Of a stretch of 64,000 nt of DNA, positions 1 through 64,000 are shown in pieces. Positions within the stretch are counted from its first letter, which is position 1. Every line of letters starts with the position of its first letter. The notes under the pieces were generated by a model, which saw only the letters and a list, made by a program, of their open reading frames with translations, was not told the DNA's origin and did no database searches. The translations under genes were made by a program, and so were the position numbers. The stretch is from Candidatus Alcyoniella australis (lineage in GTDB: Bacteria; Lernaellota; Lernaellaia; JAVCCG01; Alcyoniellaceae), in contig JAVCCG010000113.1 in assembly GCA_030765605.1 (NCBI GenBank), positions 1-64,000 of the forward strand. The letters run 5' to 3'.

Positions 1-222
1 CCGTTCGAACGATGATCTGAGGCGCAAGACCTCGAATAGGCGGATGGAGGGAGCTGAAATCATCCTCGCCGGAGGAAAACCAGCAACGATACTTGACTGC
101 CCTCTTTCATAGGCGGCTCGAAGCCGCATTGCCGAGCCCCAGGACCAGCCGGCCTGATCAGACCTGCCGACGCGGAGTGGTTCGTTGACCCAGAGTAAGG
201 ATCGAGAGCGCCGTAAAAGCGC

Positions 223-560
223 CTAAGGACAAACAAGCAATCCCTTGGCCCACAGGCAGCCGCCGCAGGTGGGAAATTCGTTGCCAAAGCAGTCCTCTTC
301 GTTGGCCTCGGCCAGGGAGCAGCCGCCGCAGCTGGGACAGGGCGAGAAGTCGAACTCGCGCACCCCGGTGCGAAACCTGCGGAACTGTTTGGAGCGCCAA
401 ATCGCGGCCAGATCTTGCTGACTGACGTTGCCCACGTGGAAGCTACGCACGTGACGCGGGCGTCCGTAGAGCAGGCAATGATGGGTGTGCAGCAACGTCA
501 CACAGGGGCTGACCGCGCCGTTCCAGGCCACGGCAGCCGACCCGCGCCAGGCGAACGGGC
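223..560 (-). pseudogene. Radical SAM/SPASM protein, C-terminal remnant
   Basis: Only the C-terminal ~100 residues remain. They carry the cysteine clusters of a SPASM domain (CPSCGGC, then EEDCFGN and TCGGCLWAKG, ending VCP), which bind auxiliary Fe-S clusters in radical SAM maturases. The pattern recalls the family that matures tungsten cofactor oxidoreductases, but this is from memory and not certain. The radical SAM half with CxxxCxxC is absent. Upstream on the same strand the sequence becomes the interior of acr3 near 555-563, so a deletion seems to have joined the two genes in different frames. No start codon with a ribosome site supports a separate short protein. I recognise nothing in bases 1-222 beyond its stop codon. 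Confidence 0.7.
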
Positions 561-847
561 AGCGGCCCGACGACCCAGTTCTGCACCAGCGACAGGCCGA
601 GCACCTTCTAGTCGCGGAACACGCGGCCCATCTCCTCGTAACGTACCTTGGCCAACGGCGAGTACATCATCAGGATCAGGCCCACGGCGATCGGCACGTT
701 GGTCGTGCCCACCGAGAATCGATTCCAAAACTCGGCGACTCCCGGCCGCAGGTAGCCGCCGAGCACCCCCACGGCCATCGCCACGAAAATCCAGAGGGTC
801 AGGTAACGGTCGAGCAGGGACAGCTTGCGGGTGATCGATGCGCTCAT
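556..847 (-). pseudogene. acr3: ACR3-family arsenite efflux permease, broken
   Basis: ACR3 exports arsenite across the inner membrane and normally has about 350 residues and ten membrane segments. The first 79 codons match the family N-terminus ([42 protein letters not shown]). A TAG stop at 608-610 follows, and the same frame continues with family-like KVLGLSLVQNWVVGPL beyond the stop. After that the similarity ends and the radical SAM remnant begins in another frame. The gene is therefore inactivated twice, by a nonsense codon and by loss of its 3' four-fifths. Its ATG overlaps the ccdA stop (ATGA), so it was the last gene of the arsR operon. Confidence 0.85.
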
Positions 848-1539
848 CGCAATCCCCGGAATGCGAAGAATCCGCCGACAACGATTATCAGCACGCCAGC
901 GGCACGCCGCAGCAAGTTGGTGGCGGAGGTCAGCCGTTTATTTTCAATGACCGCCTTGGCCGCGCCCATGCTGGTTCCGGCGACCACGATCAACGCACAA
1001 TGCCCCGAGGCATAGGCCAGCAGCAACAGGCCGCCGTAAACAACCGACGATCCGCTGCCCGCGATGTAGGCCAACAGCACCACCAGCATCGGCGCTGCGC
1101 AGGGCGCCGATACCACGCCGAACAGCAGCCCGAGCACAAAAGCGCCCGCAGTGCCCTTGAGTTTCGGATTGACGTTCAATTGCGGAATCGGGATTTTCAG
1201 CAACCCCGTCAGATGCAAACCCATCAGCAGGCAGACCCCGGCCACCACCAAGTTCCAGACACTGGATACCCGACCGAACAGCTTGCCCAGCAACGCTGCG
1301 GCAATGCCCATGCCGGTGAACATCACGGCCAGCCCGAGCACGAACAGCAGCGAGAAGATGAAGGCTCGCTTGGTGGACTTGATAGCGTTGTCGCCGGAGA
1401 CGAAGCCGATTGTCAGCGGAATCATCGCCAGCACGCAGGGGTTGCTCGCGGTCAGCAGGCCGCCGAGAAACACCACGACCAGCGCCAGCCAGGGGCTGGT
1501 CTGGATATAGGTTCCGACGTTGTCGAACAGACCCTGCAT
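844..1539 (-). CDS. ccdA: CcdA/DsbD-type membrane thiol reductant transporter
   Basis: This integral membrane protein of about 231 residues has roughly six membrane segments. It should move reducing equivalents from cytoplasmic thioredoxin to periplasmic thiol proteins. The two cysteines used for this appear as NPCVLAM in segment 1 and SAPCAAPM in the middle segment. The ATG at 1539 overlaps the preceding stop (TGATG), and the gene's stop overlaps the acr3 start. The neighbouring thioredoxin-like proteins on both sides of the membrane are plausible donor and acceptor partners. Placement in an arsR operon suggests that redox chemistry supports metalloid handling; that link is inference. Confidence 0.85.
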
Positions 1540-1943
1540 CAATCGGGCTTATTTAGGACCAGTCCCAGTTGCTCAAGCTCGCCGAACACTAGCTCATTGT
1601 CCAACCGCCCCTGGGCCTTGTACAGCTCCGCGCCGTCCGCTCCGACCGCCAGCACCGCGGGAAAAGTAAACAGCTTGTAGCGGCTCGTTAACGCGTCGAC
1701 CTGTTCAGGCTGCTTTGCATAGTCGAGGCGTTTTAGCGTGATGCCCTGGGCCAGTGCGCCCTCGATCTTGTCGGCCAGCGGCTGCGCGGCCTGGCATGCC
1801 ACATCGATGCAGTGGCAGGCGTTGGACTGATGGAGAAAGTAGATCGTGCTCTGCTCGGCCGGCTGTGCGTCCGAAGCCGAGGAGCCGACGCAAAGCAGCA
1901 TCACCAGAATTGTTGAAACCATCAATATACGCACGGTTTTCAT
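1539..1943 (-). CDS. Secreted thioredoxin-fold thiol protein
   Basis: 134 residues with a cleavable signal peptide (hydrophobic stretch at residues 5-20, cleavage likely near SSASDA). A thioredoxin-like fold follows: a strand YFLHQ, a cysteine cluster CHCIDVACQ, then YKLFTFPAVLAVGADG, which resembles the cis-Pro strand. The CxC...C cluster differs from the usual CxxC. The ATG overlaps the stop of the upstream thioredoxin gene (ATGA), and the 3' end overlaps ccdA, so translation is probably coupled. The likely role is a periplasmic partner that CcdA keeps reduced. The exact substrate cannot be read from the sequence. Confidence 0.7.
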   Translation of the reverse strand: MKTVRILMVSTILVMLLCVGSSASDAQPAEQSTIYFLHQSNACHCIDVACQAAQPLADKIEGALAQGITLKRLDYAKQPEQVDALTSRYKLFTFPAVLAVGADGAELYKAQGRLDNELVFGELEQLGLVLNKPD

Positions 1944-2179
1944 TTTGCCTCCTTCAGCAGTCGCTTGACCGCGTCAAGCTTGGGCAGCGGTTTGCCCTGA
2001 TGTACTACCTTGCCGTCAACCACGAGGCCCGGAGTCAACGCCACGTACTCGATAATCTTGTCGATATCCGTGACGTACTCGATCTCGGCGTCCAGCCCCA
2101 GCTCGGCCACGGCGGTCTTAGTGGTCTCGAGCAGCGCATGACAATTGCGGCAGCCCGGTCCCAGCACCTTGATCTTCAT
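1940..2179 (-). CDS. Small thioredoxin family protein (CRNC)
   Basis: 79 residues, cytoplasmic, without a signal peptide. It begins MKIKVLGPGC and has a redox motif GPGCRNC at residues 8-14 and a cis-Pro region VALTPGLVVDGKVV. This is the minimal thioredoxin/glutaredoxin type (MTH895-like) commonly found beside ArsP-type permeases. The neighbouring gene at 2196-2426 is a paralogue with CTRC, so the operon holds two divergent copies. A GGAG ribosome site precedes the start. The likely role is thiol reduction for the adjacent redox or efflux system. Confidence 0.85.
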   Translation of the reverse strand: MKIKVLGPGCRNCHALLETTKTAVAELGLDAEIEYVTDIDKIIEYVALTPGLVVDGKVVHQGKPLPKLDAVKRLLKEAK

Positions 2180-2195
2180 CGAGGTCTCCTTGGTT

Positions 2196-2426
2196 TTATC
2201 CCAGTAGTTTTTCCAGATCGCGCCTGCGCGGCACCTTGCCGCTCAACACGACCTTGCCCTCGATCACCAGCGCGGGCATGGCCAGCAGGCCGTATTTGAT
2301 AATCTCGTCGACCTTGTCAACCTTGACCAGCTCGTGCTGCAGGCCGCGCTCCTCAAGGTAGGCGCGCACGGTCTCATAGGTTCGTTCGCAACGCGTGCAG
2401 CCCGGCCCGAGCACCTCGATTTTCAT
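2196..2426 (-). CDS. Small thioredoxin family protein (CTRC)
   Basis: 76 residues, cytoplasmic, starting MKIEVLGPGC with redox motif GPGCTRC at residues 8-14 and a cis-Pro region LLAMPALVIEGKVV. It is the same minimal thioredoxin type as the next gene downstream. The start codon lies directly after the stop of the ArsP-like permease, so the two are probably translated together. Genes of this kind are known companions of DUF318/ArsP permeases. Whether it reduces the permease cysteines or a metalloid substrate is not shown by the sequence. Confidence 0.85.
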   Translation of the reverse strand: MKIEVLGPGCTRCERTYETVRAYLEERGLQHELVKVDKVDEIIKYGLLAMPALVIEGKVVLSGKVPRRRDLEKLLG

Positions 2427-3596
2427 CTATTGCACCAACGCGCCGTAGAGCGTGCCCGCAGCAGCGGACATCACGATCACCAGCGCGAAGTAGACGCTCG
2501 ATTTGCGTGGACCGAGCACGCCGTAGATCACGATCATGTTCGGCAACGACAGCGCGGGCCCGGCCAGCAGCAGGGTCAGCGCCGGGCCCTGTCCCATGCC
2601 CGCGCCGATCAGTCCCTCGAGGATCGGCACCTCTGTCAGGGTGGCGAAATACATCAGCGCCCCAGCCACCGAGGCAAACAGGTTGGCACTCAATGAGTTG
2701 CCGCCCACCAACGAGGCCACGTAACGGCCGGGAATGATTCCGGCGTCCATGCCCGGCCGTCCGAGCAGGAACCCGGCGACCAGCACGCCTGCCAGCAGCA
2801 GCGGGGCAATCTGCTTGGTCAGATCCCAGGTCGAATCGACCCAATCGCGCAGCTCGTCGCGATTAAACCAACTGCGGAGCATCAGCCCCAGCCCCAGCAG
2901 CAGCACACCGACCACCGGCCACTTGATCGCGTAGATCGCGTGCCACAGGCCGCCGTCAGTCTTGGGCTTGGCCCAGGCGGCGAAGACCAGAATCAGCACC
3001 ATCGACAGGAAGTACAGGCCGGTGCGCCACAGCGGTCGCGGCTGTTCGGCCGTTGAGGCGAACATCCCGGAGGCCGCGCGTTCCTGCTCCTCGCGACGGA
3101 AGATCAGCGCCATGACCAGCCCGATCACGATCGAGAAACCCACGGCGAACAGCGCCCGCGCCAGCCCCAGCTTCCAGCCCAGCACCCGCGCAGTGAGCAC
3201 AATCGCCAGCACGTTAACCGCCGGGCCCGCATAGAGAAACGCCGCGGCCGGGCCGATCCCCGCGCCACGGCGGTGGATGCCCGCGAACAGCGGCAGCACG
3301 GTACACGAGCAGACCGCCAGGATGCCGCCGGAGACCGCGGCCACCGAGTAAGCCAACACGCGGTTGGCCTGCGCGCCGAAATAGCGCATCACCGCGGCCT
3401 GGGACACGAACACGCCGATGGCTCCGGCGATGAAGAACGCAGGGACCAGGCAGAACAACACGTGTTCGCGTGCATAGTCGCGCAGCATCCAAAACGCCTC
3501 GAGCAGCGCGCCGCGCACGCGCTCGTCGCCCAACGGCAGCAGGTAGGCCCCTAAAAATGCCGCGATCAGTAGGATAAGTTTGCGCCGCTCGCTCAT
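2427..3596 (-). CDS. ArsP-like permease (DUF318/UPF0718)
   Basis: 389 residues with about nine membrane segments. The first half contains GGILAVCSCTVLPLFAGI, the cysteine pair and glycine-rich segment typical of ArsP/DUF318 permeases, followed by AFLYAGPAVNVLAIVLTARV. A second similar half carries LTEVPILEGLIGAGMGQGP and AGPALSLPNMIVIYG. Family members export trivalent organoarsenicals (ArsP) or have unknown substrates. The gene follows arsR and precedes two thioredoxins, consistent with a metalloid efflux role. Substrate specificity is inference. Confidence 0.85.
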   Translation of the reverse strand: MSERRKLILLIAAFLGAYLLPLGDERVRGALLEAFWMLRDYAREHVLFCLVPAFFIAGAIGVFVSQAAVMRYFGAQANRVLAYSVAAVSGGILAVCSCTVLPLFAGIHRRGAGIGPAAAFLYAGPAVNVLAIVLTARVLGWKLGLARALFAVGFSIVIGLVMALIFRREEQERAASGMFASTAEQPRPLWRTGLYFLSMVLILVFAAWAKPKTDGGLWHAIYAIKWPVVGVLLLGLGLMLRSWFNRDELRDWVDSTWDLTKQIAPLLLAGVLVAGFLLGRPGMDAGIIPGRYVASLVGGNSLSANLFASVAGALMYFATLTEVPILEGLIGAGMGQGPALTLLLAGPALSLPNMIVIYGVLGPRKSSVYFALVIVMSAAAGTLYGALVQ

Positions 3597-3611
3597 CGGT
3601 CGATCCCCGCC

Positions 3612-3905
3612 CTATCTGCGCTGCTCGATCACTTTGTGTACGCAGGAGAAGAAGCCCGCAATGCACGTCACCTGCAAACGATAGAAAACCATGTTGCCCT
3701 GTTTGCGGTCCTCGACCACGATCCCGGCCTCGCGCAGTACTGCGATGTGGCGGCTGGCCGTGGGGTACTCCGCGCCGATCAGGCGCACCAGCTCGGCCAC
3801 GGGCTTGGGGCCGTCCTGCAGCGCATCGACGATCATCAGCCGACTGGGATGCGCCAGAGCCTTGAAAACCTGCGCGCGCTGTTCATAGATTCTGTGTTCC
3901 GACAT
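3612..3905 (-). CDS. arsR: ArsR/SmtB-family transcriptional repressor
   Basis: 97 residues with a winged-helix fold: ALAHPSRLMIVDALQDGPKPVAEL is the start of the DNA-binding domain, with a recognition helix around EYPTASRHIAVLREAGIV. A C-terminal pair of cysteines (VTCIAGFFSCVHK) probably forms the metalloid sensing site; there is no classic ELCVCDL motif in the recognition helix. It is the first gene of the minus-strand operon and should repress it until arsenite or a related ion binds. A perfect palindrome lies 26 bases upstream of its start. The ribosome site is GGCGGA before the ATG. Confidence 0.9.
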   Translation of the reverse strand: MSEHRIYEQRAQVFKALAHPSRLMIVDALQDGPKPVAELVRLIGAEYPTASRHIAVLREAGIVVEDRKQGNMVFYRLQVTCIAGFFSCVHKVIEQRR

Positions 3906-3930
3906 ATTTTCCGCCTTGCGTTCTTTTTTG

Positions 3931-3954
3931 CTATTTAGCTATATAGCTAAATAG
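3931..3954. promoter_or_regulatory. 24-bp perfect palindrome, probable ArsR operator
   Basis: The half-site is CTATTTAGCTAT followed by its exact reverse complement, giving 12 bp on each side without a spacer. It lies between arsR (minus) and the enoyl-CoA hydratase gene (plus). An AT-rich dyad of this length upstream of arsR is the expected operator type. Its position suggests it covers the arsR promoter. Confidence 0.8.
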
Positions 3955-4071
3955 TATTCCTCAGTCAAGAGCCCGCACAACAGAGCCGTGGGCCGGGTTT
4001 GCTTCGCGTCCGAGGGTGGTTTATAAATCCTGTCACAGCCCGGCCGCATTGAACAACAACGGGGGACGCCG

Positions 4072-4803
4072 ATGGAGTTGATGAGCACTGAAAAGCAGGG
4101 ACCGGTGGGGGTCATCACCTGGCACCACGAGGAGCAGAACCGTTTCAATACCCCGTTCATCATGGAGTTTCTCGAGGCCTTGGCCGCGTTCGAGGCTGAC
4201 GAGGGCGTGACCGCGGTGGTCATCACCTCGAACAACCCCAAGATCTTCTCCACGGGGCTGTACCTCGATTGGATAATCGCCACGGCCAATAAAGACATCG
4301 ACCTGCTGCGCGAGTTCCTCGGGCTGTTAGGCAAGATGCTGGCCGTGTGCACCGGCTATCCCAAGCCGCTGATCGCCGCGCTCAACGGGCACACCGTGGC
4401 CGCGGGCGCGATTTTGGCCGCGTGCATGGACTACAGGCTGATGAACTCCGAGCGCGGGTTCGTGCGCCTACCCGAGGTCCAGATCGATATTCCGTTCTGG
4501 CCGGGAATGACCGCGATCCTCAAGGACGCCGCCGGCGAGAAATGCTTCCGCGAGATGGCCTACACCGGCGGCCGCTTCACAGCAGAGCAGGCCAAGCAGA
4601 TGGGGTTCGTCGACCAGACACATCCTCCGGACGAGCTGTTGCCTAAGGCGATCGAGCTGGGAACCAAGCTCGGCTTGGCCAACATGGCAACTTACAGCAC
4701 GATCAAGCGCGGCAACCGCTCCGAAGTGCTGCGGATCATGGCCGAGGAGGACCCCCAGGCCGCTGAGCAGTTCATCGCGCGGATGAGCGCAAGCCTGGGC
4801 TGA
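4072..4803 (+). CDS. Enoyl-CoA hydratase/isomerase family protein
   Basis: 243 residues with the crotonase fold. An N-terminal strand region (VGVITWHHEEQNRFNTPF) is followed by VVITSNNPKIFSTGLYLDW, where the oxyanion-hole segment lies, and by ALNGHTVAAGAILAACMDYR, the second oxyanion-hole region. PEVQIDIPFWPGM resembles the delta3,delta2-enoyl-CoA isomerases more than hydratases. The usual hydratase glutamate pair is not evident. It probably isomerises unsaturated fatty acyl-CoA in beta-oxidation. A GGGGGA ribosome site precedes the ATG. It stands alone, divergent from arsR. Confidence 0.85.
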   Translation: MELMSTEKQGPVGVITWHHEEQNRFNTPFIMEFLEALAAFEADEGVTAVVITSNNPKIFSTGLYLDWIIATANKDIDLLREFLGLLGKMLAVCTGYPKPLIAALNGHTVAAGAILAACMDYRLMNSERGFVRLPEVQIDIPFWPGMTAILKDAAGEKCFREMAYTGGRFTAEQAKQMGFVDQTHPPDELLPKAIELGTKLGLANMATYSTIKRGNRSEVLRIMAEEDPQAAEQFIARMSASLG

Positions 4804-4862
4804 GGGTTACGCCGCGCAGCCTTCTCGGATCGCGGGCCTCGTTCGGTTAGAATGACAGGCCG

Positions 4863-5984
4863 ATGAAACGATCCCGCCTCGCTTTAACCCTGATCGTCTT
4901 CGCGGCGCTGATGCTTTGCTTCGCCTGCGGGAAAGATCGCTCTCAATATCAGACCCTCGATCCGCTGCTTGCCGCCTCAATCGAGCGCGCCGTGGCCACG
5001 GGCCCGCTGCTGATCCACCCCGAGCTGATCCAGCGTCTGGGCGAGCATCACGACTTTGTACGATTTGCATTATTCTCCGAGCCGGGCGATGGCCTGCCGC
5101 GGCCGGTAATCGACTATAAGCACGCGCTGCTGCGTCCCGGTGTGGATGCGGACTCGCTGCTGGGCTGTCCATCGGGCATGTGGACCGCCCAGGACGCGGG
5201 CGAGGGCTACGTGCTGCTGACCAACCATTACGGCAAGAATCGCTTCCGCTGGTTGGCCTCCCAGGGGAGTATGGTCACGCCACAATCCGATCGGCTGCCG
5301 ATTCCCGGCGGCACGTTCACGGCCGGCGGCTCCAAGGACCTGGACCAGCTCGGAGGGCTGACCACCTACATCGCAATGCCCGTGGAGCTCGAACCGTTCC
5401 AGATCGGCCGGCTCGAAACAACCAATGGTCAGTTCGCCGCATTTCTCAATCAGCTTACAGAGGCGCGGCAAATCGACAAGCTCTACGACCTGAACAACCC
5501 GGCGGCTAAGATAGTGTTTGAGGGCGAACAGTATCGCGTACTGCTGGGCTGCGAGGACTATCCGGTAACCTGCGTGACCTGGCACGGGGCGGACGCTTTC
5601 TGCCGTGCGGCCGGCGGCGCCCTGCCCACAAACGTTCAGTGGGAGCTGGCCGCCCGCGGGTACGAACGCCGACTCTACCCTTGGGGCGATAGCTTCGAAC
5701 GGCAGCGCACCAACATCTACGGCGACGAAGATGGCTACGACTGGCTGGCCCCGGCTGACTCGATGCCCCAGGGGGCGAGTGCGCTAGGCACCCTGCACCA
5801 GGCGGGCAACGTTTACGAGTGGGTAGCGCATCCCGACCGGCCACCGGCCAACGGGCCGGTGATTGGCTGTGATTTACGCGGCGGGGCCTGGGACACCATG
5901 GACTTCACATCGCGCTCAGACGCTGTGGACAACAACCGCTTCGACGCCGCCAACCAGCACAACGGATTCCGGTGCGCCTGGTGA
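4863..5984 (+). CDS. FGE-sulfatase-fold lipoprotein, one module
   Basis: 373 residues. The N-terminus is a signal peptide ending near CFACGK, a weak lipobox, so it may be lipid-anchored. Residues ~40-150 form a conserved extra domain (RPVIDYKHALL, GCPSGMW) shared with the next gene. Residues ~155-373 match the formylglycine-generating enzyme fold: LETTNGQFAAFLNQL, CVTWHGADAFCRAAGG, WELAARGYERRLYPWGD, GTLHQAGNVYEW, LRGGAWDTM and a final NGFRCAW. The cysteine pair that binds copper in true FGE (after RGGSF) is replaced by Asp/Thr/Ser, so formylglycine formation is unlikely. It may be a binding protein or a different enzyme on this fold. The stop overlaps the next gene. Confidence 0.8.
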   Translation: MKRSRLALTLIVFAALMLCFACGKDRSQYQTLDPLLAASIERAVATGPLLIHPELIQRLGEHHDFVRFALFSEPGDGLPRPVIDYKHALLRPGVDADSLLGCPSGMWTAQDAGEGYVLLTNHYGKNRFRWLASQGSMVTPQSDRLPIPGGTFTAGGSKDLDQLGGLTTYIAMPVELEPFQIGRLETTNGQFAAFLNQLTEARQIDKLYDLNNPAAKIVFEGEQYRVLLGCEDYPVTCVTWHGADAFCRAAGGALPTNVQWELAARGYERRLYPWGDSFERQRTNIYGDEDGYDWLAPADSMPQGASALGTLHQAGNVYEWVAHPDRPPANGPVIGCDLRGGAWDTMDFTSRSDAVDNNRFDAANQHNGFRCAW

Positions 5985-8317
5985 TCTCGTTACGTGCCGG
6001 GCTGTTGACCTCGCTGCTGTGCTGCCTGCTGTTGCTGGGCTCGGGATGCTCCTGCGAGCCCGAGCCGGTGGATGACACTCCGCCGGCTACGCCCGAGCAG
6101 CGCGCCATCTGTTACGCGATTTTCATCACCAAACGCGCGGCGGGGTACACCGCGCTCAATGCGCGCTCGTTGCCCCTGGGCAAGGTGCTGGTCGCGCCCG
6201 AGTGGTACGAACCGCTGGCCGCGGACTGGCCCGAGGTCGAGCGTTTCGCCCTATTCTCGCGGCCGCAGATGCGGCTGGACCGGCCGGTCATCGAATACCG
6301 CGCCGCGCTGATTCACTCCCGCAGCACCGAGAGCGCGACGCTGCTGGGATGCCCGCAGGGGATGTGGCGCATGGTCTACGATACCTCGGGCCGGGCGCTG
6401 CTGCTCAACTCGTTTGCCGACGACCCCCAGGCCTGGCTGGGCGAGCCCGGCGAACTGGAGATCGATCAGCGCGATCGGATTTTGATCAGCGTCGGTCGGC
6501 TGTTCGACAGCGGCGGCGCCAAGTTCAAACAGCTCGAACGCTACAGCTCGGTGCTGCGCCGGGCGGACGCGCCGCTGTACCGGATCGGACGGATCGAGGT
6601 GACCAACGCTCAATACGCGGCGTTTCTCAATTCTCTGAGCGATCCGGCGCTTGTTGAGCAGTACTACGATCTGTATCACCCCTCGGCCAAGATCGTGCTG
6701 TATCAGAGCCGCTATCTGCCGCTACGCGGGTGCGAGGATTATCCGGTCACAGCCGTGGGCTGGGCCGGGGCGGATGCATTTTGTATGGCTGCCCACGGCA
6801 AGCTGCCCAGCGACCGCGAGTGGGAGCTCGCCGCCCGGGGGGTCAGCGACCGGCCCTACCCATGGGGCGACGATTTCGACCCGGCGCGGGTCAACCTCTA
6901 CGAGGCTGAGGATGGCTACAACTGGCTGGCCCCGGCCGACTCGATGCCCCGGGGTGCAGGTCGATTTGGCACGCTGCACCAGGCGGGCAACGTCTTCGAG
7001 TGGATCGACCGCGCCCCAAGCGACAGCCCGCAAGGCAAGGTGCCGGCGGCCAACCTGCGGGGTGGAGGCTGGAACACTCTGGCCCAGTCCGCGCGCAGCG
7101 ACCGCCAGGACAACAATAAAATCACCGCGGCCAACGAGCACAACGGCCTGCGCTGCTGCTGGCCGCTGAGCACCCCGTGGGGCGAGCGTGCGTTGGGCCC
7201 CGCGGCCGCCGTGCAGCCCGGACCGCCGGTGCGTGTAATTCCTCCCGAGGCGGTGAAGATGGGCGCGGCCATGCCGATGTTCCGCCGCGGCGCGGCCTAC
7301 CTCGAAATCTGGGCTGTGCTGAGTCGACACCGCCCGGCGCTGATCGATCCGCACTGGTACCCCGATGTCGAGGGCCTGCTGGAGGGGATCGCGCCATTTG
7401 CCGTGTTCACCCAGCGCGAGGTCCGCCTGCAGCGGCCGATAGTCGAGTACCGTAGCGCGCTGTTGCCCGACTCGTCTATCGAAGGTGAGGCGCTTAAGGG
7501 CGGCCCGCCGGGGATGTGGAGCGTATCCCGCTCCTACGACGGCCGCTCGCTGCTGGTCAACCGCTTTAACGAAGATCCCGAGCGCTGGTTGGGCACTCCG
7601 GGCAACCTCGATGTCCCTGCCGAGGATAAAGTCCTCGTGCCCGCCGGAACCTATCGCGTCGGCGCGTCGGGCGACGCCCCCGGACGGGCGGTCGCGGTCG
7701 AGGCGTTCGAGATCGGCAAGTACGAGGTGACCAACGCACAGCTCGCCGCGGTGCTCAACGAACTGCATGGGGAGCCGGTCGACAAGCTGGTCGACCTGCG
7801 CCACGGCGCGATCAAGGTGGTCCGCCGCAACGGACGCTACCTCCCGCTGGCCGGATGTGAGCGGATGCCCGCGACCTGCATTACCTGGTACGGGGCCGAC
7901 CAAATTTGCCGGTCCCTGGGCGGCCGGCTGCCCAGCGGCGATCAGTGGGAGATCGCGGCGCGCGGCAACGACTCGCGGCTCTATCCGTGGGGCAACCTGT
8001 GGGAGGCCTCGCGGGCCAACGTCTGGGGCGACGCCGATGGCTACCCCTGGCTGGCGCCGGTGGACGGTTTCACCTCTGGAGCAGGACCATTCGGAACACT
8101 ACAGCAGGCAGGCAACGCCTACGAGTGGGTCGACAACAGCGGCCGCCAGCGCAATCCCCTGGACCCGGTGGACATGGGCGAGCTGCGCGGCGGAAGCTGG
8201 ATGACTCTGGCCGACACCGCCCGGCTCGACGTGATCGACGGTAATTACCTTTACGTTGCCAATGACCACAACGGCGTGCGTTGCGTCTGGCAACCCGTGC
8301 AATCGGATCAGCCCTGA
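5972..8317 (+). CDS. FGE-sulfatase-fold lipoprotein, two tandem modules
   Basis: 781 residues beginning with GTG at 5972, overlapping the previous gene by 13 bases. The lipobox LGSGC at residues ~24-28 gives a lipoprotein. Two copies of the preceding protein's module follow, at ~45-395 and ~410-775. Each starts with the extra domain (RPVIEYRAALI and GCPQGMW; RPIVEYRSALL and GGPPGMW) and continues into the FGE fold (IEVTNAQYAAFLN; YEVTNAQLAAVLN; RGGGWNTL; RGGSWMTL). As in the neighbour, the catalytic cysteines of FGE are missing. The pair looks like products of duplication and fusion. The function is unknown; surface ligand binding is a guess. Confidence 0.8.
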   Translation: MRLVISLRAGLLTSLLCCLLLLGSGCSCEPEPVDDTPPATPEQRAICYAIFITKRAAGYTALNARSLPLGKVLVAPEWYEPLAADWPEVERFALFSRPQMRLDRPVIEYRAALIHSRSTESATLLGCPQGMWRMVYDTSGRALLLNSFADDPQAWLGEPGELEIDQRDRILISVGRLFDSGGAKFKQLERYSSVLRRADAPLYRIGRIEVTNAQYAAFLNSLSDPALVEQYYDLYHPSAKIVLYQSRYLPLRGCEDYPVTAVGWAGADAFCMAAHGKLPSDREWELAARGVSDRPYPWGDDFDPARVNLYEAEDGYNWLAPADSMPRGAGRFGTLHQAGNVFEWIDRAPSDSPQGKVPAANLRGGGWNTLAQSARSDRQDNNKITAANEHNGLRCCWPLSTPWGERALGPAAAVQPGPPVRVIPPEAVKMGAAMPMFRRGAAYLEIWAVLSRHRPALIDPHWYPDVEGLLEGIAPFAVFTQREVRLQRPIVEYRSALLPDSSIEGEALKGGPPGMWSVSRSYDGRSLLVNRFNEDPERWLGTPGNLDVPAEDKVLVPAGTYRVGASGDAPGRAVAVEAFEIGKYEVTNAQLAAVLNELHGEPVDKLVDLRHGAIKVVRRNGRYLPLAGCERMPATCITWYGADQICRSLGGRLPSGDQWEIAARGNDSRLYPWGNLWEASRANVWGDADGYPWLAPVDGFTSGAGPFGTLQQAGNAYEWVDNSGRQRNPLDPVDMGELRGGSWMTLADTARLDVIDGNYLYVANDHNGVRCVWQPVQSDQP

Positions 8318-9057
8318 TGGTCAATCAATTGCCGCAACAGATCGTCGGGCTAGGCCGCGCGCTGTTGCAGACGATCCTTCCTCCGGTCTGCCACGGCTGC
8401 AGAACGCTGCTGGCCGAGGAGGACGTGCTGTGCGCGACCTGCCGTGCCGATCTCGAGCCCGTGCAGGGAGTGCTTTGCCAGCGTTGCGGCAAGCCGTTTG
8501 TCTCGGCCCAGGGCTCGGAACACACCTGCTCGAGCTGCCTGGAACACCGGGTGCAGTTCGACGTGGCGCGGGCGGCCTTTGTCTATAGCGGCGTGATGAC
8601 CGAGATGATCCAGGCGGTGAAGTTCGAGCAACGTTACGCCACGGTGCGCGCCCTGGTCGAGTTGATTCAGCGTCCCACGGGCGCGCTGAACCTGGCGGAC
8701 TACGACGTGGCGACTTGCGTGCCGATGACCACCGAGCGGCTGCGCCGCCGGATGGCCAACCCCGGCGCAATGATCGCATCCAGGCTCGCCCAACGTTGGG
8801 GGATGCCCTACGAACCGCGGCTGCTGTCCCGCGTCAAGCAGGGGCCGCCCCAGAGCACCCTTAAAGCGGTCAAGCGCTGGAGCAACGTACGAGGCGCGTT
8901 CGTTGCGGATCGTCCAATGGTCCGCGGGCGGGCGGTGTTGTTGATCGACGATCTGATCACCACCGGCGCCACTGCCGACGCCTGCTCCCGAGCGCTACGC
9001 AAGGCCAACGCCTCTGCAGTGGGAGTCTTTGCTATAGCGCGAACGGTCGAACACTGA
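8317..9057 (+). CDS. comF: ComF family phosphoribosyltransferase-like protein
   Basis: 246 residues. The ATG shares its A with the upstream stop (TGATG). The N-terminus has paired cysteines of a zinc ribbon (PPVCHGC, CATCR, CQRCGK, CSSC), then a phosphoribosyltransferase domain ending in the PRPP-binding loop VLLIDDLITTGAT. This is the ComF/GntX arrangement, a protein needed for DNA uptake in competent bacteria and of wider unclear role in others. Family length is about 230-250, so it is complete. Neighbours do not suggest a competence locus. Confidence 0.9.
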   Translation: MVNQLPQQIVGLGRALLQTILPPVCHGCRTLLAEEDVLCATCRADLEPVQGVLCQRCGKPFVSAQGSEHTCSSCLEHRVQFDVARAAFVYSGVMTEMIQAVKFEQRYATVRALVELIQRPTGALNLADYDVATCVPMTTERLRRRMANPGAMIASRLAQRWGMPYEPRLLSRVKQGPPQSTLKAVKRWSNVRGAFVADRPMVRGRAVLLIDDLITTGATADACSRALRKANASAVGVFAIARTVEH

Positions 9058-9182
9058 AACGCGTTGCTTGACGGCCGATTGGCGCGGTGCTATACGGACC
9101 GGGGCTGCGCAAAATTCTGACGGTCCTCGTAGCGAGACGGCCTAGAATCTTACTGATTTCAAAGAGAAAGTAACGGTAAACG

Positions 9183-10361
9183 ATGACCAATCCGCAGGTA
9201 GTTTTAAAGCCCGATCGTGACCGTAGCGTCAAACGCCGCCACCCCTGGGTTTTCAGTGGAGCGATCAAACGCGCGCCCGCGGATCTCGAGCCCGGCGCGG
9301 TGGTCGACGTAGTGTTTGCCGATGGCGGATTCGTCGGTCGCGGCACGTTCAACCCCAACAGCCAGATTCAGGTCCGAATCTTCACCTTTGACGACGAGCC
9401 GCTAAACGACGAGTTCATCGTGCAACGGGTCGAGCAAGCCCTCAAAGCCCGGAGCGGCTTGGTCGGCCGCGATTCGGACAGCTACCGGCTGATCAACTCC
9501 GAGGGGGACGGCCTGCCCGGGCTGGTGGTCGACCGATTCAACGACTATGCCGTGTGTCAGGCGCACGCCATCGGCGCCTACCGTTTCCGTCACACCGTGG
9601 CCCGGGCGCTGGTCCGACAGCTGGATTTACGCGGCGTACTGCTGCGCTCGGACACTCAGTTCGCGAGGAGCGAGGGCCTGTCGGGCAAGACCGAGGTGCT
9701 CCATGGCCAGGCGCCGGATGAGCCGGTGACGATCCGCGAGAACGATCTGCCGCTGGCGATCGATCTGCTCAAAGGGCACAAGACCGGGCATTACTGCGAC
9801 CAACGTCCCAACCGCCGGCTGATGCGCGAGCTGGCCGCTGGACGCCGGGTGCTCGACGCCTTTGCCTACGGCGGCGGGTTCGGCCTCAATGCGCTTGCAG
9901 GCGGCGCGACGAGCGTGACGTTTGTCGAGTCGAGCAAGGACATCTGCGATGCTATCCGCCGCAATCTGCGGCTCGGAGATCATGACGAGTCACGGGCCGA
10001 GGTAGTCTGCGCCAACGTCTTCGACTTCCTCTCCTCCGGGTCGGACCGCTTCGACATGGTAGTGCTCGATCCACCGGCGTTCGCCCGCGGTAAAGCCCAG
10101 GTCAAGGACGCGGCCCGCGGCTATAAGGAGATCAACCTTAAATCGATGCGCCGCCTCGACCCCGGCGGGGTCCTGGCGACCTTCTCCTGCTCGGGCCACG
10201 TGAATAGCGACCTGTTCCAAAAAATCGTGTTCGGCGCGGCCCTGGACGCGCCGGCGAAACTGCGCATCGTCTCGCGGCTTTTCGCCGGGCCGGACCATCC
10301 GACCAGCCTATTCTGCCCCGAGGGCGACTACCTCAAGGGCCTGCTCTGTCAACTACCTTAG
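9183..10361 (+). CDS. rlmI: Class I SAM-dependent rRNA methyltransferase, RlmI-like
   Basis: 392 residues with an N-terminal PUA domain (RSVKRRHPWVFSGAI, GFVGRGTFNPNSQIQVRI) and a C-terminal Rossmann methyltransferase domain. Motifs are GHKTGHYCDQRPNR, VLDAFAYGGGFGLNAL (SAM binding) and VVLDPPAFARGK, the DPPAF catalytic motif of the RlmI/RlmK group, followed by TFSCSGHVNSDLF. These enzymes make 5-methylcytosine in 23S rRNA; the exact target base here is inferred. It is transcribed alone; the 125 bases before it show no special element. Confidence 0.88.
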   Translation: MTNPQVVLKPDRDRSVKRRHPWVFSGAIKRAPADLEPGAVVDVVFADGGFVGRGTFNPNSQIQVRIFTFDDEPLNDEFIVQRVEQALKARSGLVGRDSDSYRLINSEGDGLPGLVVDRFNDYAVCQAHAIGAYRFRHTVARALVRQLDLRGVLLRSDTQFARSEGLSGKTEVLHGQAPDEPVTIRENDLPLAIDLLKGHKTGHYCDQRPNRRLMRELAAGRRVLDAFAYGGGFGLNALAGGATSVTFVESSKDICDAIRRNLRLGDHDESRAEVVCANVFDFLSSGSDRFDMVVLDPPAFARGKAQVKDAARGYKEINLKSMRRLDPGGVLATFSCSGHVNSDLFQKIVFGAALDAPAKLRIVSRLFAGPDHPTSLFCPEGDYLKGLLCQLP

Positions 10362-10398
10362 CCCGCAATATTCATTATGCGGGCTTGGTCGCTATAAT
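10360..10398 (+). promoter_or_regulatory. Hairpin plus TATAAT just upstream of a start codon
   Basis: An inverted repeat AGCCCGCA (10360-10367) / TGCGGGCT (10378-10385) begins at the rlmI stop codon and may act in 3' end formation, though no T-run follows. A consensus TATAAT lies at 10393-10398, so transcription would begin at or next to the ATG at 10405. No good -35 is visible and no Shine-Dalgarno fits, which hints at a leaderless mRNA. Confidence 0.4.
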
Positions 10399-10404
10399 GG
10401 GTAG

Positions 10405-11187
10405 ATGAGCACAGCGCCCAAAGATCGAATTCCCCAAGAGATCGAGCTGCGGCGGCTGGACCTGCGTGAGCAGTTCGCTGCGCGGATGGTGGCCCAGCTG
10501 GTGGGCGAGCACGATCCGGTGTTGGTCGCGGGCTGCTCGTGGGGCCGCGACGTGTTCGAGCTGGCACAGCGCGGTCGGCGGGTGATCGCCGCTGACCTGG
10601 TGCTCCCCGGGCACATGCAAGGCGCCCTACGGCTCGACCTGACCGCGGGCCTGCCGTTTCGACCCGGCAGTTTGGGAGCGGTAGTGCTGGCCGAGGTGCT
10701 CGAGCACCTGCTGGACGACCTGGGCGCGCTACGCCTGGTGCGTGAGGCGCTGAGCGACGACGGCGTGCTGGTGGTCTCCGTGCCCTACTACAACGACATC
10801 CCCGAACACCATCCGCGGATTCACTCGCCACGCACCTTACGCCGACTGCTCGGCGCTGCCGGTTTCGCGATCCAGGAACGCCGGGTGCGCGGCGGATTAA
10901 TCCGGCTGGCGTGGTTCGCCAACCTGGCGCGCGGTCTGCTCTACCGGCTGGCGCGCCTCGGACCAACCGCACGCCGCGAGACGTTGCTGGAGACACGCAG
11001 GCGGGTCGCGCACACGGTCAACGGACCGCTGATCGCCTACGACGCACGCAGGGCCGCGACTCCGTCGTTCTGGTTCCGCAGGGGCCGCTACTACGGGGTG
11101 TTCCTCTCCGCGCGCAAGGGGCCGGTCTCCTACGACCCGGCGCGCGCCCAACACGCATCGTACGGCGATCGGCCGGACGAGGACTGA
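10405..11187 (+). CDS. SAM-dependent methyltransferase (Methyltransf_11 type)
   Basis: 260 residues. The SAM-binding region is VLVAGCSWGRDVFELAQRG followed by an acidic strand end VIAADL. The LAEVLEHLLDDLGALRLVRE and VLVVSVPYYND segments are typical of small-molecule methyltransferases. The last ~100 residues, from LRRLLGAAGFAIQERRVRGG onward, are basic and partly hydrophobic and may contact a membrane or glycan. It is directly followed by a glycosyltransferase gene, so a role in modifying a surface polysaccharide or glycolipid is plausible. The substrate is unknown. Confidence 0.8.
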   Translation: MSTAPKDRIPQEIELRRLDLREQFAARMVAQLVGEHDPVLVAGCSWGRDVFELAQRGRRVIAADLVLPGHMQGALRLDLTAGLPFRPGSLGAVVLAEVLEHLLDDLGALRLVREALSDDGVLVVSVPYYNDIPEHHPRIHSPRTLRRLLGAAGFAIQERRVRGGLIRLAWFANLARGLLYRLARLGPTARRETLLETRRRVAHTVNGPLIAYDARRAATPSFWFRRGRYYGVFLSARKGPVSYDPARAQHASYGDRPDED

Positions 11188-11197
11188 GGAAGCTACC

Positions 11198-12403
11198 GTG
11201 CGCGTGCTGGTCGCCGGACATCGCCATTTCGTCTCAGGCGGTCCCGAGCGCTATATGTTTCGCGCGATGGACCTGCTGCGCGACCGCGGTCACCAGGTGG
11301 TGCCGTTCGCCCTGGCCTACGCACGCAACGAGCCCAGTGAATACAGTTCTCTGTTTCCCGATCCGCCCCAGGGCGGCGATGCGGTCTACTACAAGCAGAT
11401 CGAGGTCGGGCCGTTGCAGCGTGCGCGGATTGCGGCCCAGACAATCTACTCCCCACGCATCCGTCGGGCGGCACAGCATGCTATCGGCTCCCAACACATC
11501 GATGTGGTATACGCCCTGGCTCTAGGTAACTGGCTCTACCCCGAGCTGGTGCTGGCGGCCCACAGCTGCGGCGTGCCCGTGGTCTGGCGGCTGAGCGATT
11601 TGGGCCTGGTCTGTCCGCGCTACGACATGCTGCGCCAGGGCCGTCCTTGCGAGCTATGCGTCTATTCCCTGCAGCACGCGGTGCGCCACCGTTGCGTCAA
11701 GGGCTCGGCCGCCCTGAGCATACTCAAGGTCGCGGCGATGCACACCCAGCGCGTAGCGGGAGTGCTCGAGCACGTGCGCACCTTGGCGTTTCCCAGCCGC
11801 TTCACGCTCGAGCGCCACGCGGCGTTCGGTATCGACCCCCAAAAGCTGGCCTATTTGCCGCCCCTGGCGCCGACCGTGTCTACGACCAGGCGTCCGCGGC
11901 CCGAGCACCTGTTGTTCGTGGGCAACCTACTCGAGCACAAAGGGCTCGACGTTGTGCGGCGGGCGCTGAAGCTCATCGACGATCCGCCGCCGCTGCTGGT
12001 GGCCGGAGCCGAGCTCTCGCAAAGCCTGTCCGGTGCCAAAGATGTGCGCTATATGGGGTTCCTGGACTATCCGGCGCTGAGCAAGCTCTATCGCAAGGCG
12101 CTGGCCGTGCTGGTCCCCTCGCTGTGGTACGAAAACGCGCCCAACGTGGTGTTCGAGGCCATGGCCCACGGCGCGCCGGTGATCGCCAGCGAGATCGGCA
12201 GCCTGCCCGAGCTGGTCGAGCACGAGCAAAACGGGCTGCTGGCCGCACCCGGCGACGCAGAGCACTGGGCCCGGATGATTAAACGCCTGATGGACGATCC
12301 GCAGTACGCTACGGAACTCGGGCGCGCGGGCAGGCGCACGGTGCGCGAGCGCTTCAGCGAACAGGTCCACTGGCAGGCCCTCGAAGGGCTGCTGGTCGGC
12401 TGA
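11198..12403 (+). CDS. Glycosyltransferase family 4 (GT-B fold)
   Basis: 401 residues, GTG start at 11198 with GAGGAAG as ribosome site, 10 bases after the methyltransferase gene. The N-terminal Rossmann half begins VRVLVAGHRHFVSGGPERYM, typical of GT4 enzymes. The C-terminal half has LLFVGNLLEHKGLDVVRRAL and the donor-binding PNVVFEAMAHGAPVIASEIG with the E-x7-E-like segment. A cysteine-containing insertion (VCPRYDMLRQGRPCELCVYS) is also common in this family. It probably adds a sugar to a surface glycan together with the upstream methyltransferase. Donor and acceptor cannot be told. Confidence 0.85.
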   Translation: MRVLVAGHRHFVSGGPERYMFRAMDLLRDRGHQVVPFALAYARNEPSEYSSLFPDPPQGGDAVYYKQIEVGPLQRARIAAQTIYSPRIRRAAQHAIGSQHIDVVYALALGNWLYPELVLAAHSCGVPVVWRLSDLGLVCPRYDMLRQGRPCELCVYSLQHAVRHRCVKGSAALSILKVAAMHTQRVAGVLEHVRTLAFPSRFTLERHAAFGIDPQKLAYLPPLAPTVSTTRRPRPEHLLFVGNLLEHKGLDVVRRALKLIDDPPPLLVAGAELSQSLSGAKDVRYMGFLDYPALSKLYRKALAVLVPSLWYENAPNVVFEAMAHGAPVIASEIGSLPELVEHEQNGLLAAPGDAEHWARMIKRLMDDPQYATELGRAGRRTVRERFSEQVHWQALEGLLVG

Positions 12404-12420
12404 TACGGATTAGATAAGAA

Positions 12421-13161
12421 TCAATCCTCTGGAACCGCGCCGGCCTCGATCATCATTTGCCGCACCTGCTCGACCAACCGAGGAACATCCTCGCGCGTCA
12501 AACCCGCAGTAGGCACCGGATCGAGCGCCTTGACACGGATTATGCCCGGATGCGAGCTGGCCCGCCGCAGGTCGAACACATCAAAGCTGCCGGAGACCAC
12601 GACCGGCAGCAGCGGCACCTGGGCCTGCACCGCCAGGTTGAACGCGCCTTTGCCAAAGCTGCGCAGATGCGGTCGGCGGCCGATGCCGCCCTCGGGGTAG
12701 AGCAGCACCGTGCAGCCCTGAGCGATCTGTTGCACGGCTTGATCCAAACTACAGTAGGCCCGCTTTGTGGAGCGGCGGTCGATACAGATCATTTGCAGCC
12801 TGCGCAGTCCGCTGGCGAGAATCGGCACGAAGAACAGCGAGCGTTTGGCCACGAAGTACAGCCGCATCGGCATGGCCGCTGCTGTGGCCGGAATATCGTA
12901 GTGCGACAGGTGATTGCTCACCACCACGTACGGCTGCTCAAGGTCGAGCTTGGGATCGATCTGGGCCTCGACCTTGGCCCGGGCGAAAAACAACAGCGCG
13001 CGGAACCAGGATACCGTGTAGCGGTAGTAGACCTTGCGCAGCAGAAAAGGGGTGACGTTCCAAGGGGTGCCCCAGATGACCAGGGTGATAGCCGCGGCGG
13101 TGCTTACACACAGGAACCTTAAAAAATCGCCGATTCTGCGGCCTACTGACTGTTGTTCCAC
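12421..13161 (-). CDS. plsC: 1-acyl-sn-glycerol-3-phosphate acyltransferase (PlsC family)
   Basis: 246 residues, starting GTG with GAGGA upstream. One N-terminal membrane segment (residues ~12-30) is followed by the acyltransferase domain with the catalytic NHLSHYD (NHx4D) motif at ~83-89 and the phosphate-binding LLYPEGGIGR. It should acylate lysophosphatidic acid to phosphatidic acid at the inner membrane. It converges with the glycosyltransferase gene, with 17 bases between them. Specificity among PlsC-like enzymes cannot be fixed from sequence. Confidence 0.85.
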   Translation of the reverse strand: MEQQSVGRRIGDFLRFLCVSTAAAITLVIWGTPWNVTPFLLRKVYYRYTVSWFRALLFFARAKVEAQIDPKLDLEQPYVVVSNHLSHYDIPATAAAMPMRLYFVAKRSLFFVPILASGLRRLQMICIDRRSTKRAYCSLDQAVQQIAQGCTVLLYPEGGIGRRPHLRSFGKGAFNLAVQAQVPLLPVVVSGSFDVFDLRRASSHPGIIRVKALDPVPTAGLTREDVPRLVEQVRQMMIEAGAVPED

Positions 13162-13381
13162 AAACGATCCTCATTTCGGGCTTGAACGAGCTTGCGAGTG
13201 TAGCACGCGCCGAGCGATCGATCATCGTTCGTGCCCGGATCGCCCTGGGGCCAAAGCGAGCCAAGCGAGTAATACAGAATAAAAATCATGTAATATTGTG
13301 AACGCCAGGGGTTGCCCAAGATCGTGGATGATGGTAAAAATTCTTCCCTAGGCTCGCTCAGACCTTACTGGGAGAAGACAA

Positions 13382-13756
<375 letters not shown>

Positions 13757-13801
13757 TCTATCCGCCGCCTGGCGCGGATTTGCATTGTGATGTGTATACA
13801 A

Positions 13802-13825
13802 GGGGGCGCTATGCGCCCCCTTTTT
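13802..13825 (+). terminator. Rho-independent terminator
   Basis: Stem GGGGGCGC/GCGCCCCC with a 3-base loop TAT, followed by TTTTT. It ends the poly-Asp protein transcript. Confidence 0.9.
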
Positions 13826-13868
13826 AATTTCAGCTTCTTTGGCAACAACCCCTGTTGAGGTCTTCGTG

Positions 13869-14882
13869 ATGGACACCAAGAAATTCGACGACCATTTCGC
13901 ACTAGCGCAGCTGCCCTACTTCGAGATCGAGGATGGTCGGCTGAAGTTCGATCCGGCCATGGGCCCGGTGATCGACATGCACACCCATTTGGCTTTGCAG
14001 TTCCTTGCACCGCCATCGATCGACATGGAACAGCTGACCGACGAGGTCGAGAACTACCTGCCGACCAGAGGGCTGCCGATCGACATGGAGATCTACGGCA
14101 ACCTGAGCTTTGACAAGCCCTCACTGGAGCGGATGAACTATGACTTGATCTGGGGCTGCCTGCGCAAGCCCGGAGCGCGCCTCACCCATACTGCGGCCAA
14201 CCTGTTGCGGGCAATGAAGGATCTGCAGATCAGTCATTGCGTGATGCACGCCATTGAGCTGCCGTTGATCTCGCACAACTCCGAAATCTACCTCGAGGTC
14301 TCCAAACGCCACCCCGGGCTGATTACCTTCGGATCGGCCCACCCCTACGCGCCCGGCGCGGCCAAGCGGATCGACAAGTTGGCCAAGATGGGCGTCAAGG
14401 GCATCAAGGTCCACCCCTCGACTCAAGGCTTCTATCCTCAGGGCAAGCGCATGATGAAGCTCTACGAACGTTGCGCGGCCAACAACCTGCCCGTGCTCTA
14501 CCACTGCGGTCCGGCCGGGATCGAGCCTGAGAAGCTACGTCGCTTTACCCAGGTCAAGCTCTACGAGCAGCCGATCGCCGAATTCCCCACCGTGACGTTT
14601 TACCTGGGCCACTCCGGCGCCACGCAGACCGACGAGGCGATCGACCTAGCGCTGCGCTATCCCAACGTGGTGCTCGATGTCTCGTGCCAGGGAGCGATCG
14701 GCATGCGCAAGATCTTTGAGCGCGCCGACCACGAGCGGATCGTCTTCGGCACGGACTGGCCGTTCTACCACCAGGCTTTCGGCCTGGCCAAGACAGTGAT
14801 CGCCTGCGAGGGCGACGATCAACTGCGGCGCAAGGTGATGTACGAAAACGCGGCGCGCCTGCTGGGGCTGGATAACAACTGA
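13869..14882 (+). CDS. Amidohydrolase family 2 metal-dependent hydrolase
   Basis: 337 residues as a TIM-barrel hydrolase. VIDMHTHLALQF carries the HxH metal site, GVKGIKVHPSTQG and PVLYHCGPAG follow, then FYLGHSGATQTDEA and the C-terminal metal Asp in VFGTDWPFYHQ. The substrate class of this family (decarboxylases, lactonases and similar) is broad, so no reaction is assigned. An alternative TTG start at 13839 lies close to the terminator and lacks a ribosome site; the ATG at 13869 has TTGAGG upstream and is preferred. It lies between two poly-Asp protein genes. Confidence 0.85.
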   Translation: MDTKKFDDHFALAQLPYFEIEDGRLKFDPAMGPVIDMHTHLALQFLAPPSIDMEQLTDEVENYLPTRGLPIDMEIYGNLSFDKPSLERMNYDLIWGCLRKPGARLTHTAANLLRAMKDLQISHCVMHAIELPLISHNSEIYLEVSKRHPGLITFGSAHPYAPGAAKRIDKLAKMGVKGIKVHPSTQGFYPQGKRMMKLYERCAANNLPVLYHCGPAGIEPEKLRRFTQVKLYEQPIAEFPTVTFYLGHSGATQTDEAIDLALRYPNVVLDVSCQGAIGMRKIFERADHERIVFGTDWPFYHQAFGLAKTVIACEGDDQLRRKVMYENAARLLGLDNN

Positions 14883-14969
14883 TAATGCATTGCGGCGCAA
14901 TGCCGTTGCCGCGGACGCTGTTCGCAACTAGAGTATTGATATACATATTGCCACCGGAAGGAGACAACG

Positions 14970-15560
14970 ATGAAAAACAAGACCCTCTTGCTGATCTTGG
15001 TCGCGCTGCTGGCGCTTACACTCTCGACCATGATCGTTGCCTGCAGCTCCGGCGACGACGACGACGATGATGGCCGGGGAAGATCCGACGATGATGATGA
15101 CGACGACACCGACGATGATGACGATGATGTCGACGACGATGATGACGACATCGATGATGATGACGACGATTATCCCAAATGGTGCCAAGAGGACCTTGAG
15201 TGCACCATCGACTACCTCGAGTGCATCGTCAACGGCCTGACCAACATCGAAGATCTGCTCGACATCATCGGCGGCTGCGCCACGACCTACGCCAACTGCG
15301 TGGATCCGGCAAGCTGCCGCGCGGCAAACCTCACTTGCATCGCCAACACCTGCGAATCGCCCCTTGAGTATGACTGCGTACTGGGCTGCAACAACACCTA
15401 TTTCGAGTGCATGGCCACCGAGTGCGGCACGAACTGGACCTGCATGGACGCCTGTTACGGCGATTTCGACGATTGCGTGGTGAGCGCCCTGCCGGGCGTG
15501 ACCGAGGTCAAAGCGTGCTTTGATGACCTCGGAGACTGCATCGACCCCTGCTTCCCGTAG
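14970..15560 (+). CDS. Cys-rich poly-Asp lipoprotein
   Basis: 196 residues. The signal peptide ends in lipobox MIVAC (Cys at residue 25), so the mature protein is lipid-anchored. About 40 residues of Asp runs broken by T, V and I form a spacer, followed by a C-terminal domain with around twenty cysteines in repeated spacing (for example CTIDYLEC, CATTYANC, CNNTYFEC, CMDACYGDFDDC). The repeated CxxxxxxC pattern suggests a disulfide-rich helical repeat exposed outside the cytoplasm. No known family is recognised. GGAAGGAG precedes the ATG, and a strong terminator follows. Confidence 0.75.
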   Translation: MKNKTLLLILVALLALTLSTMIVACSSGDDDDDDGRGRSDDDDDDDTDDDDDDVDDDDDDIDDDDDDYPKWCQEDLECTIDYLECIVNGLTNIEDLLDIIGGCATTYANCVDPASCRAANLTCIANTCESPLEYDCVLGCNNTYFECMATECGTNWTCMDACYGDFDDCVVSALPGVTEVKACFDDLGDCIDPCFP

Positions 15561-15645
15561 CAGGCGCACGGGCACGGCTGTCAAATAACGCTTGACAGAC
15601 CATGCGTTGCCCTGCTCATATCGGGTTACAATCGAGCATAGACCA

Positions 15646-15672
15646 ACGGCCGCCCCCGGGCGGCCGTTTTTG
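15646..15672 (+). terminator. Rho-independent terminator
   Basis: Stem ACGGCCGCCC/GGGCGGCCGT with a CC loop, followed by TTTT. It closes the Cys-rich lipoprotein transcript and marks the left side of the phage-like element. Confidence 0.88.
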
Positions 15673-15736
15673 TTTCGGTTTAAATGATCACCACAACGAT
15701 CGTAAATACATTCATCAACGCGAAGAGGGTATTGAC

Positions 15737-16327
15737 ATGAATCCACATAGTATCATGCAATATGTCGTGGTAAACTCATCAAGCGATGCAGAATAAAAAG
15801 CATTGATTCAATTCCTTCGGAAAGTAGCTGATCCATTGGGTTGAATTTATGCGCAAAAGTGTGTCGAGATATATGATCTTGAAGCGCGATGCCTTGATTA
15901 CTATCAGGGTGGTAATGAGGAGGCCGATCACTGGTGCGATGAATTCTTTGACGATGAAACGCAACGAGCGGAATGTTGGGAAGCAGTCTTTGGGGGCGGT
16001 ATGACAAATTATGAAGTGCGACTAACGCCATATAATCCATGTCTATGGTTATCGCAAGCGAACGCTATGTGTTTTAACGAGCTGCCGCAATATATCGGGT
16101 TGAAGGCGCTGGAATTTTTGCCATGGTTGTCTATATTGGCAGAGCGTAAGGCCCTGAAAGTGGTTGCTGCCATTCTAGAATATATTACAAGAAATAAACT
16201 ACATTGGCTAATTCCCCCAAGCTTAAGTATAGTGGAGTCGATGTCCAAAATGGACATTAGAATTATTCTTAAAGAGCAGGCGGCATTCAATCCAGAAACC
16301 TTTGGCATAATAAATAGTGGAAAATGA
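15737..16327 (+). pseudogene. Cargo gene 1, first copy, with in-frame stops
   Basis: One reading frame runs from ATG 15737 (MNPHSIMQYVVVN) to the stop at 16327 but contains TAA at codon 20 and TGA at codon 36. After these it is open: CVEIYDLEARCLDYYQ, HWCDEFFDDETQ, and so on. It aligns over its length with the copy at 17841-18275 (HWLIPPSLSIVESM against HWTLPSSFSIVDDI). An internal ATG at 16001 could give a 108-residue protein. The paired cysteine and acidic stretch suggest a small soluble protein. No known family is recognised. The 3' end overlaps the next gene (ATGA). Confidence 0.6.
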
Positions 16328-17394
16328 AAAAGGCCATCCTGTACACGCTGATCATATCGATTGCGATTGCCGGGATTATCATCTGCCTGGGCACGATCGA
16401 TTACGGGTATCGCCTGCGCGTGGTGGATTCAATTGATCTGGATTATGAACCATATTCGATTCAATGTTTCTCCAACAACCGCTGTGTTCTAACCGCGTAC
16501 GAGAAGTTCGTGATAATAGAGGTTGACGGCGAACGCATCGCACCGCCCCGCTTCATCGATCATGACGGTGATCGTATGAGTGTTCTTTTTCCGTTGAGGG
16601 CCAGCCCTTCGCTGGATCGATACCTGTATTGCTTCCAAAATAAGATCGTGATTTTCAATGAATCGGGCATTGAGCAGACCCTCCCCTGGGAACACGCTGC
16701 GGCCGATTGGTACGATGATCAGAGCTTAGTGGCCATGATCGACGGCCAGGCTTATCTAGTTTCATTGCCGGATCCGGACAATCGTATCCCCTTCGAGGAA
16801 TTGAATGCAGTATTGCCGAAGATGTTTGCCGTCGATCCCGGCCGCTGCCAGGACGTAAGGGTAGAGGACGGCGCTGTTGTCGCATTGCGCGGTTTTGACG
16901 CGGCGGCGCTCTGGGATTTGGACAATCATACGCTGCTTGTAAGGGAATTCCCTGATCGTGTCTGCCTGAATGAGCCGCCCTTTGGCGTTCGTAAGGACGA
17001 GGTGCTGTGGGTGATTGGCCCTGTATTCCGTACCGCGTTGATGGATTGGAGGACTTGGGACCAGCAAAGCATGCCGCATCAATTTTGGAGAGCCTGGCAC
17101 GCGAAATTCCTCGGCGAAGAGGCCATCTATGGTCTTGATATGCCATCTTGGTTGTTTGGAGTGCAGGGATATCGCGTGGTATTTAATATCTTTACCAGGG
17201 ATAGCCGGTATTGCATTCGGAATGTTGAACTCCCGCAAGCCTTAGATTCCGCGGTGGTCAACAACGGCCACGGCATGCTGTTCGTCGGAGAGCGTCGAGT
17301 CGACCTGTGCCGCTTTGAGCGATCCAATCTGCTGACCGTGTGCTGGGAATGGGTGAGCATGACATTCCTCCAAGGCCTTGCAGCGGTTGAGTAA
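16324..17394 (+). CDS. Cargo gene 2, first copy: membrane-anchored protein
   Basis: 356 residues. One N-terminal membrane segment (residues ~5-24) is followed by an extracytoplasmic region of short beta-strand-like units (RLRVVDSIDLDYEPYSIQC, CVLTAYEKFVIIEVDGERI, LYCFQNKIVIFNESGIE) that resemble blades of a beta-propeller. No family is recognised. It is a clear paralogue of the protein at 18308-19414, and each copy follows a copy of cargo gene 1. Its codon use is more AT-rich than that of the flanking phage genes. The function is unknown; a surface binding or immunity role would be speculation. Confidence 0.65.
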   Translation: MKKAILYTLIISIAIAGIIICLGTIDYGYRLRVVDSIDLDYEPYSIQCFSNNRCVLTAYEKFVIIEVDGERIAPPRFIDHDGDRMSVLFPLRASPSLDRYLYCFQNKIVIFNESGIEQTLPWEHAAADWYDDQSLVAMIDGQAYLVSLPDPDNRIPFEELNAVLPKMFAVDPGRCQDVRVEDGAVVALRGFDAAALWDLDNHTLLVREFPDRVCLNEPPFGVRKDEVLWVIGPVFRTALMDWRTWDQQSMPHQFWRAWHAKFLGEEAIYGLDMPSWLFGVQGYRVVFNIFTRDSRYCIRNVELPQALDSAVVNNGHGMLFVGERRVDLCRFERSNLLTVCWEWVSMTFLQGLAAVE

Positions 17395-17556
17395 TTTACA
17401 AAGTCCATCCAGATGATCAATTGATGGAACCACGAAGAATCGGCCCGAGCAGACAAATAAAGTAACGACAATGAAGCAGAATAAGATGATCAAGCTGCTG
17501 ATAATACAACAATGAAGCAACGGCAAGTATATTCTCCCCATCAAGTAAAAGAATAC

Positions 17557-17585
17557 TTGACAGCCATACGCGAAACTGCTAGTAT
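17557..17585 (+). promoter_or_regulatory. Sigma-70-type promoter
   Basis: TTGACA (17557-17562), a 17-base spacer, then TAGTAT (17580-17585). It lies in a 302-base stretch without a gene (17395-17696) and points towards the truncated tail gene copy and the second cargo cassette. It may be the original late promoter of the phage genes. I see nothing else in this gap. Confidence 0.6.
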
Positions 17586-17696
17586 TGAGCTACAATGAAC
17601 AATGCTCTAAAGGCGGCAAGGTTCCCAGCCTGTCGCTGACTTCCTGTCCCCCTTCTCTCGAGAATAGTCATTACAGCCGACAACTCAGAGGCAATT

Positions 17697-17800
17697 ATGG
17701 ACAGTTCGGTCCCGCGCTTGATCTATGAGTCGTTGCAGGCGGCTGTGGCAACGGTCACCGAAGCCAACGGCTACCACTATACGATCGGCGAGACGTTTCT
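17697..17800 (+). repeat. 104-bp direct repeat, left copy
   Basis: This repeat matches 19505-19608 with about ten differences, nine of them in the first 21 bases. The two copies bracket the cargo cassette at 17841-19414. Such an arrangement could arise from insertion with duplication, from recombination between related phages, or from misassembly of mixed strains. Confidence 0.85.
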
Positions 17801-17828
17801 GTCTGTAATTAGGAACCAGCACAACTGA
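17697..17828 (+). pseudogene. Truncated copy of the tail gene at 19505
   Basis: The first 34 codons repeat the start of the intact gene at 19505 (LIYESLQ, AVATVTEANGYHYTIGETF). After base 17800 the sequence diverges and a stop follows within 28 bases. From base 22 on, all but one of 83 positions are identical to the intact copy, so the duplication is recent. The preceding leader GAGGCAATT resembles that before the portal gene. It sits directly before the second cargo cassette. Confidence 0.85.
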
Positions 17829-17840
17829 AACGGTGATAGC

Positions 17841-18275
17841 ATGAACGTGGAATGGATAATCCAGATGGTCGTTAGGACCTCCATAGAGGATGAAGAACTG
17901 GCCCGCCTAATATAAACGTTAAAGGAGGAGTCTGATCCACTGGATTTCGAGTTTGCTGATTTGTGTGACAAATTTGAAGATGATAATGCCAAGCAAGATT
18001 GCTATGACACGAATAAAAGTATAGAAAATCAGTGTCGCGAGCTAATAGCAGCAGAGGACTTTTGTGATGACCGAACGTATGATTATCTTGCGCTGAGAAT
18101 AGTTGAGATGTATTCTATATCAATACTCCTAAAAATTATAAAGCGTACCGGGGTGGAGCATATAATAATTGAGTTGCTTAAAAAATATCATTGGACATTG
18201 CCTTCCAGTTTTAGTATTGTAGATGATATATATACATCTGAGCTCAATAAGATCTTGGCGGGTGAGGAGTATTAG
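17841..18275 (+). pseudogene. Cargo gene 1, second copy, with in-frame stop
   Basis: From ATG 17841 the frame reads MNVEWIIQMVVRTSIEDEEL, then TAA at codon 25, then continues open to 18275 (SDPLDFEFADLCDKFEDDNA, HWTLPSSFSIVDDIYTSEL). The stop corresponds to CAA (Gln) in the first copy, a single C-to-T change. The first copy's two stops correspond to sense codons here. Translation from TTG 17961 would give 104 residues. Independent nonsense mutations in the same N-terminal region of both copies suggest selection against the full product or loss of need. Recoding is less likely. Confidence 0.6.
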
Positions 18276-18307
18276 GATAAAACCATTATTGTAATAATGG
18301 AACAAGA

Positions 18308-19414
18308 ATGAAAAGCAAGAAGCTTCATGTTTTAACAGTAGCCATAATAGCAATAGTTGTTACACCCATAATAATATTTTTTTTGCAAAGCCGGGTGCAA
18401 TTAGAAATATTGGATTCGGTCGAGCTTGATCGCAAGGTGTTCCGTTCTCAATGCACTGATGAAGGATGGTGTGTCATAGGAAGAGCAAAGCATTTCACTA
18501 TATTTGGCATTGTCAACAATCGCCTGCAGCGTATATCTGAAATACTGCCTGAAGACTGTAAGTATAGCATACCATCGGACTTTAACATCAGCCCTTCAAG
18601 GCAAAGAGTGCTTTACCGGTGCAAGGATGAAATTCTGTTTTTTAACAAAGACGGCATAGAAAACAGATTGGCAATCAGTGATGCAGACGTAGATTGGTAT
18701 GATGAAGATAATTTAATCGTAATTTTAGGTAATACCGTATATCTGATGCCAATAGCACGGCCGGAATCCAAAAAGCCGCTGGTCGGGCTGAGCATTGCGC
18801 TGGCAAAGATGATGTCGGAAGAACCGAACCTGATGATAGAGGTGGTGGCGACAAGCGAGGCTGTGTTGGTGATATACGGCCGTTTTAATGTTGCTCTTTG
18901 GCGGATAGCTGATGATGCTGTAATAACTAGGAAAATCCCTACGGTTTTCTGTCTGTATGAAATACCGGGCAAGGTTTATTACCGAGACTACGAATTGAAA
19001 TATCCTTTAGCAGGAGGGGAGATACTCGATATCTCCTCTGGACAAAAGGAAAGAGCCCCATTATATAGGGCGATGTGGAGGGATGATTTTCTGGGCGAGC
19101 GAGCTGCATACGGGCTGACGCATCGGTGCAATTCTTTTCCGCGCAATCTATTTCCCAGCCCGATAAACGCAGAGCGCTTTTTAGAGCAATATTATAATGA
19201 TCGCTATCTTGATATTTACCCTGATAGCGGCGGAGAATATAAATGCATCGAGGTTCAGCATCCTGACTTTTTCTCGCTGGAGATCTTCGATGATGGGAAT
19301 CACGTGTTGGCCATTGGAGGAAATACGGTCGTGCTTTATGAGATCGTAAAACGCAGTAGAATATATATGTTTTGGCATCAGGCAATTGTGAAGCTCAAAG
19401 AATTTATTAACTGA
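18308..19414 (+). CDS. Cargo gene 2, second copy: membrane-anchored protein
   Basis: 368 residues, paralogue of the protein at 16324-17394. An N-terminal membrane segment (residues ~8-27) precedes a strand-rich outer region (LEILDSVELDRKVFRSQC, WCVIGRAKHFTIFGIVNNRL, LYRCKDEILFFNKDGIENRL, WYDEDNLIVILGNTVYLMP). Shared features with the first copy are the paired cysteines near residues 50-58, NISPS/ASPSLDR and the WYD-D segment. The sequence is strongly AT-rich. The intact frame contrasts with its broken partner gene 1, so this half of the cassette may still be expressed. No known family is recognised. Confidence 0.65.
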   Translation: MKSKKLHVLTVAIIAIVVTPIIIFFLQSRVQLEILDSVELDRKVFRSQCTDEGWCVIGRAKHFTIFGIVNNRLQRISEILPEDCKYSIPSDFNISPSRQRVLYRCKDEILFFNKDGIENRLAISDADVDWYDEDNLIVILGNTVYLMPIARPESKKPLVGLSIALAKMMSEEPNLMIEVVATSEAVLVIYGRFNVALWRIADDAVITRKIPTVFCLYEIPGKVYYRDYELKYPLAGGEILDISSGQKERAPLYRAMWRDDFLGERAAYGLTHRCNSFPRNLFPSPINAERFLEQYYNDRYLDIYPDSGGEYKCIEVQHPDFFSLEIFDDGNHVLAIGGNTVVLYEIVKRSRIYMFWHQAIVKLKEFIN

Positions 19415-19504
19415 TAAACGACAAACGCCGCTAAATCCAGGAATAGTCTATAAAAGAACTATTTCTAATACATCGCGGCTGAACCCGAATTCACAGGATA
19501 TAGC

Positions 19505-19936
19505 ATGAGCAGTTCAACTCCCAGGTTGATCTATGAGTCGTTGCAGACGGCTGTGGCAACGGTCACCGAAGCCAACGGCTACCACTATACGATCGGCGAG
19601 ACGTTTCTACATTGGCCCGACCCCGGGGAGATGGCCACCAAGGCCCCCTGCGCCAACGTGATCACCAACGGACAGTCCATCGACAGCCAGGTGGGGGCCA
19701 ACTCGCGGATCCAACTCGCCTGGCTGGTGACCGCCTGCATCAAGGTCGAAAACTCGCCCTCGACCGCGGCCCTTGACCTGGAGCAGGACCTGCGCAGCGC
19801 GCTGACGGCCGATGTGCGGCGTGGCGGCTCGGCCACGTTGACCACCATCAACTCCAGTATGCATTCCTACGGCACGGACCGCCGCGTGGTCTACGTGGTG
19901 CTCCAGGGAAGCTGCGTGTACCACGTGGGAGGGTGA
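19505..19936 (+). CDS. Phage tail-completion/terminator-like protein
   Basis: 143 residues, GC-rich again, with no signal peptide. The pattern LIYESLQTAVATVTEANGY, a mid-region LAWLVTACIKV, and DLEQDLRSALTADVRRGGSA resembles small tail-terminator or neck proteins of long-tailed phages. This is a fold-level impression only. In usual phage order such a gene lies between capsid and tail tube; here it precedes TerS, so it may have been moved. Its 5' end is duplicated at 17697. Confidence 0.5.
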   Translation: MSSSTPRLIYESLQTAVATVTEANGYHYTIGETFLHWPDPGEMATKAPCANVITNGQSIDSQVGANSRIQLAWLVTACIKVENSPSTAALDLEQDLRSALTADVRRGGSATLTTINSSMHSYGTDRRVVYVVLQGSCVYHVGG

Positions 19937-19940
19937 TCCG

Positions 19941-20336
19941 ATGGCACAAGCGACAATCAAGGCTGATCAGCCGTCGATCGCCAAGACCGTGTGCAGCCGG
20001 ATTCTCGACCACCTCAGGCACGGCCTGACCGAGGAGGGGGCCTGCGGCAAGGCTGCGATCCCCTTTGAGGAGTATCAAAAATACAAAAACGCCGACCCCG
20101 CATTTCGCCGCGAGGTCGAGCTGGCGCAGTCAGCGTCCCGCGCCAACATCGAGCAGATGGTGATCGACAAGATCATGGAGGGCGACGCGCGCATGGCGCT
20201 CGACTATCTCAAGCGCCGCTACCCCAACCAGTGGGCCGGGCACGTGAAGCATGACAGCAAGCAAAGCGAAAACGAGCAAAGCGACCAAGTCATCGAAGTC
20301 ACCCTCGGACCCGACCCGTACTATCAGCGGCACTAA
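19941..20336 (+). CDS. terS: Terminase small subunit-like protein
   Basis: 131 residues. An N-terminal helix-turn-helix region (ILDHLRHGLTEEGACGKAAI) is followed by a helical segment ending ALDYLKRRYPNQWAGH, the typical close of phage TerS proteins. TerS binds the phage packaging site and recruits TerL. Its 3' end overlaps the terL start by 86 bases, a common arrangement. The assignment rests on context and this motif. Confidence 0.7.
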   Translation: MAQATIKADQPSIAKTVCSRILDHLRHGLTEEGACGKAAIPFEEYQKYKNADPAFRREVELAQSASRANIEQMVIDKIMEGDARMALDYLKRRYPNQWAGHVKHDSKQSENEQSDQVIEVTLGPDPYYQRH

Positions 20337-21648
20337 ATCGCAGATCGCCCAGCGGCTGCTGGCAAACCCGGCCGAATTTCTGCGATTTCTCTATCCGGAG
20401 CACGAGTTCCGGCCGTTTCACTGCCAATGGCTCGAGCTGGTCGCAAACAATCGGCTGACACTGATCCTCGCGCCGCGCGGCCATGCCAAGACCACGGTGG
20501 TCACAATCTCGGAGATCGTGCGCAGGCTGCTGGCCGACCGCGATTGCCGGATATTGCTGGCGTCAAACACCCAGGATCAGGCCCGGGCGATCTATCGCAC
20601 GGTGCGCGAGCTGCTGCAAAAGCAGATCACGCCCTGCGGGCTGTTCGGCGATCCAATCGAACGCTCCATAATCAACGAACTGTGGCTGACCAAGCGTAAA
20701 AAGATCCACAAGGAGGCGAGCCTCACTGCATTGGGCGTATTCGGCGCGCTAACGCTGCGCCATTTCGACCAGATCTTTGTGGACGATGCCCTGGACTTCG
20801 AGAACACTCGCAGCGCGACCCAGCGCAAGAAGTTCCGCGAGTGGGTGGGCATGACCCTGCTGCCGACCCTTGAGCCCGGCGGGCACATCCACTGGGTGGG
20901 CACGCGCTATCACAACCAGGATTTCTACGGCGCGGAGCTGCTCGACCAGGCGCGCTACCCCACCCTGGTCTGGAACCAGGGCAGCCATCGCGCACTGCTC
21001 GAGGATGGCGGCGCATTGTGGCCCGAGCGCTTCTCGGTCCAGGAGCTGGAACAGATCAGGCAACAGGTCGGCTCGACGATCTTTGCCGCGCAATACCTCA
21101 ACGACACCCAGTTTATGCGCGGCACGATCTTCCGTGAGCAGTGGTTTCGCTACTTTCACGAGCCACCCCAGGACCCGGCGATCTACATCGGCTTTGACCC
21201 GGCGATCTCGCAATCCGAGCAGGCCGACTACTCGGCCCTGGCCGTGGTCGGACGCACAGGCCAGGACCTGTACGTGCTCGAGGCCTACAAGGGGCGCTGG
21301 ACCTTTGACGAACAGCTGCGGCTGTTGGCCCTGGCCGCGCAAAAATGGCGGCCGCTGACCATCGGCATCGAGGACGTGGCGTACCAGCGGGCTCTGATCG
21401 AGACCTGCCGAAACAACGGCTTGCCCGTTGTGGCCGTGCCCAGACGCACGGACAAGGTCTCACGGGCCTACGTGATGCAGGGGCTGTTCGAGTCCGGCAG
21501 GATCTACTTCCCGGCCGCGGGCCGACTGCACGAACTCGAGGCCGAGCTGACCGCGTTCCCCGAGGGCGAACACGACGACCTGTTCGACGCCCTGGAAACC
21601 GCGATCGGACAGGCGCAACGCCCCCATGTTGGGATAATTTTAATCTGA
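20251..21648 (+). CDS. terL: Terminase large subunit
   Basis: 465 residues. The ATPase domain has Walker A LAPRGHAKTTVV and Walker B DQIFVDDAL. The nuclease domain has YIGFDPAISQSEQADYSALA, GIEDVAYQRALIE and EHDDLFDALETAIGQ. Together they drive DNA into a capsid and cut it. The normal sequence stops at AIGQAQRP; the last residues HVGIILI are encoded by AT-rich DNA that belongs to the following cargo. The 3' end has therefore been replaced, though all catalytic motifs are kept. Confidence 0.9.
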   Translation: MTASKAKTSKATKSSKSPSDPTRTISGTKSQIAQRLLANPAEFLRFLYPEHEFRPFHCQWLELVANNRLTLILAPRGHAKTTVVTISEIVRRLLADRDCRILLASNTQDQARAIYRTVRELLQKQITPCGLFGDPIERSIINELWLTKRKKIHKEASLTALGVFGALTLRHFDQIFVDDALDFENTRSATQRKKFREWVGMTLLPTLEPGGHIHWVGTRYHNQDFYGAELLDQARYPTLVWNQGSHRALLEDGGALWPERFSVQELEQIRQQVGSTIFAAQYLNDTQFMRGTIFREQWFRYFHEPPQDPAIYIGFDPAISQSEQADYSALAVVGRTGQDLYVLEAYKGRWTFDEQLRLLALAAQKWRPLTIGIEDVAYQRALIETCRNNGLPVVAVPRRTDKVSRAYVMQGLFESGRIYFPAAGRLHELEAELTAFPEGEHDDLFDALETAIGQAQRPHVGIILI

Positions 21649-21706
21649 TTTTTCGAAATGCCTTTATTCAAAGTCTGGGCTTTATAAGTACGGCCTCTTT
21701 TGTTAA

Positions 21707-22204
21707 CATCACAGTCTGTATGATGATAATAATACTGGCAGGTGGGCTTATTATAAAAAACTAGTTAGCACACCCTTTGGTAAGGCTTTAGCCATTGGGC
21801 AAGGAGTTTCTTTTTTTCTGCTTGTTTTTCTTCCACTTTTGGGGCGCGCAGTGCCGTTACTAGCAGAGCATGCAGGCCATTTGTTGTGGGCAATCCCCTT
21901 AGGCGCATTTTCGGTGTTTTTTCTGTTGTTACCTCTTGATAGGCCTTATAAAACATATCTTGATATTGAAAATATCCTTACTATAGAAATTGGTTTATTA
22001 AAGAATCGAATTCAGAAAATCGAACATAATAGAAATGAGATGCAAAAGCAACTAGACGAATACGACCCAGACGCAGCACGTTTGTTAATAAGAAGAAAAA
22101 GAGAAGAGGCTCATAATTGGGAGAATAGATTAAAAAGCGCTTCCAACGATGATAGTGAGATGTACGAGCTGATCGCGGTGATGATGAATAAAATTGCTGC
22201 ATGA
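21707..22204 (+). CDS. Cargo membrane protein with coiled coil, start unclear
   Basis: The frame is open from 21707. It encodes two membrane segments (VSFFLLVFLPLL and LLWAIPLGAFSVFFLLLPL), then a charged helix likely to form a coiled coil (LKNRIQKIEHNRNEMQKQL). No ATG lies ahead of the first membrane segment; a TTG at 21839 would remove it. The gene may have lost its 5' end at the junction with terL. The 3' end overlaps the next gene (ATGA). The DNA is AT-rich. No family is recognised. Confidence 0.5.
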   Translation, partial: HHSLYDDNNTGRWAYYKKLVSTPFGKALAIGQGVSFFLLVFLPLLGRAVPLLAEHAGHLLWAIPLGAFSVFFLLLPLDRPYKTYLDIENILTIEIGLLKNRIQKIEHNRNEMQKQLDEYDPDAARLLIRRKREEAHNWENRLKSASNDDSEMYELIAVMMNKIAA

Positions 22205-22629
22205 ATAATAGCGCACTTGTGAAACCCATGAAATGGCCGCTGGCTGTTCATTGTATTCTGTTATTTATTATCATCGGCGTACACTGCTACTTGCTGCATC
22301 CTGTAATTGCGCTAAGCGTGACAAGCTTTCTGGCAATGGTGATTTTCAGCTATCTGATGGTCAGCGATCCGAATCGGCGTGGAAGCGAAATTCTATTATT
22401 ATTCGGATTGTACATGGTTGCTCAGTGTATTTGTCTGGCAGGCAACGGCTTTTTACTGCCCGTAACTTCATTTGAACCCTCCATGGCGATTCATAGTGCT
22501 GAGGGAATGAGTAATCCGCCCATGGACTTCACACACTATTTGATCAGCCAGCTCGCCACATCGTACATGATTTTCTCATGGGTGATCGTGTTGGTAATAG
22601 CGATTAAGTTGTATTCGAAACGTATATAG
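22201..22629 (+). CDS. Cargo four-segment membrane protein, copy A
   Basis: 142 residues with four membrane segments (about residues 12-32, 36-58, 68-90 and 115-138). It is paralogous to the next gene: KPMKWPLAVHCILLF against KSMKWLVAIHCMLLF, and FSYLMVSDPNRRGSEILLLF against FSYLMINAPGRTRNEIIVLF. No known family is recognised. The gene is translationally coupled to the preceding one. Tandem paralogues of small membrane proteins are typical of immunity or defence cargo, but nothing in the sequence proves this. Confidence 0.6.
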   Translation: MNNSALVKPMKWPLAVHCILLFIIIGVHCYLLHPVIALSVTSFLAMVIFSYLMVSDPNRRGSEILLLFGLYMVAQCICLAGNGFLLPVTSFEPSMAIHSAEGMSNPPMDFTHYLISQLATSYMIFSWVIVLVIAIKLYSKRI

Positions 22630-22685
22630 AATCAGCGATGTCAAGGGTGCGATGCGGACGTTGCTAAGGAATTACGAGTAGCAGT

Positions 22686-23111
22686 ATGGGGAACAGCACA
22701 GTCGGGAAATCCATGAAGTGGCTCGTGGCAATTCATTGCATGCTGTTGTTTTCTATCACCGTTGCGGATTGCTACTACATGCATCCTATAATCGCTTTAA
22801 TCGTAACTGCCCTGGCAGCGATGGTGCTTTTCAGTTACCTGATGATCAATGCTCCCGGCCGCACGAGAAACGAGATTATCGTGTTGTTCGGATTGTATAT
22901 GGCAGCGCTTGTCATATACCTAATGGGCAGCGGTCTGCTGATGCCCGGGACCGTCTTGGAAACGGTTTTGGAACCACGCCATATTAGGAATCTGCATAAT
23001 TCCGGGCCAATGCCCTATAGGATAAGCAGGCTCGTCACAGCCTACATGATGCTTTCGTGGCTGATCGTGCTGGCAATCATCATCACCGCTTTGCGTCGGA
23101 AGCGCAGGTAA
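22686..23111 (+). CDS. Cargo four-segment membrane protein, copy B
   Basis: 141 residues, paralogue of the preceding gene with the same four-segment layout (MKWLVAIHCMLLFSITVADC, IIALIVTALAAMVLFSYLM, LFGLYMAALVIYLMGSGLLM, AYMMLSWLIVLAIIITAL). It ends 80 bases before the portal gene. Sequence composition is intermediate between cargo and phage genes. The function is unknown. Confidence 0.6.
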   Translation: MGNSTVGKSMKWLVAIHCMLLFSITVADCYYMHPIIALIVTALAAMVLFSYLMINAPGRTRNEIIVLFGLYMAALVIYLMGSGLLMPGTVLETVLEPRHIRNLHNSGPMPYRISRLVTAYMMLSWLIVLAIIITALRRKRR

Positions 23112-23190
23112 GGATCGGAAAAAGCAACTGACGAGTCCCTTTGAATAATCCGCGTTAGACAGCTTTCCAAACAATCGAGAGGCAATTGCA

Positions 23191-24273
23191 GTGGGCAGAA
23201 TACGCGACCTGTTCCGCAGGGCTGAGAAACGCCCTAATGACAAGTATTTCCGCGCAGCCGCGGCCGAGGTCTGGCCCTACGAGGTTCAGCACGGCCGGCC
23301 GCGTCCCGACGATTTGGCCCAGGGGCTCGAGACCTCGGCGGCCCACGTCTGGGTCTACGCCTGCACCAATGCGGTGGCGCGTTGCGCCGCCCGGGTGCCG
23401 ATCGAGATCCTCAAGCCCGCGGCGCCGCGGGGACAACAGGTCACCGCGCTGCCCAGCGACCCGGTGGCCCGGCCGTTCCTGGCGGTCAACGACTTTATGT
23501 CCCAGGCCGAACTGATCGAGCTGACCGTGCTGCATTTGCTGCTCACGGGCAACGCCTACTGGGATATCGAGCGCCAGACCGGCGAGATCTGGCCGTTGCG
23601 GCCCGATCGGGTGAGCGTGGTGCCGCACTCCACCGAGTTCGTCAGCGGCTACCTCTACCGCAACCGCGGGGTGACCGTACGCTTTGACGTGGACGAGGTG
23701 GTGCACTTCAAGCTGCCCAATCCCAGCGACCCGTGGTACGGCCTGGCGCCGCTACGCGCGGCGTTCGACTCGGTTCAGGCCGACCGCTACGCGATTTTGG
23801 GCAGCAAGCAGTTCCAGCAACACGGCGCGGTGCCCGCGGGCATCCTGACCGCGCCCCACGCCCTGGACAGCGAGCAGGTCGAACGCCTGCGCGGCGAGTG
23901 GAAGCGGCTCTATGGCGGTCCCAAGGGGCGCCAGCGCGTGGCCGTGCTCCAGGGCGGCATGGACTTCCGCACGATCAGCATCAGCGCCCGCGACGCCGAA
24001 GTGATCGCCCAGCGCAAGCTCAACCGCGAGGAGATCTGCGCGGTGTTCGGCGTGCCGCCGGCGGTTGTCGGCCTGTTCGAGTACGCTAACTACGCCAACG
24101 CCGATGTCCAGGAGCGGCTGTTCTGGCGCAACACCGTGATCCCCCACGTACGGCGCATTGCCCAGCGCCTCAACGAGTCCGACGTGCTGCCCCAGGGCTG
24201 GCACGCCGAGCCCGACCTGAGCGACCTGGCAACGCTGCTCAGCGATCAGCCGACGCAAGGCCGCTCCAACTAA
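23191..24273 (+). CDS. Phage portal protein (HK97 type)
   Basis: 360 residues, GTG start. Family features include VWVYACTNAVARCAARVPIE, LLTGNAYWDIERQTGEIWPL, VDEVVHFKLPNPSDPWYGLA, GVPPAVVGLFEYANYAN and ERLFWRNTVIPHVRRI. The portal forms the ring through which TerL packages DNA. The family is usually 380-430 residues, so the C-terminal end is somewhat short (ends LLSDQPTQGRSN). It lies between two cargo stretches, separated from terL by 1.5 kb. Confidence 0.88.
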   Translation: MGRIRDLFRRAEKRPNDKYFRAAAAEVWPYEVQHGRPRPDDLAQGLETSAAHVWVYACTNAVARCAARVPIEILKPAAPRGQQVTALPSDPVARPFLAVNDFMSQAELIELTVLHLLLTGNAYWDIERQTGEIWPLRPDRVSVVPHSTEFVSGYLYRNRGVTVRFDVDEVVHFKLPNPSDPWYGLAPLRAAFDSVQADRYAILGSKQFQQHGAVPAGILTAPHALDSEQVERLRGEWKRLYGGPKGRQRVAVLQGGMDFRTISISARDAEVIAQRKLNREEICAVFGVPPAVVGLFEYANYANADVQERLFWRNTVIPHVRRIAQRLNESDVLPQGWHAEPDLSDLATLLSDQPTQGRSN

Positions 24274-24290
24274 GGCTTGGGGAGGATTCC

Positions 24291-24740
24291 ATGTCTGACC
24301 TGAGCAAAATGATCCAAGAAGCGATCGGCGAGGCGCTCGACGAGATCCATCGAGAGATGGCGGCTGAGCAGTCACTTGCTAACACCGTGAAAGTGGTTAA
24401 TGTCACTGATTTTGATTCTAAGCACTGGTGGAGGGGTGATAAGTGGTATCAAAGCAATATGTCGATGGCGCAGCATGAGCAGCCTCTCATTGACAAGCTC
24501 TCTCCCACATTCTCAACGGATGACATGGAAAGGGCTTTTGCAATCGCAGATAGCCTGAGCAATCGTATAGTGGTAAAATATCCGCGTGCAACTTGGATTG
24601 TTCCAGGATGTGGTAATCTAGCAGGGGAACTCCAACGCATGCTGTATAAAGCCTTGACAAAGGCTGATCTCGTAGAAAACTGCAAGGCATATTATATAGA
24701 GGGGGCTTTAAAAATGTTTACCCGCATGCCTATGTCATAG
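24291..24740 (+). CDS. Chimeric protein: phage N-terminus, AT-rich cargo C-terminus
   Basis: 149 residues. A strong GGAGG ribosome site and the first ~27 codons (MSDLSKMIQEAIGEAL) are GC-rich like the portal gene. From about 24372 the DNA turns AT-rich and encodes a different globular domain (VVNVTDFDSKHWWRGDKWYQ, ATWIVPGCGNLAGELQRML). The boundary looks like replacement of a phage gene's 3' part by cargo. In temperate phages the gene after the portal sometimes carries a variable toxin domain. This arrangement is similar, but no toxin motif is recognised here. Confidence 0.6.
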   Translation: MSDLSKMIQEAIGEALDEIHREMAAEQSLANTVKVVNVTDFDSKHWWRGDKWYQSNMSMAQHEQPLIDKLSPTFSTDDMERAFAIADSLSNRIVVKYPRATWIVPGCGNLAGELQRMLYKALTKADLVENCKAYYIEGALKMFTRMPMS

Positions 24741-24854
24741 TACAGAGTTATTATTGCGAAAGAGTGGAAGGGAAAACAGTGTGTTATGTTCGATATAGGC
24801 AGTACGACCCCTGGCTGGCGAGGGGACTTTTTTTAAGAAAGGCGATTAAAAAAG

Positions 24855-25280
24855 ATGTATATTAAACATTTCCTCAGGTTTTCAGCGGGATTGATGATAC
24901 TGTTCTTTTTCGTTTTTTTCTCTCTGATCGACTGGACGCTCGGACTTTTCTTTCTCGAAATAAGCGTTGCTTTGGTATTGGGGTGCTATCTCTATTTGCG
25001 AGCGGATGCTTACGCAAAGAGCCCGAGCAAATATCTCGTTGCGATGTTTATATATCATGCCTGTCTGGGGCTGATGGTGTTTTCTGTTTATCACCCGGTG
25101 TTGGGCGAGTACTTCATCGAAACGGTGATGGGGGAGCCAGCTAAATTGATGGTCTCGCTGTGGTATGCGTTCGTCTTCGTCGTGTTAATTCAAGTGGTCA
25201 GTTTTATAATATGGCTGATCATTAAGTTTTTTCGCAAAACAGTAGGTATGATTGCTTCAAAACCACGGGATGGAGAGTGA
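24855..25280 (+). CDS. Cargo membrane protein starting MYIKHFLRFSAG
   Basis: 141 residues with about four membrane segments (residues ~8-28, 31-50, 58-78 and 98-122). It lies 114 bases after the chimeric gene. Its first codons are repeated, with changes, at 25307 and 25392. No family is recognised. Its position after a variable C-terminal domain would fit a cognate immunity protein; that is inference. Confidence 0.6.
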   Translation: MYIKHFLRFSAGLMILFFFVFFSLIDWTLGLFFLEISVALVLGCYLYLRADAYAKSPSKYLVAMFIYHACLGLMVFSVYHPVLGEYFIETVMGEPAKLMVSLWYAFVFVVLIQVVSFIIWLIIKFFRKTVGMIASKPRDGE

Positions 25281-25306
25281 CGCAAATCAGGTAGGAAAAA
25301 AGTGAT

Positions 25307-25391
25307 ATGCATATTAAGCATTTCCTGCGGATAAGCATCAGCCTGATCCTGCTGGGGATCATCATTTGCGGATTCTTTTTAAAAGGTGACA
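25307..25391 (+). pseudogene. Fragment related to the 24855 gene
   Basis: It starts ATGCATATTAAGCATTTCCT and encodes MHIKHFLRISISLILLGIII, matching the N-terminal membrane segment of the 24855 protein. Similarity ends after about 25 codons, where a third copy of the 5' end begins. The frame runs on without sense into the protease gene. It is probably a decayed paralogue. Confidence 0.55.
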
Positions 25392-25451
25392 ATGTATATC
25401 CGCCATTTCCTCAGGTTTTCAGCGGGATTGAAGAACCGACTAGGACGCTGA
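25392..25451 (+). pseudogene. Second fragment related to the 24855 gene
   Basis: It encodes MYIRHFLRFSAGLKNRLGR and stops. Over its first 40 bases it is nearly identical to the start of 24855. It lies 60 bases before the protease start. With the previous fragment it shows repeated recombination at one 5' sequence. Confidence 0.6.
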
Positions 25452-25511
25452 AGCAAGTATTCAAACGAAAACAAGCAAGCTACATTCATTCCAACAGGAC
25501 AGTTGAGAACC

Positions 25512-26474
25512 ATGCGAAACAAGATCTATTCCAGCGGCCGGGTGCGGGTGGTCGACGCGGATAACTTCGTCACCGAGCACGTGATCTCCACCGAGGACGT
25601 TGACCGGGACGGCGAGGTGGTGGTCTTCGACGACCTGGAGCGCGCCGCGCGCAATTTCGTCAACAATCCGGTGGTGTTGTTTTTTCACAACGCCGATCCG
25701 GCCACGCCCAAGCTGCCCATCGGCCGCAACCTCGAGCTGCGGCGCGAGCAGGGCCGGGTGGTGGCCCGCACCCAGTTCGCGGTGCGCGAGGACCAGAGCG
25801 GGTTCACGCGCACGTTGTGGAACCTGCACGTGGGCGGCTATCTCAACGGCGTGTCCATCGGCTTCCGCCCCGAACGGGTCGAGGTCGTGGGCCAGGGCCG
25901 CGAGGCAGTGCGCGTGGTGCATGTGGACGAGCTGCTCGAGTACAGCCTGGTGCCGATCCCGGCCAACCCCGAGGCGCTGACCTCCATGGCCAAGGCCCTG
26001 GCCGATCGCCGCCGGGTCCAGCTCGGCAAGCCCTCGGCCTATGTCACGGGCTTTGCCACTGCCGACGCCGCCCTAAACGCCCTGAGCGGCGAGCGCGATC
26101 CTGGCCAGCCCGACGCCCAGCGCCGTGCAGTTCGACCTCGACGACGCGTCGGAGATCAGCGAGCACGACCTGCTGCTGGTGCCGCTGTCCACGTTGCGGG
26201 CCGTGCGTGTGGACTCCAAAAACAGCGACACGCTGTGCATCAGCCCCGCGTTGCCCACAGCCCCGGCCGGAGGCGAGACCATCGCCGCGAGTCTGGTCTA
26301 TCGGCTCAACACCCGACCGACCTCCTCGTTCACCATCACGCGTGCCGGCTCGTTTTTCTGCGAGTGGGCGGCGGGATGCTGGGTCGATTCGATCAGCCTC
26401 AGCGTATCCAGCGGCTCCGAGCCGCGACTCAAGCTCGCGGGCGGATACGCGGACAAGTCGTACGCACACTCTGA
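25512..26474 (+). CDS. Prohead protease (HK97 family), fused 3' end
   Basis: Residues 1-~190 fit HK97-type prohead proteases: VISTEDVDRDGEVVVFDDL, NPVVLFFHNADPATPKLPIG, WNLHVGGYLNGVSIGFRP and LLEYSLVPIPANPEAL, containing the catalytic His (FHN) and Ser (SIGF) regions. The protease matures the capsid scaffold. After about 26090 the frame reads through the next gene's DNA out of frame and encodes an Arg-rich nonsense tail. The major capsid gene that should follow is absent. The ATG at 25512 is preferred over TTG 25503. Confidence 0.75.
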   Translation: MRNKIYSSGRVRVVDADNFVTEHVISTEDVDRDGEVVVFDDLERAARNFVNNPVVLFFHNADPATPKLPIGRNLELRREQGRVVARTQFAVREDQSGFTRTLWNLHVGGYLNGVSIGFRPERVEVVGQGREAVRVVHVDELLEYSLVPIPANPEALTSMAKALADRRRVQLGKPSAYVTGFATADAALNALSGERDPGQPDAQRRAVRPRRRVGDQRARPAAGAAVHVAGRACGLQKQRHAVHQPRVAHSPGRRRDHRRESGLSAQHPTDLLVHHHACRLVFLRVGGGMLGRFDQPQRIQRLRAATQARGRIRGQVVRTL

Positions 26475-27156
26475 CGCGTTGAGCCAGACCGTGGGAACCA
26501 CCGACGGGACCACGATCTACGTCGAGCACCCGTACAAGTTCCGCGCCGGCACGGACGTTCCGTGCTGGGTCCAGATCGACGACGAGGTGCTCAAGGTCAC
26601 GGCGGTCGATCTTGATACCGGGGCGCTGAGCGTGGAGCGCGGAGTGCAGGGGAGCGTGGCTGCCACCCACGAACTGGCCGTAGCGGTTGAGCCCTACACG
26701 CCGACTCCGACGCTGTCCGACGCGTCGCCGTCCAGCGGCCTACTGGGCAAGCTGCGCTACGCCGACTCGACCTCGAGCGGCCTGGACCTCTACGCCACGC
26801 AGATTGAGATCGAACTCGAGAACAAGTGCAAGGCGATCAACGGCCCGTTCGGCACGGCCATCCCGCAGGGCTTTGTCAGCGGTGAGAAACGCGAGGTCAA
26901 CGTGCGACTCGGGCTGTACCTGACCCAGGACCAGGCTGAGCAGTGGGGCGCGGCCTTCAGCCGTGCGGACGTCGAGGACGTGATGCTGCAAATCGGCGTC
27001 AGCGCCGGGTCGGTGCTGGCCGCCTGTGTGCCCAAGCTACATCTAAAGCCGGTCGACATCGGAATCGAGGACGCCGAGGAGATCGTGGTCACCCTCGAGG
27101 GGCGCGCCCTGTGCGGCTCGGAGGGCAACGACGAACTGATCCTCGCTTTTCTTTAA
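26125..27156 (+). CDS. Phage tail tube-like protein, 5'-truncated
   Basis: 343 residues from GTG 26125; the frame is open only from 26086 and has no ribosome site, so the true 5' end seems lost. Strand-rich sequence is typical of tail tube or sheath-adjacent proteins. The last ~120 residues (GLDLYATQIEIELENKCKAI, VNVRLGLYLTQDQAEQWGA, VPKLHLKPVDIGIEDAEEIV, VTLEGRALCG) form a domain common to major tail proteins. It precedes the tail chaperone by 10 bases, as expected for a tail tube gene. Translation may depend on the fused protease frame or may fail. Confidence 0.6.
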   Translation: MQFDLDDASEISEHDLLLVPLSTLRAVRVDSKNSDTLCISPALPTAPAGGETIAASLVYRLNTRPTSSFTITRAGSFFCEWAAGCWVDSISLSVSSGSEPRLKLAGGYADKSYAHSDALSQTVGTTDGTTIYVEHPYKFRAGTDVPCWVQIDDEVLKVTAVDLDTGALSVERGVQGSVAATHELAVAVEPYTPTPTLSDASPSSGLLGKLRYADSTSSGLDLYATQIEIELENKCKAINGPFGTAIPQGFVSGEKREVNVRLGLYLTQDQAEQWGAAFSRADVEDVMLQIGVSAGSVLAACVPKLHLKPVDIGIEDAEEIVVTLEGRALCGSEGNDELILAFL

Positions 27157-27166
27157 GGAGGAAAAA

Positions 27167-27574
27167 ATGGAAATCAACGGACGCAAGGTGGGCGACGTGT
27201 TGACCTACGTGCCCGAGTACAACGGCAACCGCGGACTGAGCATGCACGACCGTGTGGAGGTCGACCTGCTGCCGCTGTCCAACGCGGAGTTCGAGAATTT
27301 CGCCGCCCTGGCACTGCAACCCGACCCGACGCGCGGCAACGTAGCGGCCACTGGATTGCAACGCGATCCAACCCGGCCGGTCAGATGCGTGCTGATCCAA
27401 CGCGTAAGCGCGATCCGCAACCTGCGCTTTGGCGGCAGTCCGATTGTCAGCGGAGCAGATCTCGAACGCCTGATGGACGATTATCGCTCCGAGGATCTGG
27501 CCGCGCTGATTCGCGAGATCGTGCAGGCCGCATCGGACGTCTCGACCCTGGAACAGGGCCTGCGAAAAAACTGA
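27167..27574 (+). CDS. Tail assembly chaperone G-like protein
   Basis: 135 residues with an AAGGAGG ribosome site. It lies between the tail tube and tape measure genes, the standard place for the G/GT chaperone pair. Near its 3' end a slippery heptamer allows a -1 shift into the next frame. The chaperone coats the tape measure during tail assembly. No close family is recognised from sequence; the call rests on position, size and frameshift site. Confidence 0.7.
   Translation: MEINGRKVGDVLTYVPEYNGNRGLSMHDRVEVDLLPLSNAEFENFAALALQPDPTRGNVAATGLQRDPTRPVRCVLIQRVSAIRNLRFGGSPIVSGADLERLMDDYRSEDLAALIREIVQAASDVSTLEQGLRKN
27565..27571 (+). other. Programmed -1 ribosomal frameshift site
   Basis: The heptamer A AAA AAC is in register with the zero frame (CGA AAA AAC TGA) and the zero-frame stop follows at once. 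After a -1 slip, translation continues at CTG ACC AGG into a 127-codon extension. This is the classic pattern of tail chaperone genes. Confidence 0.8.
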
Positions 27575-27954
27575 CCAGGCTCGCGGTCTTCCTTTGCGAT
27601 CCGCGATCGCGTGAGTACGACTGCGAGCGTTGCAACGAGGAACTGCGGCGCGCGCGCAACTGCCTCGACGGCTTTGAGCCCGCGCCCCAGGTCTTTGGAC
27701 CACGCGAGGCCAACCAGCGCGGCCTGGGGATCTTCACCCAGTGCCCGCGGGGGCTAATCCGTAGGCAGCCCGAGCTGCTGCATTTCTGGAACCTCTACTG
27801 CCGCTGCAGCACCCTCAAGGCGCTGCCCGGACCCGGCGGCCTCGACGATCAGGATGCGCGCACGACTCAGGCGTTGATGGCGATATCCGAGACGCTGTGC
27901 ACGCTGCAGCAGATAACCGCCGAGGCCGACTGGGCCAGAGCGAACCATAGGTGA
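27571..27954 (+). CDS. Tail assembly chaperone T extension (via -1 frameshift)
   Basis: 127 residues in the -1 frame after the slippery site (LTRLAVFLCDPRSREYDCER). There is no start codon or ribosome site of its own near the 5' end. It contains cysteines with regular spacing (CDPRSREYDCERC, CPRGLI, YCRCS). In other phages this T part of GT recruits tail tube subunits to the tape measure. It ends 5 bases before the tape measure gene. Confidence 0.75.
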   Translation: MTRLAVFLCDPRSREYDCERCNEELRRARNCLDGFEPAPQVFGPREANQRGLGIFTQCPRGLIRRQPELLHFWNLYCRCSTLKALPGPGGLDDQDARTTQALMAISETLCTLQQITAEADWARANHR

Positions 27955-27958
27955 GAAC

Positions 27959-28891
27959 ATGGCGCAGACTATTGCCAAACAGATCGAGATCGAGATCCTC
28001 GCCAAGGACCGTACGCGCGGTCTGCTTTCGCGGATCAACGCACTGATGCTCACGGCCCAACGCCGGGCCCAAGAGCTGGGTCAGAGCGCGGGCAAGGCGG
28101 CCGAAACCCTCGGCGCGCTGGGCGCGGGCTTGGATGCCGCGGCTGTTCAGCGCTACGGCGAAGGGCTGGTACTGGCCCGTTCCGAGCTCGAGACGCTCGA
28201 CCAGCGGGTGACCGCGTTGTACCAGAGTTCGCAGATTCAGTTCTCGCTGCTCAGCGAAACGGTCTACAGCGTGGGCCGTTCTTTCGACGCGGTGGGCAAC
28301 ACGTTTATCTCGGGCTTTGCCGATACGCTGATCTACGGCAGCTGGGACGCCGAGCGCGCGCTCAAGGGGCTGGGGCGCACGATCCTCACTACGCTGCTCG
28401 GCGCCCTGAGCCAGTGGGCTGTCAAGCAGCTGGTGATCAAGAGCCTGGAGTCGGCACAGATCGCGCTGCTCGCCGTGGAGCAGGGACAGGTCGCTGCGCT
28501 GACCCTGTCGTACAATGCCCTGGCCGCGGCCAAGCTCATTGCGTTGGGGCCCGCCGGCCTACTGCTGCACGGTGGCGGCGCAGTGATGCACGAGGGTGGA
28601 CCTGTGCGACGCGCACATTCCGGATTGCGCGCCGACGAAGTCGGGCCGTTCATTTTGCAGCGCGGCGAGTTCGTGATGCAGCGCAGCACGGTTCAGTCCA
28701 TCGGCTCGCAGCGCATGGCATATATCAACCAGACCGGGCAGCTGCCGCAGTCCAGTCCGACCATCAACATCACGGTCAACGCCGGCCCGGGAAGCGACGG
28801 CCGCAGGATCGGCCGCGACCTTGCTGAAGAGCTGTCCTGGCAAAGCCGCACCGGTCGGTTGCAGCTCGACCGCCGGGCGATCAGGGGTTAA
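27959..28891 (+). CDS. Short tail tape measure protein
   Basis: 310 residues. An alpha-helical N-terminal part (EILAKDRTRGLLSRINALML, AQELGQSAGKAAETLGALG) is followed by a hydrophobic helix region (TILTTLLGALSQWAVKQLVI) and a C-terminal segment HEGGPVRRAHSGLRADEVGP with FILQRGEFVMQRSTVQS, seen at the C-terminus of many tape measure proteins. Its short length predicts a short tail. It follows the frameshifted chaperone as expected. Confidence 0.75.
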   Translation: MAQTIAKQIEIEILAKDRTRGLLSRINALMLTAQRRAQELGQSAGKAAETLGALGAGLDAAAVQRYGEGLVLARSELETLDQRVTALYQSSQIQFSLLSETVYSVGRSFDAVGNTFISGFADTLIYGSWDAERALKGLGRTILTTLLGALSQWAVKQLVIKSLESAQIALLAVEQGQVAALTLSYNALAAAKLIALGPAGLLLHGGGAVMHEGGPVRRAHSGLRADEVGPFILQRGEFVMQRSTVQSIGSQRMAYINQTGQLPQSSPTINITVNAGPGSDGRRIGRDLAEELSWQSRTGRLQLDRRAIRG

Positions 28892-28894
28892 AGC

Positions 28895-31800
28895 ATGTCT
28901 GTAAACGACCGCAAATGGACCGAGGCCAACGGGATCATCCCGGCTGGCTATTCGTCCGGCACCTGTCATCAAGTGCTCAAAGACAGCACCGACAGCAGCC
29001 TGTTCTATGCCTGCTACGGCGGCGCGGGGGGCGGGATTGTATCTATTGACTCGGACGCCGACTCGGACAATGGCGCGCAGATCGCCTATGCCGACCTGGC
29101 AAACGCCTGCGCCCTGACACAAGACGATGATTATCTATATATCGGTACTGGCGAAGCATCGGGCACTGGAGTACATCGTATCGCCAAGAGTTACCTTGCC
29201 GTGGCGGGTCCGGGCGGCGAACAAACAGCACACCTCGCTGTGTTCCTTTCGACTAGCACGGGTGAGCCGATTTACTCAAATGAGATCGGCGTGCGCGGGC
29301 TGGCGTTCAACGATAATCTTGACCACCTGGCGATCAGTTGCGGGCGGCTGTCGATCTACGACATGGAGACGCCGGGAGCCGAAGCGGTCTACGACAGCAG
29401 CGCATATTCTCCAGCCAACGGCCCGGTGGTTGCGAGTGGTGACAAGGCGTGGTGGGTCTTTAACGGAGACCGGGGCAAGGTCTGCGCAATCGACTTGACC
29501 ACGCCCGCTGCCGACGATTTCCGTCCGGACGAATGCCTAATCGATCCCAGTGACGACTTCGGCGATGCGTCGTTAGATGCGGCCCGCTGGGCCTTATACA
29601 CAGAGGGCAGCCCGTCCTCATATTCGGCGACAGAATCCGGCGGGGCGTTGACTCTCGCCCTCACCCATCGCAACAGCAGCGGGGACGACGTAATCGGAGT
29701 TGGGGGGCAGAGCTATTTAGGGGCAGCTGACTTCTCGGTTGCTGTGGACTTCGGAGCGTTGACCACCAGCGCGATCGGAGCATCCGACCTGCGGTCGATC
29801 AACCTTTACGTCCGGATCTTTGATGCAACTTGGTCGGCAAACCTGACCGGCGTAATCAGGGCGCACAAAAACCCAACGACCGAATGGGTCCAGGCAACGT
29901 TTTACCGCGGAGGGGCGCTGATATTTGACACGTCAATCAGCCCCGCGGCGTGGAGTGCCGGGGTCAAACTTTATATCGAGCGGGTAGGAACAATCGTAAC
30001 ATGCTCATACGACACCGGCGGCGGCAAGACTACGATCAACAGCAACACGCACGCTGACAACAACAACTATGACCGGCTGTGGATCGGCGGAATATATGCG
30101 ACAGACCGCGATTTAACAGCGCCATACGACTCTACCATCTCCATTCCCGTCAACGACGTGGCTGTGGTCACAACGGCTGGTTATGCCGCCCTTCCGACCG
30201 GAACGATCAACGACATCGCCTTTGCACCGGGCACCGGCACCGACATGCTGCTATTGGCGACCAACGCCGGGCTGTACAAGGTGGACACTGACACAAGCTC
30301 CGCCTGGGGCAGCTACGAGGACCTGAGCGTTGAGACGTTCGGTCAGTCCGGCTCGGGCGCGGATCACGAGATTCTGCACGGCGCGTCCGATGCGTGCGCC
30401 TGTTGCGACGTGGACAGCAGCGCCACGGGAAGCAACGGGAACACCTTCGTAGGCACCGACAAAGGCGTGTCTGTGATCGACCTGTCGGACGATACGCTGG
30501 TCGGCTGGTTCGACAGCTCGGGCGGCCAGTGGGCAGGCGATAGCATCTCGCAGTCGACCAATAACGACGCCATCGCCTGCCTGTCGATTGCCAACAATTC
30601 CAACTCCAAATTTGCCTATGGCGGATCGTCCGGACTGATCACTCCGGACGTCGACGCGCCGGGCGAGCCACAGGCCTTCGGCTATCAGGGCGATGATACG
30701 GATTGCATCCACACGCGCTGGGACCAGGCCACTGACCCGGACGTGGACTGCTACGAGATCGAGCGCAGCGGCAACGACGACGAGGGTACGTGGTATCGAC
30801 TCAAAGACGACTTCACGTGGGCCACGTCGGGCGATTACTTACAGATCGACGCCCAGGACGAGCTGTGCAGCCTGCGGATCACCGACCTGTCCACCGGCCG
30901 CTATAAGGTGCGAGTGCGGACGCGGGACTACGCCAACAACGCCGGGGACTGGACGACCTCGAGTTGGATTTACATTGGCGTTCCCAGCTCGCTGTCGATC
31001 TCGATTCTCTCGGGCTCGACCCGCACTACCACCCGCGCGGTTACGCTCACGGTCAGCGGCTACAGCCACGCCGACGCCGGGCCGATCGCCAACTACGGCA
31101 TCGATCAAATTTCCTTAAGCGACGACGATACCAACTGGGACGAATGGCGCGAGTTCACCGCAGGCGACTCCAACGATTACGACTACAACCTGCCTGTTGG
31201 CGACGGCAAGAAGACCGTGTACGTCAAGGGCCGCGACGAGGCGCAAAACGAGTCCAACAGCTATAGCTCGAGCATCGTCCTGTCCGAGGCGGGCGCCGGC
31301 TCGCTTGGCAACTACGCGGACAATGTACTGCTGGCGCTTGAGGGTACGCACTTTGAGGGCGACAACGCCACGCTGACCTCGGACTCCGAGGCCTCGGGCT
31401 ACGAGGACGACAACGTGCTCAGCGACGCCCTGGGGCAGACCTGGCGCACGACCAACGGTTCGGGCGTCAAGTACCTGCGCTTCGACCTGGGTTCGGCCAA
31501 GACGATCCATGCTGTAGCGATCCTCGGGCACAACTTCCAGTCGTCGGGCATCACGGCGCTTGATCTGAAGCTCCAAGCCAACACCACCGACACCTGGCTG
31601 ACGCCCGCGCTTGAGGTCGACCTATCGGACTATCGAGCCCTGGACCGCATCGTCTACGTCACCGGCGGCGAGACCTATCGCTACTGGCGCATTCGGATGT
31701 CCGCGACCGGGATCGTCGGCTACCTCGAGATCGGCCGGGTGGTGCTGACTTCAGCGTTCCAGCCCCTGTTCAACTTCGACGACAGCTACACCTACGATCT

Positions 31801-32110
31801 TACCGACCCCTCGCCGATCAGCCGCACCGAGGCCGGACACCGGCGCGGCAAGGTCCGCGACGTGCGGCGCGGCTATCATCTGGGCTGGAGCAAATCGATC
31901 ATGACCCTGGCCGACCAGGAAACTCTCGAGGATGCCTACTGCCAGTGCGGCGTACTACGGCCCGTGCTGGTGATTCCCGATCCGAGCACCACGGCACGGG
32001 CCTGCGCAACGGGCGTCTACGGACATCTGAGCAGCCCGCTGAGCTTTCGGCGTAGCGGCCCGGAGGACTACGCAGGCCTGACCCTTGACGTTGAGGAGAT
32101 CACCGGATGA
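28895..32110 (+). CDS. Large multidomain phage tail protein (FN3, F5/8C-like)
   Basis: 1071 residues. The N-terminal ~580 residues have repeated strand units (LADQ-type turns, TDKGVSVIDLSDDTLVGWFD) like a beta-propeller with an inserted LamG-like region. Residues ~590-690 resemble fibronectin type III (EPQAFGYQGDDTDCIHTRWD, YKVRVRTRDYANNAG). Residues ~815-950 resemble a discoidin or F5/8C domain (YLRFDLGSAKTIHAVAILGH, YRYWRIRMSATGIVGYLEIG). The last part, with RRGYHLGWSKSIMTLADQ, is like phage tail proteins. Such domains bind surface sugars or proteins, so this may be the receptor-binding tail component. The 3' end overlaps the next gene. Confidence 0.6.
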   Translation: MSVNDRKWTEANGIIPAGYSSGTCHQVLKDSTDSSLFYACYGGAGGGIVSIDSDADSDNGAQIAYADLANACALTQDDDYLYIGTGEASGTGVHRIAKSYLAVAGPGGEQTAHLAVFLSTSTGEPIYSNEIGVRGLAFNDNLDHLAISCGRLSIYDMETPGAEAVYDSSAYSPANGPVVASGDKAWWVFNGDRGKVCAIDLTTPAADDFRPDECLIDPSDDFGDASLDAARWALYTEGSPSSYSATESGGALTLALTHRNSSGDDVIGVGGQSYLGAADFSVAVDFGALTTSAIGASDLRSINLYVRIFDATWSANLTGVIRAHKNPTTEWVQATFYRGGALIFDTSISPAAWSAGVKLYIERVGTIVTCSYDTGGGKTTINSNTHADNNNYDRLWIGGIYATDRDLTAPYDSTISIPVNDVAVVTTAGYAALPTGTINDIAFAPGTGTDMLLLATNAGLYKVDTDTSSAWGSYEDLSVETFGQSGSGADHEILHGASDACACCDVDSSATGSNGNTFVGTDKGVSVIDLSDDTLVGWFDSSGGQWAGDSISQSTNNDAIACLSIANNSNSKFAYGGSSGLITPDVDAPGEPQAFGYQGDDTDCIHTRWDQATDPDVDCYEIERSGNDDEGTWYRLKDDFTWATSGDYLQIDAQDELCSLRITDLSTGRYKVRVRTRDYANNAGDWTTSSWIYIGVPSSLSISILSGSTRTTTRAVTLTVSGYSHADAGPIANYGIDQISLSDDDTNWDEWREFTAGDSNDYDYNLPVGDGKKTVYVKGRDEAQNESNSYSSSIVLSEAGAGSLGNYADNVLLALEGTHFEGDNATLTSDSEASGYEDDNVLSDALGQTWRTTNGSGVKYLRFDLGSAKTIHAVAILGHNFQSSGITALDLKLQANTTDTWLTPALEVDLSDYRALDRIVYVTGGETYRYWRIRMSATGIVGYLEIGRVVLTSAFQPLFNFDDSYTYDLTDPSPISRTEAGHRRGKVRDVRRGYHLGWSKSIMTLADQETLEDAYCQCGVLRPVLVIPDPSTTARACATGVYGHLSSPLSFRRSGPEDYAGLTLDVEEITG

Positions 32111-33894
32111 CCTGGGGACCCGACGCAAGCGATACCAGCGCAGCCTGGCATGTGCTGCTTTCTTTGGGCGGAACCGGCGCGCTGTACCTGTCGGCGGGCG
32201 AGACTATTACTCGCTCGACCCAAGGCGCGTCCCGCGTGTGGCAGGCGCTGCCGATGGATCTGGGGCCGATCGAAGAAGAGTTCTCCGACGGCCTGATCCG
32301 CGCGCCGCGCATCGGCTCGTACACGGTCGAGATTACGGACGACGACCAGGGCACGCTTCAGGCCTGGTACGAGAACAACGATGGCGCCCTGGGGCGCAAG
32401 GTCTCGATCTGGGCGTCGGACGATGACGCCACGACCGCCGAGTTGGTGTTCGACGGCGTGATCGACGAACCGTCCGATGCAGTGTTCGACTACTCGACCA
32501 AGGTGCTCGAACTGCGCGTGATGGATCGTCGCACATCCGAGGATCAGAACGTGCCGCCCAACACGTTGGACCCGGACAACCCGGACTACGAGTACATCGA
32601 CGACGCCTGGAAGGGCCGGCCGATCCCGATCCTCTACGGCGATTGGTCCGAGGGCCGGGTGCACCACAGCGGCAGCATGCGGCGACCGGTGATTGAGGCC
32701 GTGGCGATCGACACCGGAGTGCACCGCGGCGTGGGCCAGTACGCCATGCGCTTTCAGGTCTGTGATCCTGGGACCAACGGCATCGCGTACATCGGCGATC
32801 GGGTATGGATCAAGTACGGCAACTCCGCGGCACACGGCAGCGAATGGTCGTGGATGAACACCAGCTCGATCGATCTGGACACAAGCTGCTTCTCGGTCTC
32901 GACCACGGAGATCGAAGCACAGTCCTACCGCTACCAGATTGGGGATCGGTTCTTCGTCTACTGCAAGGGAAACGCGGACGGCGCGGGCAACGTGATCGAG
33001 AATCCGCTGCTGATCTTGCGCGACCTGTGGAACAACTATGCCAGCCCGGTCACGGAGAACAACGACTGGTTCGACAGCTTCAGCACCGAATACCTCCATT
33101 TCAGCGGCAGCCGGGCGCGGGCGCGGCTGGTTGACCAGGAACCGCTGATCGACGTGTCCGACCGGCTGTGCACCGAGTTCAACATGATCTGGGGCGTCAA
33201 GCCCGAGGAGTCCGGCGGGGTCTGGGATACGGTCTACTGGGCGCGGCGGTTCGATCCCTGGAACACCTCGGGCAACGCCACGCCCACGGCGGACTATCGG
33301 CCGGCCTGGGGCAGTATCAGCTCCGAGCCGATAATCAAGCCCGCAGAAACAGACCTCTATGCAGACCGTCTGCGAGTGCTGTATCGCTATCACCCGCTGC
33401 TTGAAATCTGGTCAAAGTTAAAAGAGGCCAATGTTTCCGGCCTGAAGTATTTGCCCTGGAACCCTGGCGGCGCGGGCTACGTCACGCGCGAAATCGAAAC
33501 CACCTGGCTGTGGCGCAAGGCCGACGCGTACCGCCTCATCGACCAGCAGGCTCTGCTCTATAGCCGCAAGCGCCTGGTCTGGGAGTTCCCTGCCTGGGGC
33601 TGGCCGATGAACGTCTACCTAGGGGACGCGGTCCAGTGGCAGTCCACAAACGACAACGACGCGCGGCGCGGAATCGTCATCGGCCGCCGCGTCGATCTTC
33701 AGAGCGGCGAATGCGAGTTGACCGTGCTCGACTGCTCGGATCGCGTAGAATACTACGCCCGCTGGACGTCCGACACTGAAGACGTCTACGACGACCAGGA
33801 CACGGACGGCAAACGCATCTGGGGCTTCTGGACCGACGAGGACGGGCTGTGTGATCCACCCGATTCAACCTCGGACGACAGCCACTGGATCTAA
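32107..33894 (+). CDS. Tail hub/baseplate-like protein
   Basis: 595 residues, ATGA overlap with the preceding gene. The N-terminal ~180 residues have strand patterns (APRIGSYTVEITDDDQGTLQ, KVLELRVMDRRTSEDQNVPP) and a DAWKGRPIPILYGDWSEG segment seen in phage tail tip and hub proteins. The C-terminal part (TDLYADRLRVLYRYHPLLEI, LVWEFPAWGWPMNVYLGDAV) also fits a hub. Position after the tape measure and large tail protein supports a role at the tail tip. No enzyme motif is recognised. Confidence 0.55.
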   Translation: MTWGPDASDTSAAWHVLLSLGGTGALYLSAGETITRSTQGASRVWQALPMDLGPIEEEFSDGLIRAPRIGSYTVEITDDDQGTLQAWYENNDGALGRKVSIWASDDDATTAELVFDGVIDEPSDAVFDYSTKVLELRVMDRRTSEDQNVPPNTLDPDNPDYEYIDDAWKGRPIPILYGDWSEGRVHHSGSMRRPVIEAVAIDTGVHRGVGQYAMRFQVCDPGTNGIAYIGDRVWIKYGNSAAHGSEWSWMNTSSIDLDTSCFSVSTTEIEAQSYRYQIGDRFFVYCKGNADGAGNVIENPLLILRDLWNNYASPVTENNDWFDSFSTEYLHFSGSRARARLVDQEPLIDVSDRLCTEFNMIWGVKPEESGGVWDTVYWARRFDPWNTSGNATPTADYRPAWGSISSEPIIKPAETDLYADRLRVLYRYHPLLEIWSKLKEANVSGLKYLPWNPGGAGYVTREIETTWLWRKADAYRLIDQQALLYSRKRLVWEFPAWGWPMNVYLGDAVQWQSTNDNDARRGIVIGRRVDLQSGECELTVLDCSDRVEYYARWTSDTEDVYDDQDTDGKRIWGFWTDEDGLCDPPDSTSDDSHWI

Positions 33895-33960
33895 TCAACT
33901 GATTAGCAATACTTAATAGTTCGAGTTGTTAAGAATTCCTTAACTGCTCAGGAGCAAGCA

Positions 33961-34650
33961 ATGACCGAGCGGCATGACAGCGAAAACCATGAATACACCG
34001 AGATCAGCACCCTCACCACGGGCAATCCGACCAAGGCCTCGGAGGGCAACGCGCTGCGGACCAACGTCGAATATGCCCTTGACGCCTCGGTGCAAGGGCT
34101 CAGCCCGGATGCCAGCTACAACAGCAGCCAGGCCGACGCGGCCAAGTCGGGCTTTGCGATCATCGATGTGTACGCGGTATGCCAGGAGGGCAACGGCGCG
34201 CAGATCCTCGACCCGGACAACCTGCCGTTCGATCTGGACGACAGCGATCAAATGAGCCTCTACGATCGGTTCATCACGATCGAGGTGATGTGGGTCTGTA
34301 ACAATGCTGCGGACAAGACGGCAATGTGCAAGTTCCTGCCCGGCGGTGAGTACGACGACGCATTCTCGACCGGCAGCACGCAAAGCCACGGCACGATCGA
34401 GCATGGGACCAACGTAGTGCGCCTCTGGACCGGACCGGGGCAGTTGGATGTCACCACGGGCAAGTACGCGGGAACGGCGAACTATACGCTGGAAGATGTC
34501 TACACAACAACCGGCACCTGGACCGCCTGGGTGGACACGGACGATGACAACCTGTACCTGCGCGCCGACGATACATCGACCTACTCTTACTGGTTCGCCT
34601 GCGCAATCCGGATCACGGTCGGCCCGCGCACCACGCATTACAGCGCGTGA
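33961..34650 (+). CDS. Phage structural protein of unknown role
   Basis: 229 residues with a CAGGAG ribosome site. There is no signal peptide or membrane segment. The C-terminal half is strand-rich with Thr and Asp (YTLEDVYTTTGTWTAWVDTD, YSYWFACAIRITVG). I do not recognise a family. It lies between tail genes and the lipoprotein pair, so it may be a tail fibre or decoration protein. Confidence 0.5.
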   Translation: MTERHDSENHEYTEISTLTTGNPTKASEGNALRTNVEYALDASVQGLSPDASYNSSQADAAKSGFAIIDVYAVCQEGNGAQILDPDNLPFDLDDSDQMSLYDRFITIEVMWVCNNAADKTAMCKFLPGGEYDDAFSTGSTQSHGTIEHGTNVVRLWTGPGQLDVTTGKYAGTANYTLEDVYTTTGTWTAWVDTDDDNLYLRADDTSTYSYWFACAIRITVGPRTTHYSA

Positions 34651-34699
34651 TTGAATTATCTATACGCAGCCCGCATATTGTTCCCAGGAGGACGGGAGC

Positions 34700-35080
34700 T
34701 TGAAACATTTTTGGTTGATAGCGATCCTGGGGCTGATCTGCTGCATCGCAGCCTGCGCGCTGTCCGGCTCGGATGACGATGATGATGACACGGACGGCGG
34801 CGATGACGACGATGATACGGATGACGCGCTGGCCGGGGAGTGGTCGTGCGAAACGCTCCAAAACGGCAAAGAGTGGACGGCCCACGATTGGACGATAACC
34901 TTTGACGGCTGCGAGCCAGCGGGCTCAGTTCTGATATGTCAGACAGAGACGAACGACGGAGGTACAGCTGTAAGGTTCTATCCGGGATATCACAACGCGG
35001 GACACGGCACACTTTCGTACATCTCGCTCCTGACTGACGTTCAAGGCGGACTGCTTTACCGCTGCACCCGGGTAGATTGA
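34700..35080 (+). CDS. Poly-Asp lipoprotein within the phage region, copy A
   Basis: 126 residues, TTG start with AGGAGG six bases before. Signal peptide and lipobox IAAC (Cys near residue 19), then a spacer of Asp with few other residues, then an ~80-residue domain (LAGEWSCETLQNGKEWTAHD, LLYRCTRVD) with four cysteines. The next gene is a paralogue. The lipobox-Asp spacer layout matches the host protein at 14970. It is probably a host-surface protein expressed from the phage element. Confidence 0.7.
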   Translation: MKHFWLIAILGLICCIAACALSGSDDDDDDTDGGDDDDDTDDALAGEWSCETLQNGKEWTAHDWTITFDGCEPAGSVLICQTETNDGGTAVRFYPGYHNAGHGTLSYISLLTDVQGGLLYRCTRVD

Positions 35081-35107
35081 CGTCGATTACATAATGAGGA
35101 AGAGAGC

Positions 35108-35545
35108 ATGAAACGCTTTTGGGTAATTGCGATCCTGGGCCTAATCTGCTGCATAGCGGCCTGCGCGCTGTCCGGCAGTGACGATGACGACGACGATATG
35201 GACACAGACAGCGGCGACGATGATGCTGACGACGACGACACAGACGGTGATGACGACGATCCTAGGGATGACGGCATTGATGTGAGCGGAGTATGGAACT
35301 GTCTATACATCATTGAAGGCGACGAAGAATGGCGAGGATATCAGGGGGGGTACGAAGAGACTTTTGAGGACACCTGCAAACTCTTCGACAACGCCATTCT
35401 GTGTTTTGATGACGACCCGGAGACAGGGGCAGACGGGGCCGTAATCACAGCCCCAGCGACGCTTAAGGATGGCGTGCTGACGATTGTCAGGGTGCCGATG
35501 AGCAGTAGCAATTACACAATAAAGCGCTGCACCCGCGCCGACTGA
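35108..35545 (+). CDS. Poly-Asp lipoprotein within the phage region, copy B
   Basis: 145 residues, paralogue of the preceding gene (MKRFWVIAILGLICCIAAC against MKHFWLIAILGLICCIAAC). The Asp-rich spacer is longer. The outer domain has VSGVWNCLYIIEGDEEWRGY and ends NYTIKRCTRAD, matching copy A at both ends. A terminator follows. The role is unknown; surface modification of the host during lysogeny is possible. Confidence 0.7.
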   Translation: MKRFWVIAILGLICCIAACALSGSDDDDDDMDTDSGDDDADDDDTDGDDDDPRDDGIDVSGVWNCLYIIEGDEEWRGYQGGYEETFEDTCKLFDNAILCFDDDPETGADGAVITAPATLKDGVLTIVRVPMSSSNYTIKRCTRAD

Positions 35546-35570
35546 CAACCTGACAACCGCGACCACGTGG

Positions 35571-35601
35571 GGCTCGGACTTCGGTCCGGGCCTTTTGTTT
35601 T
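35571..35601 (+). terminator. Rho-independent terminator with TTCG loop
   Basis: Stem GGCTCGGAC/GTCCGGGCC with a TTCG tetraloop, followed by TTTTGTTTT. It separates the lipoprotein pair from the lysis-like genes. Confidence 0.88.
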
Positions 35602-35611
35602 GGAGACAGCA

Positions 35612-35818
35612 TTGAATACACGAATCAGCGACGACGATATCGCCCGCCGGCTGGAATGCATGGAGCGCAAGCTCGATCGGATCCGCACCCAGGATCTGCC
35701 CGGCCTACGCATTGCGATCGCCACGCTCAAGGTGCGCGCCTCGCTGTGGGGCGGACTGGCCGGGCTGGTGCCCGCGTTGATCGCCGTCATCGTGCTGCTG
35801 CTGCGGCTGCTGAGTTAG
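35612..35818 (+). CDS. Small coiled-coil membrane protein, XhlA-like
   Basis: 68 residues from TTG 35612 with GGAG upstream. An amphipathic helix (DIARRLECMERKLDRIRTQD) precedes one C-terminal membrane segment (LAGLVPALIAVIVLLLRLL). This layout resembles XhlA-type proteins that assist holins. It lies just before the amidase gene, which supports a lysis role. Confidence 0.6.
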   Translation: MNTRISDDDIARRLECMERKLDRIRTQDLPGLRIAIATLKVRASLWGGLAGLVPALIAVIVLLLRLLS

Positions 35819-35862
35819 TTCTTTCCTGAATAGTCCTCGATTCAACCGACATGGGAGATCCG

Positions 35863-36438
35863 ATGCGGAACCAAATGCTGCAACTGCTCGACCTGCGCCA
35901 CAGGCTGCCCGTTCACAGCAGCAAACATTGGAGGCGCAGAGAGATCGACCAAATCCGCTGCGTTGTGACCCACCAAAGTCTGGGCTCGGCCGCCGAACTC
36001 GAGCCGGGCCTGCTCACGCGCTATTTGGCCGCGTACCACGTTAAGAGCGATCCGCGCGGCACAGCCTACGGCCGCAACTGGCCGGGCCTGGCCTACCACT
36101 TCTGCATCGAGCCTTGCGGCGCGCTGATCTGGGCCAACGACCTGGAGTCCGTGACCTATCACACGGGCGGCGCGCGCAACCGCGACGGCGTGGGAATCGT
36201 AATCTGCGGCGATTTCGACGGCCCGGGCCATGCGGGAAAACATCAGCCGACAGCGGCGCAGCACCAGGCCTGGCTGCGGTTGATGGCCTGGCTCGAGCAC
36301 GACCTCCAGATCGCGCCTGCACAAATCTACGGCCACTGCGACGCTCCGGGCGGCACGCTAAAGGCCGCCTGCCCGGGCTACGTGGTCCATGGCTGGATCA
36401 AGAGCTACTCAAATGCCAAACAACGACAAAAAGCATAA
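35863..36438 (+). CDS. N-acetylmuramoyl-L-alanine amidase (Amidase_2)
   Basis: 191 residues from ATG 35863, which has GGGAGA six bases before; ATG 35851 lacks one. Motifs of the T7-lysozyme/Amidase_2 fold are IRCVVTHQSLG (first zinc His), GLAYHFCIEPCG, VTYHTGGARNRDGVGIVICG, and IYGHCDAPGG...KAACPGY (second His and zinc Cys). It should cut the amide bond between muramic acid and peptide in the cell wall for lysis or entry. The gene overlaps the next by 26 bases. Confidence 0.85.
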   Translation: MRNQMLQLLDLRHRLPVHSSKHWRRREIDQIRCVVTHQSLGSAAELEPGLLTRYLAAYHVKSDPRGTAYGRNWPGLAYHFCIEPCGALIWANDLESVTYHTGGARNRDGVGIVICGDFDGPGHAGKHQPTAAQHQAWLRLMAWLEHDLQIAPAQIYGHCDAPGGTLKAACPGYVVHGWIKSYSNAKQRQKA

Positions 36439-36667
36439 CGCTCTGGGCGCGGCGGCTGCGGCCGCGGCGGCCAAGGCAGTGGTTCAGCTCGCCGCGTTCA
36501 AGGTCTGGGTGTTGGCCTGCGCGGTCTCCCTGGTGCTCGTCGGCAGCATCGACGGCCAGTCCTTTGCCTGGATCGTGGCCGCGCTGGTCGCCGGACGCGC
36601 GGCCGAATACTGGCGCGTGCCCGGATCGGGCTACGGCCTGCCGCCCCAGGGCGGCCCCGGAGATTGA
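36413..36667 (+). CDS. Small membrane protein, possible holin
   Basis: 84 residues from ATG 36413. Two membrane segments (AAAKAVVQLAAFKVWVLACA onward, and SFAWIVAALVAGRAAEYW) follow a short polar N-terminus. An Ala-rich stretch and position directly after the amidase suggest a holin. No specific family is recognised. Confidence 0.5.
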   Translation: MPNNDKKHNALGAAAAAAAAKAVVQLAAFKVWVLACAVSLVLVGSIDGQSFAWIVAALVAGRAAEYWRVPGSGYGLPPQGGPGD

Positions 36668-36670
36668 GCC

Positions 36671-37492
36671 ATGCAAATCAGCACCCGAACAAAAATCGAG
36701 ATCGCGCTGATTGCGGCGCTGATCGTGCTCTCGTTGGTCGCCCTGTACCAGCATCGTCTGGCGACCGGGGCCCAGGCCGCACTCGAACAAAACCTCAACG
36801 CCGCGGAATTGGACGACCTAAGCGCCGGAGTAATCGGCGCGCGGGCCGTGGACAGCTCGGCCTTAAAACGGCTGATCGCGAAACGCCCCGGCGCGATCAG
36901 ACCCGAGGCGCACGGGCTGCGGCCCTACGGCGCGACCAATGCCGAGGCAATCGTTCGATCCAGGGGAGGCGGGGAACTTGTACGTCGCAGCTCCCCGACG
37001 ACCGAGGACGCGGCGGTCCCTCCTGCCGCCGCCGGCTCCGCCTCCCCACCTTCACTGCACTTCCACGACTGGCGGCTGAACCTCGACGCCTTTCCCGCAC
37101 ACGACGATCCCGCGCGCTGGCGGATCGAGTACGAGCTGCGCCAACGCTTCCGCCTGGAGGCTGAGCTGTGGTCCGATGACGCGGGCAACATCGCGGCCCA
37201 GAGCATGCGGCTGATCGAGCTCGGAGCGCAGGGCGAGGATCTGGCAGCGGCCGAACTAACCCGCGCCAGCTTTGTCACTGCGCCGAAAAAATCGAATTGG
37301 CGCGAACGTGTGGGGCCGTTTATCAGCTCGGATCTGTTCGTGGATTTAGACCGCAACGGGCCGCATCACGCCGCGCTGAGCGCGACCGCCGGAGTAGAGC
37401 TGTGGGGCGCGTGCCTGGGACTGCGCGTGGTTGCGAACGACGAGTTGCGCGCCCGCGCCGGTTTGATGCTCGGCTGGCGCCGCCGCTGGTAA
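36671..37492 (+). CDS. Membrane-anchored phage protein of unknown role
   Basis: 273 residues. One N-terminal membrane segment (IEIALIAALIVLSLVALYQH), a low-complexity middle (SPTTEDAAVPPAAAGSAS), then a C-terminal domain with strand-like repeats (HDWRLNLDAFPAHDDPARWR, FISSDLFVDLDRNGPHHAAL) ending GWRRRW. The position after amidase and holin candidates could suit a spanin, but no lipobox partner is seen. It is the last gene of the element. Confidence 0.45.
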   Translation: MQISTRTKIEIALIAALIVLSLVALYQHRLATGAQAALEQNLNAAELDDLSAGVIGARAVDSSALKRLIAKRPGAIRPEAHGLRPYGATNAEAIVRSRGGGELVRRSSPTTEDAAVPPAAAGSASPPSLHFHDWRLNLDAFPAHDDPARWRIEYELRQRFRLEAELWSDDAGNIAAQSMRLIELGAQGEDLAAAELTRASFVTAPKKSNWRERVGPFISSDLFVDLDRNGPHHAALSATAGVELWGACLGLRVVANDELRARAGLMLGWRRRW

Positions 37493-37494
37493 AA

Positions 37495-37520
37495 CGAAGC
37501 CCCCGCAAGCGGGGGCTTCG
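37495..37520 (-). terminator. Terminator of the tRNA-Leu transcript
   Basis: Stem CGAAGCCCCCGC/GCGGGGGCTTCG with a 2-base loop. A TTTT follows only when read on the minus strand, so it ends transcription coming from tRNA-Leu. Confidence 0.75.
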
Positions 37521-37530
37521 ATCGATTCGA

Positions 37531-37617
37531 TGGTGCGAAAGGGGGGATTCGAACCCCCATGAGCTTGCACTCACTGGACCCTGAACCCAGCGCGTCTACC
37601 AGTTCCGCCACTTTCGC
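37531..37617 (-). tRNA. tRNA-Leu (anticodon CAG)
   Basis: Acceptor GCGAAAG pairs with CTTTCGC, the anticodon stem-loop CTGGG TTCAGGG TCCAG gives anticodon CAG, and a long variable arm and GGTTCGAATCC T-loop are present. CCA is encoded at 37533-37531. The 3' end faces the phage-like element, the usual orientation for integration sites. Confidence 0.95.
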
Positions 37618-37645
37618 ACTCTTTTCCCCGGTTCAGGGAAGTATC

Positions 37646-37674
37646 CGTTTACCACCAGATATCTGCACTGTCAA
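37646..37674 (-). promoter_or_regulatory. Promoter of tRNA-Leu
   Basis: On the minus strand TTGACA (37674-37669) is followed by 17 bases and TAAACG (37651-37646), a weak -10, about 29 bases before the tRNA 5' end. Confidence 0.45.
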
Positions 37675-37740
37675 GCCTTCCGAATTCCGCCGCTAAAGAA
37701 CCTCCCTTCGATTCTCTATTGATCTTGCCTCCCACTGTAG

Positions 37741-37769
37741 TTGACATCGGCCAAGCGCTGATGCTAGCT
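37741..37769 (+). promoter_or_regulatory. Promoter of the START-domain gene
   Basis: TTGACA at 37741-37746, a 17-base spacer, then CTAGCT. Transcription would start near 37776, which fits the downstream GTG start at 37803 better than the ATG at 37782. Confidence 0.45.
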
Positions 37770-37802
37770 TGATTTCCTCTGATGACCAAACTGGGGGATG
37801 TT

Positions 37803-38498
37803 GTGCGCAAACTGCGGTTTTTCTTAGGGATTGCCTTGAGCTTGGCCATGCTCGGGACGCTGTGCGTCACAGCGGCAACGGCGCAAAATCCAGCCGATGA
37901 GGGTTGGGTGCTCAAAAAGGACTCGGACGGGCTAAAAATATACAACCGCGAAAAGGCCGGCTCGGACATCAAGGAGCTGCTGGCGATCGGCACGATCGAC
38001 GCTGCGCCCGCGCGCGTGTTCAAGGTGCTGGGCGACTACGAGAACTTCAAGGACTTCATGCCCTACACAGAAGCCTCGCACATCATCAAGACCGAACAGC
38101 AGGGCGATAAGAAGCTCACTTGGTGGTTTACGTTGCTCGACCTGCCGATGGTCAGCGACCGCTACTACACCCTGGTGCTCACCGACGGACAAGAGGGCGA
38201 TAATTTCCGCAGCCAGTGGATCATGGCCAAGGACATGCCGCCCGACCCGGCCTGGGGCGACCCGAGCATCGCTGCCTATCAGGGCAACCGCAAAGAGCCG
38301 GTCAAAACGCGCGAGAACAAGGGCTACTGGCTGCTCAAGCCGATCGACGGCGGCGCCAGGACCCAGGCGAACTACTACGTCTACACCGATCCAGGCGGAT
38401 CGATCCCCTCTTGGCTTGCCAACCAGGCAAACTCCATCGCCATTCCCGAACTGTTCAAGGCTGTCCGCGAGAGGGTTCAAGACCCGCGGTATAATTAA
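37803..38498 (+). CDS. Secreted START/SRPBCC-domain protein
   Basis: 231 residues from GTG 37803, which has GGGGG seven bases before. A signal peptide (ending TAATAQ|N) is followed by a START-like domain: WVLKKDSDGLKIYNREKAGS, VFKVLGDYENFKDFMPYTEA, DRYYTLVLTD and WLLKPIDGGARTQANYYVYT. The fold binds lipids or other hydrophobic ligands in a cavity. It is exported, so a periplasmic lipid-binding role is possible. No operon partner is close. Confidence 0.8.
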   Translation: MRKLRFFLGIALSLAMLGTLCVTAATAQNPADEGWVLKKDSDGLKIYNREKAGSDIKELLAIGTIDAAPARVFKVLGDYENFKDFMPYTEASHIIKTEQQGDKKLTWWFTLLDLPMVSDRYYTLVLTDGQEGDNFRSQWIMAKDMPPDPAWGDPSIAAYQGNRKEPVKTRENKGYWLLKPIDGGARTQANYYVYTDPGGSIPSWLANQANSIAIPELFKAVRERVQDPRYN

Positions 38499-38538
38499 TC
38501 CCGGCCAAGCCCGATCCCTGGGCTCCGCGGAGGCATGA

Positions 38539-40074
38539 TTGCGGGCTAGCACATTAATAATCGGAGTGCTGCTCGGCGCGTTGTGCGCCTGCGCCTTGGC
38601 GTCCCATGCCGTAGCCGCCGAGCAAGACTCGATCGACGAGACGGCCCAGATCCACTTTGCCGCGGCGACTGCCGCATATTTGCGCGGCGATTATCAGCTC
38701 GCAGCCGACCGCTTCGCCCTGGCTCATCACAGCTCGCCGCAGTTGACGATCGCCCTGTATTGGGAAGGAGTCTGTGCCAACGCGCTGGGGGATTACAATC
38801 GCGCCGAGGATCGGCTGCAACGCTTCCTCGATACGCAGGGCGAACCGGCCGACAGGGCGCACTTCGAGCTGGCCGTGGCGTCGATCGGTCTGCAGCGCTG
38901 GCAACGGGCGCTCTCGCAGCTCGACAGAGCGGCCCTTGCCGATCAGCCCCGGCCCGAGATCGCATATTACCGCGGCCTGTGCCTGGTGCGCCTGGAGCGG
39001 ACCGACCAAGCGCGCGTCTGGCTCCAGCGGGCGCTGAGCAATACTCCCCAGTGGCGCGACCGCATCCTGGCGTTGCTGGCGGCCTGCGACCTGATCGACG
39101 GCGACCGCAGCGCGGCCACGCGCAACATCAACGAAGCGCTGAGCGCGACCCATGACCAGGGGCTGCGCGACGAGCTGTCACTGACCATCGAGGCCATCGA
39201 GCGCAGCGCCGACCGGCTGCGCTGGTGGGATTTGTGGCTGCGGCTGGGCGGCGGATACGACAGCAACGCCGCGCTGATCTCCGACGAGTTCGAGGACGCC
39301 TCGCCCGAGTCGTACATCGCCGAAGCCGCGCTACAGGCGCTGCTGCTGCCGCTGCATCGTCCCGCGCTTAAGCAGTGGATCGGCTACCGTTTCGACGGCC
39401 GGATGCACCTGGGCTACGACAAGGATCAGCAGCCCGACGCGTCCGAGTTCGACATGCTGCGACACCGCGGTCTTTTGGGAATCCAGGGCCGGATCGGGCT
39501 GGGCCGCAGCGCGGCGCTCCAGCCGGCGTTGGGCTACACATTCAGCCACGTGACCCTCGGCGGCGAGGACTATCTGCTCGAGCATCGCGCCGACCCCTCG
39601 CTGACCATAATCGAGTCGCGGCTGCTGGCAACGCGCCTGGCCTACGCACTGCTCTACGACGATTACTACCAGATCGACGACCTCGACGGCCTTTCCCATC
39701 GCGCGGAGCTGACGCAGTTCATCAGTTTCTGGGATAATGGCGGCCTGATCAGCATCGGCGGAGGCGGCGAGATCCGACAGACAGGCGCGGAGTTGTACGA
39801 CCGGACCGCCTGGTGGGTCGCGGCCGGATTGGACGCGCCGCTGTTCGTCGGAATAAGGATCGACGTGAACTACAGCTATCGCCAGGACGACTACAGCGAT
39901 CATCCGCTGGAGCGTTACGAGACCGGCAACCGCATGGGCGTCGGGCTGCGGCGCAAGTTCGTTCAGCGACTGACCCTCGAGGTCCGCGCCCAGGTCACCG
40001 ACGTCACGGCCGATCCCGAGATCTACAGCTACAGCCGCCTGGTGGGCGGCGCGTGGCTCAAGTGGGAGTTCTGA
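38539..40074 (+). CDS. TPR plus outer-membrane beta-barrel protein
   Basis: 511 residues, TTG start with GGAGG upstream. A signal peptide (to AVAAEQ) is followed by TPR repeats at ~30-220 (AYLRGDYQLAADRFALAHHS, YRGLCLVRLERTDQARVWLQ). Residues ~235-511 alternate hydrophobic and polar strands and end in Phe (WLKWEF), typical of an outer-membrane barrel. It resembles proteins that display or secrete surface components. Its stop overlaps the start of the CRP-like gene (TGATG). Confidence 0.7.
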   Translation: MRASTLIIGVLLGALCACALASHAVAAEQDSIDETAQIHFAAATAAYLRGDYQLAADRFALAHHSSPQLTIALYWEGVCANALGDYNRAEDRLQRFLDTQGEPADRAHFELAVASIGLQRWQRALSQLDRAALADQPRPEIAYYRGLCLVRLERTDQARVWLQRALSNTPQWRDRILALLAACDLIDGDRSAATRNINEALSATHDQGLRDELSLTIEAIERSADRLRWWDLWLRLGGGYDSNAALISDEFEDASPESYIAEAALQALLLPLHRPALKQWIGYRFDGRMHLGYDKDQQPDASEFDMLRHRGLLGIQGRIGLGRSAALQPALGYTFSHVTLGGEDYLLEHRADPSLTIIESRLLATRLAYALLYDDYYQIDDLDGLSHRAELTQFISFWDNGGLISIGGGGEIRQTGAELYDRTAWWVAAGLDAPLFVGIRIDVNYSYRQDDYSDHPLERYETGNRMGVGLRRKFVQRLTLEVRAQVTDVTADPEIYSYSRLVGGAWLKWEF

Positions 40075-40766
40075 TGCGCAAGTCCTTGGAGGCGATGCGC
40101 GAGGTCCCCCTGTTCAAGGGGCTGGGAGACCGGGAGCTGGGATTGCTGTACGAGCGCTGCGTGGTGCGCTCCTACGAGCCGGACACGATCATTGTCAGGC
40201 AAGGGGCTGTGGGCGACGCGCTGTACGTGGTGCTCAGCGGCAAGGTCAAGGTCACGCTCTACTCCGAGTCGGGACGCGAGGTGGTGCTCGATACGCTCGC
40301 GCCGGAATCGTTCTTCGGCGAGATGAGCCTGATCGACGCCGCGCCGCGTTCGGCGAACGTGATCACCGTCGAGCAAAGCGAACTGCTGTACCTGGGACGC
40401 AGGGACTTCCGCCGGGCGCTGACCGACAATCCGACCCTGGCGCTGAGCCTGCTCGAGGAGCTGTGCCGCCGACTGCGCGAGGCCGACGCCAAGATCGGCC
40501 ATTTGGCGCTGGTCGATGTACAGGGCCGGGTGGCCGGATTCCTGCTGCGCCTGGGGCGCGAGCACGGCAAGAAGATGGCCGGCGGCTACTTGATCGAAAA
40601 GCGACCGACCCACCTGGAGATGGCCGGGCTGCTGGGAACCTCGCGCGAGACGGTCAGCCGGGCGATGAGCGAATTCATCAAACGCGGCTACATTCGGCAG
40701 CAGGGCCGCAAGCTGTTCATCCCGCTGGACACCCTGCTCGATCCCAAGGACGGCGGCGGGCTGTGA
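40074..40766 (+). CDS. CRP/FNR-family transcription regulator
   Basis: 230 residues. A cyclic-nucleotide-binding fold (TIIVRQGAVGDALYVVLSGK, LAPESFFGEMSLIDAAPRSA) carries the GEMSLID...RSA region that contacts phosphate in cAMP-binding members. The C-terminal helix-turn-helix is THLEMAGLLGTSRETVSRAM. No N-terminal cysteines for an Fe-S cluster are seen. It probably regulates genes in response to a nucleotide, perhaps this surface cluster. Confidence 0.88.
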   Translation: MRKSLEAMREVPLFKGLGDRELGLLYERCVVRSYEPDTIIVRQGAVGDALYVVLSGKVKVTLYSESGREVVLDTLAPESFFGEMSLIDAAPRSANVITVEQSELLYLGRRDFRRALTDNPTLALSLLEELCRRLREADAKIGHLALVDVQGRVAGFLLRLGREHGKKMAGGYLIEKRPTHLEMAGLLGTSRETVSRAMSEFIKRGYIRQQGRKLFIPLDTLLDPKDGGGL

Positions 40767-40820
40767 CATCCGTCACTTTCCCGGCGGCCGCGGACCGCTA
40801 GGCTCTGATCGAGGATTTAT

Positions 40821-41717
40821 ATGCTCGCAAGGTCCACTCTTCGCCGTTCGCTTTGTTTGGCGCTGCTGTTCGCCGCTGTAATGCTGGTCTGTGTGCCGGC
40901 GACGGCGCAGCAGGCGCAACGCACGGGCGTAGTCGTGGGCCTCAGCGGCCAAGCCACATTAATGAATCCCGGGAAGAGTCCGGTGCCGGCGATGATCGGC
41001 AGCGAGGTCGAGGTCGGCACATTGGTACGCACCGGCCCCGAGGGCAGGGTCAAGCTGTATTTCGAGCGCGACGTGGTCGTCACTTGCGGCCCGTCGAGCA
41101 GCCTCGAGATCAGCTCGTCCCTGCTCGCGCCGGACGGCTCGGACAGCCCGGGAGTGTTCCGGCTGCTGTTCGGCACGATCCGCGTGCTGGTCGGCAAGGT
41201 CTTCGGCGTTCAGCGACAGCTCGACGTGGAGACGCCCAACGGAGTGGCCGGAGTCACCGGAACGACCTTCATCGTACGCGTGCAGCCCGACGACCGTTCA
41301 TTGTTCCTCACCTTGGACGGTGCACTACGGGTCAGCGGCTCAGACGCGCAAGCCACCAGCGTGGCGCTCGTTGCGCCGAACTACACTTACGTGGTGGCCG
41401 GGACCGCGCCGATCGATCCTCAGCCCGCGCCGCGCGAACTGTGGGACGATCTGCTCGACTCCACGGAGCTCGAGTGTCGACCCGAACAGTCCGCCGCCGA
41501 CTCGCAGCGTCCGGCCGGAGCGTTGCCCTCGCTGTCGCAAATGGCCCAGCCCGGCCTGAGCCTTGAGGGACGGGACGAAGGCGAGGACGCGTCGGGCGCA
41601 GGCGACGACGAGGTCTGGATCGAGACACAGGTCCCTGCTGACAGCACAGGGGACGATGGCGAAAACGGCTCAGAGAACGAGGGCGACGTTGATGTCGTCG
41701 TCGAGTTTCCCGAGTAA
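40821..41717 (+). CDS. Secreted FecR-domain protein
   Basis: 298 residues. Signal peptide to ATAQQ, then a FecR domain: GLSGQATLMNPGKSPVPAMI, VGTLVRTGPEGRVKLYFERD and VETPNGVAGVTGTTFIVRV. The C-terminal ~90 residues are acidic and disordered. In well-studied systems FecR domains bind periplasmic ligands or transmit signals; here it is secreted, not an anti-sigma factor. It lies between the CRP-like regulator and an IPT protein. Confidence 0.8.
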   Translation: MLARSTLRRSLCLALLFAAVMLVCVPATAQQAQRTGVVVGLSGQATLMNPGKSPVPAMIGSEVEVGTLVRTGPEGRVKLYFERDVVVTCGPSSSLEISSSLLAPDGSDSPGVFRLLFGTIRVLVGKVFGVQRQLDVETPNGVAGVTGTTFIVRVQPDDRSLFLTLDGALRVSGSDAQATSVALVAPNYTYVVAGTAPIDPQPAPRELWDDLLDSTELECRPEQSAADSQRPAGALPSLSQMAQPGLSLEGRDEGEDASGAGDDEVWIETQVPADSTGDDGENGSENEGDVDVVVEFPE

Positions 41718-41737
41718 GGGCCGGGAGGAGCGAAACC

Positions 41738-42673
41738 ATGCCCTCCATTAAGGTGCAAATCCTCGGATTCATCGCCTCCGTGGCAACGATCGTCGTCCTG
41801 TGCCTGATCGTCATGGCGGGCGAGGGCTGCACCCCGGTCGCTGACGACGCCGACGCCCTGGCCCGGATCACCCTGCCCCAGAGCGTGCCCGATTCCCTGG
41901 TCTACCTCTCGCTGCTGGTCAGCGGCCCGCAGATGGACGACATCGAGCGCCGTGTGGAGCTGGGCTCCCAGTCCGAACCGTTGACCATTGAGCTCAAGGT
42001 TCCGGCGGGGCAGGATCGGCTGTTCCTCTGCCAAGCCTTTGGTTCAGACGACGTGCTGTTCTACCAAGGTCAGATTGCCAGCGACGTGATTGCCGGGGAG
42101 CAGCTGGACCTGACCATCGAGATGGCGGCCCGCGCCACCGTGCGCGGCACGATCTATCAGGCGGGCTTCGACGACTACCCCGGAAATCCGCTGTCGAGCT
42201 TCCACTTTGAGGGCGATGACGACCACCCCCAGATCCAGACCGACGGCAGCGGCGCCTACAGCCTGAGCCTGGAGCTTGGCGAACGCGAGCTGCTGGTGGA
42301 ACACGAGCAGAGCACGGCTCTGGTGTTGCTGAGCCTGGAGCAGGCCGGTCAGGTGCTGGACCTGGACGTCTACCTGGTCGATCGCAGCCGCGAAGGGCCC
42401 GCGTTGTACGCGCTGATGCCCGACGGAGCGGCAGAGGGTGACTACGTCGTGCTGCACGGCGCCGGCTTCATGCCCCTCGGCGCGCCCGCGCCGCAGGCGG
42501 TGTTCGGCGACGCGGCGGAGATATTCGTTTCCGCGCAAAGCTACGACGACACAACGATCACAGTCCAAATTCCCATCGGCCTCGGCGCGGGACCGGGCTG
42601 GATTCAGGTCTACCAATCGATGTACGCCGCGCAGTCCAGCCGCAGCAACTACATCAATCTCACCATCGAATAG
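41738..42673 (+). CDS. Lipoprotein with IPT/TIG-like domain
   Basis: 311 residues. A hydrophobic N-terminus ends AGEGC, a likely lipobox (Cys at residue 31). Strand-rich repeats follow, including a carboxypeptidase-regulatory-like unit (ARATVRGTIYQAGFDDYPGN). The C-terminal ~85 residues are like IPT/TIG domains (ALMPDGAAEGDYVVLHGAGF, TTITVQIPIGLGAGPGWIQV). It is probably displayed on the cell surface as part of the preceding cluster. The GGGAGGAG ribosome site is strong. Confidence 0.65.
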   Translation: MPSIKVQILGFIASVATIVVLCLIVMAGEGCTPVADDADALARITLPQSVPDSLVYLSLLVSGPQMDDIERRVELGSQSEPLTIELKVPAGQDRLFLCQAFGSDDVLFYQGQIASDVIAGEQLDLTIEMAARATVRGTIYQAGFDDYPGNPLSSFHFEGDDDHPQIQTDGSGAYSLSLELGERELLVEHEQSTALVLLSLEQAGQVLDLDVYLVDRSREGPALYALMPDGAAEGDYVVLHGAGFMPLGAPAPQAVFGDAAEIFVSAQSYDDTTITVQIPIGLGAGPGWIQVYQSMYAAQSSRSNYINLTIE

Positions 42674-42759
42674 ATTCCACAAAAAGCGGACAAATGAATA
42701 CCCGGCGATTGCGGTGCGGTCGATTGACAGCACACGCGGCGCGTGGGTAAAAGGAACGT

Positions 42760-43272
42760 ATGCCGTTGTGGGCCGTAATTCTGATCTGGATTGCCGTGGT
42801 CGCGTTGTTCGCGCTGGGCATGGTGGGGATTGTCGTTCCGGTGCTGCCCGGACTGGCGCTGGTCTGGGCAGGCATCGTGCTCTATGCAGTGTTGATGGGC
42901 CTGGACCAGATGCCGCTGTGGTTCGTAATCACCACCGGCGTAATCACCCTGCTGATGACCGTACTGGATTATCTCAGCGGCCTATTGGGAGCCAAGGGCT
43001 TTGGCGCGGGCAAGTGGGGCATGCTCGGCGCGTTCGCCGGGCTGGTGCTCGGCGTTGTGCTCGGATCGATGGTCGGCCTGCCGATCGTCGGCCTGTTGTT
43101 CGGACCACTGGTCGGCGCGGTGATTGCCGAGCTGATCGCAGGCAAGACCCACGGCGAGGCGATGAAGGCCGGCCTGGGGACCTTCGTCGGATTTCTCGCC
43201 GGCGCGGTAATGAAGTTCGTCGCCGGCATGGCGATGATCGTCGCCTTTATTATCCTGGCTGCGGTGACCTGA
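42760..43272 (+). CDS. DUF456 family membrane protein
   Basis: 170 residues with about four membrane segments and glycine-zipper stretches ([60 protein letters not shown]). This matches the DUF456 pattern of small integral membrane proteins with no assigned function. It is followed within 5 bases by dtd and probably forms an operon with it. Confidence 0.8.
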
Positions 43273-43276
43273 GCCG

Positions 43277-43726
43277 ATGCGCGCGGTGATTCAACGCGTG
43301 CGGCGCGCCGCCGTGAGTGTGGAAGGCCGGAGGGTCGGCGCCATCGGCCCGGGATTGCTGGTGCTGCTGGGCGTGCACAACTCCGATAGCGAACGCGACC
43401 TGGAATACATCCTGCAAAAAACTTTGAACGTGCGTATCTTCGAGGACGAGCAGGAAAAATTAAACCGCTCGCTGCTCGATATTCAAGGCGAATTGTTGGT
43501 TGTCAGCCAGTTCACTTTATACGGCGATTGCCGCAAAGGCCGTCGCCCGAGCTTCACCCAGGCCGCTGCGCCCAAGCCGGCCCAAGCGCTCTACCAACTG
43601 TTTTGCGAACGCGCCCGCGACCAGGGCGTGACAACGGCCACCGGCGTTTTCGGCGCAATGATGGACGTCGAACTAGTCAACGACGGGCCGGTGACGATGC
43701 TGCTGGAAAGTACAAAGCAGTTTTAA
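43277..43726 (+). CDS. dtd: D-aminoacyl-tRNA deacylase
   Basis: 149 residues, the usual length. The N-terminus [20 protein letters not shown], the [20 protein letters not shown] block with catalytic SQFTLY, and [11 protein letters not shown] near the end (Gly-Pro pair; NGPVT motif) identify the family. It removes D-amino acids from mischarged tRNA in the cytoplasm. No oddities are seen. Confidence 0.92.
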
Positions 43727-43918
43727 TTCAATTCATTCCCAAGTCAATTGAATACAATTCATTTTAATGCCACCGATCTATCGACAAACCTTTTTTTCGC
43801 ACACAGTAATCTTGCACAGCCCGAGAATACATTCATCGGACGTTTGAATATATAAATAGCTTGCTGTGATTCCTTTCCTGTTGTATAAAGTGAGAAAATT
43901 ATCTGCATGGGGGTACAA

Positions 43919-44494
43919 ATGGACAAGCGATTAGTCAATTCACTGAAAAAGGAATTGAAGGCATTCGACAAAGACCTCGCTGGTATCGATAAACAGCTCA
44001 AGGAAAAGCAACAAGTACGCGATACGCTGGCCAAACTGATTGGCGACCTCGGCGGCAAGCCTGGCAAGAAGCCGGGACCCAAGCCTAAAAAGGCCGGCAA
44101 AAAGCCCGGACCCAAGCCTAAAAGGGTCGGTAAGAAGCCGGGGCCCAAGCCTAAAAGGGTCGGCAAGAAGCCTGGTCCCAAACCTAAAAAAGTCGCCAAG
44201 AAGCCCGGGCCGAAAAAGGCCGGAGTCAAGCGTCGCAAGCGCCAGCCGATCTCGGACTGGGTGGTCGCGATCCTGCAGGCGGCGAACACGCCGTTGCCGA
44301 CCAAGGAGATCATCGAGCAACTCAAGGCCAAGGGCTACATCTTCCCCGACGGCAAGACCACAGCGGTCTATCAGGCGCTCTCGCGCCTGGGCGCTGCCGG
44401 ACTGGTGGCCAAAACCAAGGAAGGCTATACGCTGGCCAAGGTCGAGGCCAAACCCGCGCCCGTGCCAGTGGTCGTGCCTGAGCCCGCGCAGTAG
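43919..44494 (+). CDS. Histone-like winged-helix protein with KPGPKP repeats
   Basis: 191 residues from ATG 43919 (GGGG just before). An N-terminal helix (SLKKELKAFDKDLAGIDKQL) likely forms a coiled coil. Residues ~45-100 are a basic Lys/Pro/Gly repeat (KKPGPKPK about five times) like histone H1 tails. Residues ~105-165 form a winged helix (DWVVAILQAANTPLPTKEII, AVYQALSRLGAAGLVAKTKE). It probably binds and compacts DNA or regulates transcription. A strong terminator follows. Confidence 0.7.
   Translation: MDKRLVNSLKKELKAFDKDLAGIDKQLKEKQQVRDTLAKLIGDLGGKPGKKPGPKPKKAGKKPGPKPKRVGKKPGPKPKRVGKKPGPKPKKVAKKPGPKKAGVKRRKRQPISDWVVAILQAANTPLPTKEIIEQLKAKGYIFPDGKTTAVYQALSRLGAAGLVAKTKEGYTLAKVEAKPAPVPVVVPEPAQ
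44073..44215 (+). repeat. Tandem repeat coding for KKPGPKPK units
   Basis: About four to five units of roughly 33 bases (AAGAAGCCxGGxCCCAAGCC and a spacer) lie inside the histone-like gene. Copy number may vary between strains. Confidence 0.7.
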
Positions 44495-44523
44495 CGTTCG
44501 CTGACAGAAGTTCAATCGTTTTA

Positions 44524-44565
44524 AACGGCCGGACCGACCGCCGAGGTTGGTTCGGCCGTTTTTTC
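44524..44565 (+). terminator. Rho-independent terminator
   Basis: Inverted repeat AACGGCCG...CGGCCGTT with inner pairing ACCGACC/GGTTGGT, followed by TTTT. It ends the histone-like gene. The rest of the gap to glnB (to 44858) is AT-rich at first and shows no clear promoter or coding sequence. Confidence 0.85.
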
Positions 44566-44723
44566 ACGTTCTAACAATCTGCATCCGTAACTAAACCGTA
44601 ATAAAAAGCTACTAAATTTAATATTAACGACATCTGTCTGTAACGTTCAACCTCTATATTCCCCTCATATCAGGCTCGCTGGGATTGCTACCGGCCAGCC
44701 TCAGTATATTAGGATAACAATGA

Positions 44724-45200
<477 letters not shown>

Positions 45201-45319
45201 TCGGCAGCAACGGGCACGATCGTCTTACACTCCACTCAATCGACTATCGCTGTGCCCTGAGGGCCTTACCTTCGGTGCCGTTAATTAGACATTCCCTTCT
45301 CACAGGCAAGGAGAGATAA

Positions 45320-46735
45320 ATGAAGACGCCAGCGGACGTATTAAAGTTCGCCAAGGACAACGGATGCATCATGGTCGACCTGAAGTTCATGGACTACCCG
45401 GGCATGTGGCAGCACTTCAGCGTGCCGCTGGATCAGCTCAGCGAGGACAGCTTCGAGGACGGCTTCGGTTTCGACGGCAGCTCGATCCGCGGCTGGCAGC
45501 CGATTCACGCCTCGGACATGTTGGTGATCCCTGATCCGACTACCGCGGTGATGGATCCGTTCATGGCTCATCCGACGCTTTCGCTGATCTGCAGCATCGT
45601 CGACCCGATCACCAAGGAATCCTATTCGCGCGATCCGCGGAACATCGCGAGCAAGGCCGTCGAGTATCTCAAATCGACCGGACTGGCCGACACCGCTTGC
45701 TTCGGCCCGGAGGCCGAGTTCTTTATCCTCGACGAGGCGCGTTTCGCCCAGAACGAACACGAGGGCTTCTACCACATCGACGCCAAGGAAGGTCGCTGGA
45801 ACGCGGGCAAGGAAGAAGCGCCCAACCTGGCCTACAAACCGCGCTATAAAGAGGGCTACTTCCCGGTCTCGCCCACCGACAGCCAGCAGGACATCCGCAC
45901 CGAGATGTGCGTCGAGCTGATGAAACTCGGCTACGAGGTCGAGGCCCAGCACCACGAAGTCGCCACCGCCGGACAGGCCGAGATCGACCTCAAGTACCAG
46001 CCGCTGGTGCCGATGGGCGACGCGCTAATGTGGTTCAAGTACGTGGTGAAGAACGTGGCGCGCCGTCACAACAAGACCGTGACTTTCATGCCCAAGCCGG
46101 TGTTCAACGACAACGGCTCGGGGATGCACATCCATATCTCGCTGTGGAAGCAGGGCCGCCCGCTGTTCGCCGGCGACCAGTACGGCGGACTGAGCGAGAT
46201 GGCGATGAACTTCATCGGCGGATTGATCAAGCACTCCAAGGCGCTGTGTGCGCTGACCAACCCCACGACCAACAGCTATCGCCGATTGGTCCCGGGCTTC
46301 GAGGCGCCGATCAACCTGTGCTACTCCAGCCGCAACCGCTCGGCCGCCCTGCGCATTCCGATGTACAGCGCCAGCCCCAAGGCCAAGCGGATCGAGGTAC
46401 GCTTCCCCGACCCGAGCTGCAACGGCTACATGGCCTTCGCCGCGCTGCTGATGGCCGGTCTCGACGGCGTGATCAACAAAATTCCGGCCGGAGAGCCCCA
46501 GGACAAGGACATCTACGGGCTGCCGCCCGAGGAGCTCAAGAACCTGCCGCACACCCCGGCCGATCTCAACGAGGCGATCAACGCGCTGGAGGCGGATCAC
46601 GAGTTCCTGCTCAAAGGCGACGTGTTTACCCAGGACGCGGTGGACATGTGGATCGCCTACAAGCGCGAGCGCGAGATCGATCCGATGCGCCTGCGCCCCA
46701 CTCCGCACGAGTTCGAGCTGTACTTCGACTGTTAG
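45320..46735 (+). CDS. glnA: Glutamine synthetase type I
   Basis: 471 residues, the usual bacterial type I length. Catalytic and metal sites are visible: [50 protein letters not shown], and [20 protein letters not shown]. The sequence [11 protein letters not shown] places a Tyr at the adenylylation site. It makes glutamine from glutamate, ammonia and ATP. Strong AAGGAGAG ribosome site; a terminator follows. Confidence 0.96.
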
Positions 46736-46763
46736 GCGGCGCGGACGCGCCAAACGACCTTCA

Positions 46764-46792
46764 GGGGCGCCCTATCCGGGGCGCCCTTTTTT
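46764..46792 (+). terminator. Rho-independent terminator
   Basis: Stem GGGCGCC/GGCGCCC with a short loop, followed by TTTTTT. It ends glnA and lies at the 3' end of the convergent membrane gene. Confidence 0.88.
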
Positions 46793-47669
46793 ATTTGATA
46801 TCGAGATTGCCCGCCCAACGGCGGCCGATGAAGATTGAGGGCACCATCAGCCCCAGGCAGACCAGCAGCAGCAACAACGAACGGTTGAAAATCTGGCGGT
46901 CGTTGTCCTCGCGCTGCACGGCCACGAAGTAGTTAACCTTGTCCAGCAGTAGCGTGCCGCCGTAGTAGCGCGGCAGGCTGCCTTCCTTTTCGTACTCCAG
47001 TGCGGGCATCCAGGTGATCTGCCCCTCGCGAACCTCCGCGAGCTCCGAGGAATCGGCCGGACGCTGGGTATAGACGTTGGGCTGGGTGGACTCTTCGATC
47101 CAGACCATGCCCTCCATGTCCTGGTCGAGGAAACCGCGCAACTGGTTGCTGCTGAACAGCTTGCCCACGTAGATCTCGCCCCTGTTCGATTTTTGTCGCC
47201 GCGGGAAGAGCACCGAGCTGCGCACCTGGGTATCGCTGACCTGGGTCGGCGATTGGGGAAGGAACAGCTCGGGCTTGTTGCGCCAAGGAAGCAATTCCTG
47301 GTCGCACAGATAGAGCAACGCGCGCTCCTCGGAATCGAGCAGCACCATGATGTCTAGGTTGAGAGTCGAATAGCGATCGCGCACTTCGATCGTCGCCGGC
47401 ATCTGGGCAATCTCGAGTTTCTCAGTATGTTGCAGCACGATCTTGGTCTCGGCCATCTGATTGATCGTGTTGAAGCCCAGCTGCACCTCCATCTCCAGGG
47501 TGTTGATGTGCCCCTCGATGCGGTCGATCGACGATTTGATACGAGTTTGGTACTGCTGCTCCTCGTTCGCCCGCTGGAGCGTGGCCAGCACCGAGGCGCC
47601 CACCGCCCATTGCAACAGGAAAAAGATCGCGATCGCCCAACTGACTGTCTTGCGCAGGTTTGTCTTCAT
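46791..47669 (-). CDS. Membrane sensor-like protein without output domain
   Basis: 292 residues from ATG 47669. Two membrane segments (residues ~8-29 and ~262-284) enclose a periplasmic domain of ~230 residues that begins with a helix (EEQQYQTRIKSSIDRIEGHI) and includes DIMVLLDSEERALLYLCDQE, like dCache or four-helix sensor domains. No HAMP, kinase or cyclase domain follows; it ends RRWAGNLDIK. It may work with a separate partner. It is unrelated to hisD downstream in the genome order, though on the same strand. Confidence 0.55.
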   Translation of the reverse strand: MKTNLRKTVSWAIAIFFLLQWAVGASVLATLQRANEEQQYQTRIKSSIDRIEGHINTLEMEVQLGFNTINQMAETKIVLQHTEKLEIAQMPATIEVRDRYSTLNLDIMVLLDSEERALLYLCDQELLPWRNKPELFLPQSPTQVSDTQVRSSVLFPRRQKSNRGEIYVGKLFSSNQLRGFLDQDMEGMVWIEESTQPNVYTQRPADSSELAEVREGQITWMPALEYEKEGSLPRYYGGTLLLDKVNYFVAVQREDNDRQIFNRSLLLLLVCLGLMVPSIFIGRRWAGNLDIK

Positions 47670-47725
47670 GGGTGCGATTCTACGCAAATGATCATCCACG
47701 CGCTATCAGCGCTGCTGCATCTTGA

Positions 47726-49011
<1,286 letters not shown>

Positions 49012-49015
<4 letters not shown>

Positions 49016-50244
49016 GCGCGTCGCCGTCTCTCGAGCTCGGCCAGCACGCGCCGGAAGGGCACGCCCTCTTTGGCCAGCAGAACGATTATGAAGTACAGCA
49101 CGTCGGCCGCTTCCCAGACCAGGTTGTCATGGTCGGTAAAGCGGCTAAGCTCCTCGGCTTCCTCGCGCAGCTTCTCGGCCAGCAGGTTCGAGTCCTCGAG
49201 CAGCTTAACCGTGAACGAGCCGTTGGGCGCCTCGTTCATCCGCGCCACCACCACGTCGTACAGCTCGGCGATCATGTCGCGGCGCTCGCTGTTAAAGCAG
49301 GTGTAGCGGCCCAGGTGGCAGGCGATGCCGCGCTGCTTGACCGTGAACAGCAAAGTATCCGCGTCGCAGTCCAGGTCCACGCGCACCAGGTGCTGCTCGT
49401 TACCGCTGACCTCGCCCTTGGTCCACAGGTTCTGTCGCGCGCGCGAAAAATAAATCCCGCGCCGCTGGCGTAGCGCCTTGGCCAACGATTCCTTGGTCGA
49501 AAAGGCCATCATCAGCACCTGCCCCGACTCGTCGCGCACCACCGTGGGCAGCAGTCCCTCGTGGTACTTGTCCCAATCCAGCGAGCGGATCAGACACTGG
49601 TCGAGGGAGATCCGGCCGGTGTACAGCGCCATGCCCACCTGGCAGCCGAAGCCGTTGCGCTGGGTCCAGATCACGTCGTCGTAGTTGGCCACGCCTCCGG
49701 CCACAACGATCGGCCGGTCGGCGCCCTCGTCGATGCGCCCGAAAAACTCGCGGTCCAGGCCGCTCATACTCCCCTCACGGTCAACATGCGTTACTAAAAA
49801 CTCCGATACGTAGGGCGCCAGGCGTTGAATACGCTCCAACGGCCCCTCGCCGGTGTCGCGGCGCCAGCCCTGATCGCTGACCGTCTCGCCGCGCACGTCC
49901 ACCGCCGCCACAAGTTGTTGGGGGTTGAGTTCGCGGAGGAAGTCCGGTCGGGCCTCGGTGCCGATAATCACCTTGTTCGCACCGGAGCGAATCAGCCTCT
50001 CGTAGCGCGCGTGGTCGCGCACGCCGCCGCCGACCCGCGCCGGGGCGATATTGAGCAGCTTCTCGATCAGCTCGGTGTTGTCCCCCTCGCCCTTGGCCGC
50101 GTCCAAGTCGATGATCGCCAGGTCGCCGTAGAGCGAGAAGTCGTGGGCCAGCTCAAAGGTGTTCTCGACCTCAAGCGCCTTGCGCTCGCCGCCGACGAGC
50201 TGAACTGCCTTGCCATGGGAAATGTCGATGCTGGGAAATATCAT
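49012..50244 (-). CDS. HisA-HisI-HisE fusion protein
   Basis: 410 residues. Residues 1-~225 are HisA, the ProFAR isomerase barrel ([39 protein letters not shown]). Residues ~226-320 are HisI, PRAMP cyclohydrolase ([34 protein letters not shown]). Residues ~325-410 are HisE, PRATP pyrophosphohydrolase ([23 protein letters not shown]). The protein covers steps 2, 3 and 4 of histidine synthesis. HisI-HisE fusions are common; joining HisA in front is unusual. Ends overlap both neighbours by 4 bases. Confidence 0.92.
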
Positions 50245-51008
50245 CTTGCGTGCTCCACCGGTCTGATCGGGACGCCCGAGCGCTGAAGCGCGCGTTTGAC
50301 TTCGGCGATGCTGAACTCGCTGAAGTGAAACACGCTGGCCGCCAGCGCGGCGTCCGCATTGGTTTTCTCAAAGACCTCGACGAAGTGCTCGACCAGCCCG
50401 ACCCCGCCCGAAGCGATCAGCGGAATCGGCAGCTCGTCCATCGCGCTCAGCTGCGTAAGGTCAAAGCCGAGCTTGGTGCCGTCACGGTCCATGCTGGTCA
50501 ATAAAATCTCGCCTGCGCCGCGATCGCAGACCTCGCGCGCCCAATCGGTGAGCTTGCGACCGGTGCCCTTGCGCCCGCCGTAGATCACCACCTCCCAATC
50601 GTCGTGGTCGCGCCGCGCGTCGATCGCCACCACCACGCACTGACTGCCAAAGGCCTTGGCCGCGCGGTCGATCAGCTCGGGCTGCTCAATGGCCGCGGTG
50701 TTGATCGCCACCTTGTCCGCGCCGGCGCTGAGCATCGAGTCGAAGTCGATCTCGCTACGGATGCCTCCGCCCACGGTGAACGGGATGAACACGCTGTCGG
50801 CCACACCGCGCACCACCTGCAGCATCGTATCGCGACCCTCGTGGCTGGCGGTGATATCGAGCAGCACCAGCTCGTCGGCCCCCTCGCGATCGTAGCGCAG
50901 AGCCAGCTGCACCGGATCGCCCACGTCGCGGATCTCGACGAAACGCACTCCCTTGACCACGCGGCCGCGGTCCACATCGAGGCAGGGGACAATGCGCTTA
51001 GCCAACAT
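50241..51008 (-). CDS. hisF: Imidazole glycerol phosphate synthase subunit HisF
   Basis: 255 residues, full length. [20 protein letters not shown] has the catalytic Asp; [20 protein letters not shown] has the second; [15 protein letters not shown] is the phosphate-binding loop. HisF is the cyclase half that uses ammonia from HisH to make imidazole glycerol phosphate. It overlaps hisH by 11 bases. Confidence 0.96.
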
Positions 51009-51597
51009 CGAGCCAGGTCCTTAGAAAATCGAGGCCGAGCGAGCCGCTCTTCTCGGGGTGGAACTGCGTGGCCACGACGTTGCCCCGGCGAACCGCGGCC
51101 GTGAACCGGCCGTGGTAGTCCGCGTGCGCCAGGGACGCATCGTCGTCCGACGGTCTGACGTAGTAGCTGTTGACGAAGTAATAATGGCCGTTAGGCAGCA
51201 GATCCGGATCGCGGCTTTGCACCTCGTTCCAGCCGATCTGCGGCACCTTGCCCGCGTTAAAGCGCAGGCATTTGCCGGGCAACGCGGCCAGTCCGGCCAC
51301 GCCGGGCGATTCGTCGCTTTCCTCGAACAGCACCTGCAGGCCGATGCAGATTCCCAGGAACGGCCGTCCGTCGGCTATTGCGGCGTTGACCGCGCTGACA
51401 AGGTCTCGCTCGCGCAGCCGCTGCATCACCGCGCCGAATGCTCCTACTCCGGGAAAAATAACGGGCCCGCCGTGCTCGAGCTTCTGGGCCGAGTCAGCCA
51501 AACTCCAGCGTGCGCCCAGGTGGTCCAACGCCTTGGTCAGGCTGCCGGTGTTGCCCGAACCATAGTCGACCACAGTGATCGCCTTCGAATCGCTCAC
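50998..51597 (-). CDS. hisH: Imidazole glycerol phosphate synthase subunit HisH
   Basis: 199 residues. Glutamine amidotransferase motifs are [18 protein letters not shown] with the nucleophile Cys and [15 protein letters not shown] with the His-x-Glu pair. It supplies ammonia to HisF. It overlaps hisB by 4 bases. Confidence 0.95.
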
Positions 51598-52184
51598 AGC
51601 GACCCTTTGGTGCTGGGCACCTGGTCCGCGGCGCGCGGGTCGAGCTCGACCGCCGCGCGCAACGCACGAGCCAGCGCCTTGAACAACGCTTCGGCGCTGT
51701 GATGGTCGTTATCGCCGTAGAACAGCGCCAAATGCAGGTTGAGCCTGGCGTGCTCGCTGAAGGAGCGGAAGAAGTCGCGCAACAGATCGAGCTCGAGCTC
51801 GCCGCTACGCGTGCCCATGAACTCCACTTTGTAGACCAGGTAGGAGCGGCCCGAGAGGTCGACCGCCGCCTGAGCCAGGGAGTCGTCCATCGGGAACAGG
51901 AAGTGCGCAGCGCGCCGGATGCCGCGGCGCTCGCCCAGGGCCCGGTCGAACGCTTGACCCAGCACGATACCCAGATCCTCCACCAAGTGGTGGCTGTCCA
52001 CGTGCAGATCGCCGCGGGCTTTAAGCGTGATGTTGAACAACCCGTGCCGCGCCATGGTCTCGAGCATGTGCTCCATGAAGCCGATGGGCACGTTGATCTG
52101 CGACGATCCGTCTCCGTCGAGGTTCAGACTCAGCGCGATGCGGGTCTCTTTGGTATTGCGTTCGATCTCGGCGGTTCGCTCCAT
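51594..52184 (-). CDS. hisB: Imidazoleglycerol-phosphate dehydratase
   Basis: 196 residues, dehydratase only. Metal-binding blocks FMEHMLETMARHGLFNI, LHVDSHHLVEDLGIVLGQ and YGDNDHHSAEALFKALARAL are present. The histidinol-phosphate phosphatase domain found in bifunctional HisB is not here; a HAD domain occurs instead on the adjacent HisC protein. It overlaps that gene by one base. Confidence 0.95.
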   Translation of the reverse strand: MERTAEIERNTKETRIALSLNLDGDGSSQINVPIGFMEHMLETMARHGLFNITLKARGDLHVDSHHLVEDLGIVLGQAFDRALGERRGIRRAAHFLFPMDDSLAQAAVDLSGRSYLVYKVEFMGTRSGELELDLLRDFFRSFSEHARLNLHLALFYGDNDHHSAEALFKALARALRAAVELDPRAADQVPSTKGSL

Positions 52185-53899
52185 TATTCCTCCAGCTCGT
52201 TAATCGAGCCGATCATGCGCACTGCTCCGGCCTCGGCCAGGGCTGCGGCGATATCCGGAGAATCGATCCCGGCGGGCAACACGCCGATCGGTCGGATGCC
52301 GCAGGCGCGGGCCGCGGCCACGTCGTCCACGCTGTCGCCCGCATAATCCCCGGCACAGCAGCCCAGCCGCTCCAGGGCCAGCACCAGCCCCGCGGGATCT
52401 GGCTTGGCCGGCGCGTCCTGGGCGCAGACCAACGCATCGAACAGCTCAAGCGCGTTGAAGCGTTCCAGAGTCCACAGCGCCTCGGCCCGCGGCCGGGCGG
52501 TTACCACGGCCAACGGCCGCTCGCGTCCCAGGCGCTCGAGCAGTCCCGCCTCGGGGAGCCAGCGCTCGCTTAGGCGCAGTCCGGGATTCTTTTGGGTTCC
52601 GATATACAGGCGCTGGAAATGCTCGGTAACCTGCTCCAGCGAAACCTCCGTGCCGCCATCGAGCACGATTTGCCGGGTCAGCTCCCAATCGTTGGCCGCG
52701 CCGCCGCGCTGTTTGGCGGCCTGGATCTGCTCTTGGCTCACGGGCCGGCCCAGGAAGTGTTCGGCGGTTTGCGCAATGGCCGTACGGTAAGAGCGCGAGA
52801 CGTCGACCAGTACACCGTCCATGTCCAGCAGCAGCGCCCGTCGCTCCAGGGTCTGCTCCAGAGCGCTGAGCAGGGTTCGCACCTGTTCGCTGTCGCCGAT
52901 GGTGATCCGCAGTACTCCGGACAGCCCGAGGTCGGCACTACGGTCGCGCACCAGCACTCCGCGCTCAAACAGCGTGTCTTGGACCAGTTTGCTGCGCGCG
53001 CCGAAACGCGCCAGCACAAAGTTGGCCGCGCCCACGTGGACCTCGAGATCCATGGCGCGCAATCCGTCGACCAGCAGCGGCCGTGCGCGGTCAACCTGCG
53101 CAACGTACTGATCCACTGCCGACGAAGCGGCCAGGGCCGCACGGCCGGCGGCCACCGCCGCGGAGTTCACGCTGTAGGGGCTGGCCGCCTTGCGCAGAGC
53201 TGCGGCCGCCTCGATGTTGGAGACCAGGTATCCCAATCGCAGTCCGGCCATGCCGAACGCCTTGCTGAATGTGCGGCTGACCACCAGCCCGGGATAGCGC
53301 TCAATCAGCGGCAGCGCACTGCGGCCCGTGAACTCGAAATAGGCCTCGTCGACCAGCACCGCCGCATCGTCGAACTCCAGGGCCCGCTGCAGGATGCGCT
53401 CCAGCGCGTCCTCAGGCACCAGCGTGCCCGTGGGGTTGTTCGGGTGGCAGACGATCACGCTGCCCAGTCCGGGCTGCATCGCCGCCAGCAGCTCTTGTGT
53501 GGGGAACTCGAAGTTCTCGCCGTAGGGAATTTGACGGACATCGACGCCGCACAGTTCGGCGTAGAACGCGAACATCGCGTAGGTCGGCACGGGCAGCACC
53601 AGGCGAGATCCGGGCTCGACAAAGGTTTGCAGGAAAAGCTTGATCCCCTCGTCCGTGGCGTTGACCACCACCACCTGCTGCGGATCCACACCCAGGTGCG
53701 CGGCCAACTCGCCCTCGATCATCCCGTACTCGGGATAGGTCGCCAGGTCCTCGGGGCCGAGCTTGGCCAGGGCGTCGTAAACCGCCGAGCTGGGGCCCAA
53801 AGTATTCTCGTTGAAGTCCAAGCGCAGCTTGCCGCCGCGGCCCGCTGTGGGCGGACGGTAGGGCCTCATCGCCTGGACGGCTTTACGGATGCGTGCCAT
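52184..53899 (-). CDS. hisC: HisC-HAD phosphatase fusion protein
   Basis: 571 residues. Residues 1-~350 are histidinol-phosphate aminotransferase: KLRLDFNENTLGPSSAVYDA, VCHPNNPTGTLV, VLVDEAYFEF and RTFSKAFGMAGLRLGYLV with the PLP lysine. Residues ~355-571 are a HAD-family phosphatase with LLLDMDGVLVDVSRSYRTAI (nucleophile Asp), VVTARPRAEALWTL and CAGDYAGDSVDDVAAA. The HAD part may remove phosphate from histidinol phosphate, the next step after HisC, which would complete the pathway in one protein. That activity is inferred from fusion and context. Confidence 0.88.
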   Translation of the reverse strand: MARIRKAVQAMRPYRPPTAGRGGKLRLDFNENTLGPSSAVYDALAKLGPEDLATYPEYGMIEGELAAHLGVDPQQVVVVNATDEGIKLFLQTFVEPGSRLVLPVPTYAMFAFYAELCGVDVRQIPYGENFEFPTQELLAAMQPGLGSVIVCHPNNPTGTLVPEDALERILQRALEFDDAAVLVDEAYFEFTGRSALPLIERYPGLVVSRTFSKAFGMAGLRLGYLVSNIEAAAALRKAASPYSVNSAAVAAGRAALAASSAVDQYVAQVDRARPLLVDGLRAMDLEVHVGAANFVLARFGARSKLVQDTLFERGVLVRDRSADLGLSGVLRITIGDSEQVRTLLSALEQTLERRALLLDMDGVLVDVSRSYRTAIAQTAEHFLGRPVSQEQIQAAKQRGGAANDWELTRQIVLDGGTEVSLEQVTEHFQRLYIGTQKNPGLRLSERWLPEAGLLERLGRERPLAVVTARPRAEALWTLERFNALELFDALVCAQDAPAKPDPAGLVLALERLGCCAGDYAGDSVDDVAAARACGIRPIGVLPAGIDSPDIAAALAEAGAVRMIGSINELEE

Positions 53900-53934
53900 T
53901 TTATCGAGTATCTAAACCAGGTCTCGAGCCTGCC

Positions 53935-55266
53935 CTAGCCCTGGGTGAGTCCGATGCGCTGCAGCGCGGCCTCGGCCACGTTGCCCAGGCTTACGTCTCC
54001 CAGGGGCTTGAGCAGTTCGGATATCGTTGCAGTGCGGATCTTCTCGAACACTTCAAGCAACTTGGTATTGAGCTCGTCGACGTTGCGCAGCACCACGAAC
54101 TGATCGCAGTTGCTCGCCGTGGCCAGCAGCGAGTCCAGACCGGGCTCGACATTGCCCGCGACCATGCCGATGAAACTGAACGAATCGAATTTGCCCAACT
54201 GGTCGACCAATCCCTCGATCTTGTCGCTGCTCAACGCGTCGCCGGACAGGTAGAACACAGCCAACCTGCCGTCGAACGAGACGTAGAGCACCACATCGTT
54301 GTTTTCCATCTCCTGGATGCGGATCTGGCGTTGGTTGACGCCGACCTTCAGCAGGTAGTTGACCAGGAAAATACGGAAGACCCAGGTTGAGTCGAATTTG
54401 ACGCTGTTCTCCGCGTCGAACAACACCAGCCGCCGGGTGTCCTCGGCGCTTAGCTGCTCGCCGCAACTGCACTTGACTCCGGCCGCGGCCAGCTGTTCCA
54501 GGGCCGCGCGGTTCTGCACGCGGATCGTGGGCTGTCCGGTCTTGCGGCAGAACACGGCCAACTCCTCGTTGATCAGGCCAACCTCGTTGAGCTTGTCGAT
54601 GTAATACTCCATCTCCTCGGCGTTGCTCTGGTTGGCCAGGAAGTCGTCGACCACCAACCCCGAGGGATTGCCCTGAAGCTTAACCAGGATGTCCTGCACC
54701 TGGGAGTCGCGCAGCACGTTGGCGACCTCGAGGTCGTCTTCGCTCGGCGGCTCGATGTCGGCCTGGCCCATGCTCGCGATCTCCTTGAGCCCGGCGTGCA
54801 GTACGTCCTCGAACGTACCGCTCTTGATCTGCTTTTCGATCGCCTCGCAGAAATTTTCGAAGCGCGCGCCGGTCTCCTCGCCGAACAGCGCGATCTCGCC
54901 CACCTCGAGATCGAGGGAGTAGTCGGGCACGTCGGCGAAGCCCGGCTCCTCGAACACGGCGTCCTCGCTGATCGTCTTATCCTTGTTCTCGACCGGCTCC
55001 ACAGCCTTGACGATCAGGTACAGCGCGCCCTTGTCGCTGATCTTGAACAGATCGCCGTCAACAAAGCCGTGCGCCTGCACGCGGGGAATGAACAGTTCGG
55101 CGCCCTTCTTGGTCGTCAGGTCGATGTTAAGCTGCTGCGCGAGGCTGGTGCGCGCATGATAGACCGCACCATCGAACCCGGCCTTGGCCAACGAGGGCCA
55201 AAGCTTGGCCAGAAATCCCTCGTCGCTGTTGAAGGTAAGCTGCCGACATCGGATGTTGACTAGCAT
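53935..55266 (-). CDS. Conserved-looking soluble protein of unknown function
   Basis: 443 residues without a signal peptide or membrane segment. It contains an acidic central part, a CSCGEQLSAED segment resembling half of a zinc site, and a C-terminal domain with VVLYVSFDGRLAVFYLSGDA and SFIGMVAGNVEPGLDSLLAT. I do not recognise a family. It lies 35 bases upstream of the his operon and may share a transcript with it. The content suggests a cytoplasmic regulatory or scaffold protein, but this is uncertain. Confidence 0.6.
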   Translation of the reverse strand: MLVNIRCRQLTFNSDEGFLAKLWPSLAKAGFDGAVYHARTSLAQQLNIDLTTKKGAELFIPRVQAHGFVDGDLFKISDKGALYLIVKAVEPVENKDKTISEDAVFEEPGFADVPDYSLDLEVGEIALFGEETGARFENFCEAIEKQIKSGTFEDVLHAGLKEIASMGQADIEPPSEDDLEVANVLRDSQVQDILVKLQGNPSGLVVDDFLANQSNAEEMEYYIDKLNEVGLINEELAVFCRKTGQPTIRVQNRAALEQLAAAGVKCSCGEQLSAEDTRRLVLFDAENSVKFDSTWVFRIFLVNYLLKVGVNQRQIRIQEMENNDVVLYVSFDGRLAVFYLSGDALSSDKIEGLVDQLGKFDSFSFIGMVAGNVEPGLDSLLATASNCDQFVVLRNVDELNTKLLEVFEKIRTATISELLKPLGDVSLGNVAEAALQRIGLTQG

Positions 55267-55388
55267 GATCGACTCCCCCCAACGCCCCGAGGTTAAATCC
55301 GGGCCCGACCTCAGGCGGTGTCATCGAAACGCCCGGTTAATAAAACGATTTTTATTGCAGCACCAATCGGCGCCCAGTGTCAAGCAGA

Positions 55389-56282
55389 CTATTGTGCGTC
55401 TGATGCCTCAACTGGTTCTGTTGCCGGCTCCGCGGCTGGTTCCGCAGTGACGACCTCAACAGCGTACTTGGTCTTGAGCTGCTCTGTGCGCTCCATGTAG
55501 CGCTTCTGTTCCGCCCAGCTCTTGGCATGGGGCTCGATCTGATCCTTGACCTGCTCCAACGGACGCTCGGAGGGCGGAGTGGTGGCGACCACCTTGATGA
55601 TGTACCAGCCGAACTGCGTTTTCGCCGGCTTGGAAATCTGTCCCGCGTCGGTGCTGAACACGACCTCGTCAAGCTCCTTGACCAGGTCGCCCTTCTCGAC
55701 GCTTCCCATGGATCCGCCTTCCTGGGCCGTGGGGGAGTTGCTCATCTCGCGGGCCACAGTGCCGAACTCATCGCCGTTGTTCAGCCGCTGGAAGGCTTTG
55801 TTGATCGAGGCCTCGTCGGCAGTGCCGATGACTTGCACCTCGCGCTGCTCGCCTACGCGGAATTTATCGATGTTCTCCTGGTAAAAGGCCTCGAGCATCT
55901 CGGGAGTGACCTCGTCGAGCTCGATCTCTTTCTTGATCCAGTAGTTGTAGAGCACCTGCCTGCGGCCGTCCTCGATCATCTGCGCCAGTTCCGGATCGCT
56001 GAGCCAGCCGTTGGCCTCGGCCTCTTTGGCTGCCATGTCGCGCATAACCAGCATCTCGAGCAGCTCGCCCTGGCGTTCCGGGTTGCTCTCGAGGCCGCGA
56101 CGCACCTGGTCGGGCAGGGTATCCAGCGTGCGCTGCATGTCCGACTCGTACACCGCGCCGCCGGAATAGTTTACGAGAACCGCGCCGCTGTGCTCGACAA
56201 CGGGCTGTGGCTGTTCGCAGCCGGCCATGGCGGCCAACAGCGCGACGGCGGCGATTACCACAATCGATTTTATCGAATGCAT
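55389..56282 (-). CDS. Parvulin-type peptidyl-prolyl isomerase lipoprotein
   Basis: 297 residues. Lipobox MAGC (Cys at residue 22) gives a periplasmic lipoprotein. A SurA-like N-terminal helical domain (ELLEMLVMRDMAAKEAEANG) is followed by a parvulin domain at ~150-245 (EGGSMGSVEKGDLVKELDEV, TQFGWYIIKVVATTPPSERP). It assists folding of exported proteins. The C-terminal tail is Glu/Pro/Ala-rich. Confidence 0.9.
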   Translation of the reverse strand: MHSIKSIVVIAAVALLAAMAGCEQPQPVVEHSGAVLVNYSGGAVYESDMQRTLDTLPDQVRRGLESNPERQGELLEMLVMRDMAAKEAEANGWLSDPELAQMIEDGRRQVLYNYWIKKEIELDEVTPEMLEAFYQENIDKFRVGEQREVQVIGTADEASINKAFQRLNNGDEFGTVAREMSNSPTAQEGGSMGSVEKGDLVKELDEVVFSTDAGQISKPAKTQFGWYIIKVVATTPPSERPLEQVKDQIEPHAKSWAEQKRYMERTEQLKTKYAVEVVTAEPAAEPATEPVEASDAQ

Positions 56283-56384
56283 TGCTTGCTCCTTAATGTA
56301 AATCCGAAGAAAAGGGCTATACCTTATACGCTTTGCCCGATCATGAAAACAGGGCAGAGCTAAATATAGCGGTACGAATATAAA

Positions 56385-56414
56385 GATCGGCCCGCCCTGA
56401 CGGACGGGCCGATC
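56385..56414 (-). terminator. Likely terminator of the subtilase gene
   Basis: Stem GATCGGCCCG/CGGGCCGATC with a loop of about 10 bases. On the minus strand it is followed by TTTAT, a weak U-tract. Confidence 0.6.
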
Positions 56415-56432
56415 GATGCGTTTTAGTTCAGT

Positions 56433-58628
56433 CTATTTTCCGCAGCAGCTCGATGCGTCGTCGTCGTCATCGTCGTCGTCGGCTGCATCGTCGTCATCGT
56501 CGTCATCGTCATCATCATCGTCGTCATCGTCGCCGCAGCCCTCGTCGACCTCGCCGTCGCAGTCGTTGTCAATCTCGTCGCAAAGCTCTTCGGCGCCGGG
56601 GTAGACAGTGTCGTCGTTGTCGTCGCAGTCCTCGCCGTCGCAATACTCGGCCTCAAAGCCGTCTCCGTCCGCGTCGCAACCCAGCAGGCCGATGCCCGGG
56701 CCGGCCAGGCTGAAGTCCTGCGGGCCCTCGGGAACGGTCGTGCCGGTGACGGTCAGGATATAGACCCCCTCGGGCGGGTCTTGCAGGTAGAGCTGCTCGA
56801 CATTGTTGATGGTGTCCGTGCCAAAGGTTCCAACGTCGTCGGGATTCGAGGGATTGAGCAGCCACGGGTAGAGGATGAACCCTCCCGGGCCCTCGATCGT
56901 CAGGTCGAGATCGTTGACCAGGTTGGGCGTGGTGTTCGGCGTGCCCGGCGCATCGTCCCAGGCCAAGCTGAAGCGGATGGTCTCAACGTCGCCGATCTCC
57001 ACCGGATAGCGCTTGACCGCGCCGGTCTCGACGCTGTCCTCGACATAGGTTCCCGCGGTGGTCATCGCGACCGCGGGCACAGCCTGGATCAGGCCCCAGC
57101 CGTACTTGTAGTCCGGGCCGGTGTTGCCCAGGTCCTCGGCGGTGTTGACCAAAATCGCCTTGATCGTCGAGGGCCACATTGCGCCCTTGCTCGGGAAGGT
57201 CTCGGTATAGGCCTGAATCATCAGCGCCACCAGGCCGGTGGTCGTGGGCGCGGCCATGCTCGTGCCGCACATCCCGGTGTAGCCGCTGGAGGGGTAGGTG
57301 CTGGTGACTTTATTGTCGCCCGACGCCTGGCAGCCCGGGGCGACCACGTCGGGTCGCAGGCGGCCGTCGTCCACCGGGCCCCAGCTGCTGAAGTTGGTCA
57401 TGGTCTTGTTGTCGGAGTTGATCGCGCCGACCACGATGGCGTTCTTGTTGACCGCCGGCGGCGGCACGCTCTCGTAGGTCGTGGAGCAACGGTAGCCGCT
57501 GCGCTCGTTGCCCGCGGCCCAGACGATCGGGAATTTCGAGCCCAGTGAACCGCCGACGATCGCGTCGATCAGCGCCGCAGAGCTCTCGTAATCGCCTTCC
57601 CAGGCGCAGTCGTAACCGTTGAAGGTGACGTTGGAGCCGATCGAGTTGTTGCTCACCTCGACGCCCTGGTTGTTGATCGCCTCGTCGTACGAGCTCTCGG
57701 TGTCGGCCGGGTTGTTGTAGAAGATCGGTGCGGTCCAGTCGAACTCCAGGCTGAAATAGGTCACGTCCGGGGCCATGCCCTTGTACGTGGCGTTACCCGT
57801 GCCGTTGCCGCCGATGGTGCCGGCCACGTGCGTCGGATGTCCCTGAGAGCCGCTGGTGGCCTCGCCCTCGGTGACGCGTCCGGCCAGGTCCGGATGGTTA
57901 CCGTAGACCGTGTCGCCGTCGAACACGAACACGTGCACGCCGTCGCCCGTGAAGCCGTAGGGCGCGGCCCAGACGTCCTCGGCGCCGATGCAGGCGCGGT
58001 TGGAATCGTTGAGCTCGGTGAAGCCCGGCGATACCTGCTCGACCCACTGCACCTCGTCCACGTCGGCGATCAGCCACAGCATCTGCGTGGAAAGCGCCGC
58101 GGTCCAAAGATTGAGCGAATGGGTGTAGGCGATCGGCTCGGCGCCCAGCTCGAGCAGCAGCTCGCGGCCGCGCTGGGCCGGGACGTCGGCAAAGAAGCTG
58201 ACGTGGACCCACAGCTGGTCCGCGCTCTCCATGGCGAAACGCTCGAACGTGCCCTGGGCCAGGCGCGGGGCAAGCTTGTCCTCGGCCGACAGCGGGCCAA
58301 TCCAGCGCAGCTCGGGGAACGTCTCGGCGCTGATCTGCAGATCGGTACGGATCGCCGCGAAATAAGCGTTGCCCGAGGCGTAGTCCAGCAGCTCAATGCC
58401 GCGCTGGGCCAGCGCGTTGCGTATTGCAAGACTCGGGATCTGGTTGAGCTGCACCAAGGCGTGCACTGCGCCGCCCTTATGCAGGGTGCGGCCCAGACTC
58501 AAATCGAATCCGGGGGCGGGAGTGAACGAACCGCTGCGCAGCTCAATGCTGTATTTGCCCTGGTCTGCAATCGCGGGCAGGGCCAGCGCCAGCACCAGTG
58601 CGATCACCAGCAGTGGATTGCGAAACAT
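56433..58628 (-). CDS. Subtilisin-like serine protease with poly-Asp tail
   Basis: 731 residues from ATG 58628, which has AGGAGG eight bases before. Signal peptide to PAIADQ, a pro-like N-terminal part, then the S8 catalytic domain: VFVFDGDTVYGNHPDL (Asp), GSQGHPTHVAGTIGGNG (His) and GTSMAAPTTTGLVALMIQA (Ser). A C-terminal beta domain follows, then MopE-like acidic repeats (CDGEDCDDNDDTVYPGAEEL, DNDCDGEVDEGCG), then a run of Asp, ending SSCCGK. The protease is exported. The terminal Cys pair after the Asp run may anchor or crosslink the protein at the surface. Confidence 0.88.
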   Translation of the reverse strand: MFRNPLLVIALVLALALPAIADQGKYSIELRSGSFTPAPGFDLSLGRTLHKGGAVHALVQLNQIPSLAIRNALAQRGIELLDYASGNAYFAAIRTDLQISAETFPELRWIGPLSAEDKLAPRLAQGTFERFAMESADQLWVHVSFFADVPAQRGRELLLELGAEPIAYTHSLNLWTAALSTQMLWLIADVDEVQWVEQVSPGFTELNDSNRACIGAEDVWAAPYGFTGDGVHVFVFDGDTVYGNHPDLAGRVTEGEATSGSQGHPTHVAGTIGGNGTGNATYKGMAPDVTYFSLEFDWTAPIFYNNPADTESSYDEAINNQGVEVSNNSIGSNVTFNGYDCAWEGDYESSAALIDAIVGGSLGSKFPIVWAAGNERSGYRCSTTYESVPPPAVNKNAIVVGAINSDNKTMTNFSSWGPVDDGRLRPDVVAPGCQASGDNKVTSTYPSSGYTGMCGTSMAAPTTTGLVALMIQAYTETFPSKGAMWPSTIKAILVNTAEDLGNTGPDYKYGWGLIQAVPAVAMTTAGTYVEDSVETGAVKRYPVEIGDVETIRFSLAWDDAPGTPNTTPNLVNDLDLTIEGPGGFILYPWLLNPSNPDDVGTFGTDTINNVEQLYLQDPPEGVYILTVTGTTVPEGPQDFSLAGPGIGLLGCDADGDGFEAEYCDGEDCDDNDDTVYPGAEELCDEIDNDCDGEVDEGCGDDDDDDDDDDDDDDDAADDDDDDDDASSCCGK

Positions 58629-58763
58629 TTTATTCCTCCTGGAATCTGGTTTGCGTACCTTGAGCAGATAGTAGACGTCAAACGACGCGTAAACGCTATG
58701 AGTTGCGCCGCGCGCTGTCAATAAATCTCGGGCTACAGTCTACACCTGCGGCATCCACCGCAA

Positions 58764-58793
58764 GAAAAAGGCCCCCTCCGCAAGGAGGGGGCC
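58764..58793 (-). terminator. Rho-independent terminator of hppA
   Basis: On the minus strand the stem GGCCCCCTCC/GGAGGGGGCC with a TTGC loop is followed by TTTTTCTT. It ends the transcript carrying pth and hppA. Confidence 0.9.
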
Positions 58794-58821
58794 ATAATTA
58801 ACTCTGGCTATGCGCTGTAAA

Positions 58822-60947
<2,126 letters not shown>

Positions 60948-60951
<4 letters not shown>

Positions 60952-61565
60952 TGCTGAGCTCCTTGGTCGAATGTCTCCGGATCATTTGCCACGGTCCCCC
61001 CTTGGGACCGGTTGTATACATTCATCGCCGCGTTCAATCCCTTGTCCAGGGTCGTGAGCAGCGCCTCGGCAGCGCGCTCCGCGGCCGTTTCGATCAGCTC
61101 GAGCTGGTCGGCCCCGGGGCGTTGCAGCACGTAGTCGGCCGGATCGATCGACCCTTGGGGACGACCGATGCCGATGCGCACACGGACGAAGCCGTCCGCT
61201 CCCAGATCTCCGACAATCGAATTCAGACCTTTGTGTCCGCCGCTGCCGCCGCCGAGCTTGAGCCGCACCGCGCCGGTCGGCAGGTCGAGGTCATCGTGAA
61301 TCACGAACAGCTCTGAAGGGTCGAGGTTGTAAAACCCCACGGCCGCGGCGGCGCTGCGGCCAGAGAGGTTCATGTATGTGCGCGGTTTAAGCAAAATCAA
61401 CTTCTCTTTACCGTGGTGCGCTTCAGCGCAGCGCGCGTTGAAACGAACCCTTGAAAACTCTACTCCAAGCTTCCCGGCCAGGGCGTTGAGCGCGAGAAAT
61501 CCCGCGTTATGTCGCGTCCCGGCATATTTCTCACCGGGATTGCCCAGGCCGCAGATGATCTTCAT
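60948..61565 (-). CDS. pth: Peptidyl-tRNA hydrolase
   Basis: 205 residues from ATG 61565 ([20 protein letters not shown]). Catalytic residues lie in RHNAGF and the [15 protein letters not shown] and [11 protein letters not shown] blocks; [13 protein letters not shown] is the family signature. It frees tRNA from drop-off peptidyl-tRNA. It lies 19 bases after rplY, as in many bacteria. The C-terminal tail is about 15 residues longer than the E. coli protein. Confidence 0.95.
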
Positions 61566-61584
61566 CAGATAGGCGCCAGCCGGA

Positions 61585-62271
61585 TCAGGATTCCTCTTTC
61601 TTGGGCTCCTCTTTGGATTTGGACTCGGTCGCCTCGGCAGGCTTTTCGCCCTCCGCGGCCTCCGCGCCCTCGGCGCCCTCTTCGCCCTCAGCGGCCTCGG
61701 CCACGGCGCGTACCACGACCACCGACGCGAGAACCGGATTGCTGTCCTCGGCCGACGTTGCGCCCTGGGGCAGCTCGATGTCTTCCAAGTGGATCGAGTC
61801 GCCGATATCGAGACTTGAGATGTCGACTTCGATCTGCTCCGGAATATTGGCCGGCAGACACTCGACACGGATCGTCCGTACCCCCATCTGCAACACGCCG
61901 CCGGTCTCCAGGCCCATGGCCTTACCGTTAAGCTGCACGGGGATCTCGATCTGGATCTTCTCGTCCATCCGGATCTCCATCAGGTCGATGTGCAGCAACC
62001 GATGGGTCAGCGGATGGACCTGCATGTCTTTAACGATTACGGTCTTGCCGTCCAGCTCTTTGTCCTTCTCGATCACAAGCTTGAGTAGGGCACGCTGTCC
62101 GCCGCCGCGCAGCAGATCGATGAACTGCTTGCTATCGATCGCCAGCGGGGACGCCTTTTTCAACTTGCTGCCATATATCACCGCCGGTACGTGCCCGGTG
62201 TTGCGCAGCTTCCTGGCAGCGCCCTTGCCCGCGGCCTCGCGCCTAGTGGCGTTGAGTATCCGATCGTTCAT
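61585..62271 (-). CDS. rplY: Ribosomal protein bL25, Ctc/TL5 type
   Basis: 228 residues from ATG 62271 with GGAGG upstream. An N-terminal 5S rRNA-binding L25 domain (REAAGKGAARKLRNTGHVPA, QVHPLTHRLLHIDLMEI) is followed by the TL5/Ctc beta domain (IPVQLNGKAMGLETGGVLQM, RVECLPANIPEQIEVDISSL) and a Glu/Ala-rich tail. The long form is common outside enterobacteria. It lies between prs and pth. Confidence 0.95.
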   Translation of the reverse strand: MNDRILNATRREAAGKGAARKLRNTGHVPAVIYGSKLKKASPLAIDSKQFIDLLRGGGQRALLKLVIEKDKELDGKTVIVKDMQVHPLTHRLLHIDLMEIRMDEKIQIEIPVQLNGKAMGLETGGVLQMGVRTIRVECLPANIPEQIEVDISSLDIGDSIHLEDIELPQGATSAEDSNPVLASVVVVRAVAEAAEGEEGAEGAEAAEGEKPAEATESKSKEEPKKEES

Positions 62272-62322
62272 TTTTTCTCTGTCCTCCAAATCGTCACTGG
62301 CGGGCCGTTTTGGCCGCACAGA

Positions 62323-63288
62323 TTAATTGATAGCTTCGACTCCCTCGAACAGGATGCTGACCGATTCCCCGTTGTGAATGTGATCGATGGCTTTGGCGAA
62401 CAGTCCGGCCACGCTGAGCACATCGATCTTCTTTAGCTGCTTAGACTCGCGCAGTAGGGGAATCGTATCGGTCGCGTAAAGCTTTTGCATCGGTGAGGCC
62501 TTGATCCGCGCCGCGGCCTTGCCCGAGAGTACGGGGTGAGTGGCAAAGGCGTAGATCTCCTTGGCCCCCTCGCGCTTGAGCGCCTGGGCCGCGGTGCACA
62601 GCGTGCCTGCGCTGTCGGCAATGTCGTCGATCAGGATACAAATGCGGCCCTTGACCTGGCCGACGATGTTCATCACCTCGCTCGATCCCGGGCCATCGCG
62701 GCGCTTGTCGATGATCGCCAGGTCGCCGCCGTGGCTGAAGCGTTGCGCAACATAGCGCGCGCGCTTGACGCCTCCGGCGTCCGGGCTGACCGCGACGATC
62801 GGCTCGTTGATCCGCTCCCCGATCATATTGAGAAAGACTGTCGAGGCGTAGAGGTTGTCTACCGGCAGGTTGAAGAAACCCTGGATCTGACCGGCGTGCA
62901 AATCGCAGGTCAGCACGCGATTGGCCCCGGCTGCGGTGATCAGGTCGGCCACCAGCTTGGCCGTGATCGGTGCGCGCGAGGCGACCTTGCGATCCTGGCG
63001 CGCGTAGCCGAAGTACGGGATGACCGCGGTAATCCGCGAAGCGCTGGCGCGCTTGAGCGCGTCGATCATGATCAGCAGTTCCATCAGCGTCTTGTTGGCC
63101 GGCCGGCAGGTCGACTGGATTACGAACGTGTCGTTGCCGCGCACGCTCTCGTCGATCACCACTTCGGTCTCGCTATCGGGGAACGGTCGGACCATAGCCT
63201 TGCCCAGCTTGATTCCCAGATGTTCGCAGATTGATTTCGCCAACGGTCTGTTGGCAGTGCCGGTAAAAACCTGGAGTTCCATTGACAC
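62323..63288 (-). CDS. prs: Ribose-phosphate pyrophosphokinase
   Basis: 321 residues. FTGTANRPLAKSICEHLGIK, VIPYFGYARQDRKVASRAPI with the ATP-binding flexible loop, VSPDAGGVKRARYVAQR and the PRPP-binding CILIDDIADSAGTLCTAAQA identify PRPP synthetase. It makes PRPP for nucleotide and histidine synthesis. The GTG at 63288 has GGGGGA six bases before; ATG 63282 is an alternative. Confidence 0.95.
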   Translation of the reverse strand: MSMELQVFTGTANRPLAKSICEHLGIKLGKAMVRPFPDSETEVVIDESVRGNDTFVIQSTCRPANKTLMELLIMIDALKRASASRITAVIPYFGYARQDRKVASRAPITAKLVADLITAAGANRVLTCDLHAGQIQGFFNLPVDNLYASTVFLNMIGERINEPIVAVSPDAGGVKRARYVAQRFSHGGDLAIIDKRRDGPGSSEVMNIVGQVKGRICILIDDIADSAGTLCTAAQALKREGAKEIYAFATHPVLSGKAAARIKASPMQKLYATDTIPLLRESKQLKKIDVLSVAGLFAKAIDHIHNGESVSILFEGVEAIN

Positions 63289-63427
63289 CCTGAATCCCCC
63301 ATAGCCTGATCGTCAAACCGTTACGCCCCACCCGAACGGGTACGGCGTCGGCTGTTTACCGACCTGACTTTCCTTCATATATCAACCACGGACCGAATCG
63401 GCCCGGGCAAACAAATCCGTCGAATTC

Positions 63428-63501
63428 TGGCTGGGGTGGGAGGATTCGAACCTCCGAAGCCGGAACCAAAGTCCGGTGACATACCACTTGTCGACACCCC
63501 A
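63428..63501 (-). tRNA. tRNA-Gln (anticodon TTG)
   Basis: Acceptor TGGGGTG pairs with CACCCCA; the anticodon loop CTTTGGT gives TTG; the T-arm is GGAGGTTCGAATCCTCC. CCA is encoded (63430-63428). It lies between spoVG and prs. Confidence 0.95.
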
Positions 63502-63529
63502 GCTATCGGCCTGCGGCGTCCCTTGTGGG

Positions 63530-63817
63530 CTACTCCTGTCCAGCCAGGTTCGAGGCCCCTTCCTCTTGCAGCGCCTGGTAATAGGCCTCGAATACTGCCG
63601 CCTCGATGCGTTCCCGCATCTCGTTGTTCAGGGGATGCGCCGTTTCTGTATAGGTGCCGTCTTTACGCTTCTTCGACGGCATCGCAACAAACAGGCCCTT
63701 ATTCCCCTGAATGATCTTGAGATCGCGCACGATGAACTCGTCATCAAACGTGATCGACACGAAAGCCTTGAGCTTCTCCTCTCCGACCGGAAACACTTTG
63801 ACCTTGGTGATCTCCAT
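63530..63817 (-). CDS. spoVG: SpoVG family protein
   Basis: 95 residues from ATG 63817 (MEITKVKVFPVGEEKLKAFV). FIVRDLKIIQGNKGLFVAMP and AHPLNNEMRERIEAAVFEAY are conserved SpoVG blocks. Despite its name the protein occurs in many non-sporulating bacteria, where it binds nucleic acid and regulates gene expression. It follows ispE by 23 bases, likely in one transcript with it. Confidence 0.95.
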   Translation of the reverse strand: MEITKVKVFPVGEEKLKAFVSITFDDEFIVRDLKIIQGNKGLFVAMPSKKRKDGTYTETAHPLNNEMRERIEAAVFEAYYQALQEEGASNLAGQE

Positions 63818-63840
63818 CTCCCTGCTCCTCAATCAATGCA

Positions 63841-64000
63841 TCATCTATGCAAGTTCGTGGTCGTGTATTCGCTCCACAGACCTTCGGACTGCGATTCAAT
63901 TTTAGCCTTGGCCTCGGCAGCTGTTTCACACGAGGAAAAGACGCCGAAGACCGTAGGACCACTACCGGTCATCGATGCGTGGAGGGCCCCTAATTCAAAG
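63841..64000 (-). CDS. ispE: 4-diphosphocytidyl-2-C-methyl-D-erythritol kinase, C-terminal part
   Basis: Only the last ~52 codons lie in the window; the gene continues beyond base 64000. The sequence LGALHASMTGSGPTVFGVF is the GHMP-kinase glycine-rich motif near the C-terminus of IspE. IspE phosphorylates an intermediate of the MEP isoprenoid pathway. Position before spoVG and prs agrees with the common ispE-prs-ctc-pth order. Confidence 0.88.
   Translation of the reverse strand, partial: FELGALHASMTGSGPTVFGVFSSCETAAEAKAKIESQSEGLWSEYTTTNLHR

Follow-up and report, generated by a model that had tools for sequence, protein, structure and literature searches.

Accessory genes of the moron type, as described from lambdoid phages and Pseudomonas Mu-like phages, lie between phage genes that are otherwise adjacent, have a low GC content, are absent from relatives and have been proposed to benefit the host (PMC4378225). 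Such regions of genomic plasticity deviate in composition at fixed plastic sites, and GC valleys of 46.3% were reported in genomes of 64% GC (PMC4378225). Prophages are also known to carry toxin/immunity cassettes (PMC5562445, PMC11699363). The MuF polymorphic toxins belong to the head module, where their gene lies directly behind the portal gene and is followed by one or more small genes (PMC5576092, PMC11699363), while the SitA/SitI elements of Mx-alpha in Myxococcus are several divergent paired-gene cassettes on prophage-like DNA, of which sitI1 shows SUKH-family homology (PMC5562445). The third comparable group, small multi-TM prophage proteins of very diverse sequence, includes the HK97 gp15 moron and P22 SieA, an exclusion protein of 162–164 aa with three TM (PMC10883804).

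The locus described here lies in a window of 64,000 nt, the whole stretch of DNA analysed, on contig C113 (JAVCCG010000113.1) of a 4.29-Mb MAG of Candidatus Alcyoniella australis (157 contigs, 98% complete). It shares with the morons the AT-rich accessory genes inserted between phage genes, and differs from them in its two-gene cassettes, tandem diverged paralogues, three sites within the packaging module, apparent scars in the form of truncated 5' ends of phage genes, and a prophage without capsid genes. The gene E directly behind the portal gene (Table 1) and the small gene downstream of it recall the MuF toxins. Membership of that group was rejected because a Pfam profile search for the MuF domain (PF04233) gave no match in E or in the genome, and the locus differs also in having no known toxin domain and a four-TM downstream partner. 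Like SitA/SitI, it carries several divergent gene pairs on prophage DNA, but no lipobox-bearing protein, known toxin domain or SUKH-family homology was recognised in the cargo. By TM prediction, D1, D2 and F are small multi-TM prophage proteins, as are SieA and gp15; unlike these, they follow a first gene as its partner and occur in duplicate, and no sequence homology to them was shown. The accessory-gene phenomenon itself has thus already been described (PMC4378225), and what the locus adds are the orphan gene families and the exchange scar.

Table 1. Coordinates of the prophage genes and cargo genes in the window.
Feature	Position	Strand	Description	Basis
A1	15737..16327	+	Cassette 1, first gene; pseudogene with two in-frame stops, ~196 codons, no TM	A2 homology, TM prediction
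B1	16324..17394	+	Intact, 356 aa; single N-terminal TM ahead of a beta-strand-rich body, propeller-like at low confidence (mean pLDDT 40)	
tt'	17697..17801	+	Copy of the 5' end of the 19505 phage gene, truncated after 35 codons	Nucleotide match
A2	17841..18275	+	Cassette 2, first gene; pseudogene with one in-frame stop	A1 homology
B2	18308..19414	+	Intact, 368 aa; one N-terminal TM; B1 paralogue	
19505 gene	19505..19936	+	Phage gene, tail-terminator-like, 143 aa	Function by position; homologue in prophage L105
TerS	19941..20336	+	Terminase small subunit	phrog_4102 E 5e-7
TerL	20251..21648	+	Terminase large subunit	phrog_38 E 3e-88
C	21628..22204	+	First gene of island 2; TM and coiled-coil-like; probably frame-shifted near 21764	Translations, TM prediction, GC3 0.36
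D1	22201..22629	+	142 aa, four predicted TM	
D2	22686..23111	+	141 aa, four predicted TM; D1 paralogue	
Portal	23191..24273	+	Portal protein	PF04860 E 3e-70; phrog_2662, phrog_12
E	24291..24740	+	Hybrid ORF, 149 aa; first 27 codons GC-rich and phage-like, remainder AT-rich; no TM	GC3
F	24855..25280	+	141 aa, four predicted TM	
F'	25307..25391	+	Truncated 5' copy of an F paralogue	
F''	25392..25434	+	Truncated 5' copy of F	
Protease	25503..26080	+	Prohead protease, deletion-joined to truncated tail-tube gene	PF04586 E 4e-5; phrog_617, phrog_80
Tail tube	26125..27156	+	Tail-tube-like protein, lacking ~115 N-terminal residues relative to G002	phrog_290; alignments with four relatives
Distal genes	27959..37492	+	Further genes of this prophage: tape-measure-like, distal tail, tail tip, fibre-like, amidase, spanin-like	

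Profile searches and gene position identified a siphovirus-type late region at 19.5–37.5 kb, extending from the tail-terminator-like gene through the spanin-like gene. The PHROG search gave no match for the 19505 gene itself, and its homologue in prophage L105 is located downstream of tail-tip and endolysin-like genes. The tail-tube gene begins at residue 119 of its G002 relative, and as the protease gene runs into this 5'-shortened gene, a deletion has taken the capsid region together with the start of the tube gene. No HK97-type capsid (PF05065) was matched in this genome and no phage-type integrase was found for this prophage, the only two integrase-family genes of the genome being on other contigs. 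The prophage is cryptic, which the first-pass annotation had not noted; deletion has cost it the capsid and a portion of the tail-tube gene. The end of the late region adjoins a tRNA-Leu at 37531, the sole Rfam match; integration into this tRNA was considered and dropped, because the left end of the prophage has no att-like repeat.

The comparison set consisted of six genomes of the same class, all from other families, and statements on the whole MAG draw on searches plus a 278-kb sample of its sequence. The tail module is common to five of the six class relatives. Homologues of the tail-tip protein (32107) were likewise found in five of six (G001–G004 and G006; L101–L106), mostly with other tail genes near. 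The corresponding prophages of G002 and G004 have a head module that is GC-rich and unbroken, with capsid-like genes where expected, the capsid call being positional and without a profile match. A domesticated tail particle as a class-wide explanation was rejected, as the prophages of these two relatives possess TerL and capsid-like genes themselves. In their head modules a two-domain glycosyltransferase-like gene adjoins the portal gene (L104:7514–9532, identified by PHROG matches, and L102:13203–15101, a homologue 40% identical to it). A portal 40% identical to that of the window is present in L107:7831–9018 (G030), where no further phage genes were recognised within 20 kb. Elsewhere in the window, long aspartate runs occur in proteins at 13382–13756, 14970–15560, 35108–35545 and 56433–58721, several with lipoprotein-like starts, and such proteins are present also in L103 and L122. 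Tandem related lipoprotein-like genes at 4863–8317 resemble, by eye, formylglycine-generating-enzyme-type domains.

A two-state composition HMM delimited three AT-rich islands with sharp borders, at 15667–19542, 21626–23249 and 24370–25530, having GC contents of 0.452, 0.442 and 0.435 against 0.63 around them. The first island lies before the tail-terminator and TerS genes, the second between TerL and portal, and the third between portal and protease. The first-pass annotation had placed cargo at four boundaries of the packaging module, each stretch AT-richer than its flanks. Both the interleaving with the tail-terminator-like, TerS, TerL, portal and protease genes and the difference in composition (GC 0.44–0.45 vs 0.63) were confirmed, whereas the two sites listed separately behind the portal and ahead of the protease form one continuous stretch, and the number of islands is three. 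Four stretches of less than 48% GC, merged to these three islands by the HMM, take up most of 15.4–25.7 kb, while 1-kb windows below this value make up 1.6% of the 278 kb sampled from the same genome; the clustering is not due to chance. The other AT-rich islands in the sampled stretches have ordinary gene content. One AT-rich ORF, at L110:102–509, looks by eye like a four-helix-bundle (Avd/S23-type) protein.

The island genes differ in composition from the flanking phage genes, and all the cargo is encoded on the + strand, in the same direction as the late phage genes. In most of the related viral contigs where both were found, TerL and portal lie almost side by side, which identifies island 2 as an insertion. 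The head modules of the G002 and G004 prophages lack such AT-rich islands, although their head genes differ from those of the window. As in morons, the cargo therefore separates genes adjacent in related phages, as seen from the TerL/portal adjacency and, elsewhere, from the island-free class relatives. In viral contig L061, TerL, portal and protease are each ~2 kb apart, and extra genes may sit there likewise. Promoter-like sites, scanned with a consensus that may not suit this lineage, numbered 16 against 10.6 ± 3.8 expected, which is at chance level, and terminators were fewer than expected; flanking promoters and terminators like those of morons are thus not clearly seen.

The cassettes in the islands consist of an AT-richer first gene followed by a membrane-anchored or multi-TM gene, often as tandem paralogues. 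The first genes are the AT-richest (GC3 0.36–0.46; second genes 0.45–0.67). The pairs or sets at 16324/18308, 22201/22686 and 24855/25307/25392, earlier listed as tandem paralogues, were all recovered as such: B1 and B2 are 28% identical over ~346 codons, D1 and D2 48% identical, and F' and F'' match F at 60 and 88%, respectively, each over 43 nt. Missing from that list was the paralogy of A1 with A2, which are 32% identical and can be aligned from start to end across the stops (Smith-Waterman score 121 vs at most 51 in 300 shuffles). Since A1/A2 and B1/B2 are both paralogous and in the same order, the repeated unit of island 1 is the two-gene A-B pair. D1 and D2 have a dN of 0.41 against a dS of 1.77, indicating that both have been kept under purifying selection. 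D and F were also considered as one family, which was rejected as no relationship was detectable. The description of the cargo as membrane proteins holds for D and F, with four TM, and for B, with one, but not for A and E, which have no predicted TM.

A probable trace of exchange is seen at the 19505 phage gene. The truncated copy tt' matches the 5' end of this gene over 104 nt at 90%, 83 nt of these at 99%, and the identity changes from ~12/21 at the start codon to 20–21/21 and then to 4–6/21 past the break, reaching chance level to either side of the tract. Despite the near-identical tract, the cargo units preceding the two copies are merely 28–32% identical. The same phage gene is thus associated with two different cargo units in one locus. 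Because the 83-nt tract adjoins such divergent cargo, the arrangement is best explained by recombination using the phage-gene homology, rather than by tandem duplication in place; a possible alternative is an old duplication combined with an 83-nt gene conversion. No second genome with these phage genes but other cargo was found, and the internal duplicate is the sole comparison. The exchange scar in this locus is unusually clear. F'' is a scar of F, comparable to tt'.

Another junction between phage and cargo sequence is suggested within E, in which GC3 is 0.74 over the first 27 codons and 0.46 thereafter. This composition, the one basis for the call, points to a phage-like start fused to a cargo 3' part; no homologue of the first 27 codons was found. 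Of the two sites where the first-pass annotation had cargo following a truncated or fused phage 5' end, the one at 17697 is upheld by the nucleotide match, and the fusion at 24291 is indicated by composition only. E is one in-frame hybrid and a single member, with no second copy in the genome. Its position, directly behind the end of the portal gene at 24273 and ahead of F with its 141 aa, is that of the MuF toxins.

The first genes appear broken or hybrid in four of four cases (two stops in A1, one in A2, a probable frameshift in C and a probable fusion in E), while all five full-length membrane genes (B1, B2, D1, D2 and F) are open. The decay that had been noted for several cargo genes is evident from these stops and from the truncation of F' and F''. 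The split between broken first and intact second genes would arise by chance once in 126 cases, or with a probability of 0.045 when F' and F'' are counted, both values being post hoc and dependent on the inferred calls for C and E. The asymmetry fits the decay of toxins with retained immunity, and equally morons with a useful membrane gene.

No trustworthy homologues of the cargo were found in Pfam, PHROGs, NCBIfam or PADLOC, among PDB sequences, in phage and plasmid records and IMG/VR, or in the own genome and 384 genomes, and the cargo occurs nowhere else in the own genome. One match in G326 to a TM stretch (E 4.5e-4, 27% identity) was discarded. Neither a toxin domain nor an immunity family was matched in the libraries or among the PDB sequences, and structure predictions of the cargo (pLDDT 40 and 45) were too poor for a fold search. 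The earlier statement that none of the families was recognised therefore stands across all these searches, but the proposal of an undescribed system went too far, as morons have been described (PMC4378225).

The evidence modestly favours moron-type accessory cassettes gained by recombination, which probably encode membrane proteins protecting the carrier; this function of the second genes is suggested by their topology, size and position. The locus would then be the packaging module of a cryptic siphovirus-type prophage with three moron-type accessory islands, into which cassettes arrived or were swapped by recombination through phage-gene homology, subsequent events leaving the truncated 5' ends. 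At the live-phage stage the second genes may have shielded the lysogen from within or across the cytoplasmic membrane, conferring either immunity to the product of the partner gene or superinfection exclusion. After the loss of the capsid genes the first genes would have decayed, with the membrane genes lasting longer. The gene order, the size of D and F (141–142 aa), the duplicated second genes, the AT-richness and breakage of the first genes beside intact second genes, and the in-frame hybrid at 24291 in the place of MuF toxins (PMC5576092) would also suit a polymorphic toxin/immunity locus, with A, C and the 3' portion of E acting as toxins or toxin domains, B, D and F serving as membrane immunity proteins, and the pairs having recombined onto or beside phage 5' ends. 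This reading is possible at a lower probability, as no toxin or immunity family was recognised, A and C have no trafficking domain, MuF is absent from the genome searches, and B, at ~360 aa and partly propeller-like, would be a large immunity protein. What stands of the effector/immunity-like diversifying cargo first proposed is the foreign tandem cargo, the recombination anchored in phage genes and the immunity-like four-TM proteins. The full form of that idea, exchangeable two-gene toxin/membrane-immunity cassettes of orphan families swapped at packaging-gene 5' ends at several fixed sites and leaving truncated 5' ends, is unlikely.

It is doubtful that the islands are relics without shared function, that is, mixed foreign, AT-rich DNA taken up by a prophage already dying, then duplicated and decayed. 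The deletions around the capsid and tail tube, the several broken cargo genes and the ordinary AT-rich islands elsewhere in the genome agree with such an origin, but four AT-rich stretches in 10 kb against the 1.6% background do not, nor do the identical gene order of both A-B units, the location of all the cargo on the late-gene strand, the purifying selection on D1 and D2 and the open frames of all five full-length membrane genes. An assembly artefact or MAG chimera is highly improbable: the MAG has 157 contigs and the 83-nt near-repeat could mislead a short-read assembly, but three islands would need several errors with the same phage flanking each, tt' is bordered on both sides by sequence of its own, and the cargo is found in no other place in the genome.

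Should the cassettes be ordinary morons carried by a dead prophage, the locus contributes orphan families and no new principle. If exchange at phage genes has occurred, the 83-nt tract would directly document how the cargo moves, and phages of this poorly sampled class would hold, in their packaging module, a reservoir of orphan membrane-protein families, possibly also toxin/immunity families.

Follow-up and report, generated by a model that had tools for sequence, protein, structure and literature searches.

The window, by which we mean the whole 64,000-nucleotide stretch analysed here, covers positions 1 to 64,000 of a contig 81 kb long, from a genome that is assembled in 157 contigs and rated 98% complete. 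It carries a cluster of phage-type particle genes in which head genes run directly into a tail module, with the following features:

19505..19936, +: 143-aa gene upstream of the small terminase; tail-terminator likeness by eye only, no PHROG match
19941..20336, +: small terminase (phrog_4102, E 5e-7)
20251..21648, +: large terminase (TerL) of an HK97-type module (phrog_38, E 3e-88; PF17289)
23191..24273, +: HK97-type portal (PF04860, E 3e-70), with a C end shorter than in related portals by alignment
25503..26095, +: prohead protease, catalytic domain kept, C-terminal part cut off (PF04586, phrog_80/617; alignment to related proteases of 227–438 aa)
26087..26097, +: junction, an out-of-frame join of protease and tail-tube genes with capsid and connectors absent (codon-usage change point; tail profile starting at position 108; sequence unique in the genome)
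26098..27156, +: tail-tube gene without about 107 N-terminal profile positions, start codon or ribosome site (family profile; PF18906, Phage_tube_2, in intact relatives)
27167..27574, +: tail assembly chaperone, first reading frame (homologs in the relatives' clusters, one of which matches phrog_344 weakly)
27565..27571, +: slippery heptamer A-AAA-AAC, a likely programmed −1 frameshift site leading to the second chaperone frame (same heptamer in all six genomes)
27571..27954, +: −1 frame extension of the chaperone (similarity to the relatives starts near this point)
27959..28891, +: short tape measure protein, 310 aa (a homolog in each of the five relatives; weak phrog_37649)
28895..32110, +: large tail tip/fibre protein (a homolog in each of the five relatives; phrog_8610)
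32107..33894, +: tail protein common to the clusters (homologs in G001–G004)
35851..36438, +: N-acetylmuramoyl-L-alanine amidase, for lysis (PF01510, E 5e-15; homolog in the G002 cluster)

Small and large terminase, portal and S78-type protease follow one another as in HK97-type head modules, but the run of portal, protease and capsid that characterizes such modules stops before the capsid: capsid and connectors are missing and the module is joined to an unrelated tail module. The 143-aa gene at the head of the cluster was considered as a tail terminator, which hhalign against the relatives' terminator candidates left unsupported (E 0.17). Its 5′ part (19526–19608) is duplicated over 83 bp at 98.8% identity at 17718–17800; this truncated upstream copy is followed by a low-GC gene pair (17961–19414) paralogous, at 28–29% amino acid identity, to a low-GC pair further upstream (16001–17394). 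The pairs within 16001–19414 look like displaced cassettes such as those of polymorphic-toxin loci, but are attached to a phage-cluster gene. Further low-GC islands (42–47%) lie at the boundaries of the high-GC head genes, at 21650–23150 and 24400–25500, and hold tandem paralogs at 22201 and 22686 (49% amino acid identity) and a 43-bp repeat (24855/25392). No Pfam family was found among the tested low-GC insert proteins of the window.

Junction of the protease and tail-tube genes

The protease reads in frame from 25503 to about 26090 with matches to PF04586 and phrog_80/617, the phrog_617 match covering 25515–26003. Aligned with related proteases, mostly of 227–438 aa, it ends at about residue 198. 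According to the original prediction, the sequence is family-like up to about 26090 and nonsense thereafter, and this proved accurate: similarity to HK97-type proteases is lost at about 26095, and codon usage, scored with a model trained on the window's other genes, favours the protease frame before and the +1 frame after a change point that is best placed at 26093–26097, with 26087–26100 scoring almost as high; we place the switch within 26087–26097.

The downstream frame had been described as opening at 26086 with neither a start nor a ribosome site, and we found the same. It opens directly after the TGA at 26083–26085; its first start is a GTG at 26125, at which no Shine–Dalgarno-like sequence was found, followed by starts at 26179, 26194 and 26203. 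A tail-tube family profile built from all six genomes matches the window from 26086, only from model position 108 of 453, and the relatives of the protein are at least 444 aa long. Because the match starts at position 108 and the first 107 profile positions find no match on any contig of the genome, the junction lies inside the tail-tube gene too. Homologs of this gene are present in one copy in each of five other phylum genomes, and in G002 and G006 they stand just upstream of tape measure or chaperones. Longer versions in three phylum genomes match PF18906 (Phage_tube_2) above the cut-off, whereas the window protein, lacking its N-terminal part, does not match the model. An AlphaFold model of the truncated protein alone had a pLDDT of 34.5 and was left unused.

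The genes that would be expected between the two partners are missing as well. In most of the related loci inspected, which come from phages and prophages with portals related to that of the window, the protease is directly followed by a capsid gene of 390–500 aa and then by connectors, as the original prediction had assumed. A protease–capsid fusion as the general state was rejected, as most related proteases are separate genes and the 13 loci inspected include one clear fusion (L124). The window had been said to hold no capsid gene elsewhere, and the HMM search extended this to the whole genome: no capsid was found with the PF05065 profile (controls positive), with phrog_617, of which only the protease part matches here (controls positive), with the relatives' P22-type capsid profile (positive in the relatives), or with a profile of capsids beside related proteases, which has no positive control of its own; a capsid of very divergent sequence could escape these four profiles. 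Removal of capsid and head–tail genes is supported by the gene order of the relatives together with the lack of a capsid-like match in the genome. The prediction that the junction removes the major capsid gene is to this extent supported, with the connectors lost as well, and needs correction in that part of the tail-tube gene is lost too.

The junction is confirmed as real in the assembly and as more than chance. On both sides homology ends where the reading frame changes, and the lost parts are absent from the assembly. The junction DNA itself has no second copy in the genome (no other match is longer than about 21 bp at 95% identity, or 17 bp if exact), so that a repeat-driven misassembly is not indicated.

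Beyond the junction, the first chaperone gene carries A-AAA-AAC at or close to its end in six of six genomes (the window and L013–L017), each time with a conserved −1 frame after it. This is the classical arrangement of tail chaperones, and a programmed −1 frameshift is likely here. A PDB profile search gave only weak matches, in repeat regions. Single-protein scans with tail and protease proteins found no relatives among viral contigs, and no similar sequence was found on plasmids.

Relatives within the phylum

The tail module occurs once per genome in six of seven phylum genomes. Five of the seven carry a single P22-type capsid gene and a single portal, of the phrog_145 type. A TerL of one common type is clearly present in four of these five, and most of the five relatives also have recognisable scaffold, adaptor, tail tube, chaperones, tape measure and tip proteins. 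Where contigs are long enough, cellular genes surround the cluster. Gene order is scrambled between the genomes, and in G003 the TerL lies about 33 kb from the rest of the cluster, on the other strand.

The relatives' portal profile matched the five phylum genomes only, with no match in 379 sampled genomes outside the phylum. Portals are 45–65% identical within the phylum versus at most 34% to the fetched viral contigs, and TerL proteins 48–62% versus at most 33%. A strict restriction of the capsid to the phylum was rejected: viral contigs carry capsids that are 40–47% identical. As to vertical inheritance and co-diversification with the hosts, in trees of only 5–6 taxa the tip protein holds host family f3 together (100/99) and the chaperone does so weakly; nor is this family rejected by the trees of portal, capsid, tube and tape measure. 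On the other hand, the head type differs in the genome of the window, and the capsid of G002 resembles its kin no more closely than it does viral capsids.

The genome of the window differs from its relatives in head type. Its TerL, searched in the seven phylum genomes, matches only itself and is absent from the six others, and the relatives' portal and capsid are both absent from its genome; we therefore regard the head type as foreign. HK97-type portals about 30% identical to that of the window occur in many Nitrospinae/Nitrospinota genomes (L046–L048, L050–L056, L058), in one of which (L050) protease and capsid-like genes adjoin the portal; these may be a further lineage in which to look for gene transfer agents.

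Two further observations concern the relatives' clusters. L013 (G006:C279) has three partial tape-measure copies (12603–12756, 15126–15713 and 16859–17347), 86–95% identical in nucleotides to the full gene at 18567–19427; two of them are followed by a low-GC pair of unknown genes, the same architecture as the truncated copy and low-GC pair ahead of the full gene in the window. A glycosyltransferase gene lies in or beside the particle cluster in L017 (14515–16533, with two GT domains by Pfam), L016 (13203–15101) and L014 (13458–14420).

Origin and consequence of the break

We favour, with a probability of about 0.7, the following explanation. The window's cluster would be one copy of an element that derives from a caudovirus, is widespread in this small phylum and occurs once per genome. 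In the window a foreign HK97-type head module would have met the tail module of the phylum family, with the joint at 26090, and illegitimate recombination or a deletion would have joined protease codon ~198 to tail-tube codon ~108 out of frame. Lost in the process would be the C-terminal part of the protease, the capsid gene, the head–tail connectors and the N-terminal quarter of the tail tube. One recombination, or two steps consisting of a module swap and a later deletion, would fit the junction equally well.

We regard the copy as most probably defective. Its break is likely to be recent, because the other tail genes are open and the chaperone frameshift signal is intact, and other traces of recombination in the cluster, among them the 83-bp duplicate, count in favour of a break. 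The copy resembles defective prophages with structural-gene deletions in that its late genes are open around an out-of-frame deletion junction and in that integrase and replication genes were not recognised among the cluster genes examined. It differs from them in that its tail module is part of a set that six of seven genomes of one phylum carry in single copy, and is not that of a sporadic prophage.

We infer that the deletion happened in the living genome, which is represented by a single, metagenome-type assembly. An assembly error is the main rival: the assembler may have passed over the capsid region or fused variants from two strains, the element of the living cell being intact. The fragmentation into 157 contigs fits such an error, and so does an out-of-frame join that leaves both genes useless. 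Against it, the unique junction DNA contains no extended repeat that could have led an assembler astray, neither the capsid nor the lost tail-tube N-terminus turns up on another contig, the two sides have the order and strand expected of one element, and the contig runs for 81 kb; we consider an error unlikely.

That the capsid comes in trans from a helper phage, or from a divergent gene at another locus of the genome, is in our view very unlikely. Gene transfer agents can spread over several loci (PMC9662315), and in G003 the large terminase lies far from the rest of the cluster, but neither PF05065 and phrog_617 nor the two custom profiles found a capsid, and its supply would not mend the truncated tail tube.

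The suggestion in the original prediction that the element may make tails but no heads does not agree with a tail-tube gene that lacks a start, a ribosome site and about the first 107 of 453 profile positions; judged by gene content, the copy would make neither heads nor normal tails. A selected, tailocin-like device that makes tails without capsids has in its favour the missing capsid and the open tip, chaperone, tape-measure and lysis genes, but is scarcely credible given that a tailocin has complete tail genes and has lost its head genes, whereas here the tail tube is truncated, open frames persist for TerL, portal and protease, for which a tailocin has no use, and five relatives keep the capsid.

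Relation to gene transfer agents

Gene transfer agents are defined as Caudoviricete-derived structural proteins that are endogenised, often across several loci, inherited vertically and co-diversifying with their hosts; they package mostly random host DNA, cannot package the whole of their own genome and deliver DNA to other cells (PMC9662315). The phylum family has structural proteins of this derivation (TerL, portal, scaffold, P22-type capsid and PF18906 tail tube) and is endogenised, with one copy per genome, cellular surroundings and the TerL of G003 set apart. The window's own copy, with neither a capsid gene nor a complete tail, falls outside the class. We call the five relatives a candidate gene transfer agent lineage and limit the claim to this word, because two of the defining features (PMC9662315) were found.

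Like RcGTA and BhGTA (PMC9662315), the relatives have caudovirus-derived structural and lysis genes on the chromosome, one set per genome, and the phylum clusters share with these agents a short tape measure (255–310 aa). As in the BhGTA homologs of Brachyspira (PMC9662315), gene order is scrambled or split. The capsid is of the HK97 type in RcGTA but of the P22 type in the relatives, and the phylum element differs from gene transfer agents in being known from its genes, the window's copy lacking the capsid. A limited literature search with few terms found no description of the element. We hold it possible, though at somewhat less than even odds, that the five intact relatives form an undescribed gene transfer agent lineage that is restricted to the phylum, kept vertically, conserved in content and shuffled in order, with a head module that can be swapped, as in the genome of the window, where the element would since have broken.

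The junction itself would be ordinary decay and suggests that the window's copy is dead or dying. More important is that most genomes of a little-known phylum have one set of particle genes each, and that the portal was not found in any of the 379 genomes sampled outside it. If these are true gene transfer agents, they would represent an independent domestication, and the genome of the window would offer a natural example of head replacement with subsequent loss.
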